Positions 1 through 64,000 of a stretch of 64,000 nt of DNA are shown one piece after another. The position numbers were made by a program, and so were the translations under genes. The stretch covers positions 3,098,501 through 3,162,500 of the forward strand of contig NZ_CP087952.1 in the NCBI RefSeq assembly GCF_028752835.1, given 5' to 3'. The DNA is from Desulfosarcina sp. BuS5. GTDB taxonomy: Bacteria > Desulfobacterota > Desulfobacteria > Desulfobacterales > BuS5. Below the pieces are notes generated by a model. The model had not been told where the DNA came from. It worked only from the letters and a program-made list of their open reading frames with translations, and did no database searches. Every line of letters begins with the position of its first letter. Within the stretch, counting starts at the first letter, position 1.

Positions 1-496
1 GAGTATCAAGCTTATCCTGGGGAATTGAACCTGGCTTTCGGATCTCCGTTTCCAATAAAACCGGTTCAAAAATTTCAGCCACCGACTGGGGATGCATCCG
101 ATACAGAAAATATCGTCCTAACAGGCTGTCTCCACCCTTTTTATAAACATCAAGCCGAGCACTGCCGGTAACAAGAATCTTGCATTGATCACCATAAATA
201 TCAAAAAAACCCTTTAAAAAGGACTTCCACTTTGCATATTTATGGATTTCATCAAAAACTATGAGGACACTTTCCTCCCTTAGTAAAGAAAGACCGCAAC
301 GAGTTGCCATTGCATCCGGCCCTTTAAGGAGAATTTTACGATCAGCCAGATTATCCCAATTTACATAACACCCCCGCTCTCCCTGGACCAGACGCGCGAC
401 AGTGGTTTTACCCACCTGCCTTGGACCGGCGATAAAAATCATCTGCCGGTTGCTGTGGAGATGCTCTTCTATTATCTCGGAATAAATTCTCTTCAT
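1..496 (-). CDS. DUF4143-type AAA ATPase, C-terminus off window
   Basis: The minus-strand frame is open from an ATG at 494-496 to the window edge, so only about the first 165 residues are present. It reads MKRIYSEIIEEHLHSNRQ, then a P-loop (GPRQVGKTT, residues ~22-30), a Walker B-like segment (VLIVFDEIHK, ~80-89) and a sensor-like segment (ILVTGSARLD). This is the N-terminal AAA domain of the large family of ATP-binding proteins that carry a C-terminal DUF4143 domain. Their cellular role is poorly defined and their genes often sit in accessory regions. A 19-bp palindrome lies 40 bp upstream. A relic of a second, different member lies at 23189. The family call is confident; the function is unknown. 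Confidence 0.8.
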   Translation of the reverse strand, partial: MKRIYSEIIEEHLHSNRQMIFIAGPRQVGKTTVARLVQGERGCYVNWDNLADRKILLKGPDAMATRCGLSLLREESVLIVFDEIHKYAKWKSFLKGFFDIYGDQCKILVTGSARLDVYKKGGDSLLGRYFLYRMHPQSVAEIFEPVLLETEIRKPGSIPQDKLDT

Positions 497-536
497 TCCT
501 GTTTTATAAAGTATTAACCCCAACCTGTAAATACCA

Positions 537-588
537 TTTTCTTGCATGTCGTAAATTAGTCCCTACCATTTTACGACATGCAAGAAAA
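537..588. repeat. 19-bp perfect inverted repeat upstream of the ATPase
   Basis: Arms 537-555 and 570-588 are exact reverse complements, with core CTTGCATGTCGTAAA, around a 14-nt loop that contains TAGTCCCTAC. The repeat sits between the divergent or intergenic side and the ATPase start at 496. It could be an operator, an RNA hairpin in the leader, or a palindromic repeat unit. The loop decamer recurs in the repeats that flank the IS at 27.2-28.5 kb. Confidence 0.8.
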
Positions 589-710
589 CAGGACAGCTAC
601 TTGTACTCTGATGTATATGAAATAGTTATAAAAAATTCATTGGTGTTTTTAATCACAGCAGGTAAATCTTTGCAGCATCAATGAAGGATGTCCGGAAAAT
701 CAGCCATAAG

Positions 711-3700
711 TTACGCAGCCTTTTCAGAGGCAAAAGTCTTTTTCCTTTTTTCCAGGCATTCTGAAAAAAGAGAAAGGATATCCTTACTTGTAATATTACT
801 CTCCATGACAGACTCCAAAAGTAACAATGCATACTCAATTTTATGCGCGCCGAATAGCCCTTTGGCAAATTCATGACAGGCCACGGCCACTGCTGAAATA
901 TTTAAAGTCTTTTTTAAAAGCGCAAGTCCATCCATACCCTTTTTTTTCATGCCGCTGCAGATATGTGCCATAACCAGCAAAAAACGGGCCGGGGGATATT
1001 CAGAAACCTGTATCAGTAAATTTTCAATAATAGAGATGGTTTCTTCAGGATTGCCACGAAATAATTCAGCATACGCATATGCATAAGGCGCTTCCTTCAT
1101 ATTAGGGAAAAGTTCCATCGCTTTTTTTGCAGACATGGATGCATCTTCATATTTCCCGATTTTTCCGTATGCAGAAGCCATATTGACGTAGGCATCCCCG
1201 ATAAATTTGTTATCCGGCCTAAGATCAAGCGCAAGAAATCTTTGCCATAAATCTATGGCTTCTTCATTTCTTTCAAGAACGCCGGCCTGGACCGCAAGCT
1301 CACGCAGGGCGATTTCGCTGTCGCCCATTTCTTCAAGTTTTGAAACACCCATAAAATAATATTTTTCACCTTTTTCAGCACAATTGTTTTCATCAAGCTT
1401 TCCGTAGTGATGAACAGGTATATCGCATATATAAACGCTTGCTTCTTCCCTTAGCAAAGAAGGATCAAGCATCTCATGCACCGGGTAATCAAACCTTAAC
1501 CGGCTGTCATTATGGAACAACCTTGCCTTGCGTGTCGGGATCCAGCCCGCGCCTGCTTCTTCATCAGGGTATTCACCGCTGTTGATCATCCATCCTATTA
1601 TATTCGTTTTATTTGTATAATTTCTTGTTGTAATTAGATAAGCAGCGAGTTTGTCAGTATTTCCGTCAATTATATTCCTGAAAGCCTTGTAATCAATAGA
1701 AGAGAGAACCTCATCCGCATCCAGTGTAAAAATCCATGCACCGGAAGCCATGGAAATTGAATAATTTCTTGCATCAGAAAAATCGTTGCCCCATTTATAG
1801 TCATATATTTTGGCTCCAAAAACCCTGGCCAAATCATTGGTTCTATCCGTAGAGCCTGTATCTATCACAATCATCTCATCGACAACGGGTTTTACACTTT
1901 GCAAACATTTTGCCAGATATTTTTCTTCATTTTTTACTATCATGCATAAAGAAACGGTTTTATCTTTTTTAATGCTTTTATCTATTTCCATCGGCCCCAG
2001 AACATCCCTGACACGTCCTGCTGCTGCAAGAATTCCATCATCGATTCCAAACTTGACAATCGCAGCTTCAACATTCTCCATGGCCTCATCATATTTATCC
2101 TGCTTAATCAACAGATCTATCAGCATGTATTCTATTTTTTTATTATTCGGAAATAATGCTGCGGCATCCCTTGAAAATTTTTCACACCTTGAAAATTTTT
2201 CCTTCGCAGTCATAGCTGCATGATATAATGCAGCAACATCAAAAACCGCCGGAGCAAGGATAAAACCCCTTTCATACAATTCCAGCGCTTCTTCCTCGTC
2301 TCCGGCTCCCCACTTCATAGTTCCAAGGTGAGTGTATGGTTCGCCGTAAGATGGATCTGCAGCAATAGCCCTTTCAAAGAATTTTTCAGCTTCAAGACTA
2401 TTCCCCTGTTTATAAGCCAGCATCCCTTTTAGATTTAAAGCAGGCGCAAAATCCTGATATAGTAAAAGAGCCTTTTCAGCATACTCTTGAGCTTCATCAT
2501 CTCTGCCCAGACCCGCCATACAAAAGCCCCTAAGCTCCAAAATTCCCGCCTCTTCCATGACAGAGGTTTGCGTATTGACCACACCCTTAATCTGCGGAAT
2601 TTCATCAAGCGTATCAAGGGCATCCTGGAATTGTTTGGCAGCCGCCAGAATTTTAGCCGCAGCGACATATAAGCTTCTATCATTATGAGAGCTGCCGATT
2701 CCATCTAATAATGCATCAACCGCTTTTTCGACATCGCCTTTATGACTGAACTCATCAGCCCTTTCCATAGAATTAAAAGCTATCAAGCCTTTACCCATGA
2801 CGCCTTTTGCATCCAGGCCGCTCCATTTTTCAAAAAAAATCTTTTGCTCAGCATTCAGGATGTCTTTGTTGTCAAAAGCGGAATCTATCAATCTGCAATC
2901 ATCATTATGATGCGCATACACATCTCCCGCTATTACATTTTGATAACCTGAAATAATTGCCCTCAAACAATAATCCTGCATCATGACTGTTTCTGTATTA
3001 AACTTTCCATCAAACAGGCCTGTTTTTTCTACAACTTCCTGTTTCAGCATTACACAAAACCCGGACAACTTTCTTGCTAAAACCCTGCGGTGCCGGTTGA
3101 CCTCCCTGAAATCTTTTGAATAATCAAAAAATTCATCAAATGATTGATAGCCAGGCTTCAAACTTTTTTGCAACCTGTCTGCATTATTGCTAATCGGCCC
3201 GACAAGGCCAATCCCAGAATCAATATTCATACATTCTATCATATCTGAAAGCCAGTTTTCCGGTACAACCACATCATCATGCATTAAAACCAGATACTTT
3301 CCCGCAGCTATTTTCAAGCCATCATTATAAGCATCAGCCAGACTCGAATTTTTTTTCTTTTTAATTAAACTGTATTTTTTGTCTTTATCTTCAGATGCAA
3401 GACGTTTCATCAATTTTAAAGCGCCTTTTGCAGCGCCTGTATTTATAAAAATAATATTATAATTTAAAAAAGTATTATTTTTAATACTTTGCAGGCAGTT
3501 GTTTAATTCCTTTTTTTTACTTGAACAATTAATAATTATTGTGGCAGCAAGAGCGTTATTTTCAGATCCGTTTTCAGCAATTAACGGTTTGATATCCTGA
3601 TTTACTTCAGAAGCCGGTTCAGCCTTTTCTCCGCTTCCGGCAATTGTATTACACAACTTTTGCTCAATCTTTTCTGATATTTCTCCGGCCATTTCTTCAG

Positions 3701-5780
3701 CAAGCAATTTGTCCAAATTTTTACGCGCATTTTCATTCCATGGTTCAACTTCAAGTATCTTGCTGTAAAATATTTTTGCATCTTCAAATTGCTGCAAGGA
3801 CTCACAAATATAACCGATAGCAAACAAAACCTCCGTATCCAGCGGGTCAGATTTTAGTATTTTATTATAAATCTGCAAAGCATCTTCCAAACGCCCCGAT
3901 TCCGCGCAATAGAAATCAGCCAGATTTTTTTGAAAAGTCATATTTTCCGACTCAAGCTCCGCAGCTTTTTCATAATGATCAAGCGCTTTTTCCTTATTGC
4001 CCTGCTTATAATATAAAACCCCCAAATCATTATGAGCCAGAGGAAAGTCAGGATAAGATTCAAGCAATTCTTCAAGTTTTTCAATCGCCTCATCAAATTG
4101 TTCTTCTTTAATTAATGGCTGAATACTTTGGTAAATCTCTTCAGGAGATCCAGATAGGCTATTATCACTTATAATATTACTTTCAGCACCCTGCCCCCTG
4201 ATTTCTGACAACTCTCTGCTTAGTATCTTATCAAGATTCTGCCTGGCATCTTTGTTTTGCGGCTCAATCTCAAGAACCCTGTTGTAAAATACCTTTGCAT
4301 CATCAAATTTTTGCAAAGATACACAGGTATGACCGATAATCAGCAGAATTTCCAGATTTTTTGGTTCTTTTGCAAGAATATCCACATATATTTTCAGCGC
4401 ATCCTCTACCCGCCCTTGCTCAACATAATAAAAGTCTGCCAGATTTTTTAAAGAAGTAATATTATCCGGTTCAAGCCGGGTTGCTGTTTCAGAAATATTT
4501 TTATCTGAAGAATGAACATCTTTGTACAAATTAAAAATTTTATTATTTTCTTCTCTTTGCTTTTCCCTGTTTGAATGTTCAATACTTCCGGGTGATCGCA
4601 GATAAAGTCCCAGGCGAACCGGAACATGTAAAAAATTCCTGGTTTGAGAAATTCTCAACCAAAATTCATAATCTCCCGAAGTAACAAATGAATCATCAAA
4701 ATAACCGTATTCATCATGAACATCCCTTCGCCACATAGGCTGAGGCCCTATAAAACATTCTTTATTTAACAAATCCTCCCTTTTCCAATTCCTCCAGTGA
4801 AAATAACCAGCCGGAGTGCAGTTTTGAAATGTCTCATTTTCTGTTTCGGTGATTACAACATCTGCATAAACAAGAGCAATCTCCGGAAGTGTTTCAAGCA
4901 TTTTATACATAACTTCCAAAGCATCCGTTCGATGCCTGTCATCCGTATTTGCATTTGTAATATATTTTCCGGATGATGCTTTTATACCTCTATTCCACGC
5001 TGCATAAACCGTTTCACGCTGATCGGTTCTTATATATTTGATATTGGAGTACTTTTCCTGAAATTCTTTGACAATCGCTTCTTCATTCTGCTCTGAACCG
5101 CTGTTAACAACGATAATTTCTAATCTGTCAGCAATTGTCTGGGCTTCCAGATCTTCCAGGCAACCGCGAATAAACCGCTCGGAATTATAAGTAGATACAA
5201 TGGCAGAGACAATATAATCATCTTTTTCCAGATTTTTTTCTTTTACAGCCAGCTCTTTTTCTTCTGGTTTTAATTTATAATATTTCAGTTTATCAAAATT
5301 TTGTTTGGCATCTTTGTTAGAAGGATCAAACTTAAGTACAATCTTATAAAAATCCATGGCATCATCAAATAATTGCAGAGTTATACAAATATGACCCATT
5401 ATCAGCAAAGTCTCGACATCCTTTGGATTGGCAGCTATAATTTTATTGTAAATCTGCATTGCCTCTTTTACCTGACCCAGTTCAACATAATAAAAATCCG
5501 CCAGGTTTTTCTGGAATGTAATATTTTCAGGCTGGAGCTTTGCTGCTTTTTGATAATGCTCCAACGATTTATCTTTATCGCCGGTTTTATAATACAAAAA
5601 ACCAAGGTCATTATGTGCTAACGCATAATCAGGATATAATGCCAAAAACATTTTTAGCGCACCGATTGCCTCTTTTTCTCTTTTGCTGTTGATCAACTTT
5701 TTAATCTCACAGTACAAAGCCTGAAGTGATTTTACAGAACCAACCGAATTATCATTATTTCCTATATCAGAAAATACCAT
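711..5780 (-). CDS. Giant TPR protein with three glycosyltransferase family 2 domains
   Basis: This is a 1689-aa cytoplasmic-looking protein with no signal peptide. Visible order: TPR repeats (~20-170); a GT2 domain (~187-405, starting VSAIVSTYNSERF, with acidic motif NTDDRH and acceptor-side motif GDYEFWLR); TPRs (~430-520 and ~545-690); a second GT2 domain (~743-980, with LMHDDVVVPENW); TPRs (~1010-1250); a third GT2 domain of SunS/WaaE type (~1273-1440, with DTGSTDRT and LDADEVL); and C-terminal TPRs to the end. Proteins of this architecture transfer several sugars to protein or glycan acceptors, with the TPRs likely organising the acceptor. The acceptor here is unknown. The TPR blocks are near-repeats of each other and of the C-terminus of the gene at 9796, which suggests internal duplication. 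It lies at the outer edge of the glycan cluster and shares its strand. Confidence 0.85.
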   Translation of the reverse strand: MVFSDIGNNDNSVGSVKSLQALYCEIKKLINSKREKEAIGALKMFLALYPDYALAHNDLGFLYYKTGDKDKSLEHYQKAAKLQPENITFQKNLADFYYVELGQVKEAMQIYNKIIAANPKDVETLLIMGHICITLQLFDDAMDFYKIVLKFDPSNKDAKQNFDKLKYYKLKPEEKELAVKEKNLEKDDYIVSAIVSTYNSERFIRGCLEDLEAQTIADRLEIIVVNSGSEQNEEAIVKEFQEKYSNIKYIRTDQRETVYAAWNRGIKASSGKYITNANTDDRHRTDALEVMYKMLETLPEIALVYADVVITETENETFQNCTPAGYFHWRNWKREDLLNKECFIGPQPMWRRDVHDEYGYFDDSFVTSGDYEFWLRISQTRNFLHVPVRLGLYLRSPGSIEHSNREKQREENNKIFNLYKDVHSSDKNISETATRLEPDNITSLKNLADFYYVEQGRVEDALKIYVDILAKEPKNLEILLIIGHTCVSLQKFDDAKVFYNRVLEIEPQNKDARQNLDKILSRELSEIRGQGAESNIISDNSLSGSPEEIYQSIQPLIKEEQFDEAIEKLEELLESYPDFPLAHNDLGVLYYKQGNKEKALDHYEKAAELESENMTFQKNLADFYCAESGRLEDALQIYNKILKSDPLDTEVLFAIGYICESLQQFEDAKIFYSKILEVEPWNENARKNLDKLLAEEMAGEISEKIEQKLCNTIAGSGEKAEPASEVNQDIKPLIAENGSENNALAATIIINCSSKKKELNNCLQSIKNNTFLNYNIIFINTGAAKGALKLMKRLASEDKDKKYSLIKKKKNSSLADAYNDGLKIAAGKYLVLMHDDVVVPENWLSDMIECMNIDSGIGLVGPISNNADRLQKSLKPGYQSFDEFFDYSKDFREVNRHRRVLARKLSGFCVMLKQEVVEKTGLFDGKFNTETVMMQDYCLRAIISGYQNVIAGDVYAHHNDDCRLIDSAFDNKDILNAEQKIFFEKWSGLDAKGVMGKGLIAFNSMERADEFSHKGDVEKAVDALLDGIGSSHNDRSLYVAAAKILAAAKQFQDALDTLDEIPQIKGVVNTQTSVMEEAGILELRGFCMAGLGRDDEAQEYAEKALLLYQDFAPALNLKGMLAYKQGNSLEAEKFFERAIAADPSYGEPYTHLGTMKWGAGDEEEALELYERGFILAPAVFDVAALYHAAMTAKEKFSRCEKFSRDAAALFPNNKKIEYMLIDLLIKQDKYDEAMENVEAAIVKFGIDDGILAAAGRVRDVLGPMEIDKSIKKDKTVSLCMIVKNEEKYLAKCLQSVKPVVDEMIVIDTGSTDRTNDLARVFGAKIYDYKWGNDFSDARNYSISMASGAWIFTLDADEVLSSIDYKAFRNIIDGNTDKLAAYLITTRNYTNKTNIIGWMINSGEYPDEEAGAGWIPTRKARLFHNDSRLRFDYPVHEMLDPSLLREEASVYICDIPVHHYGKLDENNCAEKGEKYYFMGVSKLEEMGDSEIALRELAVQAGVLERNEEAIDLWQRFLALDLRPDNKFIGDAYVNMASAYGKIGKYEDASMSAKKAMELFPNMKEAPYAYAYAELFRGNPEETISIIENLLIQVSEYPPARFLLVMAHICSGMKKKGMDGLALLKKTLNISAVAVACHEFAKGLFGAHKIEYALLLLESVMESNITSKDILSLFSECLEKRKKTFASEKAA

Positions 5781-5986
5781 TATCTATACCTTTTTATTTT
5801 TTAAAAAAAATGACGATTCATTAATTCTTCTAATTTTTCCCAATTATCGAATAATCTAATCATCTCTGCTCTCTTTTCTCTGTCATCTGACATCCAACTT
5901 TTGATCTCTGTCCCTACGTTCTTTCCTCAACAACCCACTCCCCCACATTTCGGTCGGTAAATTCAATAGCAAAAAGATAATTTTTT

Positions 5987-7768
5987 TTAAAGTCTATGAA
6001 AACATATCCTCTCAAATCCCAATGCCACTACTACAAATTTTTGCAGCCGCAGGTTACCATGCCTTTGTTCAAGTTTTTCACCATACTCTTTTACCTGTTT
6101 TTTACCATCTTCCATTTGCGTTACAATTTCAGGTACCTGATACAGCTCATCTTTAGACAGCTTTTTCGCCTGTTCAGCGCTTAATCCTGCATTTTTAAGC
6201 TTTACAAACTTAAACTCAATCAAAACATCAAATACGTTGCCGTATCTTTTATCCGGCCTGATGATCATGGTTAGATCAGCATAGCGTCGGTCAATCTCTT
6301 TTTCAGAATCCATGATATAGATAATATCGTTGTAAAGCAGTGTCAGGAATGCTGTTTTTACAGTCAGCTCATTTGCCCACCTGTAATCCCTGTTATGAAA
6401 AACCTTGAAATATCTCTCCTCCATGAATCTACACAAAGGAGCCATATCTCCTTTCTGGTACACCAGTTCTGCAGCATCTCTGCCATCATCCCTGTCATCA
6501 GGCTCCGGCAAAAACATTTTTTGAACCCGCTCCACATATAGACTCTGCATAACGAGATTGGGTACTTTTAAAATTACTTTTAGTTCTTCAGTATCACCCG
6601 CAATGGTCAATACCCCGAAATAGTAAAGAAAAGAGACCAGGAATGTATTATCTCTGGATTTATCCGTCAGCATCTCTTCTATACCGAATCGTTTACTGAT
6701 TTTTTCTGCTACAACCTGCTGATCTTTTTCCATCAGGCTCATTAAAAGATCACTTCCTTTTGGAATTTGAGCAATATATTTAAGCTTTGCTTCATCTACT
6801 GCAAGATTGTCATCTAACATCTCTCTTGGATAACTGCATCTTTTTTCAAACTGTTTAAAAAAATATAAACAAAGAGTTGGGTTATAAATTTGTTCATTTG
6901 CTATATGGGAAAAAGTATAACCATTGTAATATGTCCGCATTAAACTTACAGCTTCTTTGATTTTTTCTTTTCCAAAACCACATTTATCAACAATATTTTT
7001 GAGTACATCCTCAATTTCATTCTGCTTAAAACCGCAGAAATCGTTAAACTCAGGTTCAAAATAAATATTTTCAGCAATATTATACCCGCTTGTAATATCG
7101 CTCATAACAACAGGTGAAACCCCTGTAATAAACACACGGTCAAACATAGAGCTTGAGGTTGAGGCTTTTACTGCTTTAAAAAAAGTTCTAAGAGGACCCT
7201 CTTCATGCACAAGCGCTTTGTACCTGCCTTCAGAGCTTTGAACCCCCATCATTACTGTATTGGCAAAATTATCATACTCATCTATTAGAAGATATACAGG
7301 ATATGGGGTCATGCGGGCTGAAGTAATAAGAGATTTCATTGAAAAAAGGGCATCTTCCCGATCGATCTCAATCGCAGGCAATTCAAATCCTTTATAATTA
7401 TAAACTTTATAAAATTCGATAATACATGCATTAATATGATTAAAAAGAGCCTTTTTAACATCTTCAGCGCTGCCGGTGGGATCAACACATGAAAAATCGA
7501 GCTTTAAAATAAAATATGAATTACGTAGATCAGTTGGATTTTTTCCGATCTTCAATCCACCAAAGAGCTCTTCAAATTCGTCTTTTTTTGCCACATCATA
7601 GTAATTTTCCAGCATGGAGAGAACAAGGCTTTTACCAAAACGCCTGGGACGAATAAAGAGTTGAAAATCCGAATTTTCAAGCAGAGGTATTTTATCTGTT
7701 CTGTCACAGTAAAAATAATTTTTAGTATTAATTTTTTTAAAATCAGATATACCGTATGGATATTTCAT
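5987..7768 (-). CDS. AAA-ATPase-like / PD-(D/E)XK nuclease-domain protein, copy 1
   Basis: The 593-aa product has an N-terminal AAA-ATPase_like domain: a variant P-loop in RPRRFGKSLVLSML (~40-53) and a Walker B-like segment VYLLIDEYDNF (~150-160). Its C-terminus is PD-(D/E)XK_9-like, with Asp in RYADLTMI and the E-x-K motif in DVLIEFKF (~520-535). The family is very common in anaerobes and often multi-copy. It is suspected to be a mobile or selfish nuclease, with no proven role. The start is supported by GGAG six bases before the ATG. It is in tandem with a close paralogue of identical length at 7868, 99 bp away. The C-terminal third is nearly identical between the two, while segments around residues 95-130 and 340-365 differ. 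Confidence 0.88.
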   Translation of the reverse strand: MKYPYGISDFKKINTKNYFYCDRTDKIPLLENSDFQLFIRPRRFGKSLVLSMLENYYDVAKKDEFEELFGGLKIGKNPTDLRNSYFILKLDFSCVDPTGSAEDVKKALFNHINACIIEFYKVYNYKGFELPAIEIDREDALFSMKSLITSARMTPYPVYLLIDEYDNFANTVMMGVQSSEGRYKALVHEEGPLRTFFKAVKASTSSSMFDRVFITGVSPVVMSDITSGYNIAENIYFEPEFNDFCGFKQNEIEDVLKNIVDKCGFGKEKIKEAVSLMRTYYNGYTFSHIANEQIYNPTLCLYFFKQFEKRCSYPREMLDDNLAVDEAKLKYIAQIPKGSDLLMSLMEKDQQVVAEKISKRFGIEEMLTDKSRDNTFLVSFLYYFGVLTIAGDTEELKVILKVPNLVMQSLYVERVQKMFLPEPDDRDDGRDAAELVYQKGDMAPLCRFMEERYFKVFHNRDYRWANELTVKTAFLTLLYNDIIYIMDSEKEIDRRYADLTMIIRPDKRYGNVFDVLIEFKFVKLKNAGLSAEQAKKLSKDELYQVPEIVTQMEDGKKQVKEYGEKLEQRHGNLRLQKFVVVALGFERICFHRL

Positions 7769-7867
7769 TGCCTGCTCCTTTTAACGGCCTGATTGCCGGC
7801 GTTTTTTGTTAAAAAACTTTTTACAAAGCCATAATATTTGGAAGATTTTTCATATTATTGCCTTTTT

Positions 7868-9649
7868 TTAAAGTCTATAAAAGCATATCCTCTCAAATCC
7901 CAATGCCACTACTACAAATTTTTTGAGCCGCAGGTTACCATGCCTTTGTTCAAGTTTTTCACCATACTCTTTTACCTGTTTTTTACCATCTTCCATTTGC
8001 GTTACAATTTCAGGTACCTGATACAGCTCATCTTTAGACAGCTTTTTCGCCTGTTCAGCACTTAATCCTGCATTTTTAAGCTTTACAAACTTAAACTCAA
8101 TCAAAACATCAAATACGTTGCCGTATCTTTTATCCGGCCTGATGATCATGGTCAGATCTGCATATCTGCGGTCAATCTCTTTTTCAGAATCCATGATATA
8201 GATAATATCGTTGTAAAGCAGTGTCAGGAATGCTGTCTTTAATGTCAGTTCATTTGTCCACCTGTAATCCCTGTTATGAAAAACCTTGAAATATCTCTCT
8301 TCCATAAACCTGCACAAAGGAGCCATATCCCCTTTTTGATATACTTTTTTTGCAGCATCTTTACCATCATCCCTGTCATCAGGCTCCGGCAAAAGCATTT
8401 TTTGAACCCGCTCCACATATAGACTTTGCATAACGAGATTGGGAACTTTTAAAATAACTTCCATATCTTCAGTATCACCTGCAATGGTGAGTACTCCGAA
8501 ATAATAAAGAAAAGAGACTAAAAATGTATTGTCGCGGGATTTATCCGTCAGCATATCTTTAAGTCCAAAACGATCTTCAATATCTGATATTACAACATCT
8601 TGATCTTTTTGCACCAGGTTCATTAAAAGATCTCTTCCACGGGGAATCTGAGCAATATACTCAAGCTTTGCCTCATCTACTGCAAGGTTTGAATCCAGCA
8701 TTTTTCTCGGATAGCTGCACATTTTTTCAAACTGTTCAAAAAAATACAAAGAAAGCGTTGGATTATAAATTTGTTCATCTGTTGTATGAGAAAAAGTATA
8801 ACCATTATAGTAAGTCTGCATTAAACTTGCAGCTTCCCGGGCTTTTTCTTTTTCAAAACCGCATTTATCAACAATATCTTTGAGTACATTCTCAATTTCA
8901 TTCTGCTTAAACCCGCACAGGTCATTAAACTCCGGCTCAAAGTAAATATTCTTTGCAATATTATACCCGCTTGTAATATCGCTCATAACAACAGGTGAAA
9001 CCCCTGTTATAAAAACACGGTCAAACATGGAGCTTGAAGTTGATGCTTTTACTGCTTTAAAAAAAGTTCTAAGCGGACCCTCTTCATGCACAAGCGCTTT
9101 GTACCTGCCTTCAGAACTTTGAACCCCCATCATAACTGTATTTGCAAAATTATCATATTCATCTATTAGAAGATATACAGGGTATGGGGTCATGCGGGAA
9201 GCGCTGACAAGAGATTTTAAAGAGTATAGAGCATCATCAAAATTGACTTTTATTTGAGGTAATTCATACCCTTTATATTTATAAAAAGCATAAAATCCTT
9301 CAATACAACCGTTAATATGATTAAAAAGAGCCCTTTTCACATCTTCAGCGCTTCCTGTGGGATCAACACACGAAAAATCAAATCTCAAAATAAAATATGA
9401 ATTACGCAATTCTGTGGGATTTTTTCCGATTTTCAAATCACCAAAGATCGCTTCAAATTCATCCTTTTTTGCCACATCATAATAGTTTTCCAGCATTGAG
9501 AGCACAAGGCTTTTGCCAAAACGTCTTGGCCGGATAAAAAGTTGAGATTTTGTATTTTCAAGCAAAGGTATTTTATCTGTTTTGTCACAATAAAAATATT
9601 TTTCCTTGATAATACTACTAAAATCAGAAATACCGTATGGATATTTCAT
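7868..9649 (-). CDS. AAA-ATPase-like / PD-(D/E)XK nuclease-domain protein, copy 2
   Basis: This is a paralogue of the preceding gene and also 593 aa: same P-loop variant (RPRRFGKSLVLSML), same LLIDEYDNF, same C-terminal IEFKF nuclease motif. The ribosome site AAAAGGAGCAGACA before the ATG is almost the same as in copy 1 (AAAAGGAGCAGGCA), so the duplicated unit includes the leader. Differences cluster in the N-terminal 30 residues, in the lid region (~95-130) and around residues 335-370. Other long stretches are identical, a pattern typical of gene conversion after duplication. Nothing in the neighbourhood assigns a substrate. Confidence 0.88.
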   Translation of the reverse strand: MKYPYGISDFSSIIKEKYFYCDKTDKIPLLENTKSQLFIRPRRFGKSLVLSMLENYYDVAKKDEFEAIFGDLKIGKNPTELRNSYFILRFDFSCVDPTGSAEDVKRALFNHINGCIEGFYAFYKYKGYELPQIKVNFDDALYSLKSLVSASRMTPYPVYLLIDEYDNFANTVMMGVQSSEGRYKALVHEEGPLRTFFKAVKASTSSSMFDRVFITGVSPVVMSDITSGYNIAKNIYFEPEFNDLCGFKQNEIENVLKDIVDKCGFEKEKAREAASLMQTYYNGYTFSHTTDEQIYNPTLSLYFFEQFEKMCSYPRKMLDSNLAVDEAKLEYIAQIPRGRDLLMNLVQKDQDVVISDIEDRFGLKDMLTDKSRDNTFLVSFLYYFGVLTIAGDTEDMEVILKVPNLVMQSLYVERVQKMLLPEPDDRDDGKDAAKKVYQKGDMAPLCRFMEERYFKVFHNRDYRWTNELTLKTAFLTLLYNDIIYIMDSEKEIDRRYADLTMIIRPDKRYGNVFDVLIEFKFVKLKNAGLSAEQAKKLSKDELYQVPEIVTQMEDGKKQVKEYGEKLEQRHGNLRLKKFVVVALGFERICFYRL

Positions 9650-9795
9650 TGTCTGCTCCTTTTAACGGCTATCGCAAAAATAATATTAAATTGCGAATTT
9701 ATTTTTGTGCAAACCCTAACGGTCTGATGCTCTTTCCTCTCCAGAAATACGAGTATAAATTAATTTTGTCAATCTTACCTGAAACAATCAAGTTG

Positions 9796-12700
9796 TTACA
9801 TCTTCTGCACTTCACGAAGCCTTTCAATCGCATATGCATTACACGAATCAATTTCCAACACCCTGTTGTAAAACACCATTGCATCATCAACTTTTTTAAG
9901 GGATTCACATATCTGCCCCAAAATAAGCAAAGTTTCAATATCGGTTGTATTGGCATCTAAAAGCTTTATATAGATTTGCATCGCTTCTTCCACACGCCCT
10001 GCTTCAACAAAATAAAAATCAGCGAGATTTTTCTGAAAAGTAACATTCTCAGGCTCAAACCGAACCGCCTGCTGGTAATGATTCAACGCCTGTTCTTTAT
10101 TACTATCATTATAATACAAAACCCCAAGATCATTATGCGCCAGGGCATAATTGGGATATACCGCCAAAAATATCCCCAAAGCGCCAATTGCTTCTTTTTC
10201 TTTTCCGCTGTTGATCAACTTTTGGGCTGTTTGATATAGTTTTTCAGGTGAGGCAGTGCCTGTTTCCTTCTGCCGTGCTGTATTCTGGCTTCTGCCTTCT
10301 GAGCTCTGGCCTCCGACCTCTGGCTTTTGACTTCCTGCGCCTATCATTTTATTCCAAATCCGCTCATATAAATCCCTGTATGCATTCGCCTGCACCTCCA
10401 GAGCATATTCTTTTTCAACCTTTATTCTGCATTCCTTTAAAAAATCTATACCACTGCTGATTGATGATATAACCCAGTCAATTCCTTCAATTAATCCATT
10501 TATATCTTTAGGCTTTACCAAATAACCGGTCTTTTTATGCTCTATCATATCCGGTATCCCACCTATATCAAAGCCGACTACAGGCACACCGCAGGCCATT
10601 GCCTCTACAACGGTATTGGGAAGATTATCTTCGAGAGAGGGAAGAACAAATACATCTGCCGCGCTGTAAGCCAACGCAAGTTGTTCCTCATCCGCTATTG
10701 AACCAAAATTCATAACTGAATATTTTGAAGAAATTTTGATACCATTAGGCAAACTTCCAAATGTAAGAATAACCATATCATTTCCTATTTTCAGAGGAAT
10801 TTTATTTAAAGCCTCTATCAGATATTTAAACCCTTTTCTTTCATTTAAAACAGAATCAGCGCCAAACAGGATCACTTTTGCAGATTCTGGAATATTCAAC
10901 TCTTTACGAATCTCTGCTTTAGGATATGGCTTAAAGATATCAATAGGGAATCCATTTGGAATAATGGTAACCGGAAACGAAGAAAAGAGTTTGCTTTCAG
11001 CAGCGCATTTGCCAAGCCACCGGCTTGGTGTAACAATATTTATGTTTAAGAACTTATAAACATCATATTTTTGCTTCCATACATGGGATGAAAGATCTGT
11101 GTCATTGTCAGATCCCAACTGCGGACATGCGCCGCAAGAAGTCTTATATTTCACACAGTCGCCCGCATAGTGACACCCCCCTGTAAAAGGATTCATATCA
11201 TGAAGCGTCCATACAATCGGTTTGTTCCCTATCGCCAAAGGAGCGCTCGGACAATCCATGCTCCCTGCAATCCAGTGGAGGTTAATTATGTCTGCCTCCT
11301 GTATCTCGCGGACACGATCGAGCCTTACATCTGAAACAGCGTCTGTAAACATTTCAAGCCCTACAGGTCTATTGGGATATTCAGATATGAGCTTATGCCA
11401 CCTTCCGGCCTGCTGATTCCACACAGGAGAGTTATATGCGGAAACATCCAGACAATTTGTTATTCCCCTGGAATAATCATTGGGTAACGCTTTAACACTC
11501 GGATCGCCGCTTTTTTTATTCAGCACAAGCATGGTGGAATCCACACCGACTGCCTGCAAACCCTTATGCAGCCTGTATGCTGCCTTGCCAGCACCTCCAA
11601 AATCCTGCATGCAGAGATTAACAACATTTATATTTCTTAGTTTATGCCTTAAGAGCATGGCATCTGTTTTTTGTCTCCAATTCTTATTGCTTATATCGAA
11701 GCGGTCAAACATGAATTCTAATTTATTCTGATCCTTCAGAAATCCTTTAATTTTTCCACCACCGGTATAATCTATCGCCACAAACGGGACGTCTAATTTT
11801 TCGGCAAACAAAACAGAATGGAATCGCATGCATACATTAAATTTGCTTCTGCTCATAACCGATAGAATATCCTGAGGGGAATAGACCTTATTTCCTATCT
11901 TGTAGCTACCTTCTTGCAAATAGGTCTTAGCAAATCTTCTGGCGAAATCTCTGTCGTCTTGGCCAACAACAAAAGTATGCATTGGCATCAGAAGGGGCTT
12001 GAGACCTGTCTTTTTCCTAATATTGCAAAGCATCTCTCCCAGTTCTTTTTCAAAACGTTCTCTGAACGCTAAAAAATCAGTTGAAGACATACCGCTTGCA
12101 TACTCAAATGTTATTTCTCTCAAAAAACATGCAAAATACTCTTCATCATGAATTGTCTGATCCTGAAGAGTTTCCTTTTTCCAGCCTTCAACAAAGCCGA
12201 CTGCTGGGTCACCCGTACAAATGGCGTCTATTCTGCCTGTATTCTCAGCAACCCAAGAGATGGATGTATTATCCCTAAGCCTAATCTGTGTGCTTAACCT
12301 TAATAGCTCTTTAACGGCTAATATGTGTTCATCTGCGATAAGAGGCCCGATTCCACAACCCTCAATGATACATGGTATATTAGCTTTCCTGGCTTCAAAA
12401 AAGGCTGTAAGAACAAACCCGAGTGGTTCCATCCCCATCAATGGCCCTCCACCCATAACAATGGCATCGGCAGATTTGCATGCTTCTATATATTCTATCG
12501 AGTATGTCTTTACGATTCTTATATCTTCTGTTCCAATCTCATAAAGTGTTCTTCTGGTAACAAAAGGATACAAACTTGCTATCGTGATTTGTATTTGTGG
12601 GTTTGCGTTCTTTAGTCTTTGAATTATGTCACTAATGATGGCTTTATCTCCAGCGGTTTCAGTGCCGTACCAGCCAACAATCAAAGGCTTTTTGAACTTT

Positions 12701-14643
12701 GACCAATCAAGCGGTATCGGTGAAGACGAGGGAAGGGTAGTGGAGTTTATGAGACTTTGCCGGACTGACATTTTTTTTCTTAGAAACATATCTTCTTTAA
12801 ATTGCTCAAGTGACTTTTTTGATGGTGGAGCATGATAATCATGAATGCAATTACTACAATATTTTTGAATAATGGACTCGCGTAATGGTATGTTTTTCTC
12901 ATAAATAATTTTTGCCGATTTCTCAAGGCAGGAGTCCAAGATTGGAGATTTGGGCGAACAAAATAGCAGATTACCCTTACTGTCAAGACCGAGAGCTTCT
13001 GACCGATAAGGACAGCCGCTTTCGCGGGGCTTTCCTTCAAAAATCATCTGACGAATATTTCTATAAGTTTCCTTAACATTTGGAGATGTTTCATAAAAAA
13101 GTTCGAGTTTGCTAAAAAATAGTGCAATTTGATATCTTTCATCGTCGTCAAAGTTTCTAATATATGCTTTCAGGTCGCTATTATAAAGCCGGTTAATAAA
13201 CTCACCTATCCTGAATTTTCCAAGGACATTTTCTCTTTTACAGAAATCAAGCACCTCGTCCAAATGCCAAACATTTTGTTTGATAACAGTGCACCCTATA
13301 GATAGAGGAATATTGGTATTATCACGGATATAACGTATTACTCGAAGCGCATTTTCAAAAGCTCGTTCCCTGCCTCTCACAGCGTCGTGTACTTTGCCGA
13401 TGCCATCAAGAGAAACCATAACATTAAACGGCAAATTGGCCTCCCTACATACTTCATTGCATTTTGTTATCTGTTTAATGACCTGTTCAGCAGCCAACGC
13501 ATTTGTAATCAACCCCGTTCCCTTAATGCCATCTTTACCAGCTATTACGCGGAATATTTCCGGCAGGTCTTTTCTGAGGGTTGGCTCTCCCCCGCTGACA
13601 CCCAGATATCTCAAATTGCTAAACAAAGGATCACGCAGGATTGTCGCCAACTCTTCGGGGGTAATCTCCTTTTCCCGTTTTTGCTCCCATACCCGGCACA
13701 TCTTGCAACGTGAATTGCAAATGTCATTTACCATAAAATTCAAAGTCATTGGAAGCATACCGGACAAATTCATTTTAAGGTCCTCCGAAGGGTCTGGGTG
13801 AAAATATTTATAAAATATCTGATCTATTTTAAAGTCATAATTAACCTTGTCAAAAAAACGCACTCTCTTCTTATTTAATAAGTATTTCATCCCAAATTTA
13901 TTGCTTATGCCACAATGCATACCACTACCATCATGCCCGATATTATTAACAAATGATTCAATAGGTTTAATTGTATATAAATTATTTTTTATCGAATGAA
14001 ACACTATTTTATAATCCGCAGCATCTAATTTTCCATCTTGGATTTGTTTTAATCCATTGATTAATTTAGGATGTATTTTGTTTATTTTTCTATAAAGCGA
14101 AATATCATTCATTACCTCATTATATGCATCATTATATTCTACAATTTTAAAAAAATCTCTGTCATTCCATGTTGCACAACCCCAACCATTAAAATAGACA
14201 CTTAAATAATACTCATACTTGTAACTTTTAGGAAAATTAACTGGTACATTATATCCACTGATAGCAATTATATTTTTATCATGCTCATAAAACTCCAATG
14301 AGTCATTCATAAACTGCAAAAATCCTGAAGCAGTAACAATATCATCCTCCATAGAAATAACGCGACCATATTTATCAAGTAATCGCTTAAAACCATCACG
14401 AGTATTTTTTAGATAATTATTCGTTTTTCGCTCAAAAATGTTAACAGTTTTAAAACCATCAATAGTATGAATATACTCTCTGAGCCTTGCAACTTTTTCT
14501 TCATCACCCAACTTGGGGGCATCAGAAAATATATAAAGTTCACTTTCTTTTGCCAAAGTATTTTTTTGCAAGGCTTCAATAGTCTGTTTTAAATGATTTA
14601 TTCTTGTGTATGCACATACTCCAATTGGTGCTAAATTCCTCAT
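9796..14643 (-). CDS. Five-module glycan enzyme: GT, radical SAM/SPASM, polysaccharide pyruvyl transferase, GT4, TPR
   Basis: A product of about 1615 aa. The ATG at 14643 is preceded by GGAG with a suitable gap; a GTG one codon upstream is also possible. Modules in order: a GT-A-like glycosyltransferase (~1-290, MEDDIV acidic motif); a radical SAM domain with C-x3-C-x2-C in CNSRCKMC (~310) and VSGGEPT; a SPASM-like Cys cluster (FCSPKS, YCSNCIHD, ~585-640); a polysaccharide pyruvyl transferase (CsaB-like, ~655-990, GWYGTETAGDKAI and MGGGPLMG); a GT4 glycosyltransferase (~1000-1435, LHDMNPFTGGCH, ending with the E-x7-E region LPNTVVEAMACGVPVVGFD); and C-terminal TPRs (~1475-1610). It probably performs sequential steps on one surface glycan. 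The linker before the TPRs is low-complexity. The fusion is continuous in one frame, so it is not an annotation artefact of neighbouring genes. Confidence 0.85.
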   Translation of the reverse strand: MRNLAPIGVCAYTRINHLKQTIEALQKNTLAKESELYIFSDAPKLGDEEKVARLREYIHTIDGFKTVNIFERKTNNYLKNTRDGFKRLLDKYGRVISMEDDIVTASGFLQFMNDSLEFYEHDKNIIAISGYNVPVNFPKSYKYEYYLSVYFNGWGCATWNDRDFFKIVEYNDAYNEVMNDISLYRKINKIHPKLINGLKQIQDGKLDAADYKIVFHSIKNNLYTIKPIESFVNNIGHDGSGMHCGISNKFGMKYLLNKKRVRFFDKVNYDFKIDQIFYKYFHPDPSEDLKMNLSGMLPMTLNFMVNDICNSRCKMCRVWEQKREKEITPEELATILRDPLFSNLRYLGVSGGEPTLRKDLPEIFRVIAGKDGIKGTGLITNALAAEQVIKQITKCNEVCREANLPFNVMVSLDGIGKVHDAVRGRERAFENALRVIRYIRDNTNIPLSIGCTVIKQNVWHLDEVLDFCKRENVLGKFRIGEFINRLYNSDLKAYIRNFDDDERYQIALFFSKLELFYETSPNVKETYRNIRQMIFEGKPRESGCPYRSEALGLDSKGNLLFCSPKSPILDSCLEKSAKIIYEKNIPLRESIIQKYCSNCIHDYHAPPSKKSLEQFKEDMFLRKKMSVRQSLINSTTLPSSSPIPLDWSKFKKPLIVGWYGTETAGDKAIISDIIQRLKNANPQIQITIASLYPFVTRRTLYEIGTEDIRIVKTYSIEYIEACKSADAIVMGGGPLMGMEPLGFVLTAFFEARKANIPCIIEGCGIGPLIADEHILAVKELLRLSTQIRLRDNTSISWVAENTGRIDAICTGDPAVGFVEGWKKETLQDQTIHDEEYFACFLREITFEYASGMSSTDFLAFRERFEKELGEMLCNIRKKTGLKPLLMPMHTFVVGQDDRDFARRFAKTYLQEGSYKIGNKVYSPQDILSVMSRSKFNVCMRFHSVLFAEKLDVPFVAIDYTGGGKIKGFLKDQNKLEFMFDRFDISNKNWRQKTDAMLLRHKLRNINVVNLCMQDFGGAGKAAYRLHKGLQAVGVDSTMLVLNKKSGDPSVKALPNDYSRGITNCLDVSAYNSPVWNQQAGRWHKLISEYPNRPVGLEMFTDAVSDVRLDRVREIQEADIINLHWIAGSMDCPSAPLAIGNKPIVWTLHDMNPFTGGCHYAGDCVKYKTSCGACPQLGSDNDTDLSSHVWKQKYDVYKFLNINIVTPSRWLGKCAAESKLFSSFPVTIIPNGFPIDIFKPYPKAEIRKELNIPESAKVILFGADSVLNERKGFKYLIEALNKIPLKIGNDMVILTFGSLPNGIKISSKYSVMNFGSIADEEQLALAYSAADVFVLPSLEDNLPNTVVEAMACGVPVVGFDIGGIPDMIEHKKTGYLVKPKDINGLIEGIDWVISSISSGIDFLKECRIKVEKEYALEVQANAYRDLYERIWNKMIGAGSQKPEVGGQSSEGRSQNTARQKETGTASPEKLYQTAQKLINSGKEKEAIGALGIFLAVYPNYALAHNDLGVLYYNDSNKEQALNHYQQAVRFEPENVTFQKNLADFYFVEAGRVEEAMQIYIKLLDANTTDIETLLILGQICESLKKVDDAMVFYNRVLEIDSCNAYAIERLREVQKM

Positions 14644-14686
14644 CACAATATCTCCTTTGATGATCAAACGCTGGGTTGCAGCAATT

Positions 14687-16507
14687 TCAAAGCCTGATTA
14701 GCAAATCATCAGACAGTAGCTCTGATATACTCAGGACTTTTTCAACTTGCGGATACTCATCTTCAATTGGTTTTTTTAGACCAGCAAAATATTGTACTAC
14801 TGAAACTACAACGCATTTTATCTCTTCATCAGATAATATTTCAGGCGAATGTATTACATGGCCAGACACTTCAACACCTTGCCTTACTTCAGATTTGTCT
14901 ATATAAAAAATGTTTCTGTTTAAATCCAAGTTTAGCTTTTCAGAAAAAGTATAAAAATACGAATTAATACCCCAAAACGCGATTTTTCCATATTTATTCA
15001 ACAGTTCATTAATGTTCTTTCTAACTTTATTAACAATATTCTCAGGAACAGGAGCAATATGTCTTTTCCCACAATTGTTACAAGCTAAAGTTTCTAAGAT
15101 AAAAAGTTTCACCTTTTTCCATTTATTTGGACTATTGCACGACACGCAATTACCAGTTATGTCAATACTTGCATTTTCATAATCTATTTGAGTAATTTGT
15201 ATTTCATTTGGAGTTTTGTGCGTCAAACGTGGTAATGATAGTATTTGTCCAAACAACCATGAATAATCTTCATCTGACATCTTTTTTGATAGTTTGACAA
15301 GAGGACAAGCATCTCTTATATATTGCACTGGATCATTTATTAATCCTTCCAAACGTGCATATTTATAAAGGGCGGTTCCTGGATATGTAATTATTGCACT
15401 GAGTTGAATCTCATAATTAATATGTTCCTTCCACCAATTGATAGTTTTTGTTGCTGTTTCAATTGTCTCTGCTACATCTCCAAAAATAAAAACTCCCTGT
15501 ATTCCCATTCCAGCATTATATACCAATTTTAAAGCTTTTTCCGTTTGTTCAATTGTTATTTTCTTTTTTATACTTTTTAATATTTCGTTATCCGCACTCT
15601 CAATTCCAAATCCAACAACTGCACAATTAGACTCTTTTAGTAAATGTACTAATTCTGGAGTAATGTCTGGAACGCGAAAATTTGCAAACCATTTGATCTT
15701 ATATGATTTTATTCGATTACAAAATTCTTCAATACGCTTCATGTTGCGGCCAAAAAGTTCATCTTCTATAGAAAGGAACTTAACCCCATATTCTTTCACT
15801 AAATAATTTATTTCTGCAAAAACGCTGTCTAAAGAACGCTGTCTGAATTTTTGGCCACTTGGATGAAAACAAAACGTGCACTTAAATGGACATCCCCTAC
15901 TTGTTATTATTGGTAAAGTGTTGTATTCACACATACCCAGTGTATTCGGAATTGAATCTAATAATTTACCAATTTCAAGTCCGCTGTAGTCAGGGAATGG
16001 TATTTCCTCAACATTTATAGGCGTTACTTCTCCTTTTGTTTGCTTGTAAGAGTTATTGTCTTTGTAAACAACCCCTGGAACTTGTTTTATATCTCTCCCA
16101 TTCTCAAGTGCTTGACACAGTTCACAACTTATTATCTCTCCTTCACCAATTACTCCATAATCTGCAAATTCCAGTGCTTCCATTGCATGTTCTGGTGCAC
16201 TTGTTATGATTCCACCACCTACTATGGTTATTACACTTTGTGTTATTAGTTTCGAATTTCCTATAATATCTCTTATTGAGCCGTATTGCCCAGTCAATCC
16301 ACCTGTTAAAACAATGTCAATTTTGTATTCATAAATTACGTTTTTCAATATGTCATATATTGATCCATGTATATGATTTAGGTTTAATGTGAACAAGCTG
16401 AAACCCGCCTTCTTTAAGCTGGCAGATACATAGGCAATACCTAATGGTGGTTGGTACCAATCACCAATCTTGTTCACTACTCTAGGCACAGCTATCAATT
16501 GATTCAT
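14687..16507 (-). CDS. B12-binding-type radical SAM protein with zinc ribbon and Rossmann-like tail
   Basis: The 606-aa product has an N-terminal cobalamin-binding-like Rossmann domain (~1-130, PPLGIAYVSASLKKAGF). A radical SAM core follows, with C-x3-C-x2-C in SRGCPFKCTFCFHPSG (~200-210). Then come a four-Cys zinc-ribbon-like segment (CVSCNSPN ... CNNCGKRH, ~455-480) and a C-terminal Rossmann-like domain (~495-606, IAFWGINSYFY ... FYIDKSEVRQG ... VVVSVVQ). The class B radical SAM family includes methyltransferases and other C-C or C-P bond-forming enzymes; the substrate is unknown. GAGG sits six bases before the ATG. The C-terminal domain resembles those of the genes at 16588 and 25455, so the three may recognise a related substrate. 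Confidence 0.83.
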   Translation of the reverse strand: MNQLIAVPRVVNKIGDWYQPPLGIAYVSASLKKAGFSLFTLNLNHIHGSIYDILKNVIYEYKIDIVLTGGLTGQYGSIRDIIGNSKLITQSVITIVGGGIITSAPEHAMEALEFADYGVIGEGEIISCELCQALENGRDIKQVPGVVYKDNNSYKQTKGEVTPINVEEIPFPDYSGLEIGKLLDSIPNTLGMCEYNTLPIITSRGCPFKCTFCFHPSGQKFRQRSLDSVFAEINYLVKEYGVKFLSIEDELFGRNMKRIEEFCNRIKSYKIKWFANFRVPDITPELVHLLKESNCAVVGFGIESADNEILKSIKKKITIEQTEKALKLVYNAGMGIQGVFIFGDVAETIETATKTINWWKEHINYEIQLSAIITYPGTALYKYARLEGLINDPVQYIRDACPLVKLSKKMSDEDYSWLFGQILSLPRLTHKTPNEIQITQIDYENASIDITGNCVSCNSPNKWKKVKLFILETLACNNCGKRHIAPVPENIVNKVRKNINELLNKYGKIAFWGINSYFYTFSEKLNLDLNRNIFYIDKSEVRQGVEVSGHVIHSPEILSDEEIKCVVVSVVQYFAGLKKPIEDEYPQVEKVLSISELLSDDLLIRL

Positions 16508-16587
16508 TGATTACCTCGTTATAATCAGAATATATTTTAGCGTTCTGGAACTGTTTAGTACTACTAATTAGTCTTATTCGTGTTGAT

Positions 16588-18969
16588 CTAAAGAATCAAC
16601 TTTTTTATAAGGCGTGACTCGTCAATTCCAAGTGCTAAGAACGCATCGAAGATTATTGGAAAACCCTGGACTGCGGCGATTACAATTGGGATGTCTGAAT
16701 CTAATAGCGCAGTAGGCGCAAAGATGTTATGATCTAAAAATTGCCCCCCAATCTTTGATGTTGTCGAATCTACAAAAAACTCCACATCGACGTGCTTGAA
16801 AAACGACGTCTTCTCAAGCAAATATTTTGCCTGCCAACCAGCCCCCCAAATCGCCACCGACTTGTAAGAGGCTTTGTCTGCCAAGACATGCCCAATGCCC
16901 ATATCTACGATCTTAGATTTAATTAAATTCTCAGAATGAGAGTGTATTTTACCTAATCGTTGCCGTAGCAGATCGTCAAAATATACCAGCCGGCATCCTG
17001 CATCAGTTAAAAGCCCATACATAGCGATCATCAAGATCGCTTCATCAATAGAAACAATTTCTTTTTTAAAGTCGGTGCTGATCTGGTAGTTACATCCAAT
17101 CAAGTTAAAATTTTTCATAAAAGGAATAAAGGACTTGACTTCTTCGATAGAAGAATTTTCTTCGGTAAAAATGTACTTGATGGTTACTTTAGCGGAGTTC
17201 GCAGACGCGTACTTTTCTAGATTGGCTAAAGCCTCTCGCAATTTAGATTGCCCCCGCACAAGCAGATATGTTTCATCAGTCCCTGCATCAATACTTGATG
17301 TAATACTTACTTTATCTTCCGCAAGCAAATGCTCAATTGTTTCGGAGTATATAACTGCATTGGTTAAAACCCTCTGATTTGCACCTGGCAATTGATCAGC
17401 AAGCTTCTCAATAAGCGGCGCAAAACCTTTGTCTAATACAGGCTCACCACCACCCCAAACAACCACACTATAACTATCCAGTACATTTTGATTTAGGAAA
17501 GATTCTATAAGCGCTTTGACGTCGTATCTCGGTTTCTTGCCGCCATAATAGGTTTCACTGCAATATGAGCACCGCAAGTTACATATCGAATGATGCTCAA
17601 AAGATAAATATTTTATTTCCAAATTCCTTAAAGAACCCCATTCCTTAAATTCAAGAAAGGGACAACCATCACAATCAGATTTTTCACCACTATTAATTTT
17701 TGAAAAAAGTTTTTGTTTGGCTTCAAGTATATTTTGACTGCTCACACGAGCGGAATCACATTTGGACATATCTAATAGGATCACATCACCATGCATTTCT
17801 CCGTCAACAAAGAATCGCTTACAACATGTTCGTATTTGGTCTGGCGCCAGAAAGATCGAATGATGCAAATCAATACAGCTCCAACTTTTGTTCACAACTT
17901 GTTTTATGTATTCGGAAATAGCAATAGCCTTCAATTTTGCTGTCAGTCGTTCATCTTGCATGGTCTTAAGAAAATGCGATGCGATTAAAATATACTTTGT
18001 TTTTTTTGTCGGCAACTCAAAAAAATCTTCAATTGAAACAAAATAATCAATCCAACATCGATATAATGCCGCATAAAGTTCAATTGCACGCTTATTGGAG
18101 GAGTTATGCCGGTAAATTTCTCTAACTCTTGTTGCAACTGCACCAGACAATCCTAATTTGTAATATAGAAAAAATTCTTGCCATCCGTCAGGATCATTGG
18201 TGACAACAAAAGCACCTATCTCCTTCCAAGCTCGCATGAACCCTTCAATATGCTGAACTGAAACAGTGTTGACTATTGAGTTTGGTCGCTGCCATTTAAA
18301 ATATAATACTTCATCCAGATAACAAACTTTTCTTGCGTACCAGTAAACCTTAAAGATATAGTCTACATCTTCGTGATATCCAGTAGCAAACTGTAGGTTG
18401 TTTTCTATAATTAGTTTCCTTCGAATAGCAGTATAGATAACTGAGCCATCCATATGCAAAGACAGGTATTTTTTAATTAATTGATTTTTACTCAATTCAA
18501 GCGAGCTATGATCACGCCGACCAGACACTTGAAACTGTTCTGAACTAAATCTTGCTGAGTCGTACTCCCAGTTAAAACCCACAGCATCCAGAAAAGCACT
18601 GTTGTTCATATCTAAGAAAACTTGTAATTTAGACAAAGCTTCCCGATGTAGATAATCATCACTATCGACAAATATAACCCACTTGCCTGTAGCTTTGCTT
18701 AAACCAACATTTCTGGCTATTCCAGGGCCAGAGTTTTTGGGCGTTTTTGTAACAAACAAATTCTTATTATTCGTTGCCAAACGAGATGCGATTAAAAAGG
18801 TAGAATCTGTAGAGCAATCATCTACGAGTATGACTTCGAAGTTTCCCCTTTTTAGACTCTGATTCAATGCGCTATAGAGGCAATTTTCTATGAAGTCTTC
18901 TGAGTTGTACGCTGGAATAATAATCGAGAACTGCACAGAGTTTCTCATCCTTGGAGCTGAATCAATCAT
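16588..18969 (-). CDS. GT2 glycosyltransferase fused to radical SAM domain and Rossmann-like tail
   Basis: I place the start at the ATG at 18967-18969 because AGGAGG lies five bases upstream. An in-frame start at 19056 would overlap the upstream gene and has no such site. The product is 793 aa. It has a GT2 domain (~10-260, SIIIPAYNSEDF and DXD in FVDSDDYLHREA), a helical linker, an extra Cys pair (CDGCPF, ~435), a radical SAM core with CNLRCSYC (~460) and VVWGGGEPVLD, and a C-terminal Rossmann-like domain (~700-793, VAIWGAGWQAKYLLEK ... VEFFVDST ... IVIAAVQG). It probably both transfers and modifies a sugar, or modifies the acceptor. It is the downstream partner of the dehydrogenase gene. 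Confidence 0.83.
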   Translation of the reverse strand: MIDSAPRMRNSVQFSIIIPAYNSEDFIENCLYSALNQSLKRGNFEVILVDDCSTDSTFLIASRLATNNKNLFVTKTPKNSGPGIARNVGLSKATGKWVIFVDSDDYLHREALSKLQVFLDMNNSAFLDAVGFNWEYDSARFSSEQFQVSGRRDHSSLELSKNQLIKKYLSLHMDGSVIYTAIRRKLIIENNLQFATGYHEDVDYIFKVYWYARKVCYLDEVLYFKWQRPNSIVNTVSVQHIEGFMRAWKEIGAFVVTNDPDGWQEFFLYYKLGLSGAVATRVREIYRHNSSNKRAIELYAALYRCWIDYFVSIEDFFELPTKKTKYILIASHFLKTMQDERLTAKLKAIAISEYIKQVVNKSWSCIDLHHSIFLAPDQIRTCCKRFFVDGEMHGDVILLDMSKCDSARVSSQNILEAKQKLFSKINSGEKSDCDGCPFLEFKEWGSLRNLEIKYLSFEHHSICNLRCSYCSETYYGGKKPRYDVKALIESFLNQNVLDSYSVVVWGGGEPVLDKGFAPLIEKLADQLPGANQRVLTNAVIYSETIEHLLAEDKVSITSSIDAGTDETYLLVRGQSKLREALANLEKYASANSAKVTIKYIFTEENSSIEEVKSFIPFMKNFNLIGCNYQISTDFKKEIVSIDEAILMIAMYGLLTDAGCRLVYFDDLLRQRLGKIHSHSENLIKSKIVDMGIGHVLADKASYKSVAIWGAGWQAKYLLEKTSFFKHVDVEFFVDSTTSKIGGQFLDHNIFAPTALLDSDIPIVIAAVQGFPIIFDAFLALGIDESRLIKKLIL

Positions 18970-18998
18970 TATTGCCTCCTCTTGTCGGACAGAATCCG

Positions 18999-20183
18999 TC
19001 ATAAACCCTCTCCATCCAAACCGGAATCTTGAATCTGGCCACAAACCGCCTGCCAAGCCTTCGTATCCGTCGATTTAGTCATGGCCTCAATCAGTCGGAG
19101 ACCCCCCAAAGCTAATTCGGTACCGAATACCTCTTCAGACTTCCACTGGCCTGTTGCCCTGTATTGACGAAGACAATCAGCAATATCACTGTAAAGATTG
19201 GCAAAGGCTTCGATAAAACCAGCAGGGTGGCCGGCCTTGAACCTGTTATAACGCCGCATATTGGCAACCTCAACCGAAGAGGCACGATCCATAATCTCCC
19301 TGCGCCCATCCGAATAGGACAGCACCAATTCCTCTGGACACGCCTGGTACCACTCTGCTGAACATTTTGAACCATAGATTCTCAATCTCAAACCATTTCT
19401 GTGTCCAAGCGCCGATTTGCTGAACCACATCTGACCCTGAACGCCTTCCGAATACCGGCAAAGACAGGTGACATTATCAATGACTTCAGAAAACCACCCA
19501 TAACTACCCTGGGCAGATACAACCTCGATGGGTTTTTGTCCGATTAGATAATCAATTAACTGATGCAGATGAACTGCCAAATCAAGATGAATTGTCGGCA
19601 CCTGCCCATCGGAAAGCCTCCATGATTGCGGCACTGGCTTATTACCATTAGCATCTACTCTGATATATCCTTCCTGAGGCATCTCGGCCTGAAAGTGCAG
19701 AATTTTACCAAGCGTACCTTTTTGGATCATGTTTCGTAGTTCACGAACCATTGGATATCCGGAGTAATTGTACGTCACGGCAAGAAATCCATTCTTACTG
19801 TTTCGAACTTTAAGAATCTTTTCAGCCTCGGCGCTATTGGTTACCAAGGCCTTCTCACAAATCACAGGAAAGCCCTCGTTCAGGCAAGCTATAACCATTT
19901 CGTAGTGCGATGGGGTAGGCGTAAGGATAACAATCGCATCAAGGCGCCCCTTTTCTTCCCTGAGCATATCCTGCCAATGATCATACACATGATCAGGAGA
20001 AACGCCGTATGCTTGAGCAGTTTCCCGATTCCGTTGAGCATCGACGCTGAAACAACCTGCATCCAGAGTCCACTGGTTATCCATAGCACAGGATACGAAA
20101 TGCGTATATCCAACCGCAGAATTGAGAGAACCACCAATAAAACCAAGCGATAGTGGCGTCGATCTATCTATCTTACCCAGCAT
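18999..20183 (-). CDS. Gfo/Idh/MocA-family NAD(P)-dependent sugar dehydrogenase
   Basis: About 394 aa. The ATG at 20183 has GAGG five bases upstream; a GTG two codons earlier is the alternative. The N-terminal Rossmann fold reads SLGFIGGSLNSAVGYTH, and the catalytic-Lys motif appears as CEKALVTNSAEAEKIL (~95-110). The C-terminal Gfo/Idh substrate domain follows. The family oxidises or reduces nucleotide sugars and inositols. Here it most likely makes a keto-sugar for the DegT aminotransferases. It is in line with the genes on both sides on the minus strand, with a 29-bp gap to the GT2-radical SAM gene and 116 bp to the ATP-grasp gene. Confidence 0.85.
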   Translation of the reverse strand: MLGKIDRSTPLSLGFIGGSLNSAVGYTHFVSCAMDNQWTLDAGCFSVDAQRNRETAQAYGVSPDHVYDHWQDMLREEKGRLDAIVILTPTPSHYEMVIACLNEGFPVICEKALVTNSAEAEKILKVRNSKNGFLAVTYNYSGYPMVRELRNMIQKGTLGKILHFQAEMPQEGYIRVDANGNKPVPQSWRLSDGQVPTIHLDLAVHLHQLIDYLIGQKPIEVVSAQGSYGWFSEVIDNVTCLCRYSEGVQGQMWFSKSALGHRNGLRLRIYGSKCSAEWYQACPEELVLSYSDGRREIMDRASSVEVANMRRYNRFKAGHPAGFIEAFANLYSDIADCLRQYRATGQWKSEEVFGTELALGGLRLIEAMTKSTDTKAWQAVCGQIQDSGLDGEGL

Positions 20184-20299
20184 AATCACCTCATATTGTC
20201 AGTTTTCAGAAAATGTGCCTGCCCGATGTTGACCGTCGTCATTCATTAGAGACAAAAAATTTTGGATATTTCGACCATAGTGTCAACATCCTGATAAAC

Positions 20300-21463
20300 T
20301 TAATGAGTTTCTTGAATCGTATACAAACTTCTATTGAGCGTCTTTTGAAATAGCTCCGAAAGTTCTTCCTCTGAATTCTTCCTCAAAAATATTAGTGCAA
20401 TCCGGCCAAAAGGACTGGCTTTTATCATGCCGCCCGCTAAACTTATTGGAACCATTTTTTCTATTAAAATGGGAAAATTGAATTGGATTGATCCAAAAAC
20501 TCCTTCAGCAGGCTGAAAAATTGTGTGCCTCATTACCCAGGATTGCTTCAATGTATTTTTCCCAAAAGAAAATTCTTGTTTTACGAAAGGTCTCGCATAT
20601 GTTTCTGCATAGTTAAAACCCGTTGAGAGTTCAATTAGGTGACTATACAAATCACCAGGACAACGACGTGTTACCTCAATCAACCAGAACGATCCTCCAT
20701 TCTTTATGAATTGCGTGTGAACCAGTCCATCAACCAGCTTCAGCTTTTTAGCCAGCAAAGCAATACCATCGCGGATACGACTCAGCATTTCGAGAGGAAA
20801 GTCATAGATTACACGACTGGTATCAACCACAAACGGGTTTGCTGTACCGTGTTCTTCAACAATAAAGTCCGCAACTATGTTGCCGTCAGTGATAAACGCT
20901 GAATGGCTGTATAGCTGTCCCTCAACATACTCCTCCACAATGCATGTCTTGGAGCGTGAAAATTCTTTCGCATGATCGATGGCTGATTGCAACTCGTGTT
21001 GTTCAGCTTTGCGAACAATGGTCATACCACGGCCACTATAAGCATCTACAGGTTTGACTATTACAGGCCATATTTCATCCACATGCTCACCGGAGATTAC
21101 CCGTGGAACTTGCAAGCCAATTTTTGTTGCGAACGTTCGGAATTTATCTTTGCTATTGATTATTTCTGTTGTCTCAACTGTATCTATTCCATAATAGTTC
21201 CCTTTTGAATTAAGCGCGGCACAGACTTGATATGAAAGGTCATTGCACCCCGGGACAATATAATCAATATTCGTTTCCTCTATTATTTTCCGGGTTTGGT
21301 CCACATTGGAATAATCCAGGTTGATGTAGTTGTTAGCAGATTTAGCCAGAAAATCATTAGGATTGCTTCCGATTACGAACACTTCACAGCCGGAATCAAC
21401 GAGGTAGCGATAGATCGGCGCTGACGAAAGATTGGTGTCAACCAATAGCACTTTTTGCATCAT
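20300..21463 (-). CDS. ATP-grasp ligase
   Basis: This 387-aa protein has a pre-ATP-grasp Rossmann domain (MMQKVLLVDTNLSSAPIYRY) and an ATP-grasp core: WPVIVKPVDAYSGRGM (~130-146), IVEEYVEGQLYS (~180), and the metal-binding end FWLIEVTRRCPGDLYSHL (~265-280). The superfamily joins a carboxylate to an amine through an acyl-phosphate. In glycan loci such proteins often amidate uronic acids or add an amino acid to an aminosugar. That fits next to two aminotransferases, but the substrate is inferred. Two consecutive ATG codons could start it; the second has the better spacing from GGAG. Confidence 0.82.
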   Translation of the reverse strand: MMQKVLLVDTNLSSAPIYRYLVDSGCEVFVIGSNPNDFLAKSANNYINLDYSNVDQTRKIIEETNIDYIVPGCNDLSYQVCAALNSKGNYYGIDTVETTEIINSKDKFRTFATKIGLQVPRVISGEHVDEIWPVIVKPVDAYSGRGMTIVRKAEQHELQSAIDHAKEFSRSKTCIVEEYVEGQLYSHSAFITDGNIVADFIVEEHGTANPFVVDTSRVIYDFPLEMLSRIRDGIALLAKKLKLVDGLVHTQFIKNGGSFWLIEVTRRCPGDLYSHLIELSTGFNYAETYARPFVKQEFSFGKNTLKQSWVMRHTIFQPAEGVFGSIQFNFPILIEKMVPISLAGGMIKASPFGRIALIFLRKNSEEELSELFQKTLNRSLYTIQETH

Positions 21464-21501
21464 TTACTCCAACTGAGACGTTTGAATTTTTCAAAATTTG
21501 C

Positions 21502-22629
21502 TTAGTTTGAACCGATCTCAATAATAATATCACAAATCCTTTGGACATCATCTAAGGCAAGATCATAATAAATCGGCAGCGTTAGAATCCTTGAGGCTGC
21601 CAATCTGGCGACAGACAATGAATCCTTTACAGTAACAGCACGGTAGCAGGGAAAGTCACAAAGGAGCGGATAGAAATATCTACGAGTGAACACGTTATAT
21701 TTCTTGAATTCCTCGTAAAGCCCGTTGCGGCTGAGTCCATAGATATCTTCGTCAACTTCAACCGGCATATAAGCGTAATTATATTCTATATCTGTGGGAA
21801 GGGGCGGAACTAATCTGATGCCAGGCACATCTTTAAGGATCTCATGGTAACGCTGATACAATTTCTCCCGTTTATTGATTATTTGATCAATATTAACCAA
21901 AACCATTTCGCCCATCAAGGCCTGGAATTCGTTCATCTTTGCGTTTGTGCCGGGCATAACCACTTCAACCTCGTTCTCAAACCCAAAGTTTTTCAGATAA
22001 TCAAATTTTTGTTTGAGGCCGCTATCCTTGAAGGTCAGCATGCCGCCTTCAATCGAATGAAAAGCTTTAGTGGCATGAAAACTGAACATGCTCAAATCAC
22101 CAAAATGAGCAATTGAGTTCCCCCTAACCTTCACACCAAACGCATGGGCAGCATCATAGATCAATTTGAGGTTATGTCTGCGGGCGATATCAGCAAGAGC
22201 GTTTAATTTACAGGGGTGTCCATATACATGCACCGCCAATATAGCGGTTGTCCATGGGGTAATTGCTGCTTCAACCTTTTCGGGGTCAAGTGTATAATAG
22301 TCAGGTTCGATATCCACAAAAACAGGTCTGATTTTGTTCCAGAACAAAGCATGGGTTGTCGCCACAAATGTAAATGGGGTGGTGATAACTTCTCCCGAAA
22401 TTTCCATCCCCTGCAAGGCTATTTGAAGGGCAAGAGTACCGTTGTTAAAAAGGCATAAATTATCTGTTTCAAAGTAACCGGAAAGCTGCTTTGAAAACCG
22501 CCTGACTACAGGCCCGTTGTTGGTGAGCCATTGATTTTCCCATATCTCCTTGAGACCTTCGCAATAATCCTCCAGCGGAGGCAAAAATGGCCTTGTCACA
22601 TAAATGGGTTTTTCAAAAGGTTTAATCAT
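21502..22629 (-). CDS. DegT/DnrJ/EryC1/StrS-family sugar aminotransferase
   Basis: A 375-aa PLP-dependent enzyme that transaminates keto-sugar nucleotides. The sequence shows TTPFTFVATTHALFW (~85-100), the carboxylate-binding stretch LKLIYDAAHAFGV with the PLP-contacting Asp (~155-165), and the Schiff-base Lys in MFSFHATKAFHSIEGG (~180-195). It is full length for the family. It follows an intergenic stretch of about 560 bp that contains the ATPase relic at 23189 and is the first gene of the sub-operon running down to 9796. It is not a close copy of the other DegT gene at 23319. Confidence 0.88.
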   Translation of the reverse strand: MIKPFEKPIYVTRPFLPPLEDYCEGLKEIWENQWLTNNGPVVRRFSKQLSGYFETDNLCLFNNGTLALQIALQGMEISGEVITTPFTFVATTHALFWNKIRPVFVDIEPDYYTLDPEKVEAAITPWTTAILAVHVYGHPCKLNALADIARRHNLKLIYDAAHAFGVKVRGNSIAHFGDLSMFSFHATKAFHSIEGGMLTFKDSGLKQKFDYLKNFGFENEVEVVMPGTNAKMNEFQALMGEMVLVNIDQIINKREKLYQRYHEILKDVPGIRLVPPLPTDIEYNYAYMPVEVDEDIYGLSRNGLYEEFKKYNVFTRRYFYPLLCDFPCYRAVTVKDSLSVARLAASRILTLPIYYDLALDDVQRICDIIIEIGSN

Positions 22630-23188
22630 AAATTATCTTTCATACGATGTTCAATCTACCCGCTCGGTCACGGTAGAAACCCAGCCCCCGTTGGTTCTCA
22701 GAGGCACAAGAATACCATTGAATTCTTTCTCCCAGAAACGCAAGGTGGGTTTAAGGATATTAAGCTTTGTGCTGACCTGCTGAATCGTTATCTAACAATG
22801 CAACTTGTGTGCCATAAAAAATAACTGTGTAACTACGTTATTCGTAATCTGTGGATTAAGATCGGTTTTTATCACAAAGCCCGTAAAGAACGCAGAGAAG
22901 ATCATGCAATTCTAAATAGTTAGCCTTATCCACTCAGTTCTGAATGCGTTTTTTGTACATTTTGCCGGCCCAGTGAAATACAGAGTCAATTTCACCGGGA
23001 TGCCTTTTTTGAGGGTATAGCAATATTCAAAGGCAGAAATAAAATGTCAAAATTTTGACGCAAAAATCGTCGGGTGGCCGATATGAGACGAGATATTTGG
23101 AGATATTTTATTGACTTCTATTGCATATTTAAGCGAAATAACCCTGCTATTATGTTAACTAACATGATTTAAGCAGGGGAATTTTGCA
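22630..23188. other. Gene-poor recombination scar between the two aminotransferase genes
   Basis: I see no convincing gene here. The stretch includes a perfect 14-bp palindrome GTCAAAATTTTGAC (23046-23059) and, just before the ATPase relic, a nested palindrome (23142-23178). It separates two genes that would normally be adjacent in a sugar operon. Confidence 0.5.
23142..23178. repeat. Nested palindrome directly upstream of ATPase relic
   Basis: The outer arms CCCTGCT (23142-23148) and AGCAGGG (23172-23178) enclose the inner palindrome ATGTTAACTAACAT (23152-23165). It lies 10 bp before the ATG at 23189 and partly overlaps its ribosome-binding region, as an autoregulatory operator would. It is comparable in position, but not in sequence, to the palindrome before the ATPase at 496. 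Confidence 0.6.
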
Positions 23189-23330
23189 ATGAAAAAAGGA
23201 TCTCAATATGTAGCCAGGGAGATTGAAACCGATATCAGGGCATGCCTTAAGCTTCCTGAGATTATTGCTGTAACGGGCGCCAGGCAATGCGGAAAAACAA
23301 CACTTTTCAATAAAATAATCAGCACATTAC
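23189..23330 (+). pseudogene. 5' fragment of a second DUF4143-type ATPase gene
   Basis: An ATG with AGGGGAA upstream opens a frame that matches the N-terminus of DUF4143-type ATPases, including the P-loop GARQCGKTTLFNKI (~31-44). The similarity stops after about 46 residues. The frame then runs antisense into the 3' end of the convergent aminotransferase gene and ends at 23380. The gene body has therefore been lost and only the 5' end and leader remain. The junction lies near 23325-23335, and the aminotransferase looks clipped at the same point. Confidence 0.75.
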
Positions 23331-24401
23331 CTTGCTGTCCCAAAACATCCCGCACAGGTCATGATAAGTGGGCAAATTAATAGCTCGTTCATACAGCCCA
23401 TAGCCCACAAAATTCTCTGGTTTCGCCTCAAACATAGACAGCATGCTCAACGGCCAGAAAAATACGCGGCCATCAATATTATCCGCCTTAAAAGCAGTGA
23501 GCAAATTTTCGCGATTGAAAGGCATCCCCTCATCGACAACAATGGTGGGCATCCAATAGCCGTTTGTCATACCCACCGGTTCAGGATTCATCTTCAACGG
23601 TAGATTACGAAAGTGTTCGGCGTAGTAAGCAAAAATTCGCCGCTTGCCAGCAATGAGGTCATCAATCCTCTCCATTTGCCCACAACCGATGGCTGCCTGG
23701 ATGTTGGACATCTTGTATTTGAAGCCGATCATGTCCGGCCAAAACTGCTTTGTCTGACTCCTGCTCCGGCCATGGTTGCTGAAGGTAAGGACTTTTTCGT
23801 AGATAGCATCATCATTGGTGACGAACATGCCTCCTTCACCGGTAGTGAGAGTTTTGGTACCGTGAAAGGAGAAGGTGCCGAAAACGCCCATACTGCCGGC
23901 ACGTTTGCCATGATAGATGGACCCAATTGCCTCTGCCGCGTCTTCGATGATCGGTATGCTATGGCGATGGCCGATATCAAGTAACGCATCCATCTCGCAA
24001 AGATTTCCATAGAGATGCACGGCAATAATTGCTTTGGTTTTGGGTGTAATGGCCACCTCTGCTTTTTGGGGATCAATACACCAGGTGTCAGGCAATACAT
24101 CCACAAAGACAGGCTTGGCTCCGAGGTAGGTAATCGGCGCAGCAGAAGCGATCCAATTAGTATCTGCCAGTATTACCTCATCTCCAGCATCAATGCCAAG
24201 CGCAGCCAAACCCATGTGCAATGCGCCTGTACAACTCGACGTAGCAATTGCATATTTTACGTCCAGGTGTTTTTTAAATAGATTTTCAAACCGATAGATA
24301 TAATCATAGCACTTCTCACCCCAGCCGTTTACTGCGGCATCAGCAGCATAGCGGATTTCAAGCTCGGTTATGCTGGGTTTAGTGTAGTAAATTTTATCCA
24401 T
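23319..24401 (-). CDS. DegT/DnrJ/EryC1/StrS-family aminotransferase (C-terminus probably clipped)
   Basis: I start the gene at the ATG at 24401 (MDKIYYTKPSITELEI), which overlaps the upstream stop by 8 nt, rather than at 24470. It is about 360 aa and resembles perosamine/GDP-4-keto-6-deoxymannose aminotransferases. Features: ILADTNWIASAAP, the PLP-binding stretch IPIIEDAAEAIG, and the active Lys in GTFSFHGTKTLTTGEGG (~180-195). The end (NLPTYHDL, then an atypical tail) lacks the final helix usually present. The stop lies at the junction with the ATPase relic, so about 20-30 residues may have been replaced. It probably makes an amino-deoxysugar. The enzyme could still fold, but this is uncertain. 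Confidence 0.82.
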   Translation of the reverse strand: MDKIYYTKPSITELEIRYAADAAVNGWGEKCYDYIYRFENLFKKHLDVKYAIATSSCTGALHMGLAALGIDAGDEVILADTNWIASAAPITYLGAKPVFVDVLPDTWCIDPQKAEVAITPKTKAIIAVHLYGNLCEMDALLDIGHRHSIPIIEDAAEAIGSIYHGKRAGSMGVFGTFSFHGTKTLTTGEGGMFVTNDDAIYEKVLTFSNHGRSRSQTKQFWPDMIGFKYKMSNIQAAIGCGQMERIDDLIAGKRRIFAYYAEHFRNLPLKMNPEPVGMTNGYWMPTIVVDEGMPFNRENLLTAFKADNIDGRVFFWPLSMLSMFEAKPENFVGYGLYERAINLPTYHDLCGMFWDSKVMC

Positions 24402-24969
24402 TTTCTTTTGCAAACCACTCAAATTCAGCAGGCAAATTCTCAAACAACCGGTCTGCGACATCAAACACATCCACAGGCGTATATTTCCGCCCTATCTTTT
24501 TCGGCACCCAATATCTTCCATGTGCCAGCCAGTCCCTCAAATGAAGCGATCCTCTGAATTGGCCTATCACAGATTTGCAAGAAGGGTATTCTTCTAACCA
24601 AGCATCCAATATATCTTCACTCAAACGAATTCTTGAGCCTGACTGCTTGTACAGCACCCGGAATTTTCGACTCACAGGATCTTTAAGCTTCTCATATACA
24701 CGGCTCAGATAATCCAATCGCAGACATGCCTCTGAAGCAGAAATAATATCAAAGCATACCAGAAAATCCAATTCTCTCTTATGTTCTTCAAAGTAACTGT
24801 CAACATCTTCCCTGGTCATACCAACAAAAAAATCCTCAACGTCGCTATCAGCAAAAAAAGCATCTATTATGCGTTTTTTCTCCCTGCGCATTGCTTTCTC
24901 ACTTGTCTGATACCATTCCCATATATAAGAAATACTTACATTCTCGCCTGAAAAAGCTATTTTATTCAT
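24394..24969 (-). CDS. HEPN-like protein (R-x4-H motif), partner of the next gene
   Basis: A 191-aa, mostly helical, charged protein with no signal peptide. I do not recognise a named family. It contains RDWLAHGRYW (~147-156), which fits the R-x4-H signature of HEPN ribonucleases, placed late in an all-helical domain as expected. The start overlaps the stop of the upstream gene by 8 nt (ATGAATAA), and its own stop overlaps the aminotransferase start by 8 nt, so translation is likely coupled both ways. Two-gene HEPN modules are typical toxin-antitoxin or defence units. A housekeeping role in the sugar operon cannot be excluded. Function is inferred from one motif and from gene layout. Confidence 0.5.
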   Translation of the reverse strand: MNKIAFSGENVSISYIWEWYQTSEKAMRREKKRIIDAFFADSDVEDFFVGMTREDVDSYFEEHKRELDFLVCFDIISASEACLRLDYLSRVYEKLKDPVSRKFRVLYKQSGSRIRLSEDILDAWLEEYPSCKSVIGQFRGSLHLRDWLAHGRYWVPKKIGRKYTPVDVFDVADRLFENLPAEFEWFAKENG

Positions 24970-25417
24970 TTCGCATAACCTGTTTCAGAGCATCGGAAAA
25001 AGAATCTTCTGTAAGAGGCCAATGTTTCATTCTGGGAGTTCTGACAGCCAATTTCCACGAATCCCATTCAATGAGCACAATCATAATAGCACCTTCATCG
25101 CCTGTCATATCGACCCTTCCAAAGGAACCAATTAGAATTGTTCCCTTTGGATCAAAAACCACCTGCTCAGTTCCTGCCCAGAGCTTCATTTTCCTTACAG
25201 TATATGTGCCTATATTTTCCTCGATAATTATCTTATCTTCATAAACAATCTTGACCAGACCGTTCTTAACGGAAGGTTGAAGATATGTTTCTATCATTTC
25301 ATAGAGTTGGTTCAAGGCAGCAATCCATTTTTTTCTTCTTGCCTCCCAGTCAACTTTCTTGATCTGATCCTCATGCTTCAACCTCTTTTGTGTGAAAAAT
25401 TCTTCAAGGTTATTCAC
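24962..25417 (-). CDS. Conserved 151-aa protein, likely partner of the HEPN-like gene
   Basis: The start is a GTG at 25417 with GGGGGA just upstream. The N-terminal half is helical and rich in Lys, Arg and Trp (WEARRKKWIAALNQLYEMI). The C-terminal half looks like a beta-rich domain (GTILIGSFGRVDMTGDEG, then VLIEWDSWKLAVRTPRM). I recall similar stand-alone small proteins in genomic islands but no assigned function. The GSFGR stretch superficially recalls a nucleotidyltransferase GS motif but lacks the D-x-D that should follow, so I do not call it MNT. The gene overlaps the HEPN-like gene by 8 nt and follows the methyltransferase by 37 bp. Confidence 0.5.
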   Translation of the reverse strand: MNNLEEFFTQKRLKHEDQIKKVDWEARRKKWIAALNQLYEMIETYLQPSVKNGLVKIVYEDKIIIEENIGTYTVRKMKLWAGTEQVVFDPKGTILIGSFGRVDMTGDEGAIMIVLIEWDSWKLAVRTPRMKHWPLTEDSFSDALKQVMRNE

Positions 25418-25454
25418 AGCATCCCCCTTATTATTATTTTCTGCCTGAACTGCA

Positions 25455-26162
25455 TTACACCATTTTTAAATTCGGGACAGCCACAACAAATCGCCCGCAC
25501 CAGTCTCTGATATAACTTAATTGCTCCATTATCTCATCTTTAATATTCCACGGCAGTATAAGCACATAATCCGGCTTGAGTTTTTTAATTTCATCTTCCT
25601 TTACCACGGGAATATGGCTCCCTGGCAAAAACATGCTCTGTTTATGAGGAAGAGCATCAACTACAAATTCAATCAAATCTTTTTTAACACCGCAGTAATT
25701 TAAAAGAGTATTCCCTTTGGCCGCCGCTCCGTAAGCAGCAACCTTCTTCCCCGCTTTTTTCTGCTCCATAAGAAATGAAACAAGCGCATACTTAACCTTA
25801 TCCACCTTTTGCTGAAAATTAAGATAATAATCTAAGGTAAGCATCTCTCTTGCCGCCTCTTTTTCCAACAGTTCAACAACATTTGGCGTTACAGGTTTTG
25901 AATTGTCATTATCATGTCTGGCATAGATCCTCAATGAACCACCATGGGTTGGAAGCTCCTCCACGTCAAAGATGGCCAGGCCGTGCCTTGCAAAAATTCT
26001 GCATACTGTATGAAATGAAAGGTATGAAAAGTGCTCGTGATATATGGTGTCAAACTGATTCTCTTCGATAAGACGCATCAAATGAGGAAACTCCATGGTT
26101 ATAACACCATCATTTTTCAAAGCGATCTTGAGGCCGGCAACAAAATCGTTTATATCCGGCAC
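25455..26162 (-). CDS. Sugar C-methyltransferase, C-terminal part (separated by frameshift)
   Basis: This 235-aa frame carries the second half of a NovU/TylC3-type NDP-sugar C-methyltransferase: VITMEFPHLMRLIEENQFDTIYHEH (SAM domain end with the conserved H-E-H) and the C-terminal Rossmann-like domain (KVAAYGAAAKGNTLLNYC ... FVVDALPHKQ ... YVLILPWN). The frame is open back to about 26204 and reads ADLIIGNNVLAHVPDI, which continues the upstream part exactly when shifted by one base. These enzymes add a methyl branch at C3 or C5 of a keto-sugar. By itself this piece lacks the SAM-binding motif I and the zinc site, so it is unlikely to be active alone. Confidence 0.8.
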   Translation of the reverse strand: MPDINDFVAGLKIALKNDGVITMEFPHLMRLIEENQFDTIYHEHFSYLSFHTVCRIFARHGLAIFDVEELPTHGGSLRIYARHDNDNSKPVTPNVVELLEKEAAREMLTLDYYLNFQQKVDKVKYALVSFLMEQKKAGKKVAAYGAAAKGNTLLNYCGVKKDLIEFVVDALPHKQSMFLPGSHIPVVKEDEIKKLKPDYVLILPWNIKDEIMEQLSYIRDWCGRFVVAVPNLKMV

Positions 26163-26188
26163 ATGGGCCAGAACATTGTTTCCAATAA

Positions 26189-26680
26189 TTAAATCAGCTT
26201 TTTTTCTTCTTGCACGAGTCTTTCCGCAAGGTCAGCACTAAAAAATTCCTCTAATGTCTCAATTCCTTTTTCTCTGGCCGCCTGAGCAGTGTTGGCACTC
26301 GGTTCAATCCCAAGACAAGGGATCTGTTTTTCCAAAAAATATTGCAACAAGTATCCGTCATTTGAGGCGATTTCCATCACATGAGATGCCGTGCTTAACT
26401 CCAGCCTGCCTGTAATCATATCTACATATTTTTTTGCATGTTCAAGCCAGGACGTGGAAAAAGAGGAAAAATAGGCATACTCCCGGTTAAATATTTCGCC
26501 GGATTTTTTGTATTCGCCCGTCTGCACCAGAAAACATTTGTCACAGACATAGAGTTCTATCGGATAAAAGACTTCAGGTTCGTTCAATTGATCTTTGGTC
26601 AAAAAAGAGTTGGATGCTGGAGCATTGATCAGATTAATAAATACATGGATCAATTCATGGTGGCAAAATCGGCATTTCAT
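26189..26680 (-). CDS. Sugar C-methyltransferase, N-terminal part (separated by frameshift)
   Basis: This 163-aa frame holds the zinc-binding domain (CRFCHHE ... CDKCFLV, residues 3-53) and SAM motif I (VMEIASNDGYLLQYF, ~100-115). It then stops after EEKKLI. The downstream frame continues the enzyme. Together the two parts span about 408 codons, the usual length for the family. The break is at an A7 run and phased as GA[A AAA AAG], the same heptamer that drives -1 frameshifting in dnaX. It overlaps the truncated epimerase stop by one base. It may be a pseudogene, a switchable gene, a programmed frameshift or a one-base assembly error. Confidence 0.8.
   Translation of the reverse strand: MKCRFCHHELIHVFINLINAPASNSFLTKDQLNEPEVFYPIELYVCDKCFLVQTGEYKKSGEIFNREYAYFSSFSTSWLEHAKKYVDMITGRLELSTASHVMEIASNDGYLLQYFLEKQIPCLGIEPSANTAQAAREKGIETLEEFFSADLAERLVQEEKKLI
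26198..26206 (-). other. A7 homopolymer / A_AAA_AAG heptamer at the methyltransferase frame break
   Basis: Minus-strand codons read GAA GAA AAA AAG CTG ATT TAA in frame 0. A -1 slip on A AAA AAG gives GCT GAT TTA ATT ATT, the true continuation. An eighth A would also restore one frame. I see no strong downstream stem-loop and only a weak SD-like AGAGGA about 40 nt upstream. Confidence 0.7.
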
Positions 26681-27093
26681 TAGAGTTGAATTCCTCCAAA
26701 ATCTTGAGTCAGAAAAGGATAGCTTTTATCCTTATCGGATATTTCTGTAACTTCCAAAGGCCATTTTATTCCGATTTTGGGATCATTATAGCAAACACCA
26801 TCTTCATGCTCCGGGCTGTAAAATTCCGTGTGGAGATACAGTAATTCACTATTGGGCTGGAGGGTTTGGAACCTATGCGCAAAACCTTCGGGAATATACA
26901 TCATTTTCATGTTTTCAGAAGACAATATTTCTCCATGCCATTTTAAAAAAGAAGGTGAGCCTTTCCTTAGATCAATAATCACATCAAAGACTGACCCACA
27001 AATACATCTGACCATCTTGATCTCAGCCATGGGAGGCCGCTGGAAGTGCATCCCCCGAATAGCACCTTTTTGATGCGTTAGAGAGTGATTGAT
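26680..27093 (-). pseudogene. 5'-truncated dTDP-4-dehydrorhamnose 3,5-epimerase-like gene
   Basis: The frame is open from 27093 and reads NHSLTHQKGAIRGMHFQ, then VFDVIIDLRKGSPSF, MMYIPEGFAHRFQTL and SELLYLHTEFYSPE. These are the core and C-terminal motifs of the RmlC cupin family, including the active-site His of RGMHFQ. The usual first 45 or so residues are missing: an in-frame TAA at 27094-27096 precedes the surviving part and the sequence beyond is unrelated. An internal ATG at 27051 could give a 123-aa product, but it would lack part of the fold and the substrate site. It once fed the methyltransferase and aminotransferase pathway. The break lies 75 bp from the flanking repeat of the IS. 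Confidence 0.75.
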
Positions 27094-27166
27094 TTAAACA
27101 ATGCTTTCGCCATTCAGAATGCTCTCAAGTTCGTTCTGGCAAAATACACGGGCGAATAATCCACGG

Positions 27167-27191
27167 GGTAGTCCCTACAAAACAATGTAGG
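27167..27191 (+). repeat. Left copy of 25-bp inverted repeat flanking the IS1-like gene
   Basis: This 25-bp sequence, starting GGTAGTCCCTACAAAACAAT, is matched in inverse orientation at 28498-28522 with 24 of 25 bases identical. It is a candidate terminal inverted repeat. I see no matching target duplication outside it. Confidence 0.65.
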
Positions 27192-27448
27192 TGATTAAAA
27201 AGTGTCTCTGAAAACATGAATAAAAAAGATTTTTACTAAAAATTAAGATTGCTATAGACTAAAAAAGGATGTTGCAAAGATTGCTATTATCGGTAGTTAA
27301 AACAAATAGTTACGCCATAATGGAAAAATGGGGTTTTTCTAGGTTAACTAATTGATTTTATTATCAAAGTTTTTTTACTTTGCAACACCCTTTAAAAGCA
27401 ATATATTTTGTAGAGCACGGTTAAAACTCTATTCAAAGGATCGCAACC

Positions 27449-28396
27449 ATGCAAAATACAGCAAATACAGCCCTAACACTTTTTTGTCCCAGGAAAAGCT
27501 GCAAATGTTATCAATCAACCGAGAACAAAATCACCAAGGATGGAGTTTACATAACAAAATCCGATTTTGAGCCAAGACAAATGTTTTACTGCAATGGTGG
27601 CAAACATAGATTCTCAGAAACAGGATATTCCGATCTTTTTGGAAAGCATGGCAGTTTTAAAGAATATGAGCAAACGGCAAAGCTAAACTCTTACGGCCTT
27701 GGCACTGATGCAATTGCCGATGTACTTCAAAAAGATCGAAGGACAATTGAACAACGGCAAAAAGCTATTGGACAAAAAGGCCAGCAATTTCACCTATTTC
27801 TTTGTTTTACTATCGGACTTACCATTGTATTTCTCCAGATGGATGAACTATGGTCTTACCTTAAAAATAAAAGTCAACAATTATGGGTTTTTATCGCTCT
27901 TGAATCAACAACAAAATTCTGGATCGGTTTCGAGTTGGGTTCAAGAACAACTTACACTGCAAACCGTTTAGTAAAGGGCATTAAAAAGTTGGGCAAATGG
28001 GGAAAAGATAATATATTAAAGGTCGCTACAGATAAATTAGCGGCTTACAAAAATGCACTCGAAAACATTATGTCTGAAATTCCTTATGCTTACCTGCAAA
28101 TTGTTAAGCGCCGAATAAAGCGTCGGCTTGTAACAGTTAAAAAATATTTTGTAAAAGGTACTGTAAAAGATTTCCCCGGAAAAAGCCAAAACACCTCATT
28201 TATTGAGAGACTGAACCTTACCCTAAGGCAACATATCTTCTATCTTCAGAGAAAAACCCTGGGATATTGCAAGAACAAGCTGAATTTTAGTAATGTAATG
28301 TGGATTAACTTATTCAACTATAATTACATACAATTTCATAAGAGCTTACGAATACGAATTAACAATGAAAACGAGAAATTTATAAAAAAAGTATAA
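27449..28396 (+). CDS. IS1-like DDE transposase
   Basis: A 315-aa protein. The N-terminus has paired Cys (CPRKSCKC ... FYCNGGKHRF) typical of the IS1 zinc-binding domain. A helix-turn-helix-like segment follows (YGLGTDAIADVLQKDRRTI). The catalytic core starts at LQMDELWSYLKNKSQQLWVF (~130) with the first Asp, then ATDKLAAY (~206) with the second Asp, and NTSFIERLNLTLRQH (~248) with the likely third acidic residue. AAGGA precedes the ATG. It appears intact. It is the only plus-strand gene with good support between 23.4 and 52 kb. Confidence 0.8.
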   Translation: MQNTANTALTLFCPRKSCKCYQSTENKITKDGVYITKSDFEPRQMFYCNGGKHRFSETGYSDLFGKHGSFKEYEQTAKLNSYGLGTDAIADVLQKDRRTIEQRQKAIGQKGQQFHLFLCFTIGLTIVFLQMDELWSYLKNKSQQLWVFIALESTTKFWIGFELGSRTTYTANRLVKGIKKLGKWGKDNILKVATDKLAAYKNALENIMSEIPYAYLQIVKRRIKRRLVTVKKYFVKGTVKDFPGKSQNTSFIERLNLTLRQHIFYLQRKTLGYCKNKLNFSNVMWINLFNYNYIQFHKSLRIRINNENEKFIKKV

Positions 28397-28497
28397 CCAT
28401 AATACACCGGCAATGCAGATGGGACTTACGAATTCTCCACTAAACTGGAGATATCTCATTACAGTCCCAATACCTTGTAAGTAGCTGATTTTTCGAA

Positions 28498-28522
28498 CCT
28501 GCATTGTTTTGTAGGGACTACC
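28498..28522 (-). repeat. Right copy of 25-bp inverted repeat flanking the IS1-like gene
   Basis: Reverse complement of 27167-27191 except for one base. It contains GTAGGGACTACC. The decamer TAGTCCCTAC also occurs in the loop of the palindrome at 537-588, so part of it may be a general extragenic repeat and not an IS terminus. Confidence 0.65.
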
Positions 28523-28757
28523 TGCCCGATCTCACCCATAGACTTTAATATACAGACCTCGTACTTTTATCAATATTAATTAGACGCTATGACATCTAAT
28601 AATCTGAATATATTTATAATTAAAGCTATAGTGTAAAGCTGTATAAAAATTGGACACGGCAATTTTTATGCCATCGTTTTGTTTAAATTAATTCAATAAG
28701 TTAGTGGTAAAATTTATAAAAACATTGTCGAACTCAAATACCGAGGTCTGAATATAA
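28523..28757. other. AT-rich spacer between IS and cca; no gene seen
   Basis: No frame or family similarity is recognisable. The spacer ends just before the repeat segment that overlaps the cca stop codon. Confidence 0.5.
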
Positions 28758-28760
28758 AAA

Positions 28761-28780
28761 TTTTGGGTGCGTTATCGGTC
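28761..28780 (+). repeat. 20-bp repeat overlapping the cca stop codon
   Basis: TTTTGGGTGCGTTATCGGTC is identical, in inverse orientation, to 43798-43817 near the end of lysS. The TAA stop of cca (28772-28774) lies inside it. Confidence 0.85.
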
Positions 28781-30136
28781 TATAAATTCCTCCGCAAGTC
28801 TTAAAGCAGAGGCTTTGTCGGATATCTCTTTTGATAATCTTGCATCTTCCACATAATTTAGAACTTTACGGAATAAAGGAGACGGCTTTATTCCGAACTC
28901 GTTAATAAGGTCATGGCCTGTTATAAGGGGCGGTTTTCTTTTCAAAATTTTAAACACGGCAAAATAATCATCCATCAAATCTGTAATAAAATTTTTAAAG
29001 GCATCGTCACTTTTGTCTCCTTTTGCCTGGGAGTCGGCGATCGAATGCAACAAAATATAAGGTGAATAATCGCGGCATTTTCTAAAAAACCGTGTTACGG
29101 CTTTGCGGGTGAGTTTCGTTTCCAGGTGCAAGGTGAATAAAGACAGGGGCCTTAAATGATTACGGATAATAAAATCTATAAAACACTTTTCGCGGGACGA
29201 CATCTTCAATCTGTCGCAGATTTTTTTCGACATGTCGGCGCCTGCAGCGGCATGACCGTAAAAATGATAATCTCCCTTCTTGTCTATTGTCCGGGATGCA
29301 GGTTTTCCTGTATCATGCAGCAGGATAGCCAGTTTTAATAGAGCAATTTTTTTTTTATCAGCAAACAGGGCGTTACGTGCAGATCTTGTAATATTCAGGC
29401 TATCTGCAGCATTTATGAGCATTTCGAGATGATAAAACGAACTCATGGTATGCTCAAAAACATCATAAATATGGTATCTGTTCTGTTCGCATCCGCGTAA
29501 CCGGCCAAGTTCGGGAAAAATTACAAGCAAAAGTCCAGTATCCGCCATTTCTGAAATATACTGATATGATTTCAAAGCATCCATTAATTTGAGTAATTCA
29601 ACCCTGACCCGTTCCCCTGCGGAATTTACTATAAGGCCTGCATTATTCTCGATTTCCTTTAAGGTTGCCGGCTCGATTTTAAAATTAAAGGCCGCGCCTA
29701 TTCTGAATGCCCTGAGCAGCCGTAAGGGATCTTTTTTAAAAGCTTCTTTTGATACCATTCGTATATTTTTTTTCTCAAGATCCTTAAGCCCGCCGGTACA
29801 ATCTATAATGTCGCCGCCTGATATGGAATATGCCATGGCATTGATGGTGAAATCACGCTGTTCCAGGTCTTCTTCAATGGTTTGGCCGTTAAGATCCGCA
29901 AGATCAAATATATTTTTACCTGATACAACTCTGAATATAAACTGCCCCGGCTTTCCAATTTTAACCAGGACGCCGTTGGTATTTGCAGCTATCTGCAGCG
30001 CTGTTTTTTCCGTATCCACCGCACAGGCAATATCATAATCCGCAGGCTTACGCCCTAAAAGTTCGTCCCTTATGGCTCCTCCTACAACATAAATTCCTTC
30101 CACAGCAGGAAAAATATTCCGATTCAGCCTGATCAT
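28772..30136 (-). CDS. cca: CCA-adding tRNA nucleotidyltransferase / poly(A) polymerase family with HD domain
   Basis: The 454-aa product has a nucleotidyltransferase head with GGAIRDELLGRKPADYDIA (~19-37, G-G and D-x-D metal site), RDFTINAMAY (~94) and DPLRLLRAFRIG (~135-147). An HD phosphohydrolase-like domain follows (LAILLHDTGKPASRTI, ~267-282, and HHAAAGADMS-type region YGHAAAGADM). Class II CCA enzymes build or repair the 3' CCA of tRNA. Members with an HD domain can also have phosphatase activity. Deltaproteobacteria often have several paralogues, so poly(A) polymerase is an alternative. The last codons and stop are supplied by the 20-bp repeat, which suggests the natural C-terminus was altered. 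Confidence 0.85.
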   Translation of the reverse strand: MIRLNRNIFPAVEGIYVVGGAIRDELLGRKPADYDIACAVDTEKTALQIAANTNGVLVKIGKPGQFIFRVVSGKNIFDLADLNGQTIEEDLEQRDFTINAMAYSISGGDIIDCTGGLKDLEKKNIRMVSKEAFKKDPLRLLRAFRIGAAFNFKIEPATLKEIENNAGLIVNSAGERVRVELLKLMDALKSYQYISEMADTGLLLVIFPELGRLRGCEQNRYHIYDVFEHTMSSFYHLEMLINAADSLNITRSARNALFADKKKIALLKLAILLHDTGKPASRTIDKKGDYHFYGHAAAGADMSKKICDRLKMSSREKCFIDFIIRNHLRPLSLFTLHLETKLTRKAVTRFFRKCRDYSPYILLHSIADSQAKGDKSDDAFKNFITDLMDDYFAVFKILKRKPPLITGHDLINEFGIKPSPLFRKVLNYVEDARLSKEISDKASALRLAEEFIDR

Positions 30137-30178
30137 CTTAACGCGCGACCTTTGTTTTCAAGCTGCATTTCTCACTAC

Positions 30179-30757
30179 TCAAGCCGCGCACTTTCCATAT
30201 CCTCCACCTCCAGGGGTTTCAATCCTGATTATATCATTCTCTTTCAGGTTTTCATAAAATTTACCCGGCCGGTTTTCAAATTGACCGTCTTTAATAATAA
30301 TATTTTTTCCTTTTTTTCCAGGACCGCCGCCACTTAAACCATAAGGAGGCCTTATTCTTCTTTCAGATATAACGGTCACTTCAGCATCCGAAAGCAACTT
30401 AAGTTCCCTTATTATTCCGTCTCCCCCGTTAAAAAGTCCTCTTCCCCCGGAATTTTTTCTAATGGAATACTCAGTTACAAGAAGAGGATAACTATATTCA
30501 AGAGCCTCAACAGGGGTATTCAGCGTATTGGTCATATGGGAATGGACAGCAGATTCACCGCAATAATTTTTACCGGCGCCCATGCCTCCGCCAATGGTTT
30601 CATAATATGTAAAGGGTCTAAAGAGAGGCTCATCCTCAAAAAATACCGGGGCAATCATAGTTATATCAGGAAGATGAGTCCCCCCCATGAAAGGGATCAT
30701 TCAATATTATCATCTCATCTTTTAAAAGTATGGGATTGGTTTTCAAGGGTTAGAGCC
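30179..30757 (-). pseudogene. Hydantoinase B/oxoprolinase relic with internal deletion and frameshift
   Basis: Reading leftwards from the msbA stop, the frame shows LLKDEMIILNDPFHGG, then a G7 run where one extra G shifts frame, then GGTHLPDITMIAPVFF, and then RPFTYYETIGGGMGAGKNY through RIETPGGGGYG to the stop. The first part matches the N-terminal region of HyuB (about residues 70-105) and the second matches the last 150 residues. Roughly 300 central residues and the true N-terminus are missing. A full enzyme (about 520-590 aa) opens hydantoin or oxoproline rings with HyuA. This remnant cannot be functional and shows at least three lesions. Confidence 0.85.
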
Positions 30758-32500
30758 ATTATTAAACTGCATATTATATAGTTTGTAGTATTCCCCCTGT
30801 TTTGCAATCAGCTCTTTATGTGTGCCTTCCTCCATGATCCGGCCGTTTACAATTACAACTATCCTGTCCGCATAACTTATGGTGGAGAGTCTGTGGGCAA
30901 TAACAAAGGTTGTGCGGCCTTTCATAAGATTTTCCAAAGCTTTTTGGACAAGCATTTCGGATTCGGTGTCAAGGGAGGAGGTGGCCTCGTCCAGGATAAG
31001 GATGGGCGCATCTTTTAGCAGGGCGCGGGCAATACATATTCTTTGTCTTTCTCCCCCTGAAAGACGGCTTCCCAATTCACCGATGGAGGTATCAAATTTT
31101 TTTGGCAGATGCTGTATAAAATCGTATGCATAAGCCGCTCTGGCCGCTTTTTCTATATCTTCTCCCGAAGCATCATGATTGCCGTAAGCAATGTTGTTCC
31201 TGATAGTATCGTTAAAAAGAATCGGGGACTGGGTTACTATGGCGATCTGTTCACGGAGAGAAGCAATCGACGCGTTTCTGACATCGGTTCCGTCAATAAG
31301 CAACGCCCCTTTCCATACGTCGTAAAACCTTGGTATAAGGTTTACCAGGGATGTTTTGCCTCCTCCGCTCATACCCACAAGGGCGATGACTTCTCCTGCA
31401 CGGGCAGTCAGATTGATATTTTCCAGAGCCGTTACATCGCCATATTTAAAAGAAACATCTATGAATGATACATCATGCGATCCCGGCTTGATGATGACAG
31501 GATTTTTGATCTCCTTAATATCCGTCTTTTTTTCAATGATTTCAAAAACCCGGTCTGCTCCGGCAAGACCAGCCTGCAAAACATTGTTGAGTTTACTTAA
31601 TTTTTTAACTGGACCGTACAGCATAAGCACAGCGCCCATAAATGAAAAAAAAGTGCCGGGCGTCGAATCACCTGCAATAACCTGTGAACCGCCATACCAG
31701 ATAACGCAGGCAACCCCTAGGCCTCCTAAAAATTCCATGACAGGGGATGCCAGCTCTTTAGCTTTGACGGATTTTAACTCAAGTTTAAACAGACCTTTTG
31801 TCATCTCCCTAAAACGGCTGTTTTCATAGTTTTCCATGCCGAATGCTTTTACTATGATATTTCCCGTGAATGTCTCGTGCAAAAAAGAATTAAGTTCGCC
31901 AACGGCCTCCTGGGTACCTGTGCTTATTTTCCGCACCATTTTTCCTATTTTTACAATCGGAAAAAAGGCTACGGGAATTATTATGATGGCAAATGTAGCC
32001 ATTTCCCAGTCCCTGTAAAAAATAACAGATGTCAATCCTATAATAGTAAAGACATCTCTCAATGCTCCTGTAACAGCAGTCGAAACCATAGCCCTGATGA
32101 TATTGACATCATTTGTTATGCGTGACATCAGCACTCCGGTTGTTTCTTTATGAAAAAAGGAGATTGGCAGTTCGGAAATTTTGCTGTAAATAGAATTCCT
32201 CAGGCGCCTGATTATATCCTGCCCTACATAATTCATAAAGTATTGCTGGCCGTACATGGCAGACCCCAAGATAAAGTAAACCAGGATAACAGCCAGGGGG
32301 ATCAGCTTGAGCATGGCTGTGTCTTTGTTTATAAAGATATCGTCAACCACCGGTTTTATTAAAAATGGTATAGAAGAAGTGGCCCCGGCCTGGATCAGCA
32401 TGCATATCATCGCGATAAGCAGCTTTACCCAGCTCCCCTTAACGAGTTTATACAAATGTTTGTTACGGGCTTTTATTATGGTTTTGTCTATTTGCTTCAT
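30743..32500 (-). CDS. msbA: Lipid A export ABC transporter MsbA
   Basis: The 585-aa half-transporter has an N-terminal six-helix exporter domain (~20-320) and a C-terminal nucleotide-binding domain. Motifs: Walker A GMSGGGKTSLV (~375), Q-loop IVTQSPILFNDTIR, signature LSGGERQR and Walker B ILILDEATSSLD. It forms a homodimer in the inner membrane that flips lipid A-core to the periplasmic face. Placement directly after lpxB and a lipid A-type acyltransferase supports MsbA over a general drug exporter. It ends where the hyuB relic begins, with a 15-bp overlap of the residual frame. Confidence 0.9.
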   Translation of the reverse strand: MKQIDKTIIKARNKHLYKLVKGSWVKLLIAMICMLIQAGATSSIPFLIKPVVDDIFINKDTAMLKLIPLAVILVYFILGSAMYGQQYFMNYVGQDIIRRLRNSIYSKISELPISFFHKETTGVLMSRITNDVNIIRAMVSTAVTGALRDVFTIIGLTSVIFYRDWEMATFAIIIIPVAFFPIVKIGKMVRKISTGTQEAVGELNSFLHETFTGNIIVKAFGMENYENSRFREMTKGLFKLELKSVKAKELASPVMEFLGGLGVACVIWYGGSQVIAGDSTPGTFFSFMGAVLMLYGPVKKLSKLNNVLQAGLAGADRVFEIIEKKTDIKEIKNPVIIKPGSHDVSFIDVSFKYGDVTALENINLTARAGEVIALVGMSGGGKTSLVNLIPRFYDVWKGALLIDGTDVRNASIASLREQIAIVTQSPILFNDTIRNNIAYGNHDASGEDIEKAARAAYAYDFIQHLPKKFDTSIGELGSRLSGGERQRICIARALLKDAPILILDEATSSLDTESEMLVQKALENLMKGRTTFVIAHRLSTISYADRIVVIVNGRIMEEGTHKELIAKQGEYYKLYNMQFNNGSNP

Positions 32501-32511
32501 TAAAAATTATT

Positions 32512-33192
32512 TCATGTTATTAAATGGTTAAATGACCCGTCGGCTTCATCTGTTATACGACAGAGTTCTTTTTCAAGTTTATTGATAAATAATCCATAGC
32601 TGTTTTTGTTTATATCTCCAGGGATATAGATAGGATCACCGAATATTATTGTGCATCTGGTAAACGGGTACGGCACTATAAACCTGTCCCAACTGGAGAA
32701 AATCTTGATTTTTTTGGCGCTATAACTAATTGGAACAATAGGGTATCCTGTCTTTTTGGCAAGCATGATGACACCAGGCTGAACCTTTTGCCGTGGTCCC
32801 CTGGGGCCGTCCGGTATAACCCCTCCCGGTCTTGTATGTTCTTTCAGGAGTTTAATCTGTTTTGCAAGGGCTCGCAAGCCTCCCTTGGAAGTAGAACCGC
32901 GAATAGTTTCATGCCCCTGGTTTTGCAGTATTCTCGCTATAATTTCACCGTCTTTTGATCTGCTGACAAGGATTGCTCCATTCCATCCTTTCAAGAGATA
33001 ACTTATGAGAAGAATCCTTGAATGCCAGAAAGCAAAAATCAATTTACCGGAACCTAGGATCGGTGCAACTTTTTTTAAACCATCCGACTTAATTGTTGTA
33101 GTTGCACAAAGTAGATCAATAAGTATTCTACCAAGAATACCCGTCAGCTTCCATTTTATTTCTGATATATAGTTTTTAATGGCAGTTTTCAT
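32512..33192 (-). CDS. DUF374 / lysophospholipid acyltransferase-family protein
   Basis: A 226-aa protein with a hydrophobic N-terminal segment. The acyltransferase-type motif is FAFWHSRILL (~50-60), followed by VSRSKDGEIIARILQNQGHE, RGSTSKGG and PDGPRGPRQKVQPG (~125-139). DUF374 proteins sit in lpx/msbA operons of many Gram-negatives lacking the usual LpxL/LpxM, and are thought to acylate lipid A or a related lipid. Direct proof for this branch is lacking. It is 12 bp upstream of msbA and almost certainly co-transcribed with it. Confidence 0.82.
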   Translation of the reverse strand: MKTAIKNYISEIKWKLTGILGRILIDLLCATTTIKSDGLKKVAPILGSGKLIFAFWHSRILLISYLLKGWNGAILVSRSKDGEIIARILQNQGHETIRGSTSKGGLRALAKQIKLLKEHTRPGGVIPDGPRGPRQKVQPGVIMLAKKTGYPIVPISYSAKKIKIFSSWDRFIVPYPFTRCTIIFGDPIYIPGDINKNSYGLFINKLEKELCRITDEADGSFNHLIT

Positions 33193-33203
33193 TTTTTAGT
33201 TTC

Positions 33204-33229
33204 GGTGGATTCGCTTCGCTTAATCCACC
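33204..33229. repeat. Short hairpin of the GGTGGATT...AATCCACC type
   Basis: Arms GGTGGATT (33204-33211) and AATCCACC (33222-33229) surround CGCTTCGCTT. This is a widespread extragenic hairpin in proteobacteria. It may act as an attenuator or mRNA stabiliser between lpxB and the acyltransferase gene. Confidence 0.75.
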
Positions 33230-33242
33230 CTACAGACTGAAT

Positions 33243-33313
33243 TTAACCGCGGAGAACGCTGAGATATTACATTAAACTTCACGCAGTTTCTCTGCGTCCT
33301 CTGCGGTTAAAGA
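33243..33313. repeat. Imperfect extragenic palindrome, copy A
   Basis: The outer arms (TTAACCGCGGAGAACGC and its near complement GCGTCCTCTGCGGTTAA) enclose GAGATATTACATT and CACGCAGTTTCTCTG. The 20-mer GAACGCTGAGATATTACATT recurs in the copy at 58316-58405. It is REP/BIME-like and located between lpxB and the DUF374 gene. Confidence 0.8.
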
Positions 33314-33323
33314 AACCTGGTGT

Positions 33324-34457
33324 TCACGAAAGCATATTAAGAGCTATTTTAGCCACTTCCAGGGAAGCTCCAGGACCTCCGAGTATATTTTTTATTTTAA
33401 GTAGTTCGTTACGGATATCTTCCATCAAGATTGGATCATTAAGCATGCGGCAGGCTGTTGCGGTAATATTTTGAGGAGATGCTTCATTCTGTATCAGTTC
33501 GGGAACCAGGGTTTTTCCGGCAATAAGGTTTACCAAGCCGATATTATCAACCTTTATCATCAATTTGCCAAGCATGAAACTTACAGGTGATACTTTATAT
33601 ACTATTATCATAGGAATGCCTGCAATAGCAGTCTCCAGGGTAACGGTTCCGGATGCTGTTATAACAAGGCGGCTTTGTTCAAGCACCTTTACAACAGGGC
33701 CGGCGTTGAGTTCCAGGTTGATGATACTGCTGAATTTTTCGGTTGCTTCCTCAACATACTGTTTATTGACTGTTGGGGCAACTGAAAGAATAAACTTGAT
33801 ATCACCAAAGTTTTCCTGCAGCAGAACAGCAGATTCAAGCATGACCGGTAAAAGCTTTGTAATCTCACTGTTCCGTGATCCTGGAAGAAGTCCAATTATT
33901 TGCTGCCCCGATTTTTCAACTTTACAAAAAGTTTTTGATGAATCGAGCAGTGGGTGGCCTACAAATGTAACAGGTATGTCATGTTCCGTGTAAAAAATTT
34001 CCTCAAACGGCAGGATAACTGCCATATGGTCTATTATCTTTCCGATTTTTTTTACACGTCCCTGTCTCCATGCCCAGATCTGCGGGCTGATATAATAAAG
34101 CACGGGGATGCGCATTTTTTTTGCAGCCACTGCAACACGCAGATTAAAATCAGGATAATCTATCAATATCAGAAGATCAGGATTTAAACTTTTCAGGAGG
34201 CGTTTTGCAACAGCAAGAGCTTTAAAAATAGTGGGGAATTTAGCAAAAACCTCTGTTATTCCCACCACCGAAAGTTCTGCGGCATCCACCAGGATTTTTA
34301 CGCCGGCTTTTTTCATGGATTTGCCGCCGATGCCACAGAAAACAAGATTATTCTTTTCCATTTCCATGGCGTTAACAAGCCTTGCTCCGTGATGATCCCC
34401 CGAAGCCTCACCGGCTATTATCATAATATTTTTTTTCTGGTTGGATGTGGGAGCCAT
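33324..34457 (-). CDS. lpxB: Lipid-A-disaccharide synthase
   Basis: This 377-aa enzyme condenses UDP-2,3-diacylglucosamine with lipid X to form the lipid A disaccharide at the inner face of the inner membrane (GT19). Diagnostic stretches: IMIIAGEASGDHHGARLV at the N-terminus, VCGIGG-type FCGIGGKSMKKAG, ILIDYPDFNLRVA, YYISPQIWAWRQGRVKKI, VGHPLLD, LLPGSRNSEI and SGTVTLETA. Length is typical. It follows the Gfo/Idh gene by 4 bp and lies in the lpxD-fabZ-lpxA-lpxI order. Confidence 0.95.
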   Translation of the reverse strand: MAPTSNQKKNIMIIAGEASGDHHGARLVNAMEMEKNNLVFCGIGGKSMKKAGVKILVDAAELSVVGITEVFAKFPTIFKALAVAKRLLKSLNPDLLILIDYPDFNLRVAVAAKKMRIPVLYYISPQIWAWRQGRVKKIGKIIDHMAVILPFEEIFYTEHDIPVTFVGHPLLDSSKTFCKVEKSGQQIIGLLPGSRNSEITKLLPVMLESAVLLQENFGDIKFILSVAPTVNKQYVEEATEKFSSIINLELNAGPVVKVLEQSRLVITASGTVTLETAIAGIPMIIVYKVSPVSFMLGKLMIKVDNIGLVNLIAGKTLVPELIQNEASPQNITATACRMLNDPILMEDIRNELLKIKNILGGPGASLEVAKIALNMLS

Positions 34458-34461
34458 AAAT

Positions 34462-35421
34462 TTATAGATTTAAGAGCTTGCTATTTGCATTTTTTATCTG
34501 CTGCATAGTGGATATCGCTATTTTTAAAGCATCACGGCCCATTTCACCGGTTACTTCCGGGGAGGTTCGATTTTGGACGGATTTAACAAAGGAAATCAGT
34601 TCATCATTCAAGGCATCCCCCTGCTGGAATGATATATTTTCAACTTCCATACCTGGTATCAGTCCTTTTTTATTAGAGCCGGTTTTCCTGATAATGGTAA
34701 TTTTATAATTTGAAAAATCAACCGAAATATACGCATCTTTTTGAAAAAGCCTTATTTTTCGCTCATTTTTTATTGAAATTCTGCTGGCCGTAATATTGGC
34801 AACACATCCATTTTTAAATTCCAGGCGTGCGTTCGCAATATCCACATGCTCTGAAATAACAGGCACACCGGATGCATGAATCGACTTTATTTCCGATCTG
34901 ACAAAGTTGGATATTAAATCTATATCATGAATCATGAGGTCCAGCACAACGCTGACATCTATACCCCGTTCCTTGTAAAAACTGAGGCGATGTGATTCAA
35001 TAAACATCGGTTTTTTTATAATGTTGCGCAAGGCAACTACTGCCGGATTAAAACGTTCCAGATGACCGACCTGTATAATAAGTCCTTTTTCTTCAGCTAA
35101 ATCAATAAGTCTGTCCGCATCCGCAATAGATGTTGTGATAGGTTTTTCAATCATCACATCAATGCCGTTTTCAAGGAAATCCTTTGCAACCTTATAGTGC
35201 TCCGGTGTTGAAGCCACAATGCTGGCGGCATCAATTTTATTCACAAGATCTTTATGGTTCAAAAATGAGAGGGTATTAAATTCGGCCGCTATATTATCGG
35301 CTCTGGATTTGTCAATATCAACCACACCAACAAGGTCGACGTTTTCCATGTTTGCATATTTTTCTGTATGAAACTTGCCGAGATACCCCACCCCGACAAC
35401 ACCTATTCGCAGTTTTTTCAT
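34462..35421 (-). CDS. Gfo/Idh/MocA-family oxidoreductase in the lpx operon
   Basis: A 319-aa protein with Rossmann fold RIGVVGVGYLGKFHTEKYA, the EKPITT motif carrying the catalytic Lys (~95), and HLERFNPAV. It overlaps lpxI by 4 bp and precedes lpxB by 4 bp, so it is translationally coupled to lipid A synthesis. In organisms that use UDP-GlcNAc3N a Gfo/Idh enzyme (GnnA) works with a DegT partner (GnnB), but no gnnB lies beside it here. That makes a 3-amino lipid A role possible but unproven. A Gfo/Idh gene next to lpxI/lpxB is common in deltaproteobacteria. Confidence 0.85.
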   Translation of the reverse strand: MKKLRIGVVGVGYLGKFHTEKYANMENVDLVGVVDIDKSRADNIAAEFNTLSFLNHKDLVNKIDAASIVASTPEHYKVAKDFLENGIDVMIEKPITTSIADADRLIDLAEEKGLIIQVGHLERFNPAVVALRNIIKKPMFIESHRLSFYKERGIDVSVVLDLMIHDIDLISNFVRSEIKSIHASGVPVISEHVDIANARLEFKNGCVANITASRISIKNERKIRLFQKDAYISVDFSNYKITIIRKTGSNKKGLIPGMEVENISFQQGDALNDELISFVKSVQNRTSPEVTGEMGRDALKIAISTMQQIKNANSKLLNL

Positions 35422-36224
35422 TTTTTCTCCATGGCGATTATTGAAATCTTGTACTGGTTGGCAAAATCAACCATCTCTTGCTTGTCAAACACAATCGCCT
35501 TGCCGGCCTCTATTACAAGGGTTTTTGCTCCGGCGGCATGCATGGTTTCTATTGTTTGGGCGCCAATGGCCGGGACATCGAACCTGGTGTCCTGATAAGG
35601 CTTGCAAACCTTTACTACTACAGCATCTCCCTTTCCTAATTCACCGCCTCTTTTTATTGTGGCATCAGTTCCGTCAACAGCCTCCACTGCCATAATGGAA
35701 CCGGCGGCCACAACAACGCATTGCCCTATGTCGAACCTGCCGATCTCTTTTGCTATCTTCCATCCTATTTCAATATCTTTTTTTTCGGTTTTGGATGGTT
35801 TCCGCCTTGTCCAGATACCGGCCTCCGCTAATAGTTCAGGGATAAGAAATGTGGAGGGACGAATCTTTATGCCTTCTTTTTCAATTGCTTCCGCAAAAGC
35901 GCTCAAAATTCCGTCATCATGGGTATGTTTCATGCGGGCAATAATTGAAATAGCTTTTGTGTCGGGCCGTACGTCTGTAAAAATCCTGGTTTTTCTGATA
36001 GCGCCGATAATAACGGCTTCCCGGACGCTGTTTTTTTTAAAAAATTTTATAAGCCGTTTAATCTGTCCCAGGTGGAGCCACTCAATTCCGTCCACAAGCT
36101 CTTCCAGGACCGGATCAGCCTCTTTTAGATAAGCTGCAGCATAAACGGAATATCCTTTTGCCTTGGCAGCTTTTGAAAAGATGATTGGAAACTGACCGCT
36201 CCCCGCAATAATTCCTATTTTCAT
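35418..36224 (-). CDS. lpxI: UDP-2,3-diacylglucosamine pyrophosphatase LpxI
   Basis: The 268-aa protein matches the DUF1009/LpxI family: KIGIIAGSGQFPIIFSKAAK at the N-terminus, YAAAYLKEADP, and the C-terminal catalytic domain with QCVVVAAGSIMAVEAVDGTD (~180-199, containing the conserved E-x-x-x-G-T-D) and VCKPYQDTRFDVPAIG. It hydrolyses UDP-2,3-diacylglucosamine to lipid X, replacing LpxH. It overlaps lpxA by one base and the Gfo/Idh gene by 4. Confidence 0.93.
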   Translation of the reverse strand: MKIGIIAGSGQFPIIFSKAAKAKGYSVYAAAYLKEADPVLEELVDGIEWLHLGQIKRLIKFFKKNSVREAVIIGAIRKTRIFTDVRPDTKAISIIARMKHTHDDGILSAFAEAIEKEGIKIRPSTFLIPELLAEAGIWTRRKPSKTEKKDIEIGWKIAKEIGRFDIGQCVVVAAGSIMAVEAVDGTDATIKRGGELGKGDAVVVKVCKPYQDTRFDVPAIGAQTIETMHAAGAKTLVIEAGKAIVFDKQEMVDFANQYKISIIAMEKK

Positions 36225-36994
36225 TACCTGGTAATACCACGCTCGGATGATTTGATGAAATCGATGAACCTGACAACTTCAGGAATTTGTTCCACTTCAA
36301 CCAGAACCTTCTCAATGGCTTCTTTTAAAGGAAAACCCTGGCGGAATGTCATTTGGTATGCCTTTTTCATTATTCCCAATGTCTCTTCAGAAAACCCATG
36401 ACGTTTCAGCCCGATTTTATTGAAGCCATACAGCTTTGCCCTGTCGCCGCCTACTATTACATATGGAGGTATATCCTTGGTTATCGCAGACGTGCCGCTG
36501 ATATAGGCATAATCACCTATTTTTACAAACTGGTGTATTGCAGCCAGACCTCCGATTGTGACATAATCGCCTATGGTTATATGGCCTGCCAGGGTGGCTA
36601 CATTGGCCATAACAACATTTCTGCCGGTTTTGCAGTCATGCGCCACATGGGCATATGCCATAATAAAATTTTCTTCTCCTACTTCAGTAATGCCGCCGCC
36701 AAAGCCTGTGCCGCGGTTTATAGTTACAAATTCGCGCACAACTGTTCCGCGGCCGATCTTTACCCAGGTCTCTTCTCCTTCAAATTTCAGGGCCTGGGGC
36801 TCTGCTCCTATAGACGCATACTGAAAGATACGGCAGTCAGAACCTATTTCCGTGTATGAATCTATAACAACGTGGGGACCTATAATGGTTCCCGCACCGA
36901 TGATAACATTTTCTTTTATAATGGAATATGGACCTATTGTTACGTTTAAACCGATTTTCGTTTTTGAGTCGATAATTGCTGTTGCATGTATCAT
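36224..36994 (-). CDS. lpxA: UDP-N-acetylglucosamine O-acyltransferase
   Basis: A 256-aa left-handed beta-helix protein with hexapeptide repeats (IGLNVTIGPYSIIKENVIIG). It has the catalytic His region AYAHVAHDCKTG (~122-133) and a C-terminal helical domain. It transfers an acyl chain from ACP to the 3-OH of UDP-GlcNAc, the first step of lipid A synthesis. It overlaps fabZ by 4 bp. Confidence 0.95.
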   Translation of the reverse strand: MIHATAIIDSKTKIGLNVTIGPYSIIKENVIIGAGTIIGPHVVIDSYTEIGSDCRIFQYASIGAEPQALKFEGEETWVKIGRGTVVREFVTINRGTGFGGGITEVGEENFIMAYAHVAHDCKTGRNVVMANVATLAGHITIGDYVTIGGLAAIHQFVKIGDYAYISGTSAITKDIPPYVIVGGDRAKLYGFNKIGLKRHGFSEETLGIMKKAYQMTFRQGFPLKEAIEKVLVEVEQIPEVVRFIDFIKSSERGITR

Positions 36995-37437
36995 TTTTTG
37001 TATCCCAAAGTGGCTAAAAGCTCGGCTTCCGCCGCTATTTTATTGTTTACGCTTGCAAATCCTTTCATCCTGAAGGTCGTTTTTCTTTGACGCAGAATTT
37101 CCACATCTAATATCAACTGATCCCCGGGGAGAACCGGTTTCCTGAATTTTACCTTGTCGACCCCCATGAAATACATAAGCATTTGACCTTTTTCTTTTGA
37201 GGTGGATTTGAGACCGAGTACTCCCCCTGCCTGGGCCATGGCTTCTAATATCAGCACGCCCGGCATGATAGGCTCCACGGGAAAATGACCCTGGAAAAAA
37301 GGTTCATTTATGGTCACATTTTTTAATGCCTTGATTGTCTTTCCTTTTTCGAGTTCAAGGATTCTGTCAACGAGCAGAAAGGGATACCTATGCGGGAGTG
37401 AATTCATAATTTCCAGAATATCATATGTTTCATCCAT
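36991..37437 (-). CDS. fabZ: 3-hydroxyacyl-ACP dehydratase FabZ
   Basis: I start at the ATG at 37437 (MDETYDILEIM) because GGTGGAG lies six bases before it; the GTG at 37449 is inside that site. The hotdog-fold enzyme shows the catalytic His in LPHRYPFLLVDRIL and Glu in GHFPVEPIMPGVLILEAMAQAGG. It dehydrates 3-hydroxyacyl-ACP in fatty acid elongation and competes with LpxA and LpxD for the same substrate, which explains the conserved gene order. Confidence 0.94.
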   Translation of the reverse strand: MDETYDILEIMNSLPHRYPFLLVDRILELEKGKTIKALKNVTINEPFFQGHFPVEPIMPGVLILEAMAQAGGVLGLKSTSKEKGQMLMYFMGVDKVKFRKPVLPGDQLILDVEILRQRKTTFRMKGFASVNNKIAAEAELLATLGYKK

Positions 37438-37451
37438 TTTTTTCTCCACCG

Positions 37452-38492
37452 TCAGTTTTTCTCAATCTTTTTGAGTCTCTTTTCAATATCAATCAGCTTC
37501 TTTTTCAGTTCCGGCAATTTTGGTAGTATATTGTGAACCTTTAACCACAGCCTGTGAGGCATTTCAGGCGCTCCCGATACAATAGAACCATCAGGCACCG
37601 GTTTTGCTATTCCGGCCTTGGGACCGATGGTTACATTATCTCCAATTTTCAGATGTCCGGCCAGACCGGCCTGTCCGGCCAGAATGGCGTTTTTACCTAT
37701 GGTTGTGCTCCCTGATATTCCAACCTGGGCAACTATAACAGAATTTTCACCGATAACGACATTATGGGCGATATGAACCATATTATCGGTTTTAACCCCC
37801 TGTTTTATTAGCGTTTCTCCAAAAGTACCGCGGTCGATAGTGTTGCCGGCGCCTATTTCCACGTCATCTTCTATTCTGGCAATGCCGGTATGGGTAATTT
37901 TATGATACTTTACGCCGTCAGGGGCAAAACCGAATCCATCACTCCCTATTATAGAGCCGGCATGGATTATGATCCTGCTGCCAATTCTGCAGCGATCATA
38001 AATAGTTACATTCGGATAAATTTTGACATCATCGCCGATGGTAACATCATCACCTATAACTACGCCTGGGTGCAGGATGACCCTGTCTCCTAAAGTAACG
38101 TTTTTTCCTATAACGGCAAAAGGGCCTATCAATGTGTCAAGGCCGCATTTCAAATTTTCTCCTATCCGTGCATCCGCACTGATCCCTTTGTTGTTTTTGG
38201 TAAAATAACCGGGATTGGAAGGAGGATAAAAAAGCGATAGTATTTTGGTAAATGCAACATTGGGATTATCTACCAAAACAAGTTCTTTTTCCGATGCCTG
38301 AAATTTTTTGGGGACAATGACAGCCCCCGCACGGGTCTGGTCAATCTTTTTTAAAAGCTTAGGATTACCGGCAAATGTTATTTCGTTAGTTTGTGCGTTT
38401 TCAAAGGGGGCTGCTCCACAAATAATTTTTGAAGGATCACCCTGGATTTCGCCGCCTATTAATCCGGCTATATCTTTGATAGATATTTTCAT
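37452..38492 (-). CDS. lpxD: UDP-3-O-acylglucosamine N-acyltransferase
   Basis: A 346-aa trimeric beta-helix enzyme that adds the N-linked acyl chain in lipid A synthesis. It has an N-terminal uridine-binding domain (~1-100), many hexapeptide repeats, and the catalytic His segment MVHIAHNVVIGENSV (~235-250). It ends with a C-terminal helix rich in Lys. It directly follows skp with no gap and precedes fabZ by about 15 bp. Confidence 0.95.
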   Translation of the reverse strand: MKISIKDIAGLIGGEIQGDPSKIICGAAPFENAQTNEITFAGNPKLLKKIDQTRAGAVIVPKKFQASEKELVLVDNPNVAFTKILSLFYPPSNPGYFTKNNKGISADARIGENLKCGLDTLIGPFAVIGKNVTLGDRVILHPGVVIGDDVTIGDDVKIYPNVTIYDRCRIGSRIIIHAGSIIGSDGFGFAPDGVKYHKITHTGIARIEDDVEIGAGNTIDRGTFGETLIKQGVKTDNMVHIAHNVVIGENSVIVAQVGISGSTTIGKNAILAGQAGLAGHLKIGDNVTIGPKAGIAKPVPDGSIVSGAPEMPHRLWLKVHNILPKLPELKKKLIDIEKRLKKIEKN

Positions 38493-39038
38493 TTATTTAC
38501 TTTTTTTAATGTTTTCTTTGGCGGTTTGATCGTTGTATATTTTTATTATTTTATCTGTTATTTCAATTGAATCAGGTGAATATAAAACACCGGCAGTATT
38601 TTTTTCAACTATAAGAAGGTACCCTTCTTTTTTTCCTATATCCTTTGCAAGCTTAACAATATCTTTCTGAATCTTCAAAACAAGCTTGCTGTTGGTTTCA
38701 TTAAGTTCTGTTTTGTATTTTTTTTCAAGCGATTTGAAGTCATTTACTTTTATTCTGAATTCCCGTTCTTTTTCATCGCGCACCTCCTTACTCATTACAA
38801 GGCTTTCACGATCGAATTTTTTTTTCATTTCCTCGATTTCAGCGCCTTTTGTTTTAAGGGTTTTCTCCATTTTTTTGCCCTTCTCATTGATCTTGGCTTG
38901 AGCTGCTTTGCCGGCGCTTGAGTTTTGGATAATTTTTTGAAAATCGACTACACCAATCTTGGCCACATCGGCAGCTTCAGAAGAAACGGCAAGAAAGAAG
39001 AAAAGAAAACTTACGAAAATTATTATCCTGTTTTGCAT
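38493..39038 (-). CDS. skp: OmpH/Skp periplasmic chaperone
   Basis: I start at the ATG at 39038 with GGAGG seven bases upstream. The longer frame to 39107 would run into bamA. The product is about 181 aa, with a signal peptide (MQNRIIIFVSFLFFFLAVSSEA) and then KIGVVDFQKIIQNSSAGKAA and a long charged coiled-coil typical of Skp. It holds unfolded outer-membrane proteins in the periplasm and passes them to BamA, which is encoded just upstream. Confidence 0.9.
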   Translation of the reverse strand: MQNRIIIFVSFLFFFLAVSSEAADVAKIGVVDFQKIIQNSSAGKAAQAKINEKGKKMEKTLKTKGAEIEEMKKKFDRESLVMSKEVRDEKEREFRIKVNDFKSLEKKYKTELNETNSKLVLKIQKDIVKLAKDIGKKEGYLLIVEKNTAGVLYSPDSIEITDKIIKIYNDQTAKENIKKSK

Positions 39039-39060
39039 AGTAAATCCTCCGTTAATTAAT

Positions 39061-41712
39061 TTAGAAGGCTGAACCCATCGAGAATTCAAAGCCTCCGCTG
39101 CTTTCACCCTCTTTGGGGTGGATTACTTTTCCGTATTCTATACGTATCGGGCCCATGGGAGAGTTCCATCTGAAACCGAAACCGGCGCTTTTACGTAAAC
39201 TGCCCAGCCGGATAGGTTCGCCGTTATCATATAAATCGCCTGTGTCAAAAAAGAGCAGCCCGATAATTCCGGCATTGCCGAATAAAGGGAAGCGAAGCTC
39301 AAAATTGAACTGCACAAATTTAGTACCACCTATTTCCGACTCTTGACCAAAAGAATTCGTTGTTTTGGGGCTTAAGTCCTCCCAGTCAAAACCTCGCAGG
39401 GAATTGATTCCGCCTAGATAAAAACGCTCATAGTCCGGCAAATCTCCCCCGGTATTTCTCCATACAAAACCGGATTTACCATGTAAAAAGTATATAACTT
39501 TCCAGAATCCCGGTATATACCACCCTGTTTCAAGGCTGACTTTTGTAAATCCGATATTTCCTCCCAGCCCAGCGTACTGTATCTTGACACCATTCTCGGC
39601 TCCTTCCTGGGGGTTAAAGGTACTGTCCCTTGAATCGTATTTAATGCCTATGCTTACGCTGCTGGTAGTATTTTTCCCTTGAAGGTCCCACAGGGAATCC
39701 GAGGCATCATATTCTAAATCCTGGATATCTACAAGACTGAAAGAATAACCAAATGAAGCCCGGGTAAAATCGAAGATGGGATAACTTATTGTGAATCCGC
39801 CGCCTTGGGTATCTGTATCGTATGTATCATAGTTTTTTTCCCAATTATATAGATCTATACCGGCCGACAAGGGTATATCAAAAAGCCACGGCTCGGTAAA
39901 ATTTAAGATAAAGGCGGTGGTCCTTGAACCAAACTGCGCTTCCATAGACAGACGCTGGCCCTTGCCTAAAAAATTTCTTTGGGTAATGGAGCCGGTTGCA
40001 AAAACATTTTCTACGGTACTGAAGCCTCCGCCAAAAGTAAAGGAACCAGTCGGCTTTTCCGAGACATTGATGTCAAGGATCATCAGGTCGTTGTCGCTTC
40101 CTTTTTCCGTATTTACTTTAACTTCTTCAAAATACTCCAGCCTTTTCAGGTTGCGGATACCACGTTTCAGCCGATTTCCACTGTAAAGACCTCGCTCAAC
40201 GACCGGCAGTTCACGGCGTATTACCTTGTCCCTGGTTTTATTATTGCCGGTAATATTGATCCTTTCAAAATAGACGAGTTGCCCCTTTTCTACAATAAAT
40301 GTGATATTGACGATCAATTCATCCATATTTTTGCTAATTCGGGGTGATATTTCTGCATAAGCATAACCTGCGTCGTTATAGATATCTGTTAATGCCAATA
40401 TATCATCGCGTATCACACTGCGGTTATAATATGTCTCTTGAGTAATTTTTAAAACCGCGATGAGTTTCTCTTTTGGCAGTATGAGATCTCCATCCATATC
40501 AACTTTCCCAACTTTAAACCGCAAGCCTTCATTGATTTTGAATATGATATAAATACCATCCTCTTCAAATGTTACAAGAGGCTCTCCGACCCTGGCCTGG
40601 ATATATCCATTGTTATGATAAAAACTCTGAAGCCTGGCAACGTCCTGTTCCAGCTGATTCTCGTCAATGTTACCTGAACCTGTTAAGAATGAAAAAAATC
40701 CTTTTTTTTTGGTTTTGATTATTTTTTTTAATTGCTTTGCTTTATATATGTCATTTCCCTGGAATGTAATTTTTCTGATTAATACTTTTTTGCCCTCGTC
40801 TACTATTAATTCCAGCTCGGCCTGGTTTTGTTTCAAAGGATGAATTTTATATGTTATTTTAACGTTGTAATAATGCTTTTCCTTGTAAAGCACCTCAACT
40901 CTGGCTATGTCGCTACGGATTTGAAAAATGTTCAGGATAGAACCGATTTTCAGGCTCAAATTTTCCTTTATCTTCTCATCTTTAAAAACCAGGTTGCCGG
41001 TAATAGTAATTTTTTTAACAGTCGGTTTTTCTTTTAAATTGAATATTATAATTTTTCCATCAGCACTTTCTTCGGATTCTATGCGAATATCTTCAAAATA
41101 TCCCATCGCATAAATAGTCCTCAGGTCTTTTGTCAGACTTTTGGTAAGATATATATCACCGGGTTTAGTGGCAATTACTCTTTTTACGGCATCTGTTTCT
41201 ATGCGCTCGTTGCCTTTTACGAGTACCTGGGCGACTTTTTCTTTTTTAAACAGTTTCAGGCTGATATCGCCGGCAAGCTTTTCGACTGTTACGGGCAGGT
41301 TTTCTATGCCTTCTCCCCCTGCGGAAAAACTGCTTAAAGGCGTTTCACCGTATAAATCCATCATTTTTGCGGATAGGGAGAACTTTTGATCCGAGCCTGT
41401 AAAACTTCCCCAGACCACAAAATCGGCTCCGTATTTTATGCCTGCTTTTCTTATTTCATCTATGAGATCAAAATCATCTCCAGGGGAATAATCTATGGCT
41501 CCGGGCTTAACATCCGGTTCTATCATAATAGCGCCATCCTGTTTAAGATGGGCACTTATTACTTTAGAAATTTCACTGGTTAAATATAAAAGTTCTTCAC
41601 CGGCTTCAATTTCAAAAGGAAGAACAGCAACACGAACCGATTCCACGGAATATGAGGTGGCGGCAGAAAAGCAGATAATTACGATGACTATTAAAGCAAG
41701 CTGCTTTATCAT
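39061..41712 (-). CDS. bamA: Outer membrane assembly factor BamA with extra N-terminal domain
   Basis: This 883-aa protein has a signal peptide (IKQLALIVIVIICFSAATSYS), an N-terminal alpha/beta domain (~25-160, VRVAVLPFEIEAGEELLYL) resembling the TolB-N/CsgG-like fold, and five POTRA domains (~165-560). It ends in a 16-strand Omp85 barrel, with YERFYLGGINSLRGFDW and the C-terminal strand ending in Phe (GGFEFSMGSAF). It inserts beta-barrel proteins in the outer membrane. At about 880 aa it is longer than the E. coli protein (about 810) because of the extra domain. Confidence 0.94.
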   Translation of the reverse strand: MIKQLALIVIVIICFSAATSYSVESVRVAVLPFEIEAGEELLYLTSEISKVISAHLKQDGAIMIEPDVKPGAIDYSPGDDFDLIDEIRKAGIKYGADFVVWGSFTGSDQKFSLSAKMMDLYGETPLSSFSAGGEGIENLPVTVEKLAGDISLKLFKKEKVAQVLVKGNERIETDAVKRVIATKPGDIYLTKSLTKDLRTIYAMGYFEDIRIESEESADGKIIIFNLKEKPTVKKITITGNLVFKDEKIKENLSLKIGSILNIFQIRSDIARVEVLYKEKHYYNVKITYKIHPLKQNQAELELIVDEGKKVLIRKITFQGNDIYKAKQLKKIIKTKKKGFFSFLTGSGNIDENQLEQDVARLQSFYHNNGYIQARVGEPLVTFEEDGIYIIFKINEGLRFKVGKVDMDGDLILPKEKLIAVLKITQETYYNRSVIRDDILALTDIYNDAGYAYAEISPRISKNMDELIVNITFIVEKGQLVYFERINITGNNKTRDKVIRRELPVVERGLYSGNRLKRGIRNLKRLEYFEEVKVNTEKGSDNDLMILDINVSEKPTGSFTFGGGFSTVENVFATGSITQRNFLGKGQRLSMEAQFGSRTTAFILNFTEPWLFDIPLSAGIDLYNWEKNYDTYDTDTQGGGFTISYPIFDFTRASFGYSFSLVDIQDLEYDASDSLWDLQGKNTTSSVSIGIKYDSRDSTFNPQEGAENGVKIQYAGLGGNIGFTKVSLETGWYIPGFWKVIYFLHGKSGFVWRNTGGDLPDYERFYLGGINSLRGFDWEDLSPKTTNSFGQESEIGGTKFVQFNFELRFPLFGNAGIIGLLFFDTGDLYDNGEPIRLGSLRKSAGFGFRWNSPMGPIRIEYGKVIHPKEGESSGGFEFSMGSAF

Positions 41713-41727
41713 AAAAATTTCTATATA

Positions 41728-42450
41728 TTAAAGTCTCATGTGGCTATCCGAAAGCTGTCCATCTATAATAGTAACAACCTTGGACATGAATGAGGCGAGC
41801 TCGGAATTATGGGTCACAATAACCAGCGCCATTTCCAGTTCCCGGTTCAGTTCCATCAGCATCGAGTAAATCAGTTGACTGTTTTGCCTGTCAAGATTAC
41901 CGGTCGGCTCATCAGCCAAAAGAATTTCAGGTTTGAGGACAAGAGCCCTTGCCAGCGCAACTCTCTGCTGCTCACCGCCTGAAAGTTTACCTGAAGTGTG
42001 AAAGAGCCTGTCTTTAAGTCCAACCCGTAATAGGACATCTTCTGCTAACCGGTTGGCTGTTTTTTTATCCAGCCCATTGATAATGGCCGGCATCATTACA
42101 TTTTCAATAGCCGTGAATTCAGATAAAAGATGATGAAACTGAAAGACGAATCCTATGGATCTGTTTCTGAATTCAGCAAGATTCGTATCATTAAAGAGTA
42201 AAACATCGTTTCCTTGAAACAGAAGCGCGCCACTGTCCGGACGATCAAGAGTGCCTATTATATGCAGGAAAGTCGATTTTCCTATTCCCGATGAACCGAC
42301 TACAGCGATTGTTTCTCCCTTGCTAATGTTAAAATCGACATCTTTTAAAATAGTTATAGATGATCCGCTGTTGTTGTAACTTTTGCACAGATTGCGCGCG
42401 CTTATTAAAGCATCATCTTTTTTCCGGTGTCGGTTACAGCTGCTATCCAT
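41728..42450 (-). CDS. lolD: Lipoprotein-releasing system ATP-binding protein LolD
   Basis: The start at 42450 (MDSSCNRHRK) overlaps the lolC stop by 8 nt. The ABC ATPase shows Walker A GSSGIGKSTFL, signature LSGGEQQRVALARAL and Walker B EILLADEPTGNLD. With LolC/E it drives release of lipoproteins from the inner membrane to LolA. It lies 15 bp upstream of bamA. Confidence 0.93.
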   Translation of the reverse strand: MDSSCNRHRKKDDALISARNLCKSYNNSGSSITILKDVDFNISKGETIAVVGSSGIGKSTFLHIIGTLDRPDSGALLFQGNDVLLFNDTNLAEFRNRSIGFVFQFHHLLSEFTAIENVMMPAIINGLDKKTANRLAEDVLLRVGLKDRLFHTSGKLSGGEQQRVALARALVLKPEILLADEPTGNLDRQNSQLIYSMLMELNRELEMALVIVTHNSELASFMSKVVTIIDGQLSDSHMRL

Positions 42451-43693
42451 AACGGATAGCCTCAACAGGATTCTGTTTTGACGCCTGTTTTGCCGGATAG
42501 AGTGTCGATAAAAAAGAGATTACCAGGGAAGCTGCTGCTATCATAAGGACATCGAAAGGGGCAAGCTGAACAGGAAGGGTTGTAAAATAATATACATCGC
42601 CCGGAAGTTCGATGAATTTATAATGTTTAAGCGCCAGACAACCGGCAGTTCCCAGTATAATTCCCGACATGGTCCCGATTGCGCCTATGATCATTCCATG
42701 CAGCACAAAAATTTTTTTAATGCTTTTATCTGTTGCGCCCATTGCTTTTAAAATCGCAATATCCTTTCTCTTGCCCATAACCATCATAATCAGGGTGCTT
42801 GAAATGTTAAAAGCCGCAACAAGAACGATTAACGACAAAATGATAAACATGGCTTTTTTTTCGAGTTTCAGAGCCGAAAAAAGGTTATGGTTCATCTGCA
42901 TCCAATCCCTCGCCCAGAATGAGTCATCAGGATATTTGCTGTTAAGATTTTGAACAATTTTTTTGGCCATATTTCCAGCGTCATAGATATCTTTGACCCG
43001 GATACCGATTCCTGAAACAGCATCACCCATGCGCATAATCTTCTGAGCTTCACTGAGGTGAATATAGGCCAGGGAGGAATCATATTCATACATGCCGGAG
43101 TTGAAAAGGCCGTTGACCCGAAACAGCTTCATCAGCGGTATGTGTCCTATCGGTGAAAGCATACCTTTGGGTGATATAAGGTAAACAGCATTACCCTCCA
43201 TAACCCCAAGGATTCTGGCAAGATCTTTGCCTAATATTATACCGGGCTTGAAACCGGCTTTATCTTCCATGGAACCTGTTGTTAAACATTTTCGCAAGGC
43301 TGGTTTGCTAAAATTTTTTATCTCCCTGCTTTTCGATTCCGGATCTATCCCTCTTACGACTGCTCCTGATACTCCGGATGAGGATCGCAGCATAATCTGA
43401 GTATATACATAGGGTGAAGCTGTTTCTACACCGTCAATATTTTTTAACTCAGAGAGTATTTTCCTGAAATCTGTAAAGGGACGGCCATGGCGCATTAATA
43501 AAACGTGTGATTCGACTCCCAGGATCCTGGACCTGAAATCTGATTCCGCGCCTGTCATAACGGCAATCACTATAACAAGCGCCATTACTCCGATTGTAAT
43601 ACCGACCATGGAAAGTATGGTAATGAGAGAAATGAAAGCCTGTTTATGCTTGGTTCTGAGATAACGGCTGCAAATAAAAAATTCAAAGGGCAT
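42443..43693 (-). CDS. lolC: Lipoprotein-releasing system permease LolC/LolE
   Basis: The 416-aa inner-membrane protein has one N-terminal helix (RTKHKQAFISLITILSMVGI), a large periplasmic domain and three C-terminal helices (AMFIILSLIVLVAAFNISST onward). This is the FtsX/LolCE topology. Only one permease gene is present, as in many bacteria outside the gammaproteobacteria where a single LolF-like subunit forms a homodimer. It lies between lysS and lolD. Confidence 0.92.
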   Translation of the reverse strand: MPFEFFICSRYLRTKHKQAFISLITILSMVGITIGVMALVIVIAVMTGAESDFRSRILGVESHVLLMRHGRPFTDFRKILSELKNIDGVETASPYVYTQIMLRSSSGVSGAVVRGIDPESKSREIKNFSKPALRKCLTTGSMEDKAGFKPGIILGKDLARILGVMEGNAVYLISPKGMLSPIGHIPLMKLFRVNGLFNSGMYEYDSSLAYIHLSEAQKIMRMGDAVSGIGIRVKDIYDAGNMAKKIVQNLNSKYPDDSFWARDWMQMNHNLFSALKLEKKAMFIILSLIVLVAAFNISSTLIMMVMGKRKDIAILKAMGATDKSIKKIFVLHGMIIGAIGTMSGIILGTAGCLALKHYKFIELPGDVYYFTTLPVQLAPFDVLMIAAASLVISFLSTLYPAKQASKQNPVEAIRYG

Positions 43694-43730
43694 AAGTTAT
43701 GTGTTATTAACCGATTATCGTTATTTTCTT

Positions 43731-43839
43731 GCTATAGGTTTTAAGATAATGATTTTGGGAAGGCCAGAGGGAGAAAGGCGTATGATAATACTCCGACGAC
43801 CGATAACGCACCCAAAATCTTTATCTTAAAGCCTATAGC
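43731..43839. repeat. Miniature inverted-repeat element between lolC and lysS
   Basis: Arms 43731-43759 and 43811-43839 pair at 27 of 29 positions (GCTATAGG ... GATTTTGGG). The right arm includes the lysS stop codon (43833-43835). The 20 bases at 43798-43817 also occur inverted at the end of cca. At 109 bp it could be a MITE or a strong transcript hairpin. Confidence 0.85.
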
Positions 43840-45308
43840 GGCTTCATGTGCGGAAAAAGAATTACTTCACGAATTGAAGGTGAATCCGTGAGAAGCATGG
43901 TCAGCCTGTCAATCCCAATCCCTTCACCGGCTGTCGGGGGCATGCCGTATTCCAGGGCTTCAATATAGTCAGAATCCATATGGTGAGCTTCCTGGTCACC
44001 GGCTTCCCTTTCTGCAACCTGCTGCATAAAACGATTCTTCTGATCTTCGGGATCATTAAGCTCCGAAAAGCCGTTGGCAATTTCATATCCGGCGATAAAC
44101 AGCTCAAAGCGATCTGTAATATCCCGGTTTTTATCATTTTTTCTTGCAAGGGGTGATATTTCAACAGGATAACCGGTAATAAATGTCGGCTGAATCAATT
44201 GAGGTTCCACCAGAACGTCAAAGAGTTTTGTTATAATCTTGCCTATACTTCCCGCTTTTGAAATAGTTATGCCCTTAGAATGCGCATATTCGGTTAATCG
44301 CTCCCTGTTTTTTAAAATATCCGGATCGATACCACCAATTTCTTCCAGTGCCTTGAACAGAGTTATTCTGCGCCACTTTCCACTGAAATCAATAATATTG
44401 CCCTGGTATTCGATTTTTGTTGCTCCGGTTACATACAAAGCAATATTTGAGAACATCTCTTCAGTTAAATCCATCAAGTCTTCATAGGTGGAATAAGCCT
44501 GGTAGAATTCAAGCATTGTAAATTCAGGATTATGCCTGGTCGAGACCCCTTCATTTCTAAAATTTCTGTTTATTTCAAAAACGCGTTCAAATCCCGCCAC
44601 CACCAAGCGTTTCAGGTACAACTCCGGAGCGATGCGTAGAAAAAGATCTATTCCCAAAGCATTATGATGCGTCACAAAAGGTTCGGCTTCGGCTCCTCCT
44701 GGAAGGGGCTGCATCATGGGCGTTTCAACTTCAAGGAAATCTCGTTTCAGAAGATATGAACGAACAGATTCGATTATACGTGATCTTTTTACAAAAATAT
44801 CCCGTACATCGGCATTCATTAGCAGATCAATGTAGCGTTGGCGGTAACGTTTTTCAGGATCTTTCAGACCGTGAAATTTTTCAGGCAAAGGCCTCAGGGC
44901 TTTACTGAGCAGTTTTAATGCCGTAGCCAGAATGGTCCACTCGCCTGTTTTTGTTTTAAAGACCCATCCTTCTAAACCAATAAAATCACCGATATCGAGT
45001 TTTTTGAAAAGATCGTAAGTCTCTGCTCCAACCTTGTCTTTTCTGACGTAAGCCTGCATCTGACCTGTGCGGTCCCGAAACCTTATAAAGGCCGATTTGC
45101 CGAAGCTGTTGATCGCCATCATGCGACCTGCCGTAACAAAAACAGGTCCCGAATCATCGATTGAGTCGGGGTTTGCATCTATATGCTTCCTGATGTCGAT
45201 TATGTCATGTACCACATTAAAATCATTTGGAAAAAGGTCGATACCCTTTTTTTGAATTTCCAGCAGTTTTTCCTTGCGCTGCTCTATAATCGTATTGGTT
45301 TTATTCAT
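43833..45308 (-). CDS. lysS: Lysyl-tRNA synthetase, class II
   Basis: This 491-aa enzyme has an N-terminal OB-fold anticodon domain (~55-160) and a class II catalytic core. Motif 2 reads FEINRNFRNEGVSTRHNPEF and motif 3 is in GEGIGIDRLTMLL. It charges tRNA-Lys. The C-terminus (ILFPHMKPL) ends inside the right arm of the inverted-repeat element, whose TAG serves as the stop. The natural family ends at about the same place, so little or nothing is lost. Confidence 0.95.
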   Translation of the reverse strand: MNKTNTIIEQRKEKLLEIQKKGIDLFPNDFNVVHDIIDIRKHIDANPDSIDDSGPVFVTAGRMMAINSFGKSAFIRFRDRTGQMQAYVRKDKVGAETYDLFKKLDIGDFIGLEGWVFKTKTGEWTILATALKLLSKALRPLPEKFHGLKDPEKRYRQRYIDLLMNADVRDIFVKRSRIIESVRSYLLKRDFLEVETPMMQPLPGGAEAEPFVTHHNALGIDLFLRIAPELYLKRLVVAGFERVFEINRNFRNEGVSTRHNPEFTMLEFYQAYSTYEDLMDLTEEMFSNIALYVTGATKIEYQGNIIDFSGKWRRITLFKALEEIGGIDPDILKNRERLTEYAHSKGITISKAGSIGKIITKLFDVLVEPQLIQPTFITGYPVEISPLARKNDKNRDITDRFELFIAGYEIANGFSELNDPEDQKNRFMQQVAEREAGDQEAHHMDSDYIEALEYGMPPTAGEGIGIDRLTMLLTDSPSIREVILFPHMKPL

Positions 45309-45841
45309 ATTTATTAGTTTATCTGCAAAAATATATTATTTGTTTGGTTTTGTATTTTAATCAACCGTTAACCGTCAATCGGGAACGGCTACAAAATATT
45401 GTCAAATCAGAATAAATGGCAAACTCTTTTGCTAACTTATTCGCAGATATGTGTCAAGGGTAAGTTGTCGGGGCGCAGGGCTATTACATCAAAATTTGGC
45501 ATGATTTGTGATTTTAAATAAATCAATAGGTTACAAATACAACTTCAAAAACAAGCACTGATAAGCAGCCATCTGTATTGCGTAACTATTTGATTTTTAA
45601 GGGTCTAAATTTTTAACGCAATTGCCCTAAACGTGTCGGTCTCCTGCGCCAAAAGCTTCAACATAATTTCTATAGAGTCAAAACTGGGGTGTCTAAATCC
45701 CCATAATTAGCTTGCTCAGGATTTGGCCCCCCCCCTTCAGAATATAAGTTATGTATGTCAATTTGCTCCATTTATAAACAAAGCATTAACATGTTGATAA
45801 TACCCATTATTTATATTTGAATGTGGTTAAACAAATGCTTA
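45309..45841. other. Gene-free spacer between lysS and transposase relic
   Basis: No gene or family similarity is seen. It holds a C9 run at about 45729-45737 and short inverted stretches near 45361-45395. It probably contains the lysS promoter, but I could not identify boxes with confidence. Confidence 0.5.
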
Positions 45842-46611
45842 TTAAGCTGCGGCACGGTTATTATATTCGGCATTATTGGGCGCATAAGGTTGTTTTGTAA
45901 ACTTATTTACGGGCCCACCTAATTGTTCAAAATTTGCTGTAATATCAGTTACATCTTTTGATTTTTCATCATTTTTTGGCACCGGTAGAAGAGTTAAACC
46001 ACAGTCAAACTCAGTTGACAAACTATCTGTAAGGCTTCCGGGGGTTGGTAAAATTTTTCGGCGCTGCCGAGTTAAAGACAACAACTTATTTTCAACTTCC
46101 TGTTGTTCCTTTACTGTAACGCCCATTGCCATCCGAACGGATTCTCTATTCACAGATCCGCAAAAAGCCGGTAAACGAAGTGCAATTCGGTTTGCATCTT
46201 TTACTTCTCCTGTACCATGTGTTTTACCAAGTCCAAACAGGGATTCAATATTATCAGAACAAATAGGCATTCCAGTATTGCCCATGCCCAATGATTCAGC
46301 GACTATTAATTGTTTTTCCATCCAGGTAATAAAACCGATACGTACTTGAGAGCTTTGAGGGATATTTTTTAAAAGTTCTTTGCACTCTTTGTAGGTTTTC
46401 ATATTCAAGCCTTGAGCTTTAAGAATTTCCCGGCTTTTTAAAAGAGGAGATGCATCACGAAGAAATCGCTTGATAAACTGTTTATATTCAGGAAGTTTAC
46501 CAAGATAATTCCTAAGTTTTGAAACTACAGAGCCCTTTGAAACTCGCCCCCGTGGTGAGTGCTTAAGAACCATTTCAGCCCATTTCACCATTCGATGAAT
46601 ATTCATGAATC
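45842..46611 (-). pseudogene. C-terminal fragment of a transposase-like gene
   Basis: A frame of about 255 residues with the stretch CSDNIESLFGLGKTHGTGEV (~120-140), which has the form of the final acidic segment of a DDE transposase, and downstream LRLPAFCGSVNRES. The frame continues without a stop into the IS66-like terminal repeat at 46612, so the visible start (ATG at 46606) is not a natural N-terminus. The 5' half is absent on the far side of the IS, so it was deleted. The family is not certain. The fragment is not expected to be functional. Confidence 0.6.
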
Positions 46612-46999
46612 GTAACCGTTCACGGGTATAAATGCCCCCTTTAAATATTGGAATGGCAGGAAATGGTTGGGCCTATGAATAAACGGTATATAGTATCGCT
46701 GTCTTCAAGGATGAAAAAATTTTAGGGATATACTACTACGCCTACCGATTCATCTTTGATGAGGATGTTGGATTATAAAGAGACAAAAAAAGAAATTCTT
46801 GCATTTGATCACTACTTAGGAAATCTCGTTCTCATTTCATGATCAGTGTAAGAATAAGCGCATCACCTATGATTGTCCTCTGCGAAATATACACGGAATA
46901 TTCGAAATCAGTGGCCAGTCGATCACGCAGTGGCGGAATGTCAAATCAACTCCAGGTTTTTTAATAGACTGATTCCGAGGGATTCCTATCGTAAATTCA

Positions 47000-48451
47000 C
47001 TATGAGGTATCAGGTATAAGGGATGGGGCGGGATCATTCTTGAAGTACGCCTTAACTGCTTCCAATATAAAATTGAATGCTGATCGGCCTTGTAATGCGC
47101 ATGTTGCAATTACAGTCCATAACCGTTCGCAACTTTTTCGTCCTTTGATACTGCGTGTACCGTGAGTTACGTAACGATCTATTACGATAAATCGGATTGC
47201 CTGTTCTGCCACATTGTTGGTAGGGCCTATTTCGGGAGTTGTGATAAATTCAAAATATTCTTTACCATGCTTGCGGAATCGGTTGGCCATATTTTTGGCT
47301 TCCCGTTTTTCTTCTTTACCGTCTTTATTCAGTCGACTCGGAACATCCTCCAAGGCTGCTGTAATAATTCTTGCCTTAGCCTTTTCAAGAGCATTGGTGA
47401 AGTCTTCCGGGATTATATTGTCACGATCATGAATAACCTTGAACATATTTCGGACTTCATCCAGAAGTTTTTCGCCATATGCTTTTGTTTCTTTATCTGG
47501 CAAAGTTGTTAAAAACCGGATGTCCCGAATCAAGTGGGCGATACAAAACTGTATAGTAACGTTAAAATCCTTCATATACTTGCGATACGCCGAAAAATAA
47601 TCACAACCCAGTACTCCGTTGAACTCTTTACCCAAAACATCAATTAAAATTTTTGATCCACGGGACTTGTCGATTTTGAACAGCACATACATTTCAGCCT
47701 TGAAAACCCATGTCCAAAACTTGTCTTTGTTTTCCTTATGGCCGGTTTCATCGACATTTACTGCTTCCTCGAAAGGTAAACGATTGAGCAATTCACTGTA
47801 TGGCGCTTCCAGGGACTGACTTACTTTTTCAATTACTTTTCGCAGATATCCACGGGAAACATTTTCTCCAAGGACGTCTCGGATAAATTTTCTGATTGTG
47901 GAAAACGATGCATGACAGACATTTTTCATATAGGCAACCAAGGCTGTCAAGCGCTCTTTGAAGAGCCCTTCCTTGACTATATTAGCAGGAAAAGGCATGT
48001 AATGAATTTGCTGACATTTCTCGCACCATACCGGATACGAACGATGTTCTTCTTTGATTATCGGCAGCTCCGGCAGTTCCATTTGTTGGATAATACGAGG
48101 AGGCGCATCAATTATATGAACTTCCCCATCGCATACAGGGCAAACAGTTAGTATGTATGGATGAGTTTTGTTTATCTCATCCTCGGTGAAGGGAGTACGA
48201 AGATGCCTCTCATGTCCGGGTTGGCCTCCGATCTTACGATTTCCTTCTTTTTGATTTTTTGGCTTTGTGATCTCATCAGAAGAAGGGCGTTTGCTGGAAT
48301 TAGATGAGTTTTTTGAAAGCTTGGCAACCTTGACCTCCAAAGCCTTTATCTGCTCTTCCTGAAATTCAATAGTATTGCTTAAATCACACAGGATTTTGAC
48401 CGTAACTTTCAGCCCGGCATTATACAAAGCCAATGCTTCATCATGCGTCAT
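47000..48451 (-). CDS. IS66-family transposase TnpC
   Basis: A 483-aa protein with an N-terminal leucine-rich coiled coil (IKALEVKVAKLSKNSSNSSK), the IS66 zinc finger (CPVCDGEV ... CEKCQQ, ~105-150) and the catalytic DDE domain. That domain has VNVDETGHKENKDKFWTWVF (~233, first Asp), GCDYFSAYRKYM (~280, second Asp) and TNNVAEQAIRFIVIDR (~413, Glu). It appears complete. Its start overlaps the end of the DUF4338 gene by 11 bp. Confidence 0.92.
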   Translation of the reverse strand: MTHDEALALYNAGLKVTVKILCDLSNTIEFQEEQIKALEVKVAKLSKNSSNSSKRPSSDEITKPKNQKEGNRKIGGQPGHERHLRTPFTEDEINKTHPYILTVCPVCDGEVHIIDAPPRIIQQMELPELPIIKEEHRSYPVWCEKCQQIHYMPFPANIVKEGLFKERLTALVAYMKNVCHASFSTIRKFIRDVLGENVSRGYLRKVIEKVSQSLEAPYSELLNRLPFEEAVNVDETGHKENKDKFWTWVFKAEMYVLFKIDKSRGSKILIDVLGKEFNGVLGCDYFSAYRKYMKDFNVTIQFCIAHLIRDIRFLTTLPDKETKAYGEKLLDEVRNMFKVIHDRDNIIPEDFTNALEKAKARIITAALEDVPSRLNKDGKEEKREAKNMANRFRKHGKEYFEFITTPEIGPTNNVAEQAIRFIVIDRYVTHGTRSIKGRKSCERLWTVIATCALQGRSAFNFILEAVKAYFKNDPAPSLIPDTS

Positions 48452-49328
48452 GACATAACTCCCTGCGAAAGTTTTTAGTCAAGGGATAAACATAAACAGC
48501 CTTTTTGGAAAGTAGTGGTTGCTTTGATTTGCTGAGCTTGCCCTGACCGGTTGTCTGCCCCACACAGATCCAATTATCCGCTTTATAACAGGTACCGCGG
48601 TAGCGCTCTGTGTCAACAAAGGTTTCAAGCAGATAAACCGGATGATGATATAAAGTTTTCCAATCTTGTAACAAGCGATGACGGTTCAATGCCAATAAAT
48701 ATGATGCCAAACAAGGGACTTGAACCCATGGCAGGATCAAAAAACGGAGATTGTTGGCGATTAGATGAAGATTGTTCTCTCTAATCTTTTTGCTCCAGCC
48801 AATGAAACGATCTCGTGCTCCAATATACCATGGCGCTGACCCCCATGCCAAACACGCAATAGGGCGATTATGAGAAAATGCAATATATTTGAGATGCTCC
48901 CCAACTGGTTGAGTATAACCAAGATAATGGTACTCACTTACAAGACCATTGAATATCTTCTCAAAAGAAGTTCTGCGAACCTGGTCAAGTTTTATAGGAA
49001 ACAGGTCTTCGACAGAACAATGAACAGGAGTTTTATCGACTATTACCCAGGATGTTTTTTTTCGCTTTGCAAGAGGGTTGGGAGGGGTACATTTTCGGGC
49101 AGGCAGTTTAATAAAACCCTTTGATTCCAAAAGAAGCAGCAGGCTTCGGCAGATCATATCTTTAAGAACACCATTAGACTGTCTCCAGTTCCATTCCCTG
49201 CAGACTTCTTGAGAAATGAAGCGTCTGCTTTTGTCAGGATGTGATTCAATAATCCGCCTGACGGTCGCTATATTTTGCCTGGTGACTGATCGCCTCCGAT
49301 ATGTTATGACTGATTCCATTCCTGACAC
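48441..49328 (-). CDS. DruA-like DUF4338 protein
   Basis: A 295-aa protein (GTG at 49328; the ATG three codons in is an alternative). It matches the DUF4338 family: an N-terminal winged-helix-like part (RRIIESHPDKSRRFISQEVC), then NGLVSEYHYLGYTQPVGEHLKY, IACLAWGSAPWYIGARDRFIGW, ANNLRFLILPWVQVPCLASYLL and LLETFVDTERYRGTCYKADNW. The family is named after DruA of Druantia phage-defence systems, but many members travel with transposases and their activity is unknown. Here it is within the IS66 ends and overlaps tnpC, so it is part of the element. Confidence 0.85.
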   Translation of the reverse strand: MSGMESVITYRRRSVTRQNIATVRRIIESHPDKSRRFISQEVCREWNWRQSNGVLKDMICRSLLLLLESKGFIKLPARKCTPPNPLAKRKKTSWVIVDKTPVHCSVEDLFPIKLDQVRRTSFEKIFNGLVSEYHYLGYTQPVGEHLKYIAFSHNRPIACLAWGSAPWYIGARDRFIGWSKKIRENNLHLIANNLRFLILPWVQVPCLASYLLALNRHRLLQDWKTLYHHPVYLLETFVDTERYRGTCYKADNWICVGQTTGQGKLSKSKQPLLSKKAVYVYPLTKNFRRELCHDA

Positions 49329-49553
49329 TATAAACCATCAGGCACTGGAACGCAAAATTTTTCTTAAAAAAATTTGCGGTTAGATATTAAATTTTAAACT
49401 CAAAACGATTATTGCCCGTGAACGGTTACAAATTTTTTTTACACCGAAAACACCTGGCCAGATTGGTGTTCGGATTAATCGCTGTCTGAAATTCATTGCA
49501 CACAGGGCACAGATGAAATGCCGGTGGCTATTACCAGAAATATTACGGCTCGA

Positions 49554-50765
49554 TCATTCTTCAAAGTACTGGACCTGGTAAACAAGAACCTCCAGACCGC
49601 TATTTTTCCAGGCATCGGCAGGAAGACCGGCCTTCATGCACAGGTGGGCCAGAAACTCCTCCGGTTTTGGCAGCTGTTTCCAGACCTGGGGCAGAAAAGT
49701 TGCGCCGGCCGGCCCTTTGCGGAGAATTACACCATCCACATTTACTTTAAGTTTTTTTATCAGATCAGCGCCGTTTTTGTATTCTACAGGCTTTGGTTCT
49801 GAAAGGATGCTTATTTCAATTTCAATTTTTTTCAGCTCGTCTTTCAGCAGGGCAGGAAAACGCGGATCGTGGAATGCAGCGTTGACTGCATTTTTACGTA
49901 CTCCGTCTTTCACGGAATCCGAATCGGAAATATTGCCTATACATCCTCTCAATCCGCCGTCAATATTCAGTGTGACAAAAGTTCCCCTGTGTATTTTGAA
50001 TTGACTATCCCTTAAAGCTGCAGCAAGCTGATCGGCTCTGTTTTTGTCGACCTTGATACCGAGTTTTTTCATTATGGTCTGCCTGGCAAGATCTAACAGG
50101 ATCCGGCCATGTTTTTCATTTAATTCACTGGATATGTTTTTCATAAGAGATTCTCCATAAAAGGCTATAGCGGCATATCCGACTACTCTGGAGCGGCCGC
50201 CGGCAGTGTCGCCGCTGTTTGAATAATGCAGCAAAACAGGCTGCCAGTTATGATGCAGCGCCATTTTTATCAGGACCGTAACCGGTATTTTGCCGCACGC
50301 GGAATTATCTTTTTTTAACAGTTTTTCATAATCAAGCGCTAATATCTTATCGATAGTATCCTTATCCCTTTTAACAGCCTCCTCATATGGGAGATAATGG
50401 GAAAAATCCGAACTGGCAATAACCAGGGTCTTTTCATCAAGGAGCTTTTCAACAGCCTGCGTTAATTTATCGATATCACAGGGACCTGTTACAATCGGTA
50501 TGATTGTAAAATTTTTCAGATAAAATTGCAAAAACGGAAGGATAACCTCAATAGAATGCTCAGCTCTGTCCGAAGCTATAATCGTCCTGAATAGTTCCGG
50601 TTGTTTAAGAAGTCTTTTCGCGTCTGCATGCAGTTTTATCAGGCCAAGAGGGGTTTTTATATGCATCGGCATCTCCAACTGCGCAATTTGAAAAGCCGAT
50701 TCTGTGATCCGGCCCCAGCAGAATGATCTTTGTAAAGTTTTTGCCGGAAAGGGCCTGCGAAGCAT
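49554..50765 (-). CDS. Memo (C-terminal part) fused to AMMECR1 domain, after a frameshift
   Basis: In this frame real homology starts near 50660 (KTPLGLIKLHADAKRLL); the first 35 or so codons are out-of-frame reading of the upstream part. Memo motifs include IIASDRAEHSIEVILPFLQ, TLVIASSDFSHYLPYEEA and GRSRVVGYAAIAFYG. From about residue 215 comes an AMMECR1 domain (HRGTFVTLNIDGGLRGCIGN and NAAFHDPRFPAL). In the AmmeMemoRadiSam system these two proteins (B and A) occur with a radical SAM protein; here B and A are fused, and the radical SAM partner is not in the window. The biochemical role of the system is unknown. Confidence 0.82.
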   Translation of the reverse strand: MLRRPFPAKTLQRSFCWGRITESAFQIAQLEMPMHIKTPLGLIKLHADAKRLLKQPELFRTIIASDRAEHSIEVILPFLQFYLKNFTIIPIVTGPCDIDKLTQAVEKLLDEKTLVIASSDFSHYLPYEEAVKRDKDTIDKILALDYEKLLKKDNSACGKIPVTVLIKMALHHNWQPVLLHYSNSGDTAGGRSRVVGYAAIAFYGESLMKNISSELNEKHGRILLDLARQTIMKKLGIKVDKNRADQLAAALRDSQFKIHRGTFVTLNIDGGLRGCIGNISDSDSVKDGVRKNAVNAAFHDPRFPALLKDELKKIEIEISILSEPKPVEYKNGADLIKKLKVNVDGVILRKGPAGATFLPQVWKQLPKPEEFLAHLCMKAGLPADAWKNSGLEVLVYQVQYFEE

Positions 50766-51240
50766 GGGCGGCGGTTAATCCTGAGTATATATAACCTGCA
50801 TGGGGGAGGATGAGAGCCTTAAAAGGTTTGCCTGCGGGAAGACGGATATGGTTTTTTTTCGCCTCTTGAGTAAGCCGCTCTAATAATCGACTTAATTCAG
50901 CCTGATCGGCCGGATAAAAACTTCCTGCATAGGCTGGCTTTCGGATACCGCCGGCCTGTGCATCGCCGGCTGTTGAGCCGCGAGAATCGCAGGCACTGAA
51001 TGAAAAAGGCGGTTTTTTTTCATTCAGTGTCGAGAATCGCAGTCGGCTCGAACGCCCTTGATAGGTGGAGCGTGAGCGGAACCTGTCAAGGACGTTCGAG
51101 GAACTCGACAGCCGGCGATAAGTTGACCGTGTGCGTAGCGTAGCGGAGCTCACGGTCAACTTATCACCGGCATATATATAAAACACCGGCATTAATGTGA
51201 GAAGCACCGCAAATATTAAATTTTTGACCAGGCATCTCAT
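50605..51240 (-). CDS. Memo-family protein, N-terminal part with signal peptide and repeat-derived linker
   Basis: AGGAGG precedes the ATG. There is a signal peptide (KNLIFAVLLTLMPVFYIYA), then about 60 residues of Arg/Ser-rich sequence encoded by the hairpin array, then Memo homology: RKPAYAGSFYPADQAELSRL, ILPHAGYIYSGLTAAHA and ILLGPDHRIGFSNCAVGDAD. Homology ends at AYK before an A5 run. Removing one A continues into the downstream frame (TPLGLIKLHAD). A complete Memo-AMMECR1 protein would be exported or membrane-tethered, which is unusual for AMMECR1. Confidence 0.8.
   Translation of the reverse strand: MRCLVKNLIFAVLLTLMPVFYIYAGDKLTVSSATLRTRSTYRRLSSSSNVLDRFRSRSTYQGRSSRLRFSTLNEKKPPFSFSACDSRGSTAGDAQAGGIRKPAYAGSFYPADQAELSRLLERLTQEAKKNHIRLPAGKPFKALILPHAGYIYSGLTAAHASQALSGKNFTKIILLGPDHRIGFSNCAVGDADAYKNPSWPDKTACRREKTS
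50981..51165. repeat. Compound hairpin array inside the Memo coding region
   Basis: Three consecutive hairpins: 50994-51007/51016-51029 (14 bp perfect, CACTGAATGAAAAA); 51049-51066/51081-51098 (16 of 18); and 51117-51131/51151-51165 (15 bp perfect, GATAAGTTGACCGTG). A 12-bp direct repeat CGAGAATCGCAG occurs at 50981 and 51031. The whole array is open in the Memo frame and encodes the Arg/Ser-rich linker. Confidence 0.88.
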
Positions 51241-51288
51241 AATAGGTTCCTCCTATTATTTATGAGAAATCCGGAATTACGATGCCTA

Positions 51289-51897
51289 TTATTTTACTAA
51301 ATCGGCTATAATATCGGCCGCTCTTTCCAGACTCAGCTTGCTAGTATTAATAACTAAATGATAAAGTTCCGGCTTGTCATAGTCCACCTCTCCCATTTTG
51401 CGGTAAAGCCTGTTCCTTCTTATATCAAATTGCTCCACTATATTTTTTGCATTAGTAGGCAAAAAATCATGATGCTCCACCATAAAATTTATTCGATCCT
51501 GTTTGTCGGCGGCAAGCAGCACATGATAGACATTTTCAAAATTCTTTAAGATATATTGTCCTCCCCTGCCCAGGATAATACAATTATCCTCTTCTGCAAT
51601 ACGAGGCATAACTTTGTAAAGGGTTTCTATGTATACTTTTTCATCAATATAACCTTTCTTATCACCAGTTAGACGATCGATATATTTTCCTGAAATCAGT
51701 CCATCGATCATTCTGTGTATAAGACCTCCGGCATCTTTTTCGATAGACCTGACCCAATGGGATGTAACCCTGGCATCCTTCGCCACCATATTAATAATCT
51801 CTTCGTCAATTAGAGCATATCCAAGTTTTTTGGCTAAAGGATTGCCCACGCTTACGCCGCCTGCACCACCCTGTCTGGATATTGTTATAACCGCCAT
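51289..51897 (-). CDS. Cytidylate kinase-like family protein
   Basis: A 202-aa P-loop-type protein with MAVITISRQGGAGGVSVGNPLAKKLGYALIDEEIINMVA at the N-terminus, of the cytidylate-kinase-like family (PF13189). It has LGRGGQYIL (~110) and a helical lid with RRNRLYRK. Members are distinct from Cmk, and the substrate is not known with certainty. Transcription starts from a promoter at 51951-51977. The preceding G8 run (GGGGGGGG, just before the ATG) acts as, or interferes with, the ribosome site. Confidence 0.82.
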   Translation of the reverse strand: MAVITISRQGGAGGVSVGNPLAKKLGYALIDEEIINMVAKDARVTSHWVRSIEKDAGGLIHRMIDGLISGKYIDRLTGDKKGYIDEKVYIETLYKVMPRIAEEDNCIILGRGGQYILKNFENVYHVLLAADKQDRINFMVEHHDFLPTNAKNIVEQFDIRRNRLYRKMGEVDYDKPELYHLVINTSKLSLERAADIIADLVK

Positions 51898-51950
51898 GTC
51901 ATCCCCCCCCTTAAAGCGCTGTTTATAAAATCCATTCTCTCTATCTTGGA

Positions 51951-51977
51951 ATTATATTTTGTTTAATTATTTGTCAA
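51951..51977 (-). promoter_or_regulatory. Sigma70-type promoter for the kinase-like gene
   Basis: On the minus strand, TTGACA (51972-51977) and TATAAT (51951-51956) are consensus boxes with a 15-bp spacer. That spacer is two bases short of optimal. The -35 box overlaps that of the divergent promoter. Confidence 0.55.
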
Positions 51978-51999
51978 TAATTACCTTTTTTGCTACACT
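51971..51999 (+). promoter_or_regulatory. Sigma70-type promoter for the PEP-synthase-like gene
   Basis: TTGTCA (51971-51976), a 17-bp spacer and TACACT (51994-51999). A transcript would start near 52006. The ribosome site is GAGG five bases before the ATG at 52042. Confidence 0.6.
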
Positions 52000-52041
52000 T
52001 TTTATTATCATATAAGTACTTTCAGCATCGATGAGGTAAGC

Positions 52042-55000
52042 ATGTCCAAATTACATAAAGATCTATTTGATGATTCGGACCTTTCGTTTAATGTGTTTCA
52101 TGATCTGATGTCAAAACGGATCAGGGAAATCCTTCTTGTTTCCAGCCCCTATGACGCATTTATTATGGAAGAGGATGGCCGTATAGCCGAAAGGATTATT
52201 CATGAATATCGCGGCTTGAACCTCAGCAGGCCGCCAAAACTCACCTGGGTCTCTACCGCCGCAGAAGCTATGGATATTCTTTCCAGGAAGAAATTTCATC
52301 TTGTAATTATCATGCCCCGCATCAATGATATGGATCCTTTTATCCTGGGTAAAATGATCAAACAGCAATTCCCGGATCTTTTCGTCTATCTTCTTGAACA
52401 TAATGCGGGCAATCTGCTTACCAATCAATTATACCCTGATCATAAATATATAGACAAGATGTTTGTATGGTATGGGAATGCCGATCTTCTTTTATCAATC
52501 ATAAAGAGCATTGAAGATCAGTTGAATGTTGTTAATGATACACAGAAAGCAAGGATAAGAGTCATTATTTATGTGGAGGACTCCCCCATATACTGTTCAT
52601 CCATACTTCCGCGGCTTTACCGGGAGTTGGTTATGCAGACCCAGGACGTAATGGAAGGATCCATCAATGATGCCCATCGTAATCTCATGATGAGGGCCAG
52701 ACCCAGGATACTGGTTGCGGAAAATTTTGAAGAAGCTGTGGAGCTTTACCATAAGTTCAAGCCATACCTGCTGAGCGTGCTGTCGGATGTCCGTTTTCAG
52801 CGCAACGGGATACTTGATGACCAGGCCGGTTTCATTCTTCTGGACATGATCAGGAAGGATTCTCCGGGAATGCCGGTTCTGGTTTTCAGTTCGGAAGAGT
52901 CCAACAGGCAAAGAGCTATGGAGATTCCGGCTATTTTCATTAACAAACATTCCCAATCACTGCATATTGATATCAGGTCGTTTTTTATTAATTACCTTGC
53001 TTTTGGTGATTTTATCTTCAGGATGCCTGACGGAAAAGAGGTTGCCAGGGCATCAAGCCTCAGGGAGATGGAAAAAATTATACCTGATATTCCTGATGAA
53101 TCTATCGATTATCATGCCAGGCGAAATCATTTTTCAACATGGCTGATGGCCCGTTCTGAAATAGAGCTTGCTTCAAGGTTACGATATATCAATGTCGATG
53201 CTTTTTCGAGCGCCCAGGAAATAAAAAAGTACCTTGTCGACTGTTGCAGGGAAAGGCGCATAAGACGTCAAAAAGGTGTGGTAACCGATTTTGCGGGGGA
53301 TGGCTTTGATGCTGATGTGGATTTTACCAGGATAGGCAAGGGATCCCTGGGCGGCAAGGCCAGGGGGCTGGCTTTTATGTCGAATCTTCTGAATAAAGAG
53401 ACCGGGCCGGCAGAAAAATTTCCGGATGTCAAGATCGGCATTCCTAAAACCCTGGTTATTACAACAGCAGGTTTTGATTCCTTTATGGAGCAAAACGGTT
53501 CCCGTATTTTGCCCGACAATCGGCCGTCTGATGCTCCCGGTGAAGATGCCGACATTGTGGAACGGTTCATGCAATCGAATTTTCCGAAAAACCTTCGCTC
53601 TGATCTCAAAATTTTTTTATCCCGGGCAAAATATCCCCTGGCCGTAAGGTCTTCCAGCCTTTTGGAGGATGCGCAGTATATGCCCTGTGCTGGAATCTAT
53701 AAAACATACATGATCCCCAACAACAACCCTGACCTCCTTGTCAGGGTTGATCAACTTGTAAAGGCAATCAAGCTGGTTTATGCCTCAACATACCTGGCAA
53801 CTCCAAGGGCCGCCGCCGGGAGGGGTATGTATAGAACCGAAGAGGAAAAGATGGCCGTAATCATTCAGCAGGTAACCGGGTCAAGGTACGGGGACTATTT
53901 CTATCCTGCTGTTTCAGGGCTGGCGCAGTCCTATAACTATTATACCGTATCTTATATGAAGCCTGAAGAGGGTATCGTGCATATTGCTTTCGGGCTTGGC
54001 AAAACTGTTGTAGAAGGCGGCGCAGCGCTCCGTTTTTGCCCTAAATATCCTCGTTTTTTGCCTCAATTTTCAACAGTGGACGACATATTGCAAAATTCCC
54101 AGCGCCGCTTCTTTGCCCTGAGGATGGATGGTTTTCCCCATGACTTCGGTAAATTAAATATATCAGGAACCGAATCCGGCGATACTTCCACGCTTTTACA
54201 ACTCGATATAAACGATATTCAGGATGATTTTATTCAACAAACCCCTTTAAAAATGATTGCCAGCACATATTTACCGGACGATCACAAGATCAGGGATACA
54301 ATTCAAGCTTCGGGGCAAAGATTATTGACATTTGCGGGAATGCTCAAATACAACGCGTTCCCCCTGTCGGAGATTCTTACGGAAATTTTAAAAATCGGCC
54401 AAAAAGGTATGGGCTGCCCGGTTGAGATAGAATTTGCAGTTAACATCCCGCCTGAAAACGACCGGAAGGCAAAGCCTGAATTCGACCTACTTCAAATAAG
54501 ACCCATGAGTCTTAGTAGTCAGAGTGAAAAGGTCGAAATAACCGGCGCTGAAATATCGGAAGCTGTATGTTTGTCCGACAGTGCGCTGGGTAACGGCACA
54601 TTTAATGATATCTACGATATTCTTTTTGTAAAGCAGGACAGCTTCGACCCCTCCCGTACTCGTGATATATCGGCAGAGATCAGCAGTATGAACAAAAGCC
54701 TGATGCGGCTGAACAGACCCTATCTCCTCATAGGCCCCGGGAGATGGGGTTCGGCGGACAAATGGCTCGGGATACCCGTAACCTGGCATGATATCTCAGG
54801 AGTCGGAGTAATCATCGAAACATCAACCGAAAAGCTGCAGGCGGATCCGTCCCAGGGAACTCATTTTTTTCATAACATAACATCTCTCGGGATCGGCTAT
54901 CTAACCGTATTACAGGATAAAACCAGTTTTTTGGGCCTTGACTGGCTGAATGGGCTGCCGGTTGAAAAGGAAACCGGTTTTTTAAGACATGCGCGTCTTA

Positions 55001-55074
55001 AAACACCTCTTTTAATCAAGATAGACGGCAATGGATCACGCGCTGTTGTTTTATCTGACGGTCTCATTCTGTGA
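52042..55074 (+). CDS. Receiver-like domains fused to PEP synthase/PPDK ATP-binding domain
   Basis: A 1010-aa protein. The N-terminal ~350 residues contain two CheY-like alpha/beta segments (REILLVSSPYDAFIMEEDGR and RVIIYVEDSPIYCSSILPRL, the second keeping the acidic pair E-D-S). The middle and C-terminal parts carry the PPDK_N ATP-grasp domain: GKGSLGGKARGLAFM (~430), LAVRSSSLLEDAQYMPCAGIY (~535), FGLGKTVVEGG (~650), and EFDLLQIRPM. The swivelling His domain and the PEP-binding barrel are absent, so it cannot be a complete PEP synthase. It may phosphorylate a separate partner. Such proteins are frequent in sulfate reducers. It is divergent from the kinase-like gene. Confidence 0.82.
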   Translation: MSKLHKDLFDDSDLSFNVFHDLMSKRIREILLVSSPYDAFIMEEDGRIAERIIHEYRGLNLSRPPKLTWVSTAAEAMDILSRKKFHLVIIMPRINDMDPFILGKMIKQQFPDLFVYLLEHNAGNLLTNQLYPDHKYIDKMFVWYGNADLLLSIIKSIEDQLNVVNDTQKARIRVIIYVEDSPIYCSSILPRLYRELVMQTQDVMEGSINDAHRNLMMRARPRILVAENFEEAVELYHKFKPYLLSVLSDVRFQRNGILDDQAGFILLDMIRKDSPGMPVLVFSSEESNRQRAMEIPAIFINKHSQSLHIDIRSFFINYLAFGDFIFRMPDGKEVARASSLREMEKIIPDIPDESIDYHARRNHFSTWLMARSEIELASRLRYINVDAFSSAQEIKKYLVDCCRERRIRRQKGVVTDFAGDGFDADVDFTRIGKGSLGGKARGLAFMSNLLNKETGPAEKFPDVKIGIPKTLVITTAGFDSFMEQNGSRILPDNRPSDAPGEDADIVERFMQSNFPKNLRSDLKIFLSRAKYPLAVRSSSLLEDAQYMPCAGIYKTYMIPNNNPDLLVRVDQLVKAIKLVYASTYLATPRAAAGRGMYRTEEEKMAVIIQQVTGSRYGDYFYPAVSGLAQSYNYYTVSYMKPEEGIVHIAFGLGKTVVEGGAALRFCPKYPRFLPQFSTVDDILQNSQRRFFALRMDGFPHDFGKLNISGTESGDTSTLLQLDINDIQDDFIQQTPLKMIASTYLPDDHKIRDTIQASGQRLLTFAGMLKYNAFPLSEILTEILKIGQKGMGCPVEIEFAVNIPPENDRKAKPEFDLLQIRPMSLSSQSEKVEITGAEISEAVCLSDSALGNGTFNDIYDILFVKQDSFDPSRTRDISAEISSMNKSLMRLNRPYLLIGPGRWGSADKWLGIPVTWHDISGVGVIIETSTEKLQADPSQGTHFFHNITSLGIGYLTVLQDKTSFLGLDWLNGLPVEKETGFLRHARLKTPLLIKIDGNGSRAVVLSDGLIL

Positions 55075-55107
55075 TAGCGCTATGAAAAATTAAAATCCGT
55101 ACCTGAA

Positions 55108-55246
55108 TTGAGCCCTTAGCTGTTAGCTTAATGATTACAAGATATTTTGCGATTACAATTTTTTACCCATTGGGTGTTATTTCTTAATGATGTAATACCT
55201 TAATTTTTCAAGGCTAACAGCTAATTGCTAACAGCTAATCGCTCAA
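55108..55246. repeat. Inverted and direct repeats of the AGCTGTTAGC type upstream of gdhA
   Basis: The 20-bp arms 55108-55127 and 55227-55246 pair at 18 of 20. The right side also has a direct repeat GCTAACAGCTAAT (55213-55225 and 55227-55239). It lies between the PEP-synthase-like gene and gdhA and could serve as a terminator for the first or a leader element of the second. Confidence 0.75.
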
Positions 55247-55278
55247 CTTAGGTAGTATATAAACCAAATGGAGGAATA

Positions 55279-56628
55279 ATGGACAACATCATAGAAATCA
55301 TCAAAGCCAGGGATGCGCATGAGAGAGAATTTCATCAAGCTGTTACAGAAGTGATGGAATCTGTGCAGCCGGTGATGGAGATGAACCCTGAATACCGGCA
55401 TGCCCGGATACTTGAAAGAATCACCGAGCCGGAACGTGTGGTTATGTTTCGGGTGCCGTGGATGGATGACAGGGGCGAAATTCATGTAAACCGGGGCTTC
55501 AGGGTGGAGATGAACAGCGCCATCGGCCCCTACAAAGGAGGGCTGCGGTTCCATCCTTCGGTAAGCCTGTCGATTCTGAAGTTTCTCGCTTTTGAACAGA
55601 TTTTTAAAAATGCCTTAACCACTCTGCCGATGGGAGGTGGGAAGGGCGGCTCCGACTTTGATCCAAAAGGCAAGTCGGATGCCGAAGTTATGCGGTTTTG
55701 TCAGAGTTTTATGAGTGAGCTGTTTCGCCACATAGGGCATAATACGGACATACCGGCCGGGGATATCGGTGTGGGTGCCAGGGAAATCGGATTCCTGTTC
55801 GGAATGTACAAAAAGCTTAGTAATGAATTTACCGGTATTCTTACAGGCAAAAGCATAAACTGGGGCGGAAGCCTGATCCGTCCTGAAGCCACAGGATACG
55901 GATGCGTTTACTTTGCCGCGGAAATGCTGACCACAAAAAATACTACCATAGAAGGAAAAACCTGCCTTGTTTCAGGGTCCGGGAATGTGGCCCAGTTTAC
56001 TGTGGAGAAGATCATCACCCTGGGAGGAAAAGTACTAATACTTTCCGATTCATCCGGATATATTTTTGATGAAAGCGGAATTGATGAAAAAAAACTCGCT
56101 TTTGTTAAAAGGCTTAAAAATTTAAAACGAGGCCGGATAAAGGAATATGCGGATAAATTTCCCGGAGCTGTTTACACGCCTGCTGATTATGAAAAAGACC
56201 ATAACCCCCTTTGGAACCATAAAGCTGACTGCGCTTTTCCCTGTGCCACCGAAAATGAACTTGACGGCCCGGCCGCGGGCAATCTTGTTAAAAACGGCGT
56301 AACCCTGGTGTGTGAAGGAGCGAATATGCCGACCACGCCCGAAGGAATAAATATCCTGCTCGACAACAAAATCCTTTATGCTCCCGGCAAGGCCTCCAAT
56401 GCCGGAGGGGTGGCGGTTTCCGGCCTTGAAATGGCCCAGAACAGCATGCGCATCGGCTGGCCCGCCCGGGAGGTTGAAGATCGACTGAAAATTATCATGA
56501 AAAGCATTCACAAGACTTGCCTTGATACCGCCGAACAGTACGGAACACCCGGCAATTATATGAACGGCGCAAATATGGCGGGATTTATAAAAGTGGCTGA
56601 AGCCATGCTTGATCAGGGGCTGGTATAG
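55279..56628 (+). CDS. gdhA: NADP-specific glutamate dehydrogenase
   Basis: A 449-aa hexameric enzyme that aminates 2-oxoglutarate. It shows RVEMNSAIGPYKGGLRFHPS, the catalytic Lys region TTLPMGGGKGGSDFDPKGKS (~115-135), AGDIGVGAREIGFL and Rossmann motif VSGSGNVAQFT (~230). Length and motifs fit the bacterial NADP type (GdhA). GGAGG lies seven bases before the ATG. The 3' end overlaps the convergent metallophosphoesterase gene by 16 bp. Confidence 0.94.
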   Translation: MDNIIEIIKARDAHEREFHQAVTEVMESVQPVMEMNPEYRHARILERITEPERVVMFRVPWMDDRGEIHVNRGFRVEMNSAIGPYKGGLRFHPSVSLSILKFLAFEQIFKNALTTLPMGGGKGGSDFDPKGKSDAEVMRFCQSFMSELFRHIGHNTDIPAGDIGVGAREIGFLFGMYKKLSNEFTGILTGKSINWGGSLIRPEATGYGCVYFAAEMLTTKNTTIEGKTCLVSGSGNVAQFTVEKIITLGGKVLILSDSSGYIFDESGIDEKKLAFVKRLKNLKRGRIKEYADKFPGAVYTPADYEKDHNPLWNHKADCAFPCATENELDGPAAGNLVKNGVTLVCEGANMPTTPEGINILLDNKILYAPGKASNAGGVAVSGLEMAQNSMRIGWPAREVEDRLKIIMKSIHKTCLDTAEQYGTPGNYMNGANMAGFIKVAEAMLDQGLV

Positions 56629-58040
56629 CTTCTCATCAAGGTTACCAGAACGACCTCCGGCGGGCAGTTAAACCTTACCGGCACTCCTGAAGCGCCGGCG
56701 CCGTTTGATGTATAACCTGTAATTGATTCATGCTTCCACAAACCGGACGCAAACCTTCGCGGTAGATTGCAATGGGTGAAAAGAGCGCCGATATACGGCA
56801 AGCGTATCTGCCCCCCGTGGGTATGCCCGCACAGGCACAGATCAATCTTTTTTCCATGGGTATCTTTTATAATTTCCGGCGAATGTGCCACCAGAACAGT
56901 GAATGCCCCGGCAGGCACTTCCCTGAAAGCCTTTTCCAGATCGTGGCATTTATAGTAATGCGGGTCATCCACCCCGATAAGGCTTAACGCGTCTCCGCCC
57001 CGTTTCAATGCAATCGAATCATTAATCAGCATACAAATTCCTGAATCCTCGAGTTCAGGAGCTATTTCAAGACAGTCATGATTGCCCAGCACCCCGAATA
57101 CTCCGTCCGGAGCGTCAATATGTTTTATCAACTCGCAGATTTTACAGTTTACATCATCAAAAGGACCGTACATCTCCATCCGGTAGTCACCCCCCAGGAG
57201 ACATACATCCGCTTTTATTTCCGACACTTTTTCTATCAACCGTTCAGATAGACCTTCAAGACCGTCCAGATGCAAATCGCTTATAAAAAGGATCCGATAT
57301 TTATCGAATGACTCAGGCAGTTCAGGAAATGGTAACTCCATGGATTTTAGGCGCACCTGAACAGCATTTTTTTTCCCCTGCTCATATATACCCGCACATT
57401 TAAAAAGGCCCTTCATAAACCAGCGGTAATATATTACACTTTCAAAATTCAGCATGCGCGCAAAAGGCGACAAAGCTGTGTGGCATGCGCGCCATTCGCG
57501 AAAACGTGCCCTGGAACGGACTGTGCAGTCAAGTTTGGTTTTATCAGGTTTGATTTTATTGGACGGAAATATTTTCATAAAAAATTTGGAACCGATCCAG
57601 GCCGTAATAATAAATAAAAACAGGAGAACCAGGGTTTTATTCCATGAAAAATAATAGAACCGATGGAAAAGCAAGATAGGAAAAAGCCCCTCAAAAAATT
57701 GATCAAGCAGAAAAGTATCAATTCCCGAGTCAATATTCAAACGCCTTTTTATAAAACTCGTAAAACTGTCCCCGGTCATGGAGAGCAGCCCGACCAGGAA
57801 ACCGATTATAAGCGGAAAGCCCATAACAAAACCGAATATGCAGCCGGCCAGTATTCCGGCCAGAAACCCTGCCACGGTTTTATGTTTTCCCAAAAAAGGA
57901 TAGCCGTCCAAGAACCTGAACCCGCAATCCACAGGCCGCCCGGCAATTCCGGGGAAAAAGAAGGCAATAACAGGGGGAGCTCCGTTTATCAGCAAAAGCA
58001 GAATCAATATTTTAAAAGCTGGCATAATAAATAAATCCAC
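56613..58040 (-). CDS. CDP-archaeol-synthase-like membrane domain fused to metallophosphoesterase
   Basis: A 475-aa protein. Residues ~1-165 form about five membrane helices with GKHKTVAGFLAGILAG, MTGDSFTSFIKRRLNIDSG and LDQFFEGLFP, the signature of the CarS-A family (CTP:lipid-diol cytidylyltransferase). Residues ~225-475 are a calcineurin-like phosphoesterase: FISDLHLDG, LLGGDYRME, LGNHDCLE, VLVAHSP and LCGHTHGGQI. CarS activates ether-lipid precursors in archaea; bacterial homologues are of unknown substrate. The phosphoesterase half resembles YkuE and UDP-diacylglucosamine hydrolase relatives. The fusion suggests a membrane-bound phospholipid or nucleotide-lipid hydrolysis/activation pair. 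Confidence 0.82.
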   Translation of the reverse strand: MDLFIMPAFKILILLLLINGAPPVIAFFFPGIAGRPVDCGFRFLDGYPFLGKHKTVAGFLAGILAGCIFGFVMGFPLIIGFLVGLLSMTGDSFTSFIKRRLNIDSGIDTFLLDQFFEGLFPILLFHRFYYFSWNKTLVLLFLFIITAWIGSKFFMKIFPSNKIKPDKTKLDCTVRSRARFREWRACHTALSPFARMLNFESVIYYRWFMKGLFKCAGIYEQGKKNAVQVRLKSMELPFPELPESFDKYRILFISDLHLDGLEGLSERLIEKVSEIKADVCLLGGDYRMEMYGPFDDVNCKICELIKHIDAPDGVFGVLGNHDCLEIAPELEDSGICMLINDSIALKRGGDALSLIGVDDPHYYKCHDLEKAFREVPAGAFTVLVAHSPEIIKDTHGKKIDLCLCGHTHGGQIRLPYIGALFTHCNLPRRFASGLWKHESITGYTSNGAGASGVPVRFNCPPEVVLVTLMRSYTSP

Positions 58041-58502
58041 AGGAATTCAATAATAAAGAGAACTAAGCACTTTTATTCTGTTAGCGTATCCCAAGTAAAC
58101 AAAAAAATAAAATATGTGCCTGTTTGTCGTAAAAATGTTCATAAATGACTTAACTGATTAATTTAATAAATAATAGCATCGCTCTAAAATGTTTATAACT
58201 TGTTGATAAAATGTTTATAACTTTTCTACATCTTATTAACATACTGTTAAAATTCGGTATCCTTCATTTATACCCAAAAGTAGTTAACACTTTTTTTAAT
58301 GCCGGAATCAATATTTTACCGCAGAGTTCGCAAAGAACGCTGAGATATTACATTCAAAACCAAGCAGTTCCCTCCGCGCTTTTTGCGTTCTCCGCGGTAA
58401 AATTTAATTTTTTATAGAAAATCAGTGTAAACTAAATTTGAAGGATGCCTAAAATTCAATATTAATATGTTTATAACTTATTCCACACGTTGAATAGCGA
58501 AT
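58041..58502. other. AT-rich intergenic region with direct repeats and palindrome; no gene seen
   Basis: It contains two copies of AAAATGTTTATAACTT (58186-58201 and 58208-58223, 22-bp period) with TGTTGATAA between them. A third partial copy lies near 58467-58481, followed by TTCCACA. It also holds the extragenic palindrome copy B. No coding frame is credible. Confidence 0.6.
58316..58405. repeat. Imperfect extragenic palindrome, copy B
   Basis: Outer arms TTTTACCGCAGAGTTCGC and GCGTTCTCCGCGGTAAAA. It shares GAACGCTGAGATATTACATT with copy A at 33243-33313, so it belongs to the same repeat family. Confidence 0.8.
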
Positions 58503-59303
58503 TTACCAAAATATATCTCTGCAGGGGTCTTGGTAATCCAAAGATTGATGGAGTCGTTCAGTATTGTAAAAGCCAAAATATTCTCCAATGTCTTGGATAG
58601 CCTCCCTGACGGTTTCATAGTTGTGGATATAAACACGTTCATATTTCACGGTACGCCATAGGCGCTCTACGAAGATGTTATCCAGAGCACGGCCCCGGCC
58701 GTCCATGCTGATCTTTACCCAGGCTTTTTTTAAAACGCAGGTAAAAGCATCGCTGGTAAACTGACTGCCTTGATCCGTGTTAAAGATCTTGGGTTTTGCA
58801 ACTTTTAAGGCACCCTGTAAGGCTTTTATACAAAATCCCTTGTCCAGTGTGGTTGAAAATTCGTAGCTCAGGACATACCGACTGAACCAGTCTATCACTG
58901 CTACAAGATAGATAAAACCTGAATTCAAACGGATATAGGTAATGTCCGTTGACCATACCTGGTCAACTTGATTAATGGAAACGCCTCGTAGCAGATATGG
59001 ATAAATTTTATGCTCTTTTAATGCCTTGCTCAGATTCGGTTTTGGATATATCGCTTCAAGTCCCATAAGCCGCATCAAACGTCTTATGCGTTTGGGATTG
59101 ACAGTATGCCCTTGTCGCTTTAATATTGCTGTCATTTTCTCAACACCGTAGAACGGATATCTGGTATATTCTTCGTCTATTAATCGCATTAGAGCCAGAT
59201 TATAGCTCTCATTTTTGCAGGATTGATAGTAATAAGTCGATCTGTTTATCCCCAAAAGATCACACTGGCGCACTAGATCACACTGGCGCACTATAGGTAC
59301 CAA
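58503..59303 (-). CDS. IS3-family transposase OrfB
   Basis: A 266-aa integrase-type DDE transposase with DQVWSTDITYIRLNSGFIYL (first Asp), IFNTDQGSQFTSDAF (second Asp) and RGRALDNIFVERLWRTVKYE (Glu). The visible start is a TTG, but the frame is open further upstream to the A10 run in orfA, as expected for OrfAB expression. The N-terminus has a small tandem duplication (VRQCDLVRQCDL) from an 18-bp repeat at about 59260-59295. Confidence 0.9.
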   Translation of the reverse strand: MVPIVRQCDLVRQCDLLGINRSTYYYQSCKNESYNLALMRLIDEEYTRYPFYGVEKMTAILKRQGHTVNPKRIRRLMRLMGLEAIYPKPNLSKALKEHKIYPYLLRGVSINQVDQVWSTDITYIRLNSGFIYLVAVIDWFSRYVLSYEFSTTLDKGFCIKALQGALKVAKPKIFNTDQGSQFTSDAFTCVLKKAWVKISMDGRGRALDNIFVERLWRTVKYERVYIHNYETVREAIQDIGEYFGFYNTERLHQSLDYQDPCRDIFW

Positions 59304-59337
59304 AGAATGATTCGGGTCGATGCATTGACGCTTTATA

Positions 59338-59628
59338 TCAATTGAGCAGTTTAGATTTTTTTTTTAGCCAATCCAACTCGACCTTTAATTGGCCTATTTG
59401 CTGGTAAAGCTCCGCCTGGAATTCTTCAGCGTCTTTTTCTTTTTTTTGACGCTTTTTTGAAAATATATCGGGCAATTCTTCTAATAGACGCTTTCGCCAT
59501 TGATTTATTTGATTTGAATGAACTCCATATTCACTGGATAGTTGGGAAATCGTTTTGTCCATTTTGATCGCTTCAAGAGCTACTTTAGCTTTGAATGATG
59601 CGCTGTAATTTTTTCGAATTTTACCCAT
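59338..59628 (-). CDS. IS3-family OrfA (helix-turn-helix)
   Basis: A 96-aa protein with the HTH RKNYSASFKAKVALEAIKMD ... LSSEYGVHSNQINQWRKRLLE and a leucine-zipper-like tail. It ends 34 bp before the annotated orfB start. Its last codons pass through an A10 run, beyond which the OrfB frame is +1 (equal to -2), not the -1 usually used by IS3. AGGAGG is present before the ATG. Confidence 0.88.
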   Translation of the reverse strand: MGKIRKNYSASFKAKVALEAIKMDKTISQLSSEYGVHSNQINQWRKRLLEELPDIFSKKRQKKEKDAEEFQAELYQQIGQLKVELDWLKKKSKLLN

Positions 59629-59863
59629 TAATGAGCCTCCTTTTTGTTGATCAGGATATACTCATTTTACACCTTAAACAACTGTCCAGTTTTTGGGGAG
59701 TATTATAGTCCCCTGAATTCCTGATAAAATTTCAAATATCTTTGGATAGTTTTCCAATTTATGCTATAGTACCTTCATAAAAAGATATATTGCGCGTAAA
59801 AAATCAATAAAAATATTGTCGCGCGGATTGGAAACGTTTGAAACATATAACGAGCATATTATA

Positions 59864-61771
59864 ATGATAAAAATTACATTCCCCGATGGAGCAGTAAAAG
59901 AGTTTGAAAAAAATCCCTCAGGGCTCGATGTGGCCCGGAGTATTTCCGAAGGATTTGCCCGCAACTGCGTTGCAATGGAGATTGATTCGGAGCTGTTAGA
60001 TTTGAGCAGAGGTATTGATAAGGATTCGAAAATAGAATTTATTACCAAAAAAGACGCCAAAGCCCTGGAAATCCTGCGCCACAGCACGGCGCACGTTATG
60101 GCCGAGGCTGTTCAGAGAATATACAAAAACGCCGGTCTGACCATCGGGCCGGTTGTGGAAAACGGCTTTTATTATGATATAGATATGGAGCCGGTTTCAG
60201 AAGAAGACTTTCCCGCCATCGAGGCTGAGATGAAAAAAATTATCAAGGCCAAAATCCCCTTTGTCCGCAAAAATGTATCCAAAGCTGAGGCGCTTGGGTT
60301 TTACCGGGATGAGGAATACAAACTCGAGATGATTAACGATCTTGAGGATGGAACCATATCTCTTTATACCCAAGGCGATTTTACCGATTTATGCCGGGGA
60401 CCCCACATTCCCCATACCGGCTTTATCAAGGCTTTCAAACTTATGAAGGTTTCCGGTGCGTACTGGCGCGCAGATCAAACCAGACCCCAGCTCCAGCGCA
60501 TATACGGCACTGCTTTTTTTGATAAAAAGGAATTAAAAGCTCATCTCAATTTCATAGCCGAGGCCAAAAAAAGGAATCACAGGAAACTCGGCCTGACCAT
60601 GGATCTTTTCAGTTTTCATGAAGCTGCTCCGGGCATGCCTTTTTTTCACCCCAAAGGAATGGAAGTCTGGAATATTCTCCTTGATTACTGGCGCGCAGAG
60701 CATAAGGCCGCCGGTTATGTGGAAACCAAAACCCCGATCATGCTTGATAAAAGTTTGTGGGTCAAGAGCGGGCACTGGGAAAATTATCGCGAAAATATGT
60801 ACACCACCATAGTCGATGAGACCGAATACGCTATCAAACCTATGAATTGTCCCGGCGGCATGCTCCTCTACAAGACCGCCACCCGTTCATATAAAGATTT
60901 TCCAATCCGGGCCGGCGAGATCGGCCTGGTACACAGGCACGAACTGAGCGGTGTTCTTTCCGGCCTTTTCCGGGTGCGGGCTTTTCATCAGGATGATGCC
61001 CATATTTTCATGACGCCTGATCAGATAGAGGGTGAGATTCTGGGAGTGCTGAAACTGGTGGAAAAAATTTACAGCACCTTTGGCCTTGGCTTTCATCTTG
61101 AACTTTCAACACGCCCGGAAAAATCGATCGGGACAGATGACCAGTGGGAGATGGCTACAGAGGGCCTTGCATCAGCCCTGAACAAGTATGGCCTGGAATA
61201 CAAGATCAATGAAGGTGACGGGGCTTTTTACGGGCCTAAAATCGATATCCACATTAAAGATGCCCTGGGCCGAACCTGGCAATGCGGCACGATCCAGCTA
61301 GACATGTCCCTTCCGGAGCGATTTGACCTGACATATATCGGCGCTGACAATGAAAAGCACCGGCCGATCATGATTCACAGGGTGATTTACGGCTCCATAG
61401 AACGATTTTTCGGAATCCTGGTGGAGCATTTTGCGGGCAAATTTCCTTTATGGATGGCTCCTGTGCAGATTACGCTGCTTCCCATCAATGATGATCTATC
61501 ACCCTACGCAGAGAGTCTCAAAAATTTCTTCGATGCAAAAGGGCTGCGAACTGAAGTCGATGCCAGAACCGAAAGTCTCAATAAAAAAGTCCGGGATGCC
61601 CAGCTTGATAAAATTCCTCTTATAATCACTATCGGCAACCGGGAAAAAGAAACCGGCGGTCTTTCCGTGCGAACCCTGGATGGGAAAGTAAGACAGGGGA
61701 TGCCCCAGGATGAATTTCTCGACAAAATCCTTGATAATATCAGAAAGCGTAAGCTGGAACTTGATTTATAA
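59864..61771 (+). CDS. thrS: Threonyl-tRNA synthetase
   Basis: I start at the ATG at 59864 (MIKITFPDGAVKEFEK), which matches the TGS-domain start of the family; the TTG at 59816 gives 16 unmatched residues. At 635 aa it is full length. It has TGS (~1-60), the editing domain with HSTAHVMAEAV and DLCRGPHIP, class II motifs (MNCPGGMLLY, VHRHELSGVLSGLFRVRAF, PIMIHRVIYGSIERFFGILVEH) and the C-terminal anticodon domain (PVQITLLPIND). The stop overlaps a relic start codon (TAATG). Confidence 0.95.
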   Translation: MIKITFPDGAVKEFEKNPSGLDVARSISEGFARNCVAMEIDSELLDLSRGIDKDSKIEFITKKDAKALEILRHSTAHVMAEAVQRIYKNAGLTIGPVVENGFYYDIDMEPVSEEDFPAIEAEMKKIIKAKIPFVRKNVSKAEALGFYRDEEYKLEMINDLEDGTISLYTQGDFTDLCRGPHIPHTGFIKAFKLMKVSGAYWRADQTRPQLQRIYGTAFFDKKELKAHLNFIAEAKKRNHRKLGLTMDLFSFHEAAPGMPFFHPKGMEVWNILLDYWRAEHKAAGYVETKTPIMLDKSLWVKSGHWENYRENMYTTIVDETEYAIKPMNCPGGMLLYKTATRSYKDFPIRAGEIGLVHRHELSGVLSGLFRVRAFHQDDAHIFMTPDQIEGEILGVLKLVEKIYSTFGLGFHLELSTRPEKSIGTDDQWEMATEGLASALNKYGLEYKINEGDGAFYGPKIDIHIKDALGRTWQCGTIQLDMSLPERFDLTYIGADNEKHRPIMIHRVIYGSIERFFGILVEHFAGKFPLWMAPVQITLLPINDDLSPYAESLKNFFDAKGLRTEVDARTESLNKKVRDAQLDKIPLIITIGNREKETGGLSVRTLDGKVRQGMPQDEFLDKILDNIRKRKLELDL

Positions 61772-61815
61772 TGCACCACCAAAATAGTGCTGCTCTTTAC
61801 AGAACGTATGTTTAA
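61771..61815 (+). pseudogene. 14-codon relic of the ketosynthase gene start
   Basis: The ATG sharing a base with the thrS stop begins MHHQNSAALYRTYV, then stops. It aligns with the true ketosynthase start at 63403 (MQYQNPVAVV). It appears to be the original or duplicated start, cut off by the inserted cassette. Confidence 0.5.
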
Positions 61816-61978
61816 CACACTCAGAAATGGCGGTACGGCAGATATTATTCTTCCTCAAAGTGTGTTTTGGGCTCGGGAAAAGCCTTTGTCCAAGCTAAAA
61901 AAGCTGACGGAGTTGACACAATTAGAAGAGGAAATATCCCATGGGCTTCTTGATTTGAAGCAGATGAGTATGAACTAA
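61787..61978 (+). CDS. Small protein of unknown function, coupled to the AlbA_2 gene
   Basis: A 63-aa frame ending in a leucine- and glutamate-rich helix (LSKLKKLTELTQLEEEISHG). I do not recognise the family. Its stop overlaps the next start by one base (TAATG), which supports translation, but the first residues lie in sequence derived from the disrupted ketosynthase start. It might be a fragment of a larger gene whose 5' part was lost. Confidence 0.4.
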   Translation: MLLFTERMFNTLRNGGTADIILPQSVFWAREKPLSKLKKLTELTQLEEEISHGLLDLKQMSMN

Positions 61979-63150
61979 TGAACGCCAAAGAACTGAAATA
62001 TATTATCCAAGAGGGTGAAAGCTATCTTGTTGAATTTAAAGAACGGGTAAACAAACCCCTATCCCGTGAATTGACGGCCTTTGCTAATGCCTCAGGCGGC
62101 AGAATTTTCCTTGGCGTGGATAATCAGGGTAATGCAAAAGGCATCACAAATTCAAATACACTTCGTTCTCAGATTCAGGATATTGCGTTTAATTGTCAAC
62201 CTTCCATTACCGTCTATATTTCTTCCTTTCAAAATGTTGTCATAATTTCAGTGCCTGAGGGTAAAGATAAGCCGTATCAGTGCAGTGACGGTTTTTTTAT
62301 CCGCATGGGCGCAAATTCCCAAAAAACGGGCCGAGACCAACTCGTTGAGTTCTTACAGGCTGAAGGAGTTCTTCGCTTTGAAGAACAATATCATCCCCGA
62401 TTTAATTTTCAAAAACATTACAATGCTGAGCGATTGAATGCCTTTTTAAGACTTGCCCACATCAGTAAAGAGCTGGATGATGAACCTATTCTTGAAAATC
62501 TGGGCGTAGCCGACCGCCTCGACAAAAAATTAAAAATGAAAAACGCGGGTGTTCTGTTTTTCGCCAAGTCCATCGAACTGCTTTGCGAGCAAGCCACTAT
62601 TACCTGCGGTACCTTTGAGGGATCAGATCGCTTTCAGGTGGTCAACCGCAAGGACTACCAGGAAGACCTAATCACCAATATCACTCTATCCATGCATTTT
62701 ATCCGGCAGGAGCTGCGGGTCAGGTATGAGATGACCGGAAGTCCAAGAAGAAAAGAGATTTATGAGATCCCACTTGATGCGATTCGGGAAGCGCTGGTCA
62801 ATGCGGTCTCTCACCGGGATTATCTGAAAACCGGTAGCCACACGACCGTGGAAATTTTTGATGACCGCATCGAAATATCAAACCCCGGTGGTTTGCCGAA
62901 AGGATTAACCGAAAAAGAGTTCGGGAAAAAAGCCGTTCGTAGAAATCAGATTATTGCATCCCTTCTGCAACGAGTGGATCTGGTTGAAAACATGGGTACC
63001 GGTATCCATAAAATCTGGCGACTACTGAAGGACGCTGGCTGCCCAGATCCGAAATTTGAGTTTGACAGCTTTTTTACCATTGTCTTTAAGCGGGATACCA
63101 GCGGGGTTTTTCATGTCCTTGAAAAAAAGTTCGGTGAAAACTACGGATAA
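61978..63150 (+). CDS. AlbA_2 (Schlafen-type) / HATPase regulator, frame broken before its HTH
   Basis: The 390-aa frame has an N-terminal AlbA_2 domain (GESYLVEFKERVNKPLSRELTAFANASGGRI, ~12-45; then IRMGANSQKTGRDQL) and an ATPase-like C-terminal domain of the RecG-like regulator family (EALVNAVSHRDYLKTG, EISNPGGLPKGL, GTGIHKIWRLLKDAG). It stops after LEKKFGENYG. The missing C-terminal winged helix (ITIPELANVLEITTRAIEKQ, then GRLKRIGPPKGGCWEVV) continues in another frame up to 63322. The break is an A7 run at about 63123-63129; with A6 the frames join. These proteins are thought to be DNA-binding regulators; some are in defence islands. Confidence 0.8.
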   Translation: MNAKELKYIIQEGESYLVEFKERVNKPLSRELTAFANASGGRIFLGVDNQGNAKGITNSNTLRSQIQDIAFNCQPSITVYISSFQNVVIISVPEGKDKPYQCSDGFFIRMGANSQKTGRDQLVEFLQAEGVLRFEEQYHPRFNFQKHYNAERLNAFLRLAHISKELDDEPILENLGVADRLDKKLKMKNAGVLFFAKSIELLCEQATITCGTFEGSDRFQVVNRKDYQEDLITNITLSMHFIRQELRVRYEMTGSPRRKEIYEIPLDAIREALVNAVSHRDYLKTGSHTTVEIFDDRIEISNPGGLPKGLTEKEFGKKAVRRNQIIASLLQRVDLVENMGTGIHKIWRLLKDAGCPDPKFEFDSFFTIVFKRDTSGVFHVLEKKFGENYG

Positions 63151-63322
63151 GATAATAAAACTTATGCGCGAGAATTTTCAGATAACCATTCCTGAACTGG
63201 CAAATGTTCTTGAAATAACGACTCGCGCGATTGAAAAACAAATCGCCAAATTGCAAAAAAACGGGCGGTTAAAGCGCATCGGCCCGCCTAAGGGTGGGTG
63301 TTGGGAAGTTGTGGATGGATAG
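63120..63322 (+). pseudogene. Out-of-frame C-terminal winged helix of the AlbA_2 regulator
   Basis: It reads KSSVKTTDKIIKLMRENF, then the HTH and GGCWEVVDG. It is the natural end of the upstream protein after removal of one A. It has no credible start of its own. Confidence 0.75.
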
Positions 63323-63402
63323 ACTATAGATCTTCACATATGAATTGATACTAATTGTCATATAAAAAACCCCAGAGAGCGTAAAGTGAAGCTGAACTTA
63401 TA

Positions 63403-64000
63403 ATGCAATATCAAAATCCTGTTGCAGTGGTGAAGATTTCCGGAATATTCCCGGGCGCTGATAATCCGCAAATATTCTGGAACAATATCGTTGACAGGGT
63501 CTATGCAGGCTGTGAAATACCGGCCGGGAGATGGATTGTTGAACCGAATTCCATCTTCAATCCTGAATATACTCCTGACAAAGCAATTTCAAAAAAAGCA
63601 TGCCTGATAACCGATTTCCGATTCGACCCGACAAGCATCGACCTTGAGCCGGAATTATTAAAAAATCTGGATCCGCTTTACCATCTTGTGCTGCAGGCCG
63701 GGCGGGAACTTTTATCAGGCATGGAAACGTTCAAACGCGACCGTACCGGGGTAATCCTGGCCGCCATTGCCCTCCCTACGGATGCAACATCATTAATCAC
63801 CAGAAAAATTCTCGGCAAATCCTTTGAAGATAAACTTTTTGGCGATATTGCAACAAACAGTCTGGATTCCATTTCCGCCCATGAGGCTGTCAATGCCGAC
63901 GTAACCTCCCTGCCGGGAGCAATTCTGGCCGAGGCCTTCGGCCTGGGCGGCGGAACCATGACACTTGATGCGGCCTGTGCTTCATCCATTTATGCCGTTA
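63403..64000 (+). CDS. Type I ketosynthase (polyketide/PUFA synthase), start only
   Basis: The ATG shares a base with a TAA that ends a thrS-like tail. The 199 visible residues are the start of a beta-ketoacyl synthase domain: VAVVKISGIFPGADNPQIFWNNI and the active-site Cys in TLDAACASSIYAV near the end. A modular PKS or a PfaA/HglE-like synthase is likely. I cannot tell them apart from this part. Residues 10-190 are typical in spacing. Confidence 0.85.
   Translation, partial: MQYQNPVAVVKISGIFPGADNPQIFWNNIVDRVYAGCEIPAGRWIVEPNSIFNPEYTPDKAISKKACLITDFRFDPTSIDLEPELLKNLDPLYHLVLQAGRELLSGMETFKRDRTGVILAAIALPTDATSLITRKILGKSFEDKLFGDIATNSLDSISAHEAVNADVTSLPGAILAEAFGLGGGTMTLDAACASSIYAV

Follow-up and report, generated by a model that had tools for sequence, protein, structure and literature searches.

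The window, that is, the whole 64-kb stretch of Desulfosarcina sp. BuS5 DNA analysed here, carries on its minus strand a long gene in which five modules follow one another in a single chain, preceded on its 5′ side by two further genes of radical SAM type:

9796..14643, minus strand: whole fusion gene, 1615 aa, with an ATG at 14643 and an in-frame TTG at 14667
13795..14643, minus strand: module 1 (residues 1-283), GT13/GNT-I-like GT-A glycosyltransferase, by profile match to GNT-I; G+C 28.6%
13240..13725, minus strand: module 2a (residues 307-468), radical SAM core by Pfam, with C309-X3-C313-X2-C316
12847..13014, minus strand: module 2b (residues 544-599), twitch-type auxiliary cluster motif of 4 Cys, from the alignment
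11767..12651, minus strand: module 3 (residues 665-959), PS_pyruv_trans by Pfam, the pyruvyl transferase (PST), with candidate PEP-site residues R790, R842, R940, H942 and K964
10339..11643, minus strand: module 4 (residues 1001-1435), GT4 glycosyltransferase by Pfam, with D1339-X7-E1347
10264..10338, minus strand: linker (residues 1436-1460), G+C 56%, overlapping a 7/14-bp-period repeat at 10266-10331
9799..10263, minus strand: module 5 (residues 1461-1615), TPR tail, with Pfam TPRs at about 1493-1599
14687..16507, minus strand: upstream gene, B12-binding radical SAM protein, G+C 33.5%, in the same AT-rich block as module 1
16588..18972, minus strand: further upstream gene, GT2-radical SAM fusion by Pfam

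The minus strand is free of stops across the 1615 codons, which bears out the single-frame, five-module chain proposed by the sequence-only reading. Counted from the TTG, the longest open frame covers 9796-14667; translation likely begins at position 14643, where an ATG follows a Shine-Dalgarno-like AAGGAG at a distance of 8 nt. Pfam and profile searches recover the glycosyltransferase, radical SAM, pyruvyl transferase, GT4 and TPR parts that had been named beforehand, the SPASM portion being the exception (see below). The catalytic and motif sites checked across the modules are all kept, apart from the GT4 motif, which reads D-X7-E, and the activity of each module would be plausible since the checked sites are intact. 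AlphaFold, run on residues 283-1000 as a single sequence, gave a model too poor for use (mean pLDDT 44).

Taken as a single sequence, module 1 matches the Pfam GNT-I family (PF03071) with an E value of 9e-4 and 18.6 bits, against a cut-off of 25.4. The same family is matched at E up to 1 by 8 of the 9 aligned members, the best of them at 1.6e-8, and a nine-relative profile run against solved structures finds part of the domain in GNT-I 1fo8 (E 2.7e-4). The EDD motif (E99-D100-D101), D238 and H243 are invariant in all nine aligned GT-As, window included. In composition, module 1 differs from the radical SAM, PST, GT4 and TPR parts, which have a G+C content of 39-41%: only three out of 1264 sliding windows of 849 bp fall at or below 29.5% G+C, all three overlapping module 1, and the most AT-rich ~850 bp of the whole stretch overlap the GT-A. 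The AT-rich block runs on through the upstream gene and stops at the GT-A/radical SAM joint. Such an overlap with the most AT-rich part of the window suggests that the GT-A was recently acquired from an AT-rich source. The stand-alone relatives of the module (seven aligned) extend some 15-45 residues beyond the C-terminus of module 1.

The radical SAM core of module 2 is recognised by Pfam (Radical_SAM) at E 2.7e-19, with 70.4 bits against a cut-off of 29.5, and the auxiliary motif that follows reads C544-X12-G557-X4-C562 ... C596-X2-C599. Cysteines C309, C313 and C316 of the core and C544, C562, C596 and C599 of the auxiliary motif are invariant in the five sequences aligned (window, L054, L055, L061 and L092), so that the loss of Fe-S cysteines, which the sequence-only reading named as grounds for rejecting its proposal, is not what we find. 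A full SPASM domain holds seven auxiliary cysteines, whereas a twitch holds four, within a motif of the form CX9-15GX4C...CX2C. With four conserved auxiliary cysteines instead of seven, and no SPASM Pfam match up to E 0.01, the full SPASM assignment was dropped and the earlier label gives way to twitch. The NF033640 model scores 45.3 bits on this module, below its cut-off of 170, though its twitch motif fits. Among solved structures compared by sequence, the peptide maturase SkfB comes best (E 1.5e-10), followed by MoaA and by cytosylglucuronate decarboxylase, a sugar-nucleotide enzyme matched by the radical SAM part at E 2.5e-5.

Module 3 matches Pfam PS_pyruv_trans (PF04230) at E 5.5e-29, with 102.4 bits against a cut-off of 25.3, and the GWYGTET and GGGPLM motifs, together with R790, R842, R940, H942 and K964, are invariant in the three PSTs aligned, window included. 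For CsaB, R148, H308 and K328 are reported as critical to PEP binding, R306 as a docked contact and an R207 variant as having lost activity (PMC10435577). Measured to the histidine in the window and in CsaB, the distances are 2 and 2 residues for R940/R306, 100 and 101 for R842/R207, and 152 and 160 for R790/R148, with the lysine lying 22 and 20 residues after the histidine. Matched by spacing only, these residues of the window PST likely correspond to the PEP-site residues of CsaB. The CsaB model TIGR03609 covers residues 654-971 with 94.4 bits, below its equivalog cut-off of 213, and a sequence search of the module against the PDB gave chance-like matches only, with no relevant solved structure.

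The GT4 of module 4 is matched by Pfam Glycos_transf_1 over residues 1242-1393 (E 1.1e-25; 90.6 bits against a cut-off of 26.4). The usual motif of these enzymes is E-X7-E, and its first position is occupied by Asp in five and by Glu in two of the seven GT4s aligned, the window belonging with the former. Between the GT4 and the TPR tail, the 7/14-bp-period repeat is translated as protein within the linker. The TPRs of module 5 score above the Pfam cut-offs, and related ones with up to 60% aa identity are present in a neighbouring 1689-aa protein (711-5780), which combines three GT2 stretches with many TPRs.

Regarding the surroundings, the fusion gene and the two genes directly upstream (within 14687-19056) place three radical SAM proteins in a row. 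The upstream context is that of glycan assembly, with two DegT aminotransferases, a Gfo/Idh/MocA protein, an ATP-grasp protein and C-methyltransferase parts, and other fused glycan proteins are present nearby and in relatives. The C-methyltransferase lies in two frames, a Methyltransf_13 part at 26189-26680 and a Methyltransf_14 part at 25455-26162, and is possibly split or broken. An IS1-type transposase (27449-28396) separates the glycan genes from lipid A/BamA-like genes. On the other side of the fusion gene, two tandem genes for 593-aa AAA-ATPase_like/PDDEXK proteins occupy 5987-7768 and 7868-9649. Four complete copies and a cut one are found in the adjoining stretch on the low-coordinate side of the window (L094, 1-8612), and the six complete copies share 87-98% aa identity. 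In L094 the array comes after a 172-bp piece left from the TPR tail (93% identical), at the 146-bp distance also seen in the window, which suggests a segmental duplication.

The occurrence of the different parts was followed in overlapping samples of 58, 291, 291, 395, 36, 22, 389 and 23 genomes. Absence from one such sample does not amount to absence, since the class sample (291 genomes) shows one carrier of the radical SAM-PST pair, G137, and misses another, G287. Matches spanning both radical SAM and PST occur, among those listed for 291 genomes searched, in three genomes of the order, that of the window included. In G137 the match (44% over 688 residues, in a 751-aa frame) corresponds to a 741-aa radical SAM-PST protein (43%) whose gene overlaps the next one, a GT4 with 39% identity to module 4, whereas in G287 an 805-aa radical SAM-PST, matched in two pieces, stops directly before a GT4 (41%); starts were called mechanically in both. 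Each of these free-standing proteins has ~23 extra residues ahead of the aligned start. At E 1e-30, a PST profile picked out four of 389 genomes sampled from the order, namely the window's, G137, G287 and G730, the last one with a PST (28%) truncated by the contig start and, 44 bp further on, a GT4 (37%), the assignments in G730 being confirmed by Pfam. All three of the other order members in which a close PST was detected thus have a GT4 next to it. Within the same phylum, genome G632 has radical SAM (29%), PST and GT4 as consecutive separate genes, confirmed by Pfam, the GT4 being distant (27% over part) and a radical SAM/SPASM gene coming next, and a genome of the same genus, G573, encodes a 1301-aa PST-GT4-GT4 protein (L093, 6367-10272), likewise confirmed by Pfam, in which PST and GT4 were joined independently. 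Neither was counted as a fused radical SAM-PST case.

The GT-A shows an association of its own, since in three of six loci (L056-L058; L028, treated below, is left aside) its relative lies one gene upstream of a GT4 relative on the same strand, the intervening gene coding for a GT2 in L056 and for a methyltransferase in L057 and L058. In L062-L064, which also have a GT-A relative, there is no such GT4 within the stretch examined, and no other locus among those examined joins a GT-A to radical SAM-PST. The sequence-only reading had regarded the combination as unknown within one chain. This holds in so far as the genome samples searched contain, among the matches listed, neither a second five-module chain nor a described family with the same order; its parts, on the other hand, do recur elsewhere. 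Viral contigs gave 46 pattern stretches, none related to the fusion protein, and of the 16 matching plasmid records none reaches 80% query coverage, the 10 listed ones matching the radical SAM part only. No close PST was detected in G001-G003, which belong to the same genus and family and have assemblies 66-83% complete. A tree of 12 GT4 rows, from which L009 and L011 were omitted as presumed repeats of L058 and L056, is mostly unresolved and does not bring together the GT4s of radical SAM-PST loci: it groups the GT4 of L055 with the GT-A-linked GT4s (99/99) and not with that of L054, so a single ancient radical SAM-PST-GT4 operon is not supported.

A second line of comparison is provided by L028, a contig of a metagenome-assembled genome titled Deltaproteobacteria AUK140 and labelled as Myxococcota by the tree tool. 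It encodes a 928-aa protein whose GT-A (32% to that of the window) runs directly into GT4, linker and TPR parts with 82% aa identity. Next to this gene lies that of a 1370-aa fusion of several methyltransferase domains with TPR (1444-5556). The DNA identity between both genes is 87% and starts at gene position 3023, within the first GT4 strand. By NG86 counts, dN/dS is 0.19 for the GT4 and 0.35 for the TPR, and this half of the gene is under purifying selection. The dS values, 0.52 for the GT4 against 0.17 for the TPR, indicate that the tail was seemingly shared later than the GT4. The L028 genome shows no radical SAM-PST, its three matches in that region of the query covering the radical SAM part only; with no close PST seen in G001-G003 either, even near relatives may do without the full chain. 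The extra ends of the free-standing relatives of module 1 and of radical SAM-PST are what would be expected from fusion by recombination, not from the loss of one stop codon. Altogether, we read the gene as a mosaic in which a recurrent glycan-assembly set has been fused to a transferase, probably acquired, and to a TPR tail.

Our preferred reading, to which we assign a probability of roughly 55%, is that the gene encodes one multi-enzyme chain building a surface glycan, with a recurrent core fused to a GT13-like transferase and a TPR tail. The core would be the twitch radical SAM-PST followed by the GT4, for which relatives use two or three genes side by side and which is fused here. At its N-terminal end the GT13-like transferase, whose source was probably AT-rich, would have been joined, and its C-terminal end would have gained a TPR tail resembling others in this genome. 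Most likely, the radical SAM part would oxidise, epimerise or deoxygenate a nucleotide- or lipid-linked sugar and the GT-A and GT4 parts would add two residues onto a lipid-linked chain. The PST would place a pyruvate ketal from PEP onto one of these residues, while docking of the chain on partner proteins would fall to the TPR tail. We infer the acquisition, the substrate, the order of the steps and any channelling between them. The coupling of sugar transfer, radical chemistry and pyruvyl capping advanced in the sequence-only reading is plausible from gene order and conservation only.

Unlikely, though worth serious attention, is that recombination in a fast-changing glycan locus simply joined the modules in frame, each of them working alone or some having decayed, with no coupled pathway behind. 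The AT-rich module 1 with its shortened C-terminus, the other company in which the GT4-TPR half stands in L028, the partial copy of the tail elsewhere and its low dS would all be accommodated in this way, but the recurrence of the radical SAM-PST-GT4 order across other genomes and the conservation of the checked residues speak against it. The radical SAM part might also mature a peptide instead of a sugar, an improbable option for which SkfB, as the best solved-structure match, and weak matches to several peptide-maturase models could be invoked; these models nevertheless match far under their curated cut-offs, a sugar-nucleotide enzyme matches too, and the relatives are located among glycan genes.

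The remaining alternatives question the single chain itself. Translation could restart at the in-frame ATG of residue 291, located at the GT-A/radical SAM junction 8 nt after a GGAGG, and yield two proteins. We find this hardly probable, as GGAGG also precedes mid-domain starts at TTG 404 and at TTG 735/ATG 736/ATG 738 (one shared site), so that the residue-291 site is not special; as a candidate internal start it was rejected for being no better than these. In a codon-shuffle control, ATGs with at least 6 matches averaged 1.05 in 300 shuffles and none was observed, an indirect comparison given that the residue-291 site scores 5. An assembly artefact, which the nearby repeats (the tandem AAA-ATPase genes and the copied piece of TPR tail) might have favoured, is extremely unlikely: the genome was assembled in two contigs, the GT-A/radical SAM and PST/GT4 joints keep the frame and coincide with domain edges, and a second genome has the same GT4-linker-TPR half, under purifying selection.

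Returning to the preferred reading of a single glycan-building chain, its most interesting part is the rare but recurrent pairing of radical SAM with PST, followed by a GT4. This pair is uncharacterised: no paper on radical SAM together with a pyruvyl transferase was found, absence from the literature searched not meaning absence from print, and the matches listed for radical SAM, O-antigen, glycosyltransferase and twitch literature include none on the subject by title. As a tentative idea, which we hold possible rather than probable, the pair could be bifunctional, with radical remodelling of a sugar creating, or being required for, the pyruvylation site and the GT4 adding the remodelled sugar, the window then holding the whole line in one polypeptide. 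If both activities act in sequence, this would tie radical chemistry to the capping of bacterial glycans with pyruvate; the two-domain relatives of 741-805 aa are small enough for purification and testing. The gene also illustrates the in-frame modular shuffling of surface-glycan enzymes. It is real and mildly surprising, but since the radical SAM-PST pair recurs elsewhere it falls short of an entirely new type of system. The sequence-only reading, which saw here the strongest candidate in the window for an undescribed enzyme system, is thus partly supported: radical SAM-PST beside GT4, GT-A-GT4-TPR, a PST fused to GT4s and separate neighbouring genes all exist in other genomes.

Compared with known systems, module 1 shares with GT13/GNT-I (PF03071) the region of the EDD motif and, through the profile of its relatives, a match to 1fo8, and differs in being bacterial, short and, on its own, below the Pfam cut-off. 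Twitch radical SAM enzymes such as those of NF033640, the MoaA-like proteins and the PTO1314 family (TIGR03961) have CX3CX2C and CX12GX4C...CX2C in common with the window protein, which scores under the cut-off for every radical SAM model found within the 25 families listed of 76 and stands apart by its covalent joining to a PST. The WcaC-type transferases share PF00534/PF13692 with the GT4, whose match to the WcaC model is weak (44.7 against a cut-off of 784.85). Among the composite proteins, that of L028 has the GT4, linker and TPR but a different GT-A and no radical SAM-PST, whereas the L093 protein also unites PST and GT4 domains within one chain, with a PST only 25% identical, a second GT4 and no radical SAM, GT-A or TPR match. 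Finally, CsaB of Paenibacillus alvei (PF04230/TIGR03609) has PEP-site residues spaced much like the conserved R-x-H of the window PST, the lysine after it and two arginines before it, while the window PST differs from it by its 94 bits against the cut-off of 213 and by its fusion to radical SAM and GT4.
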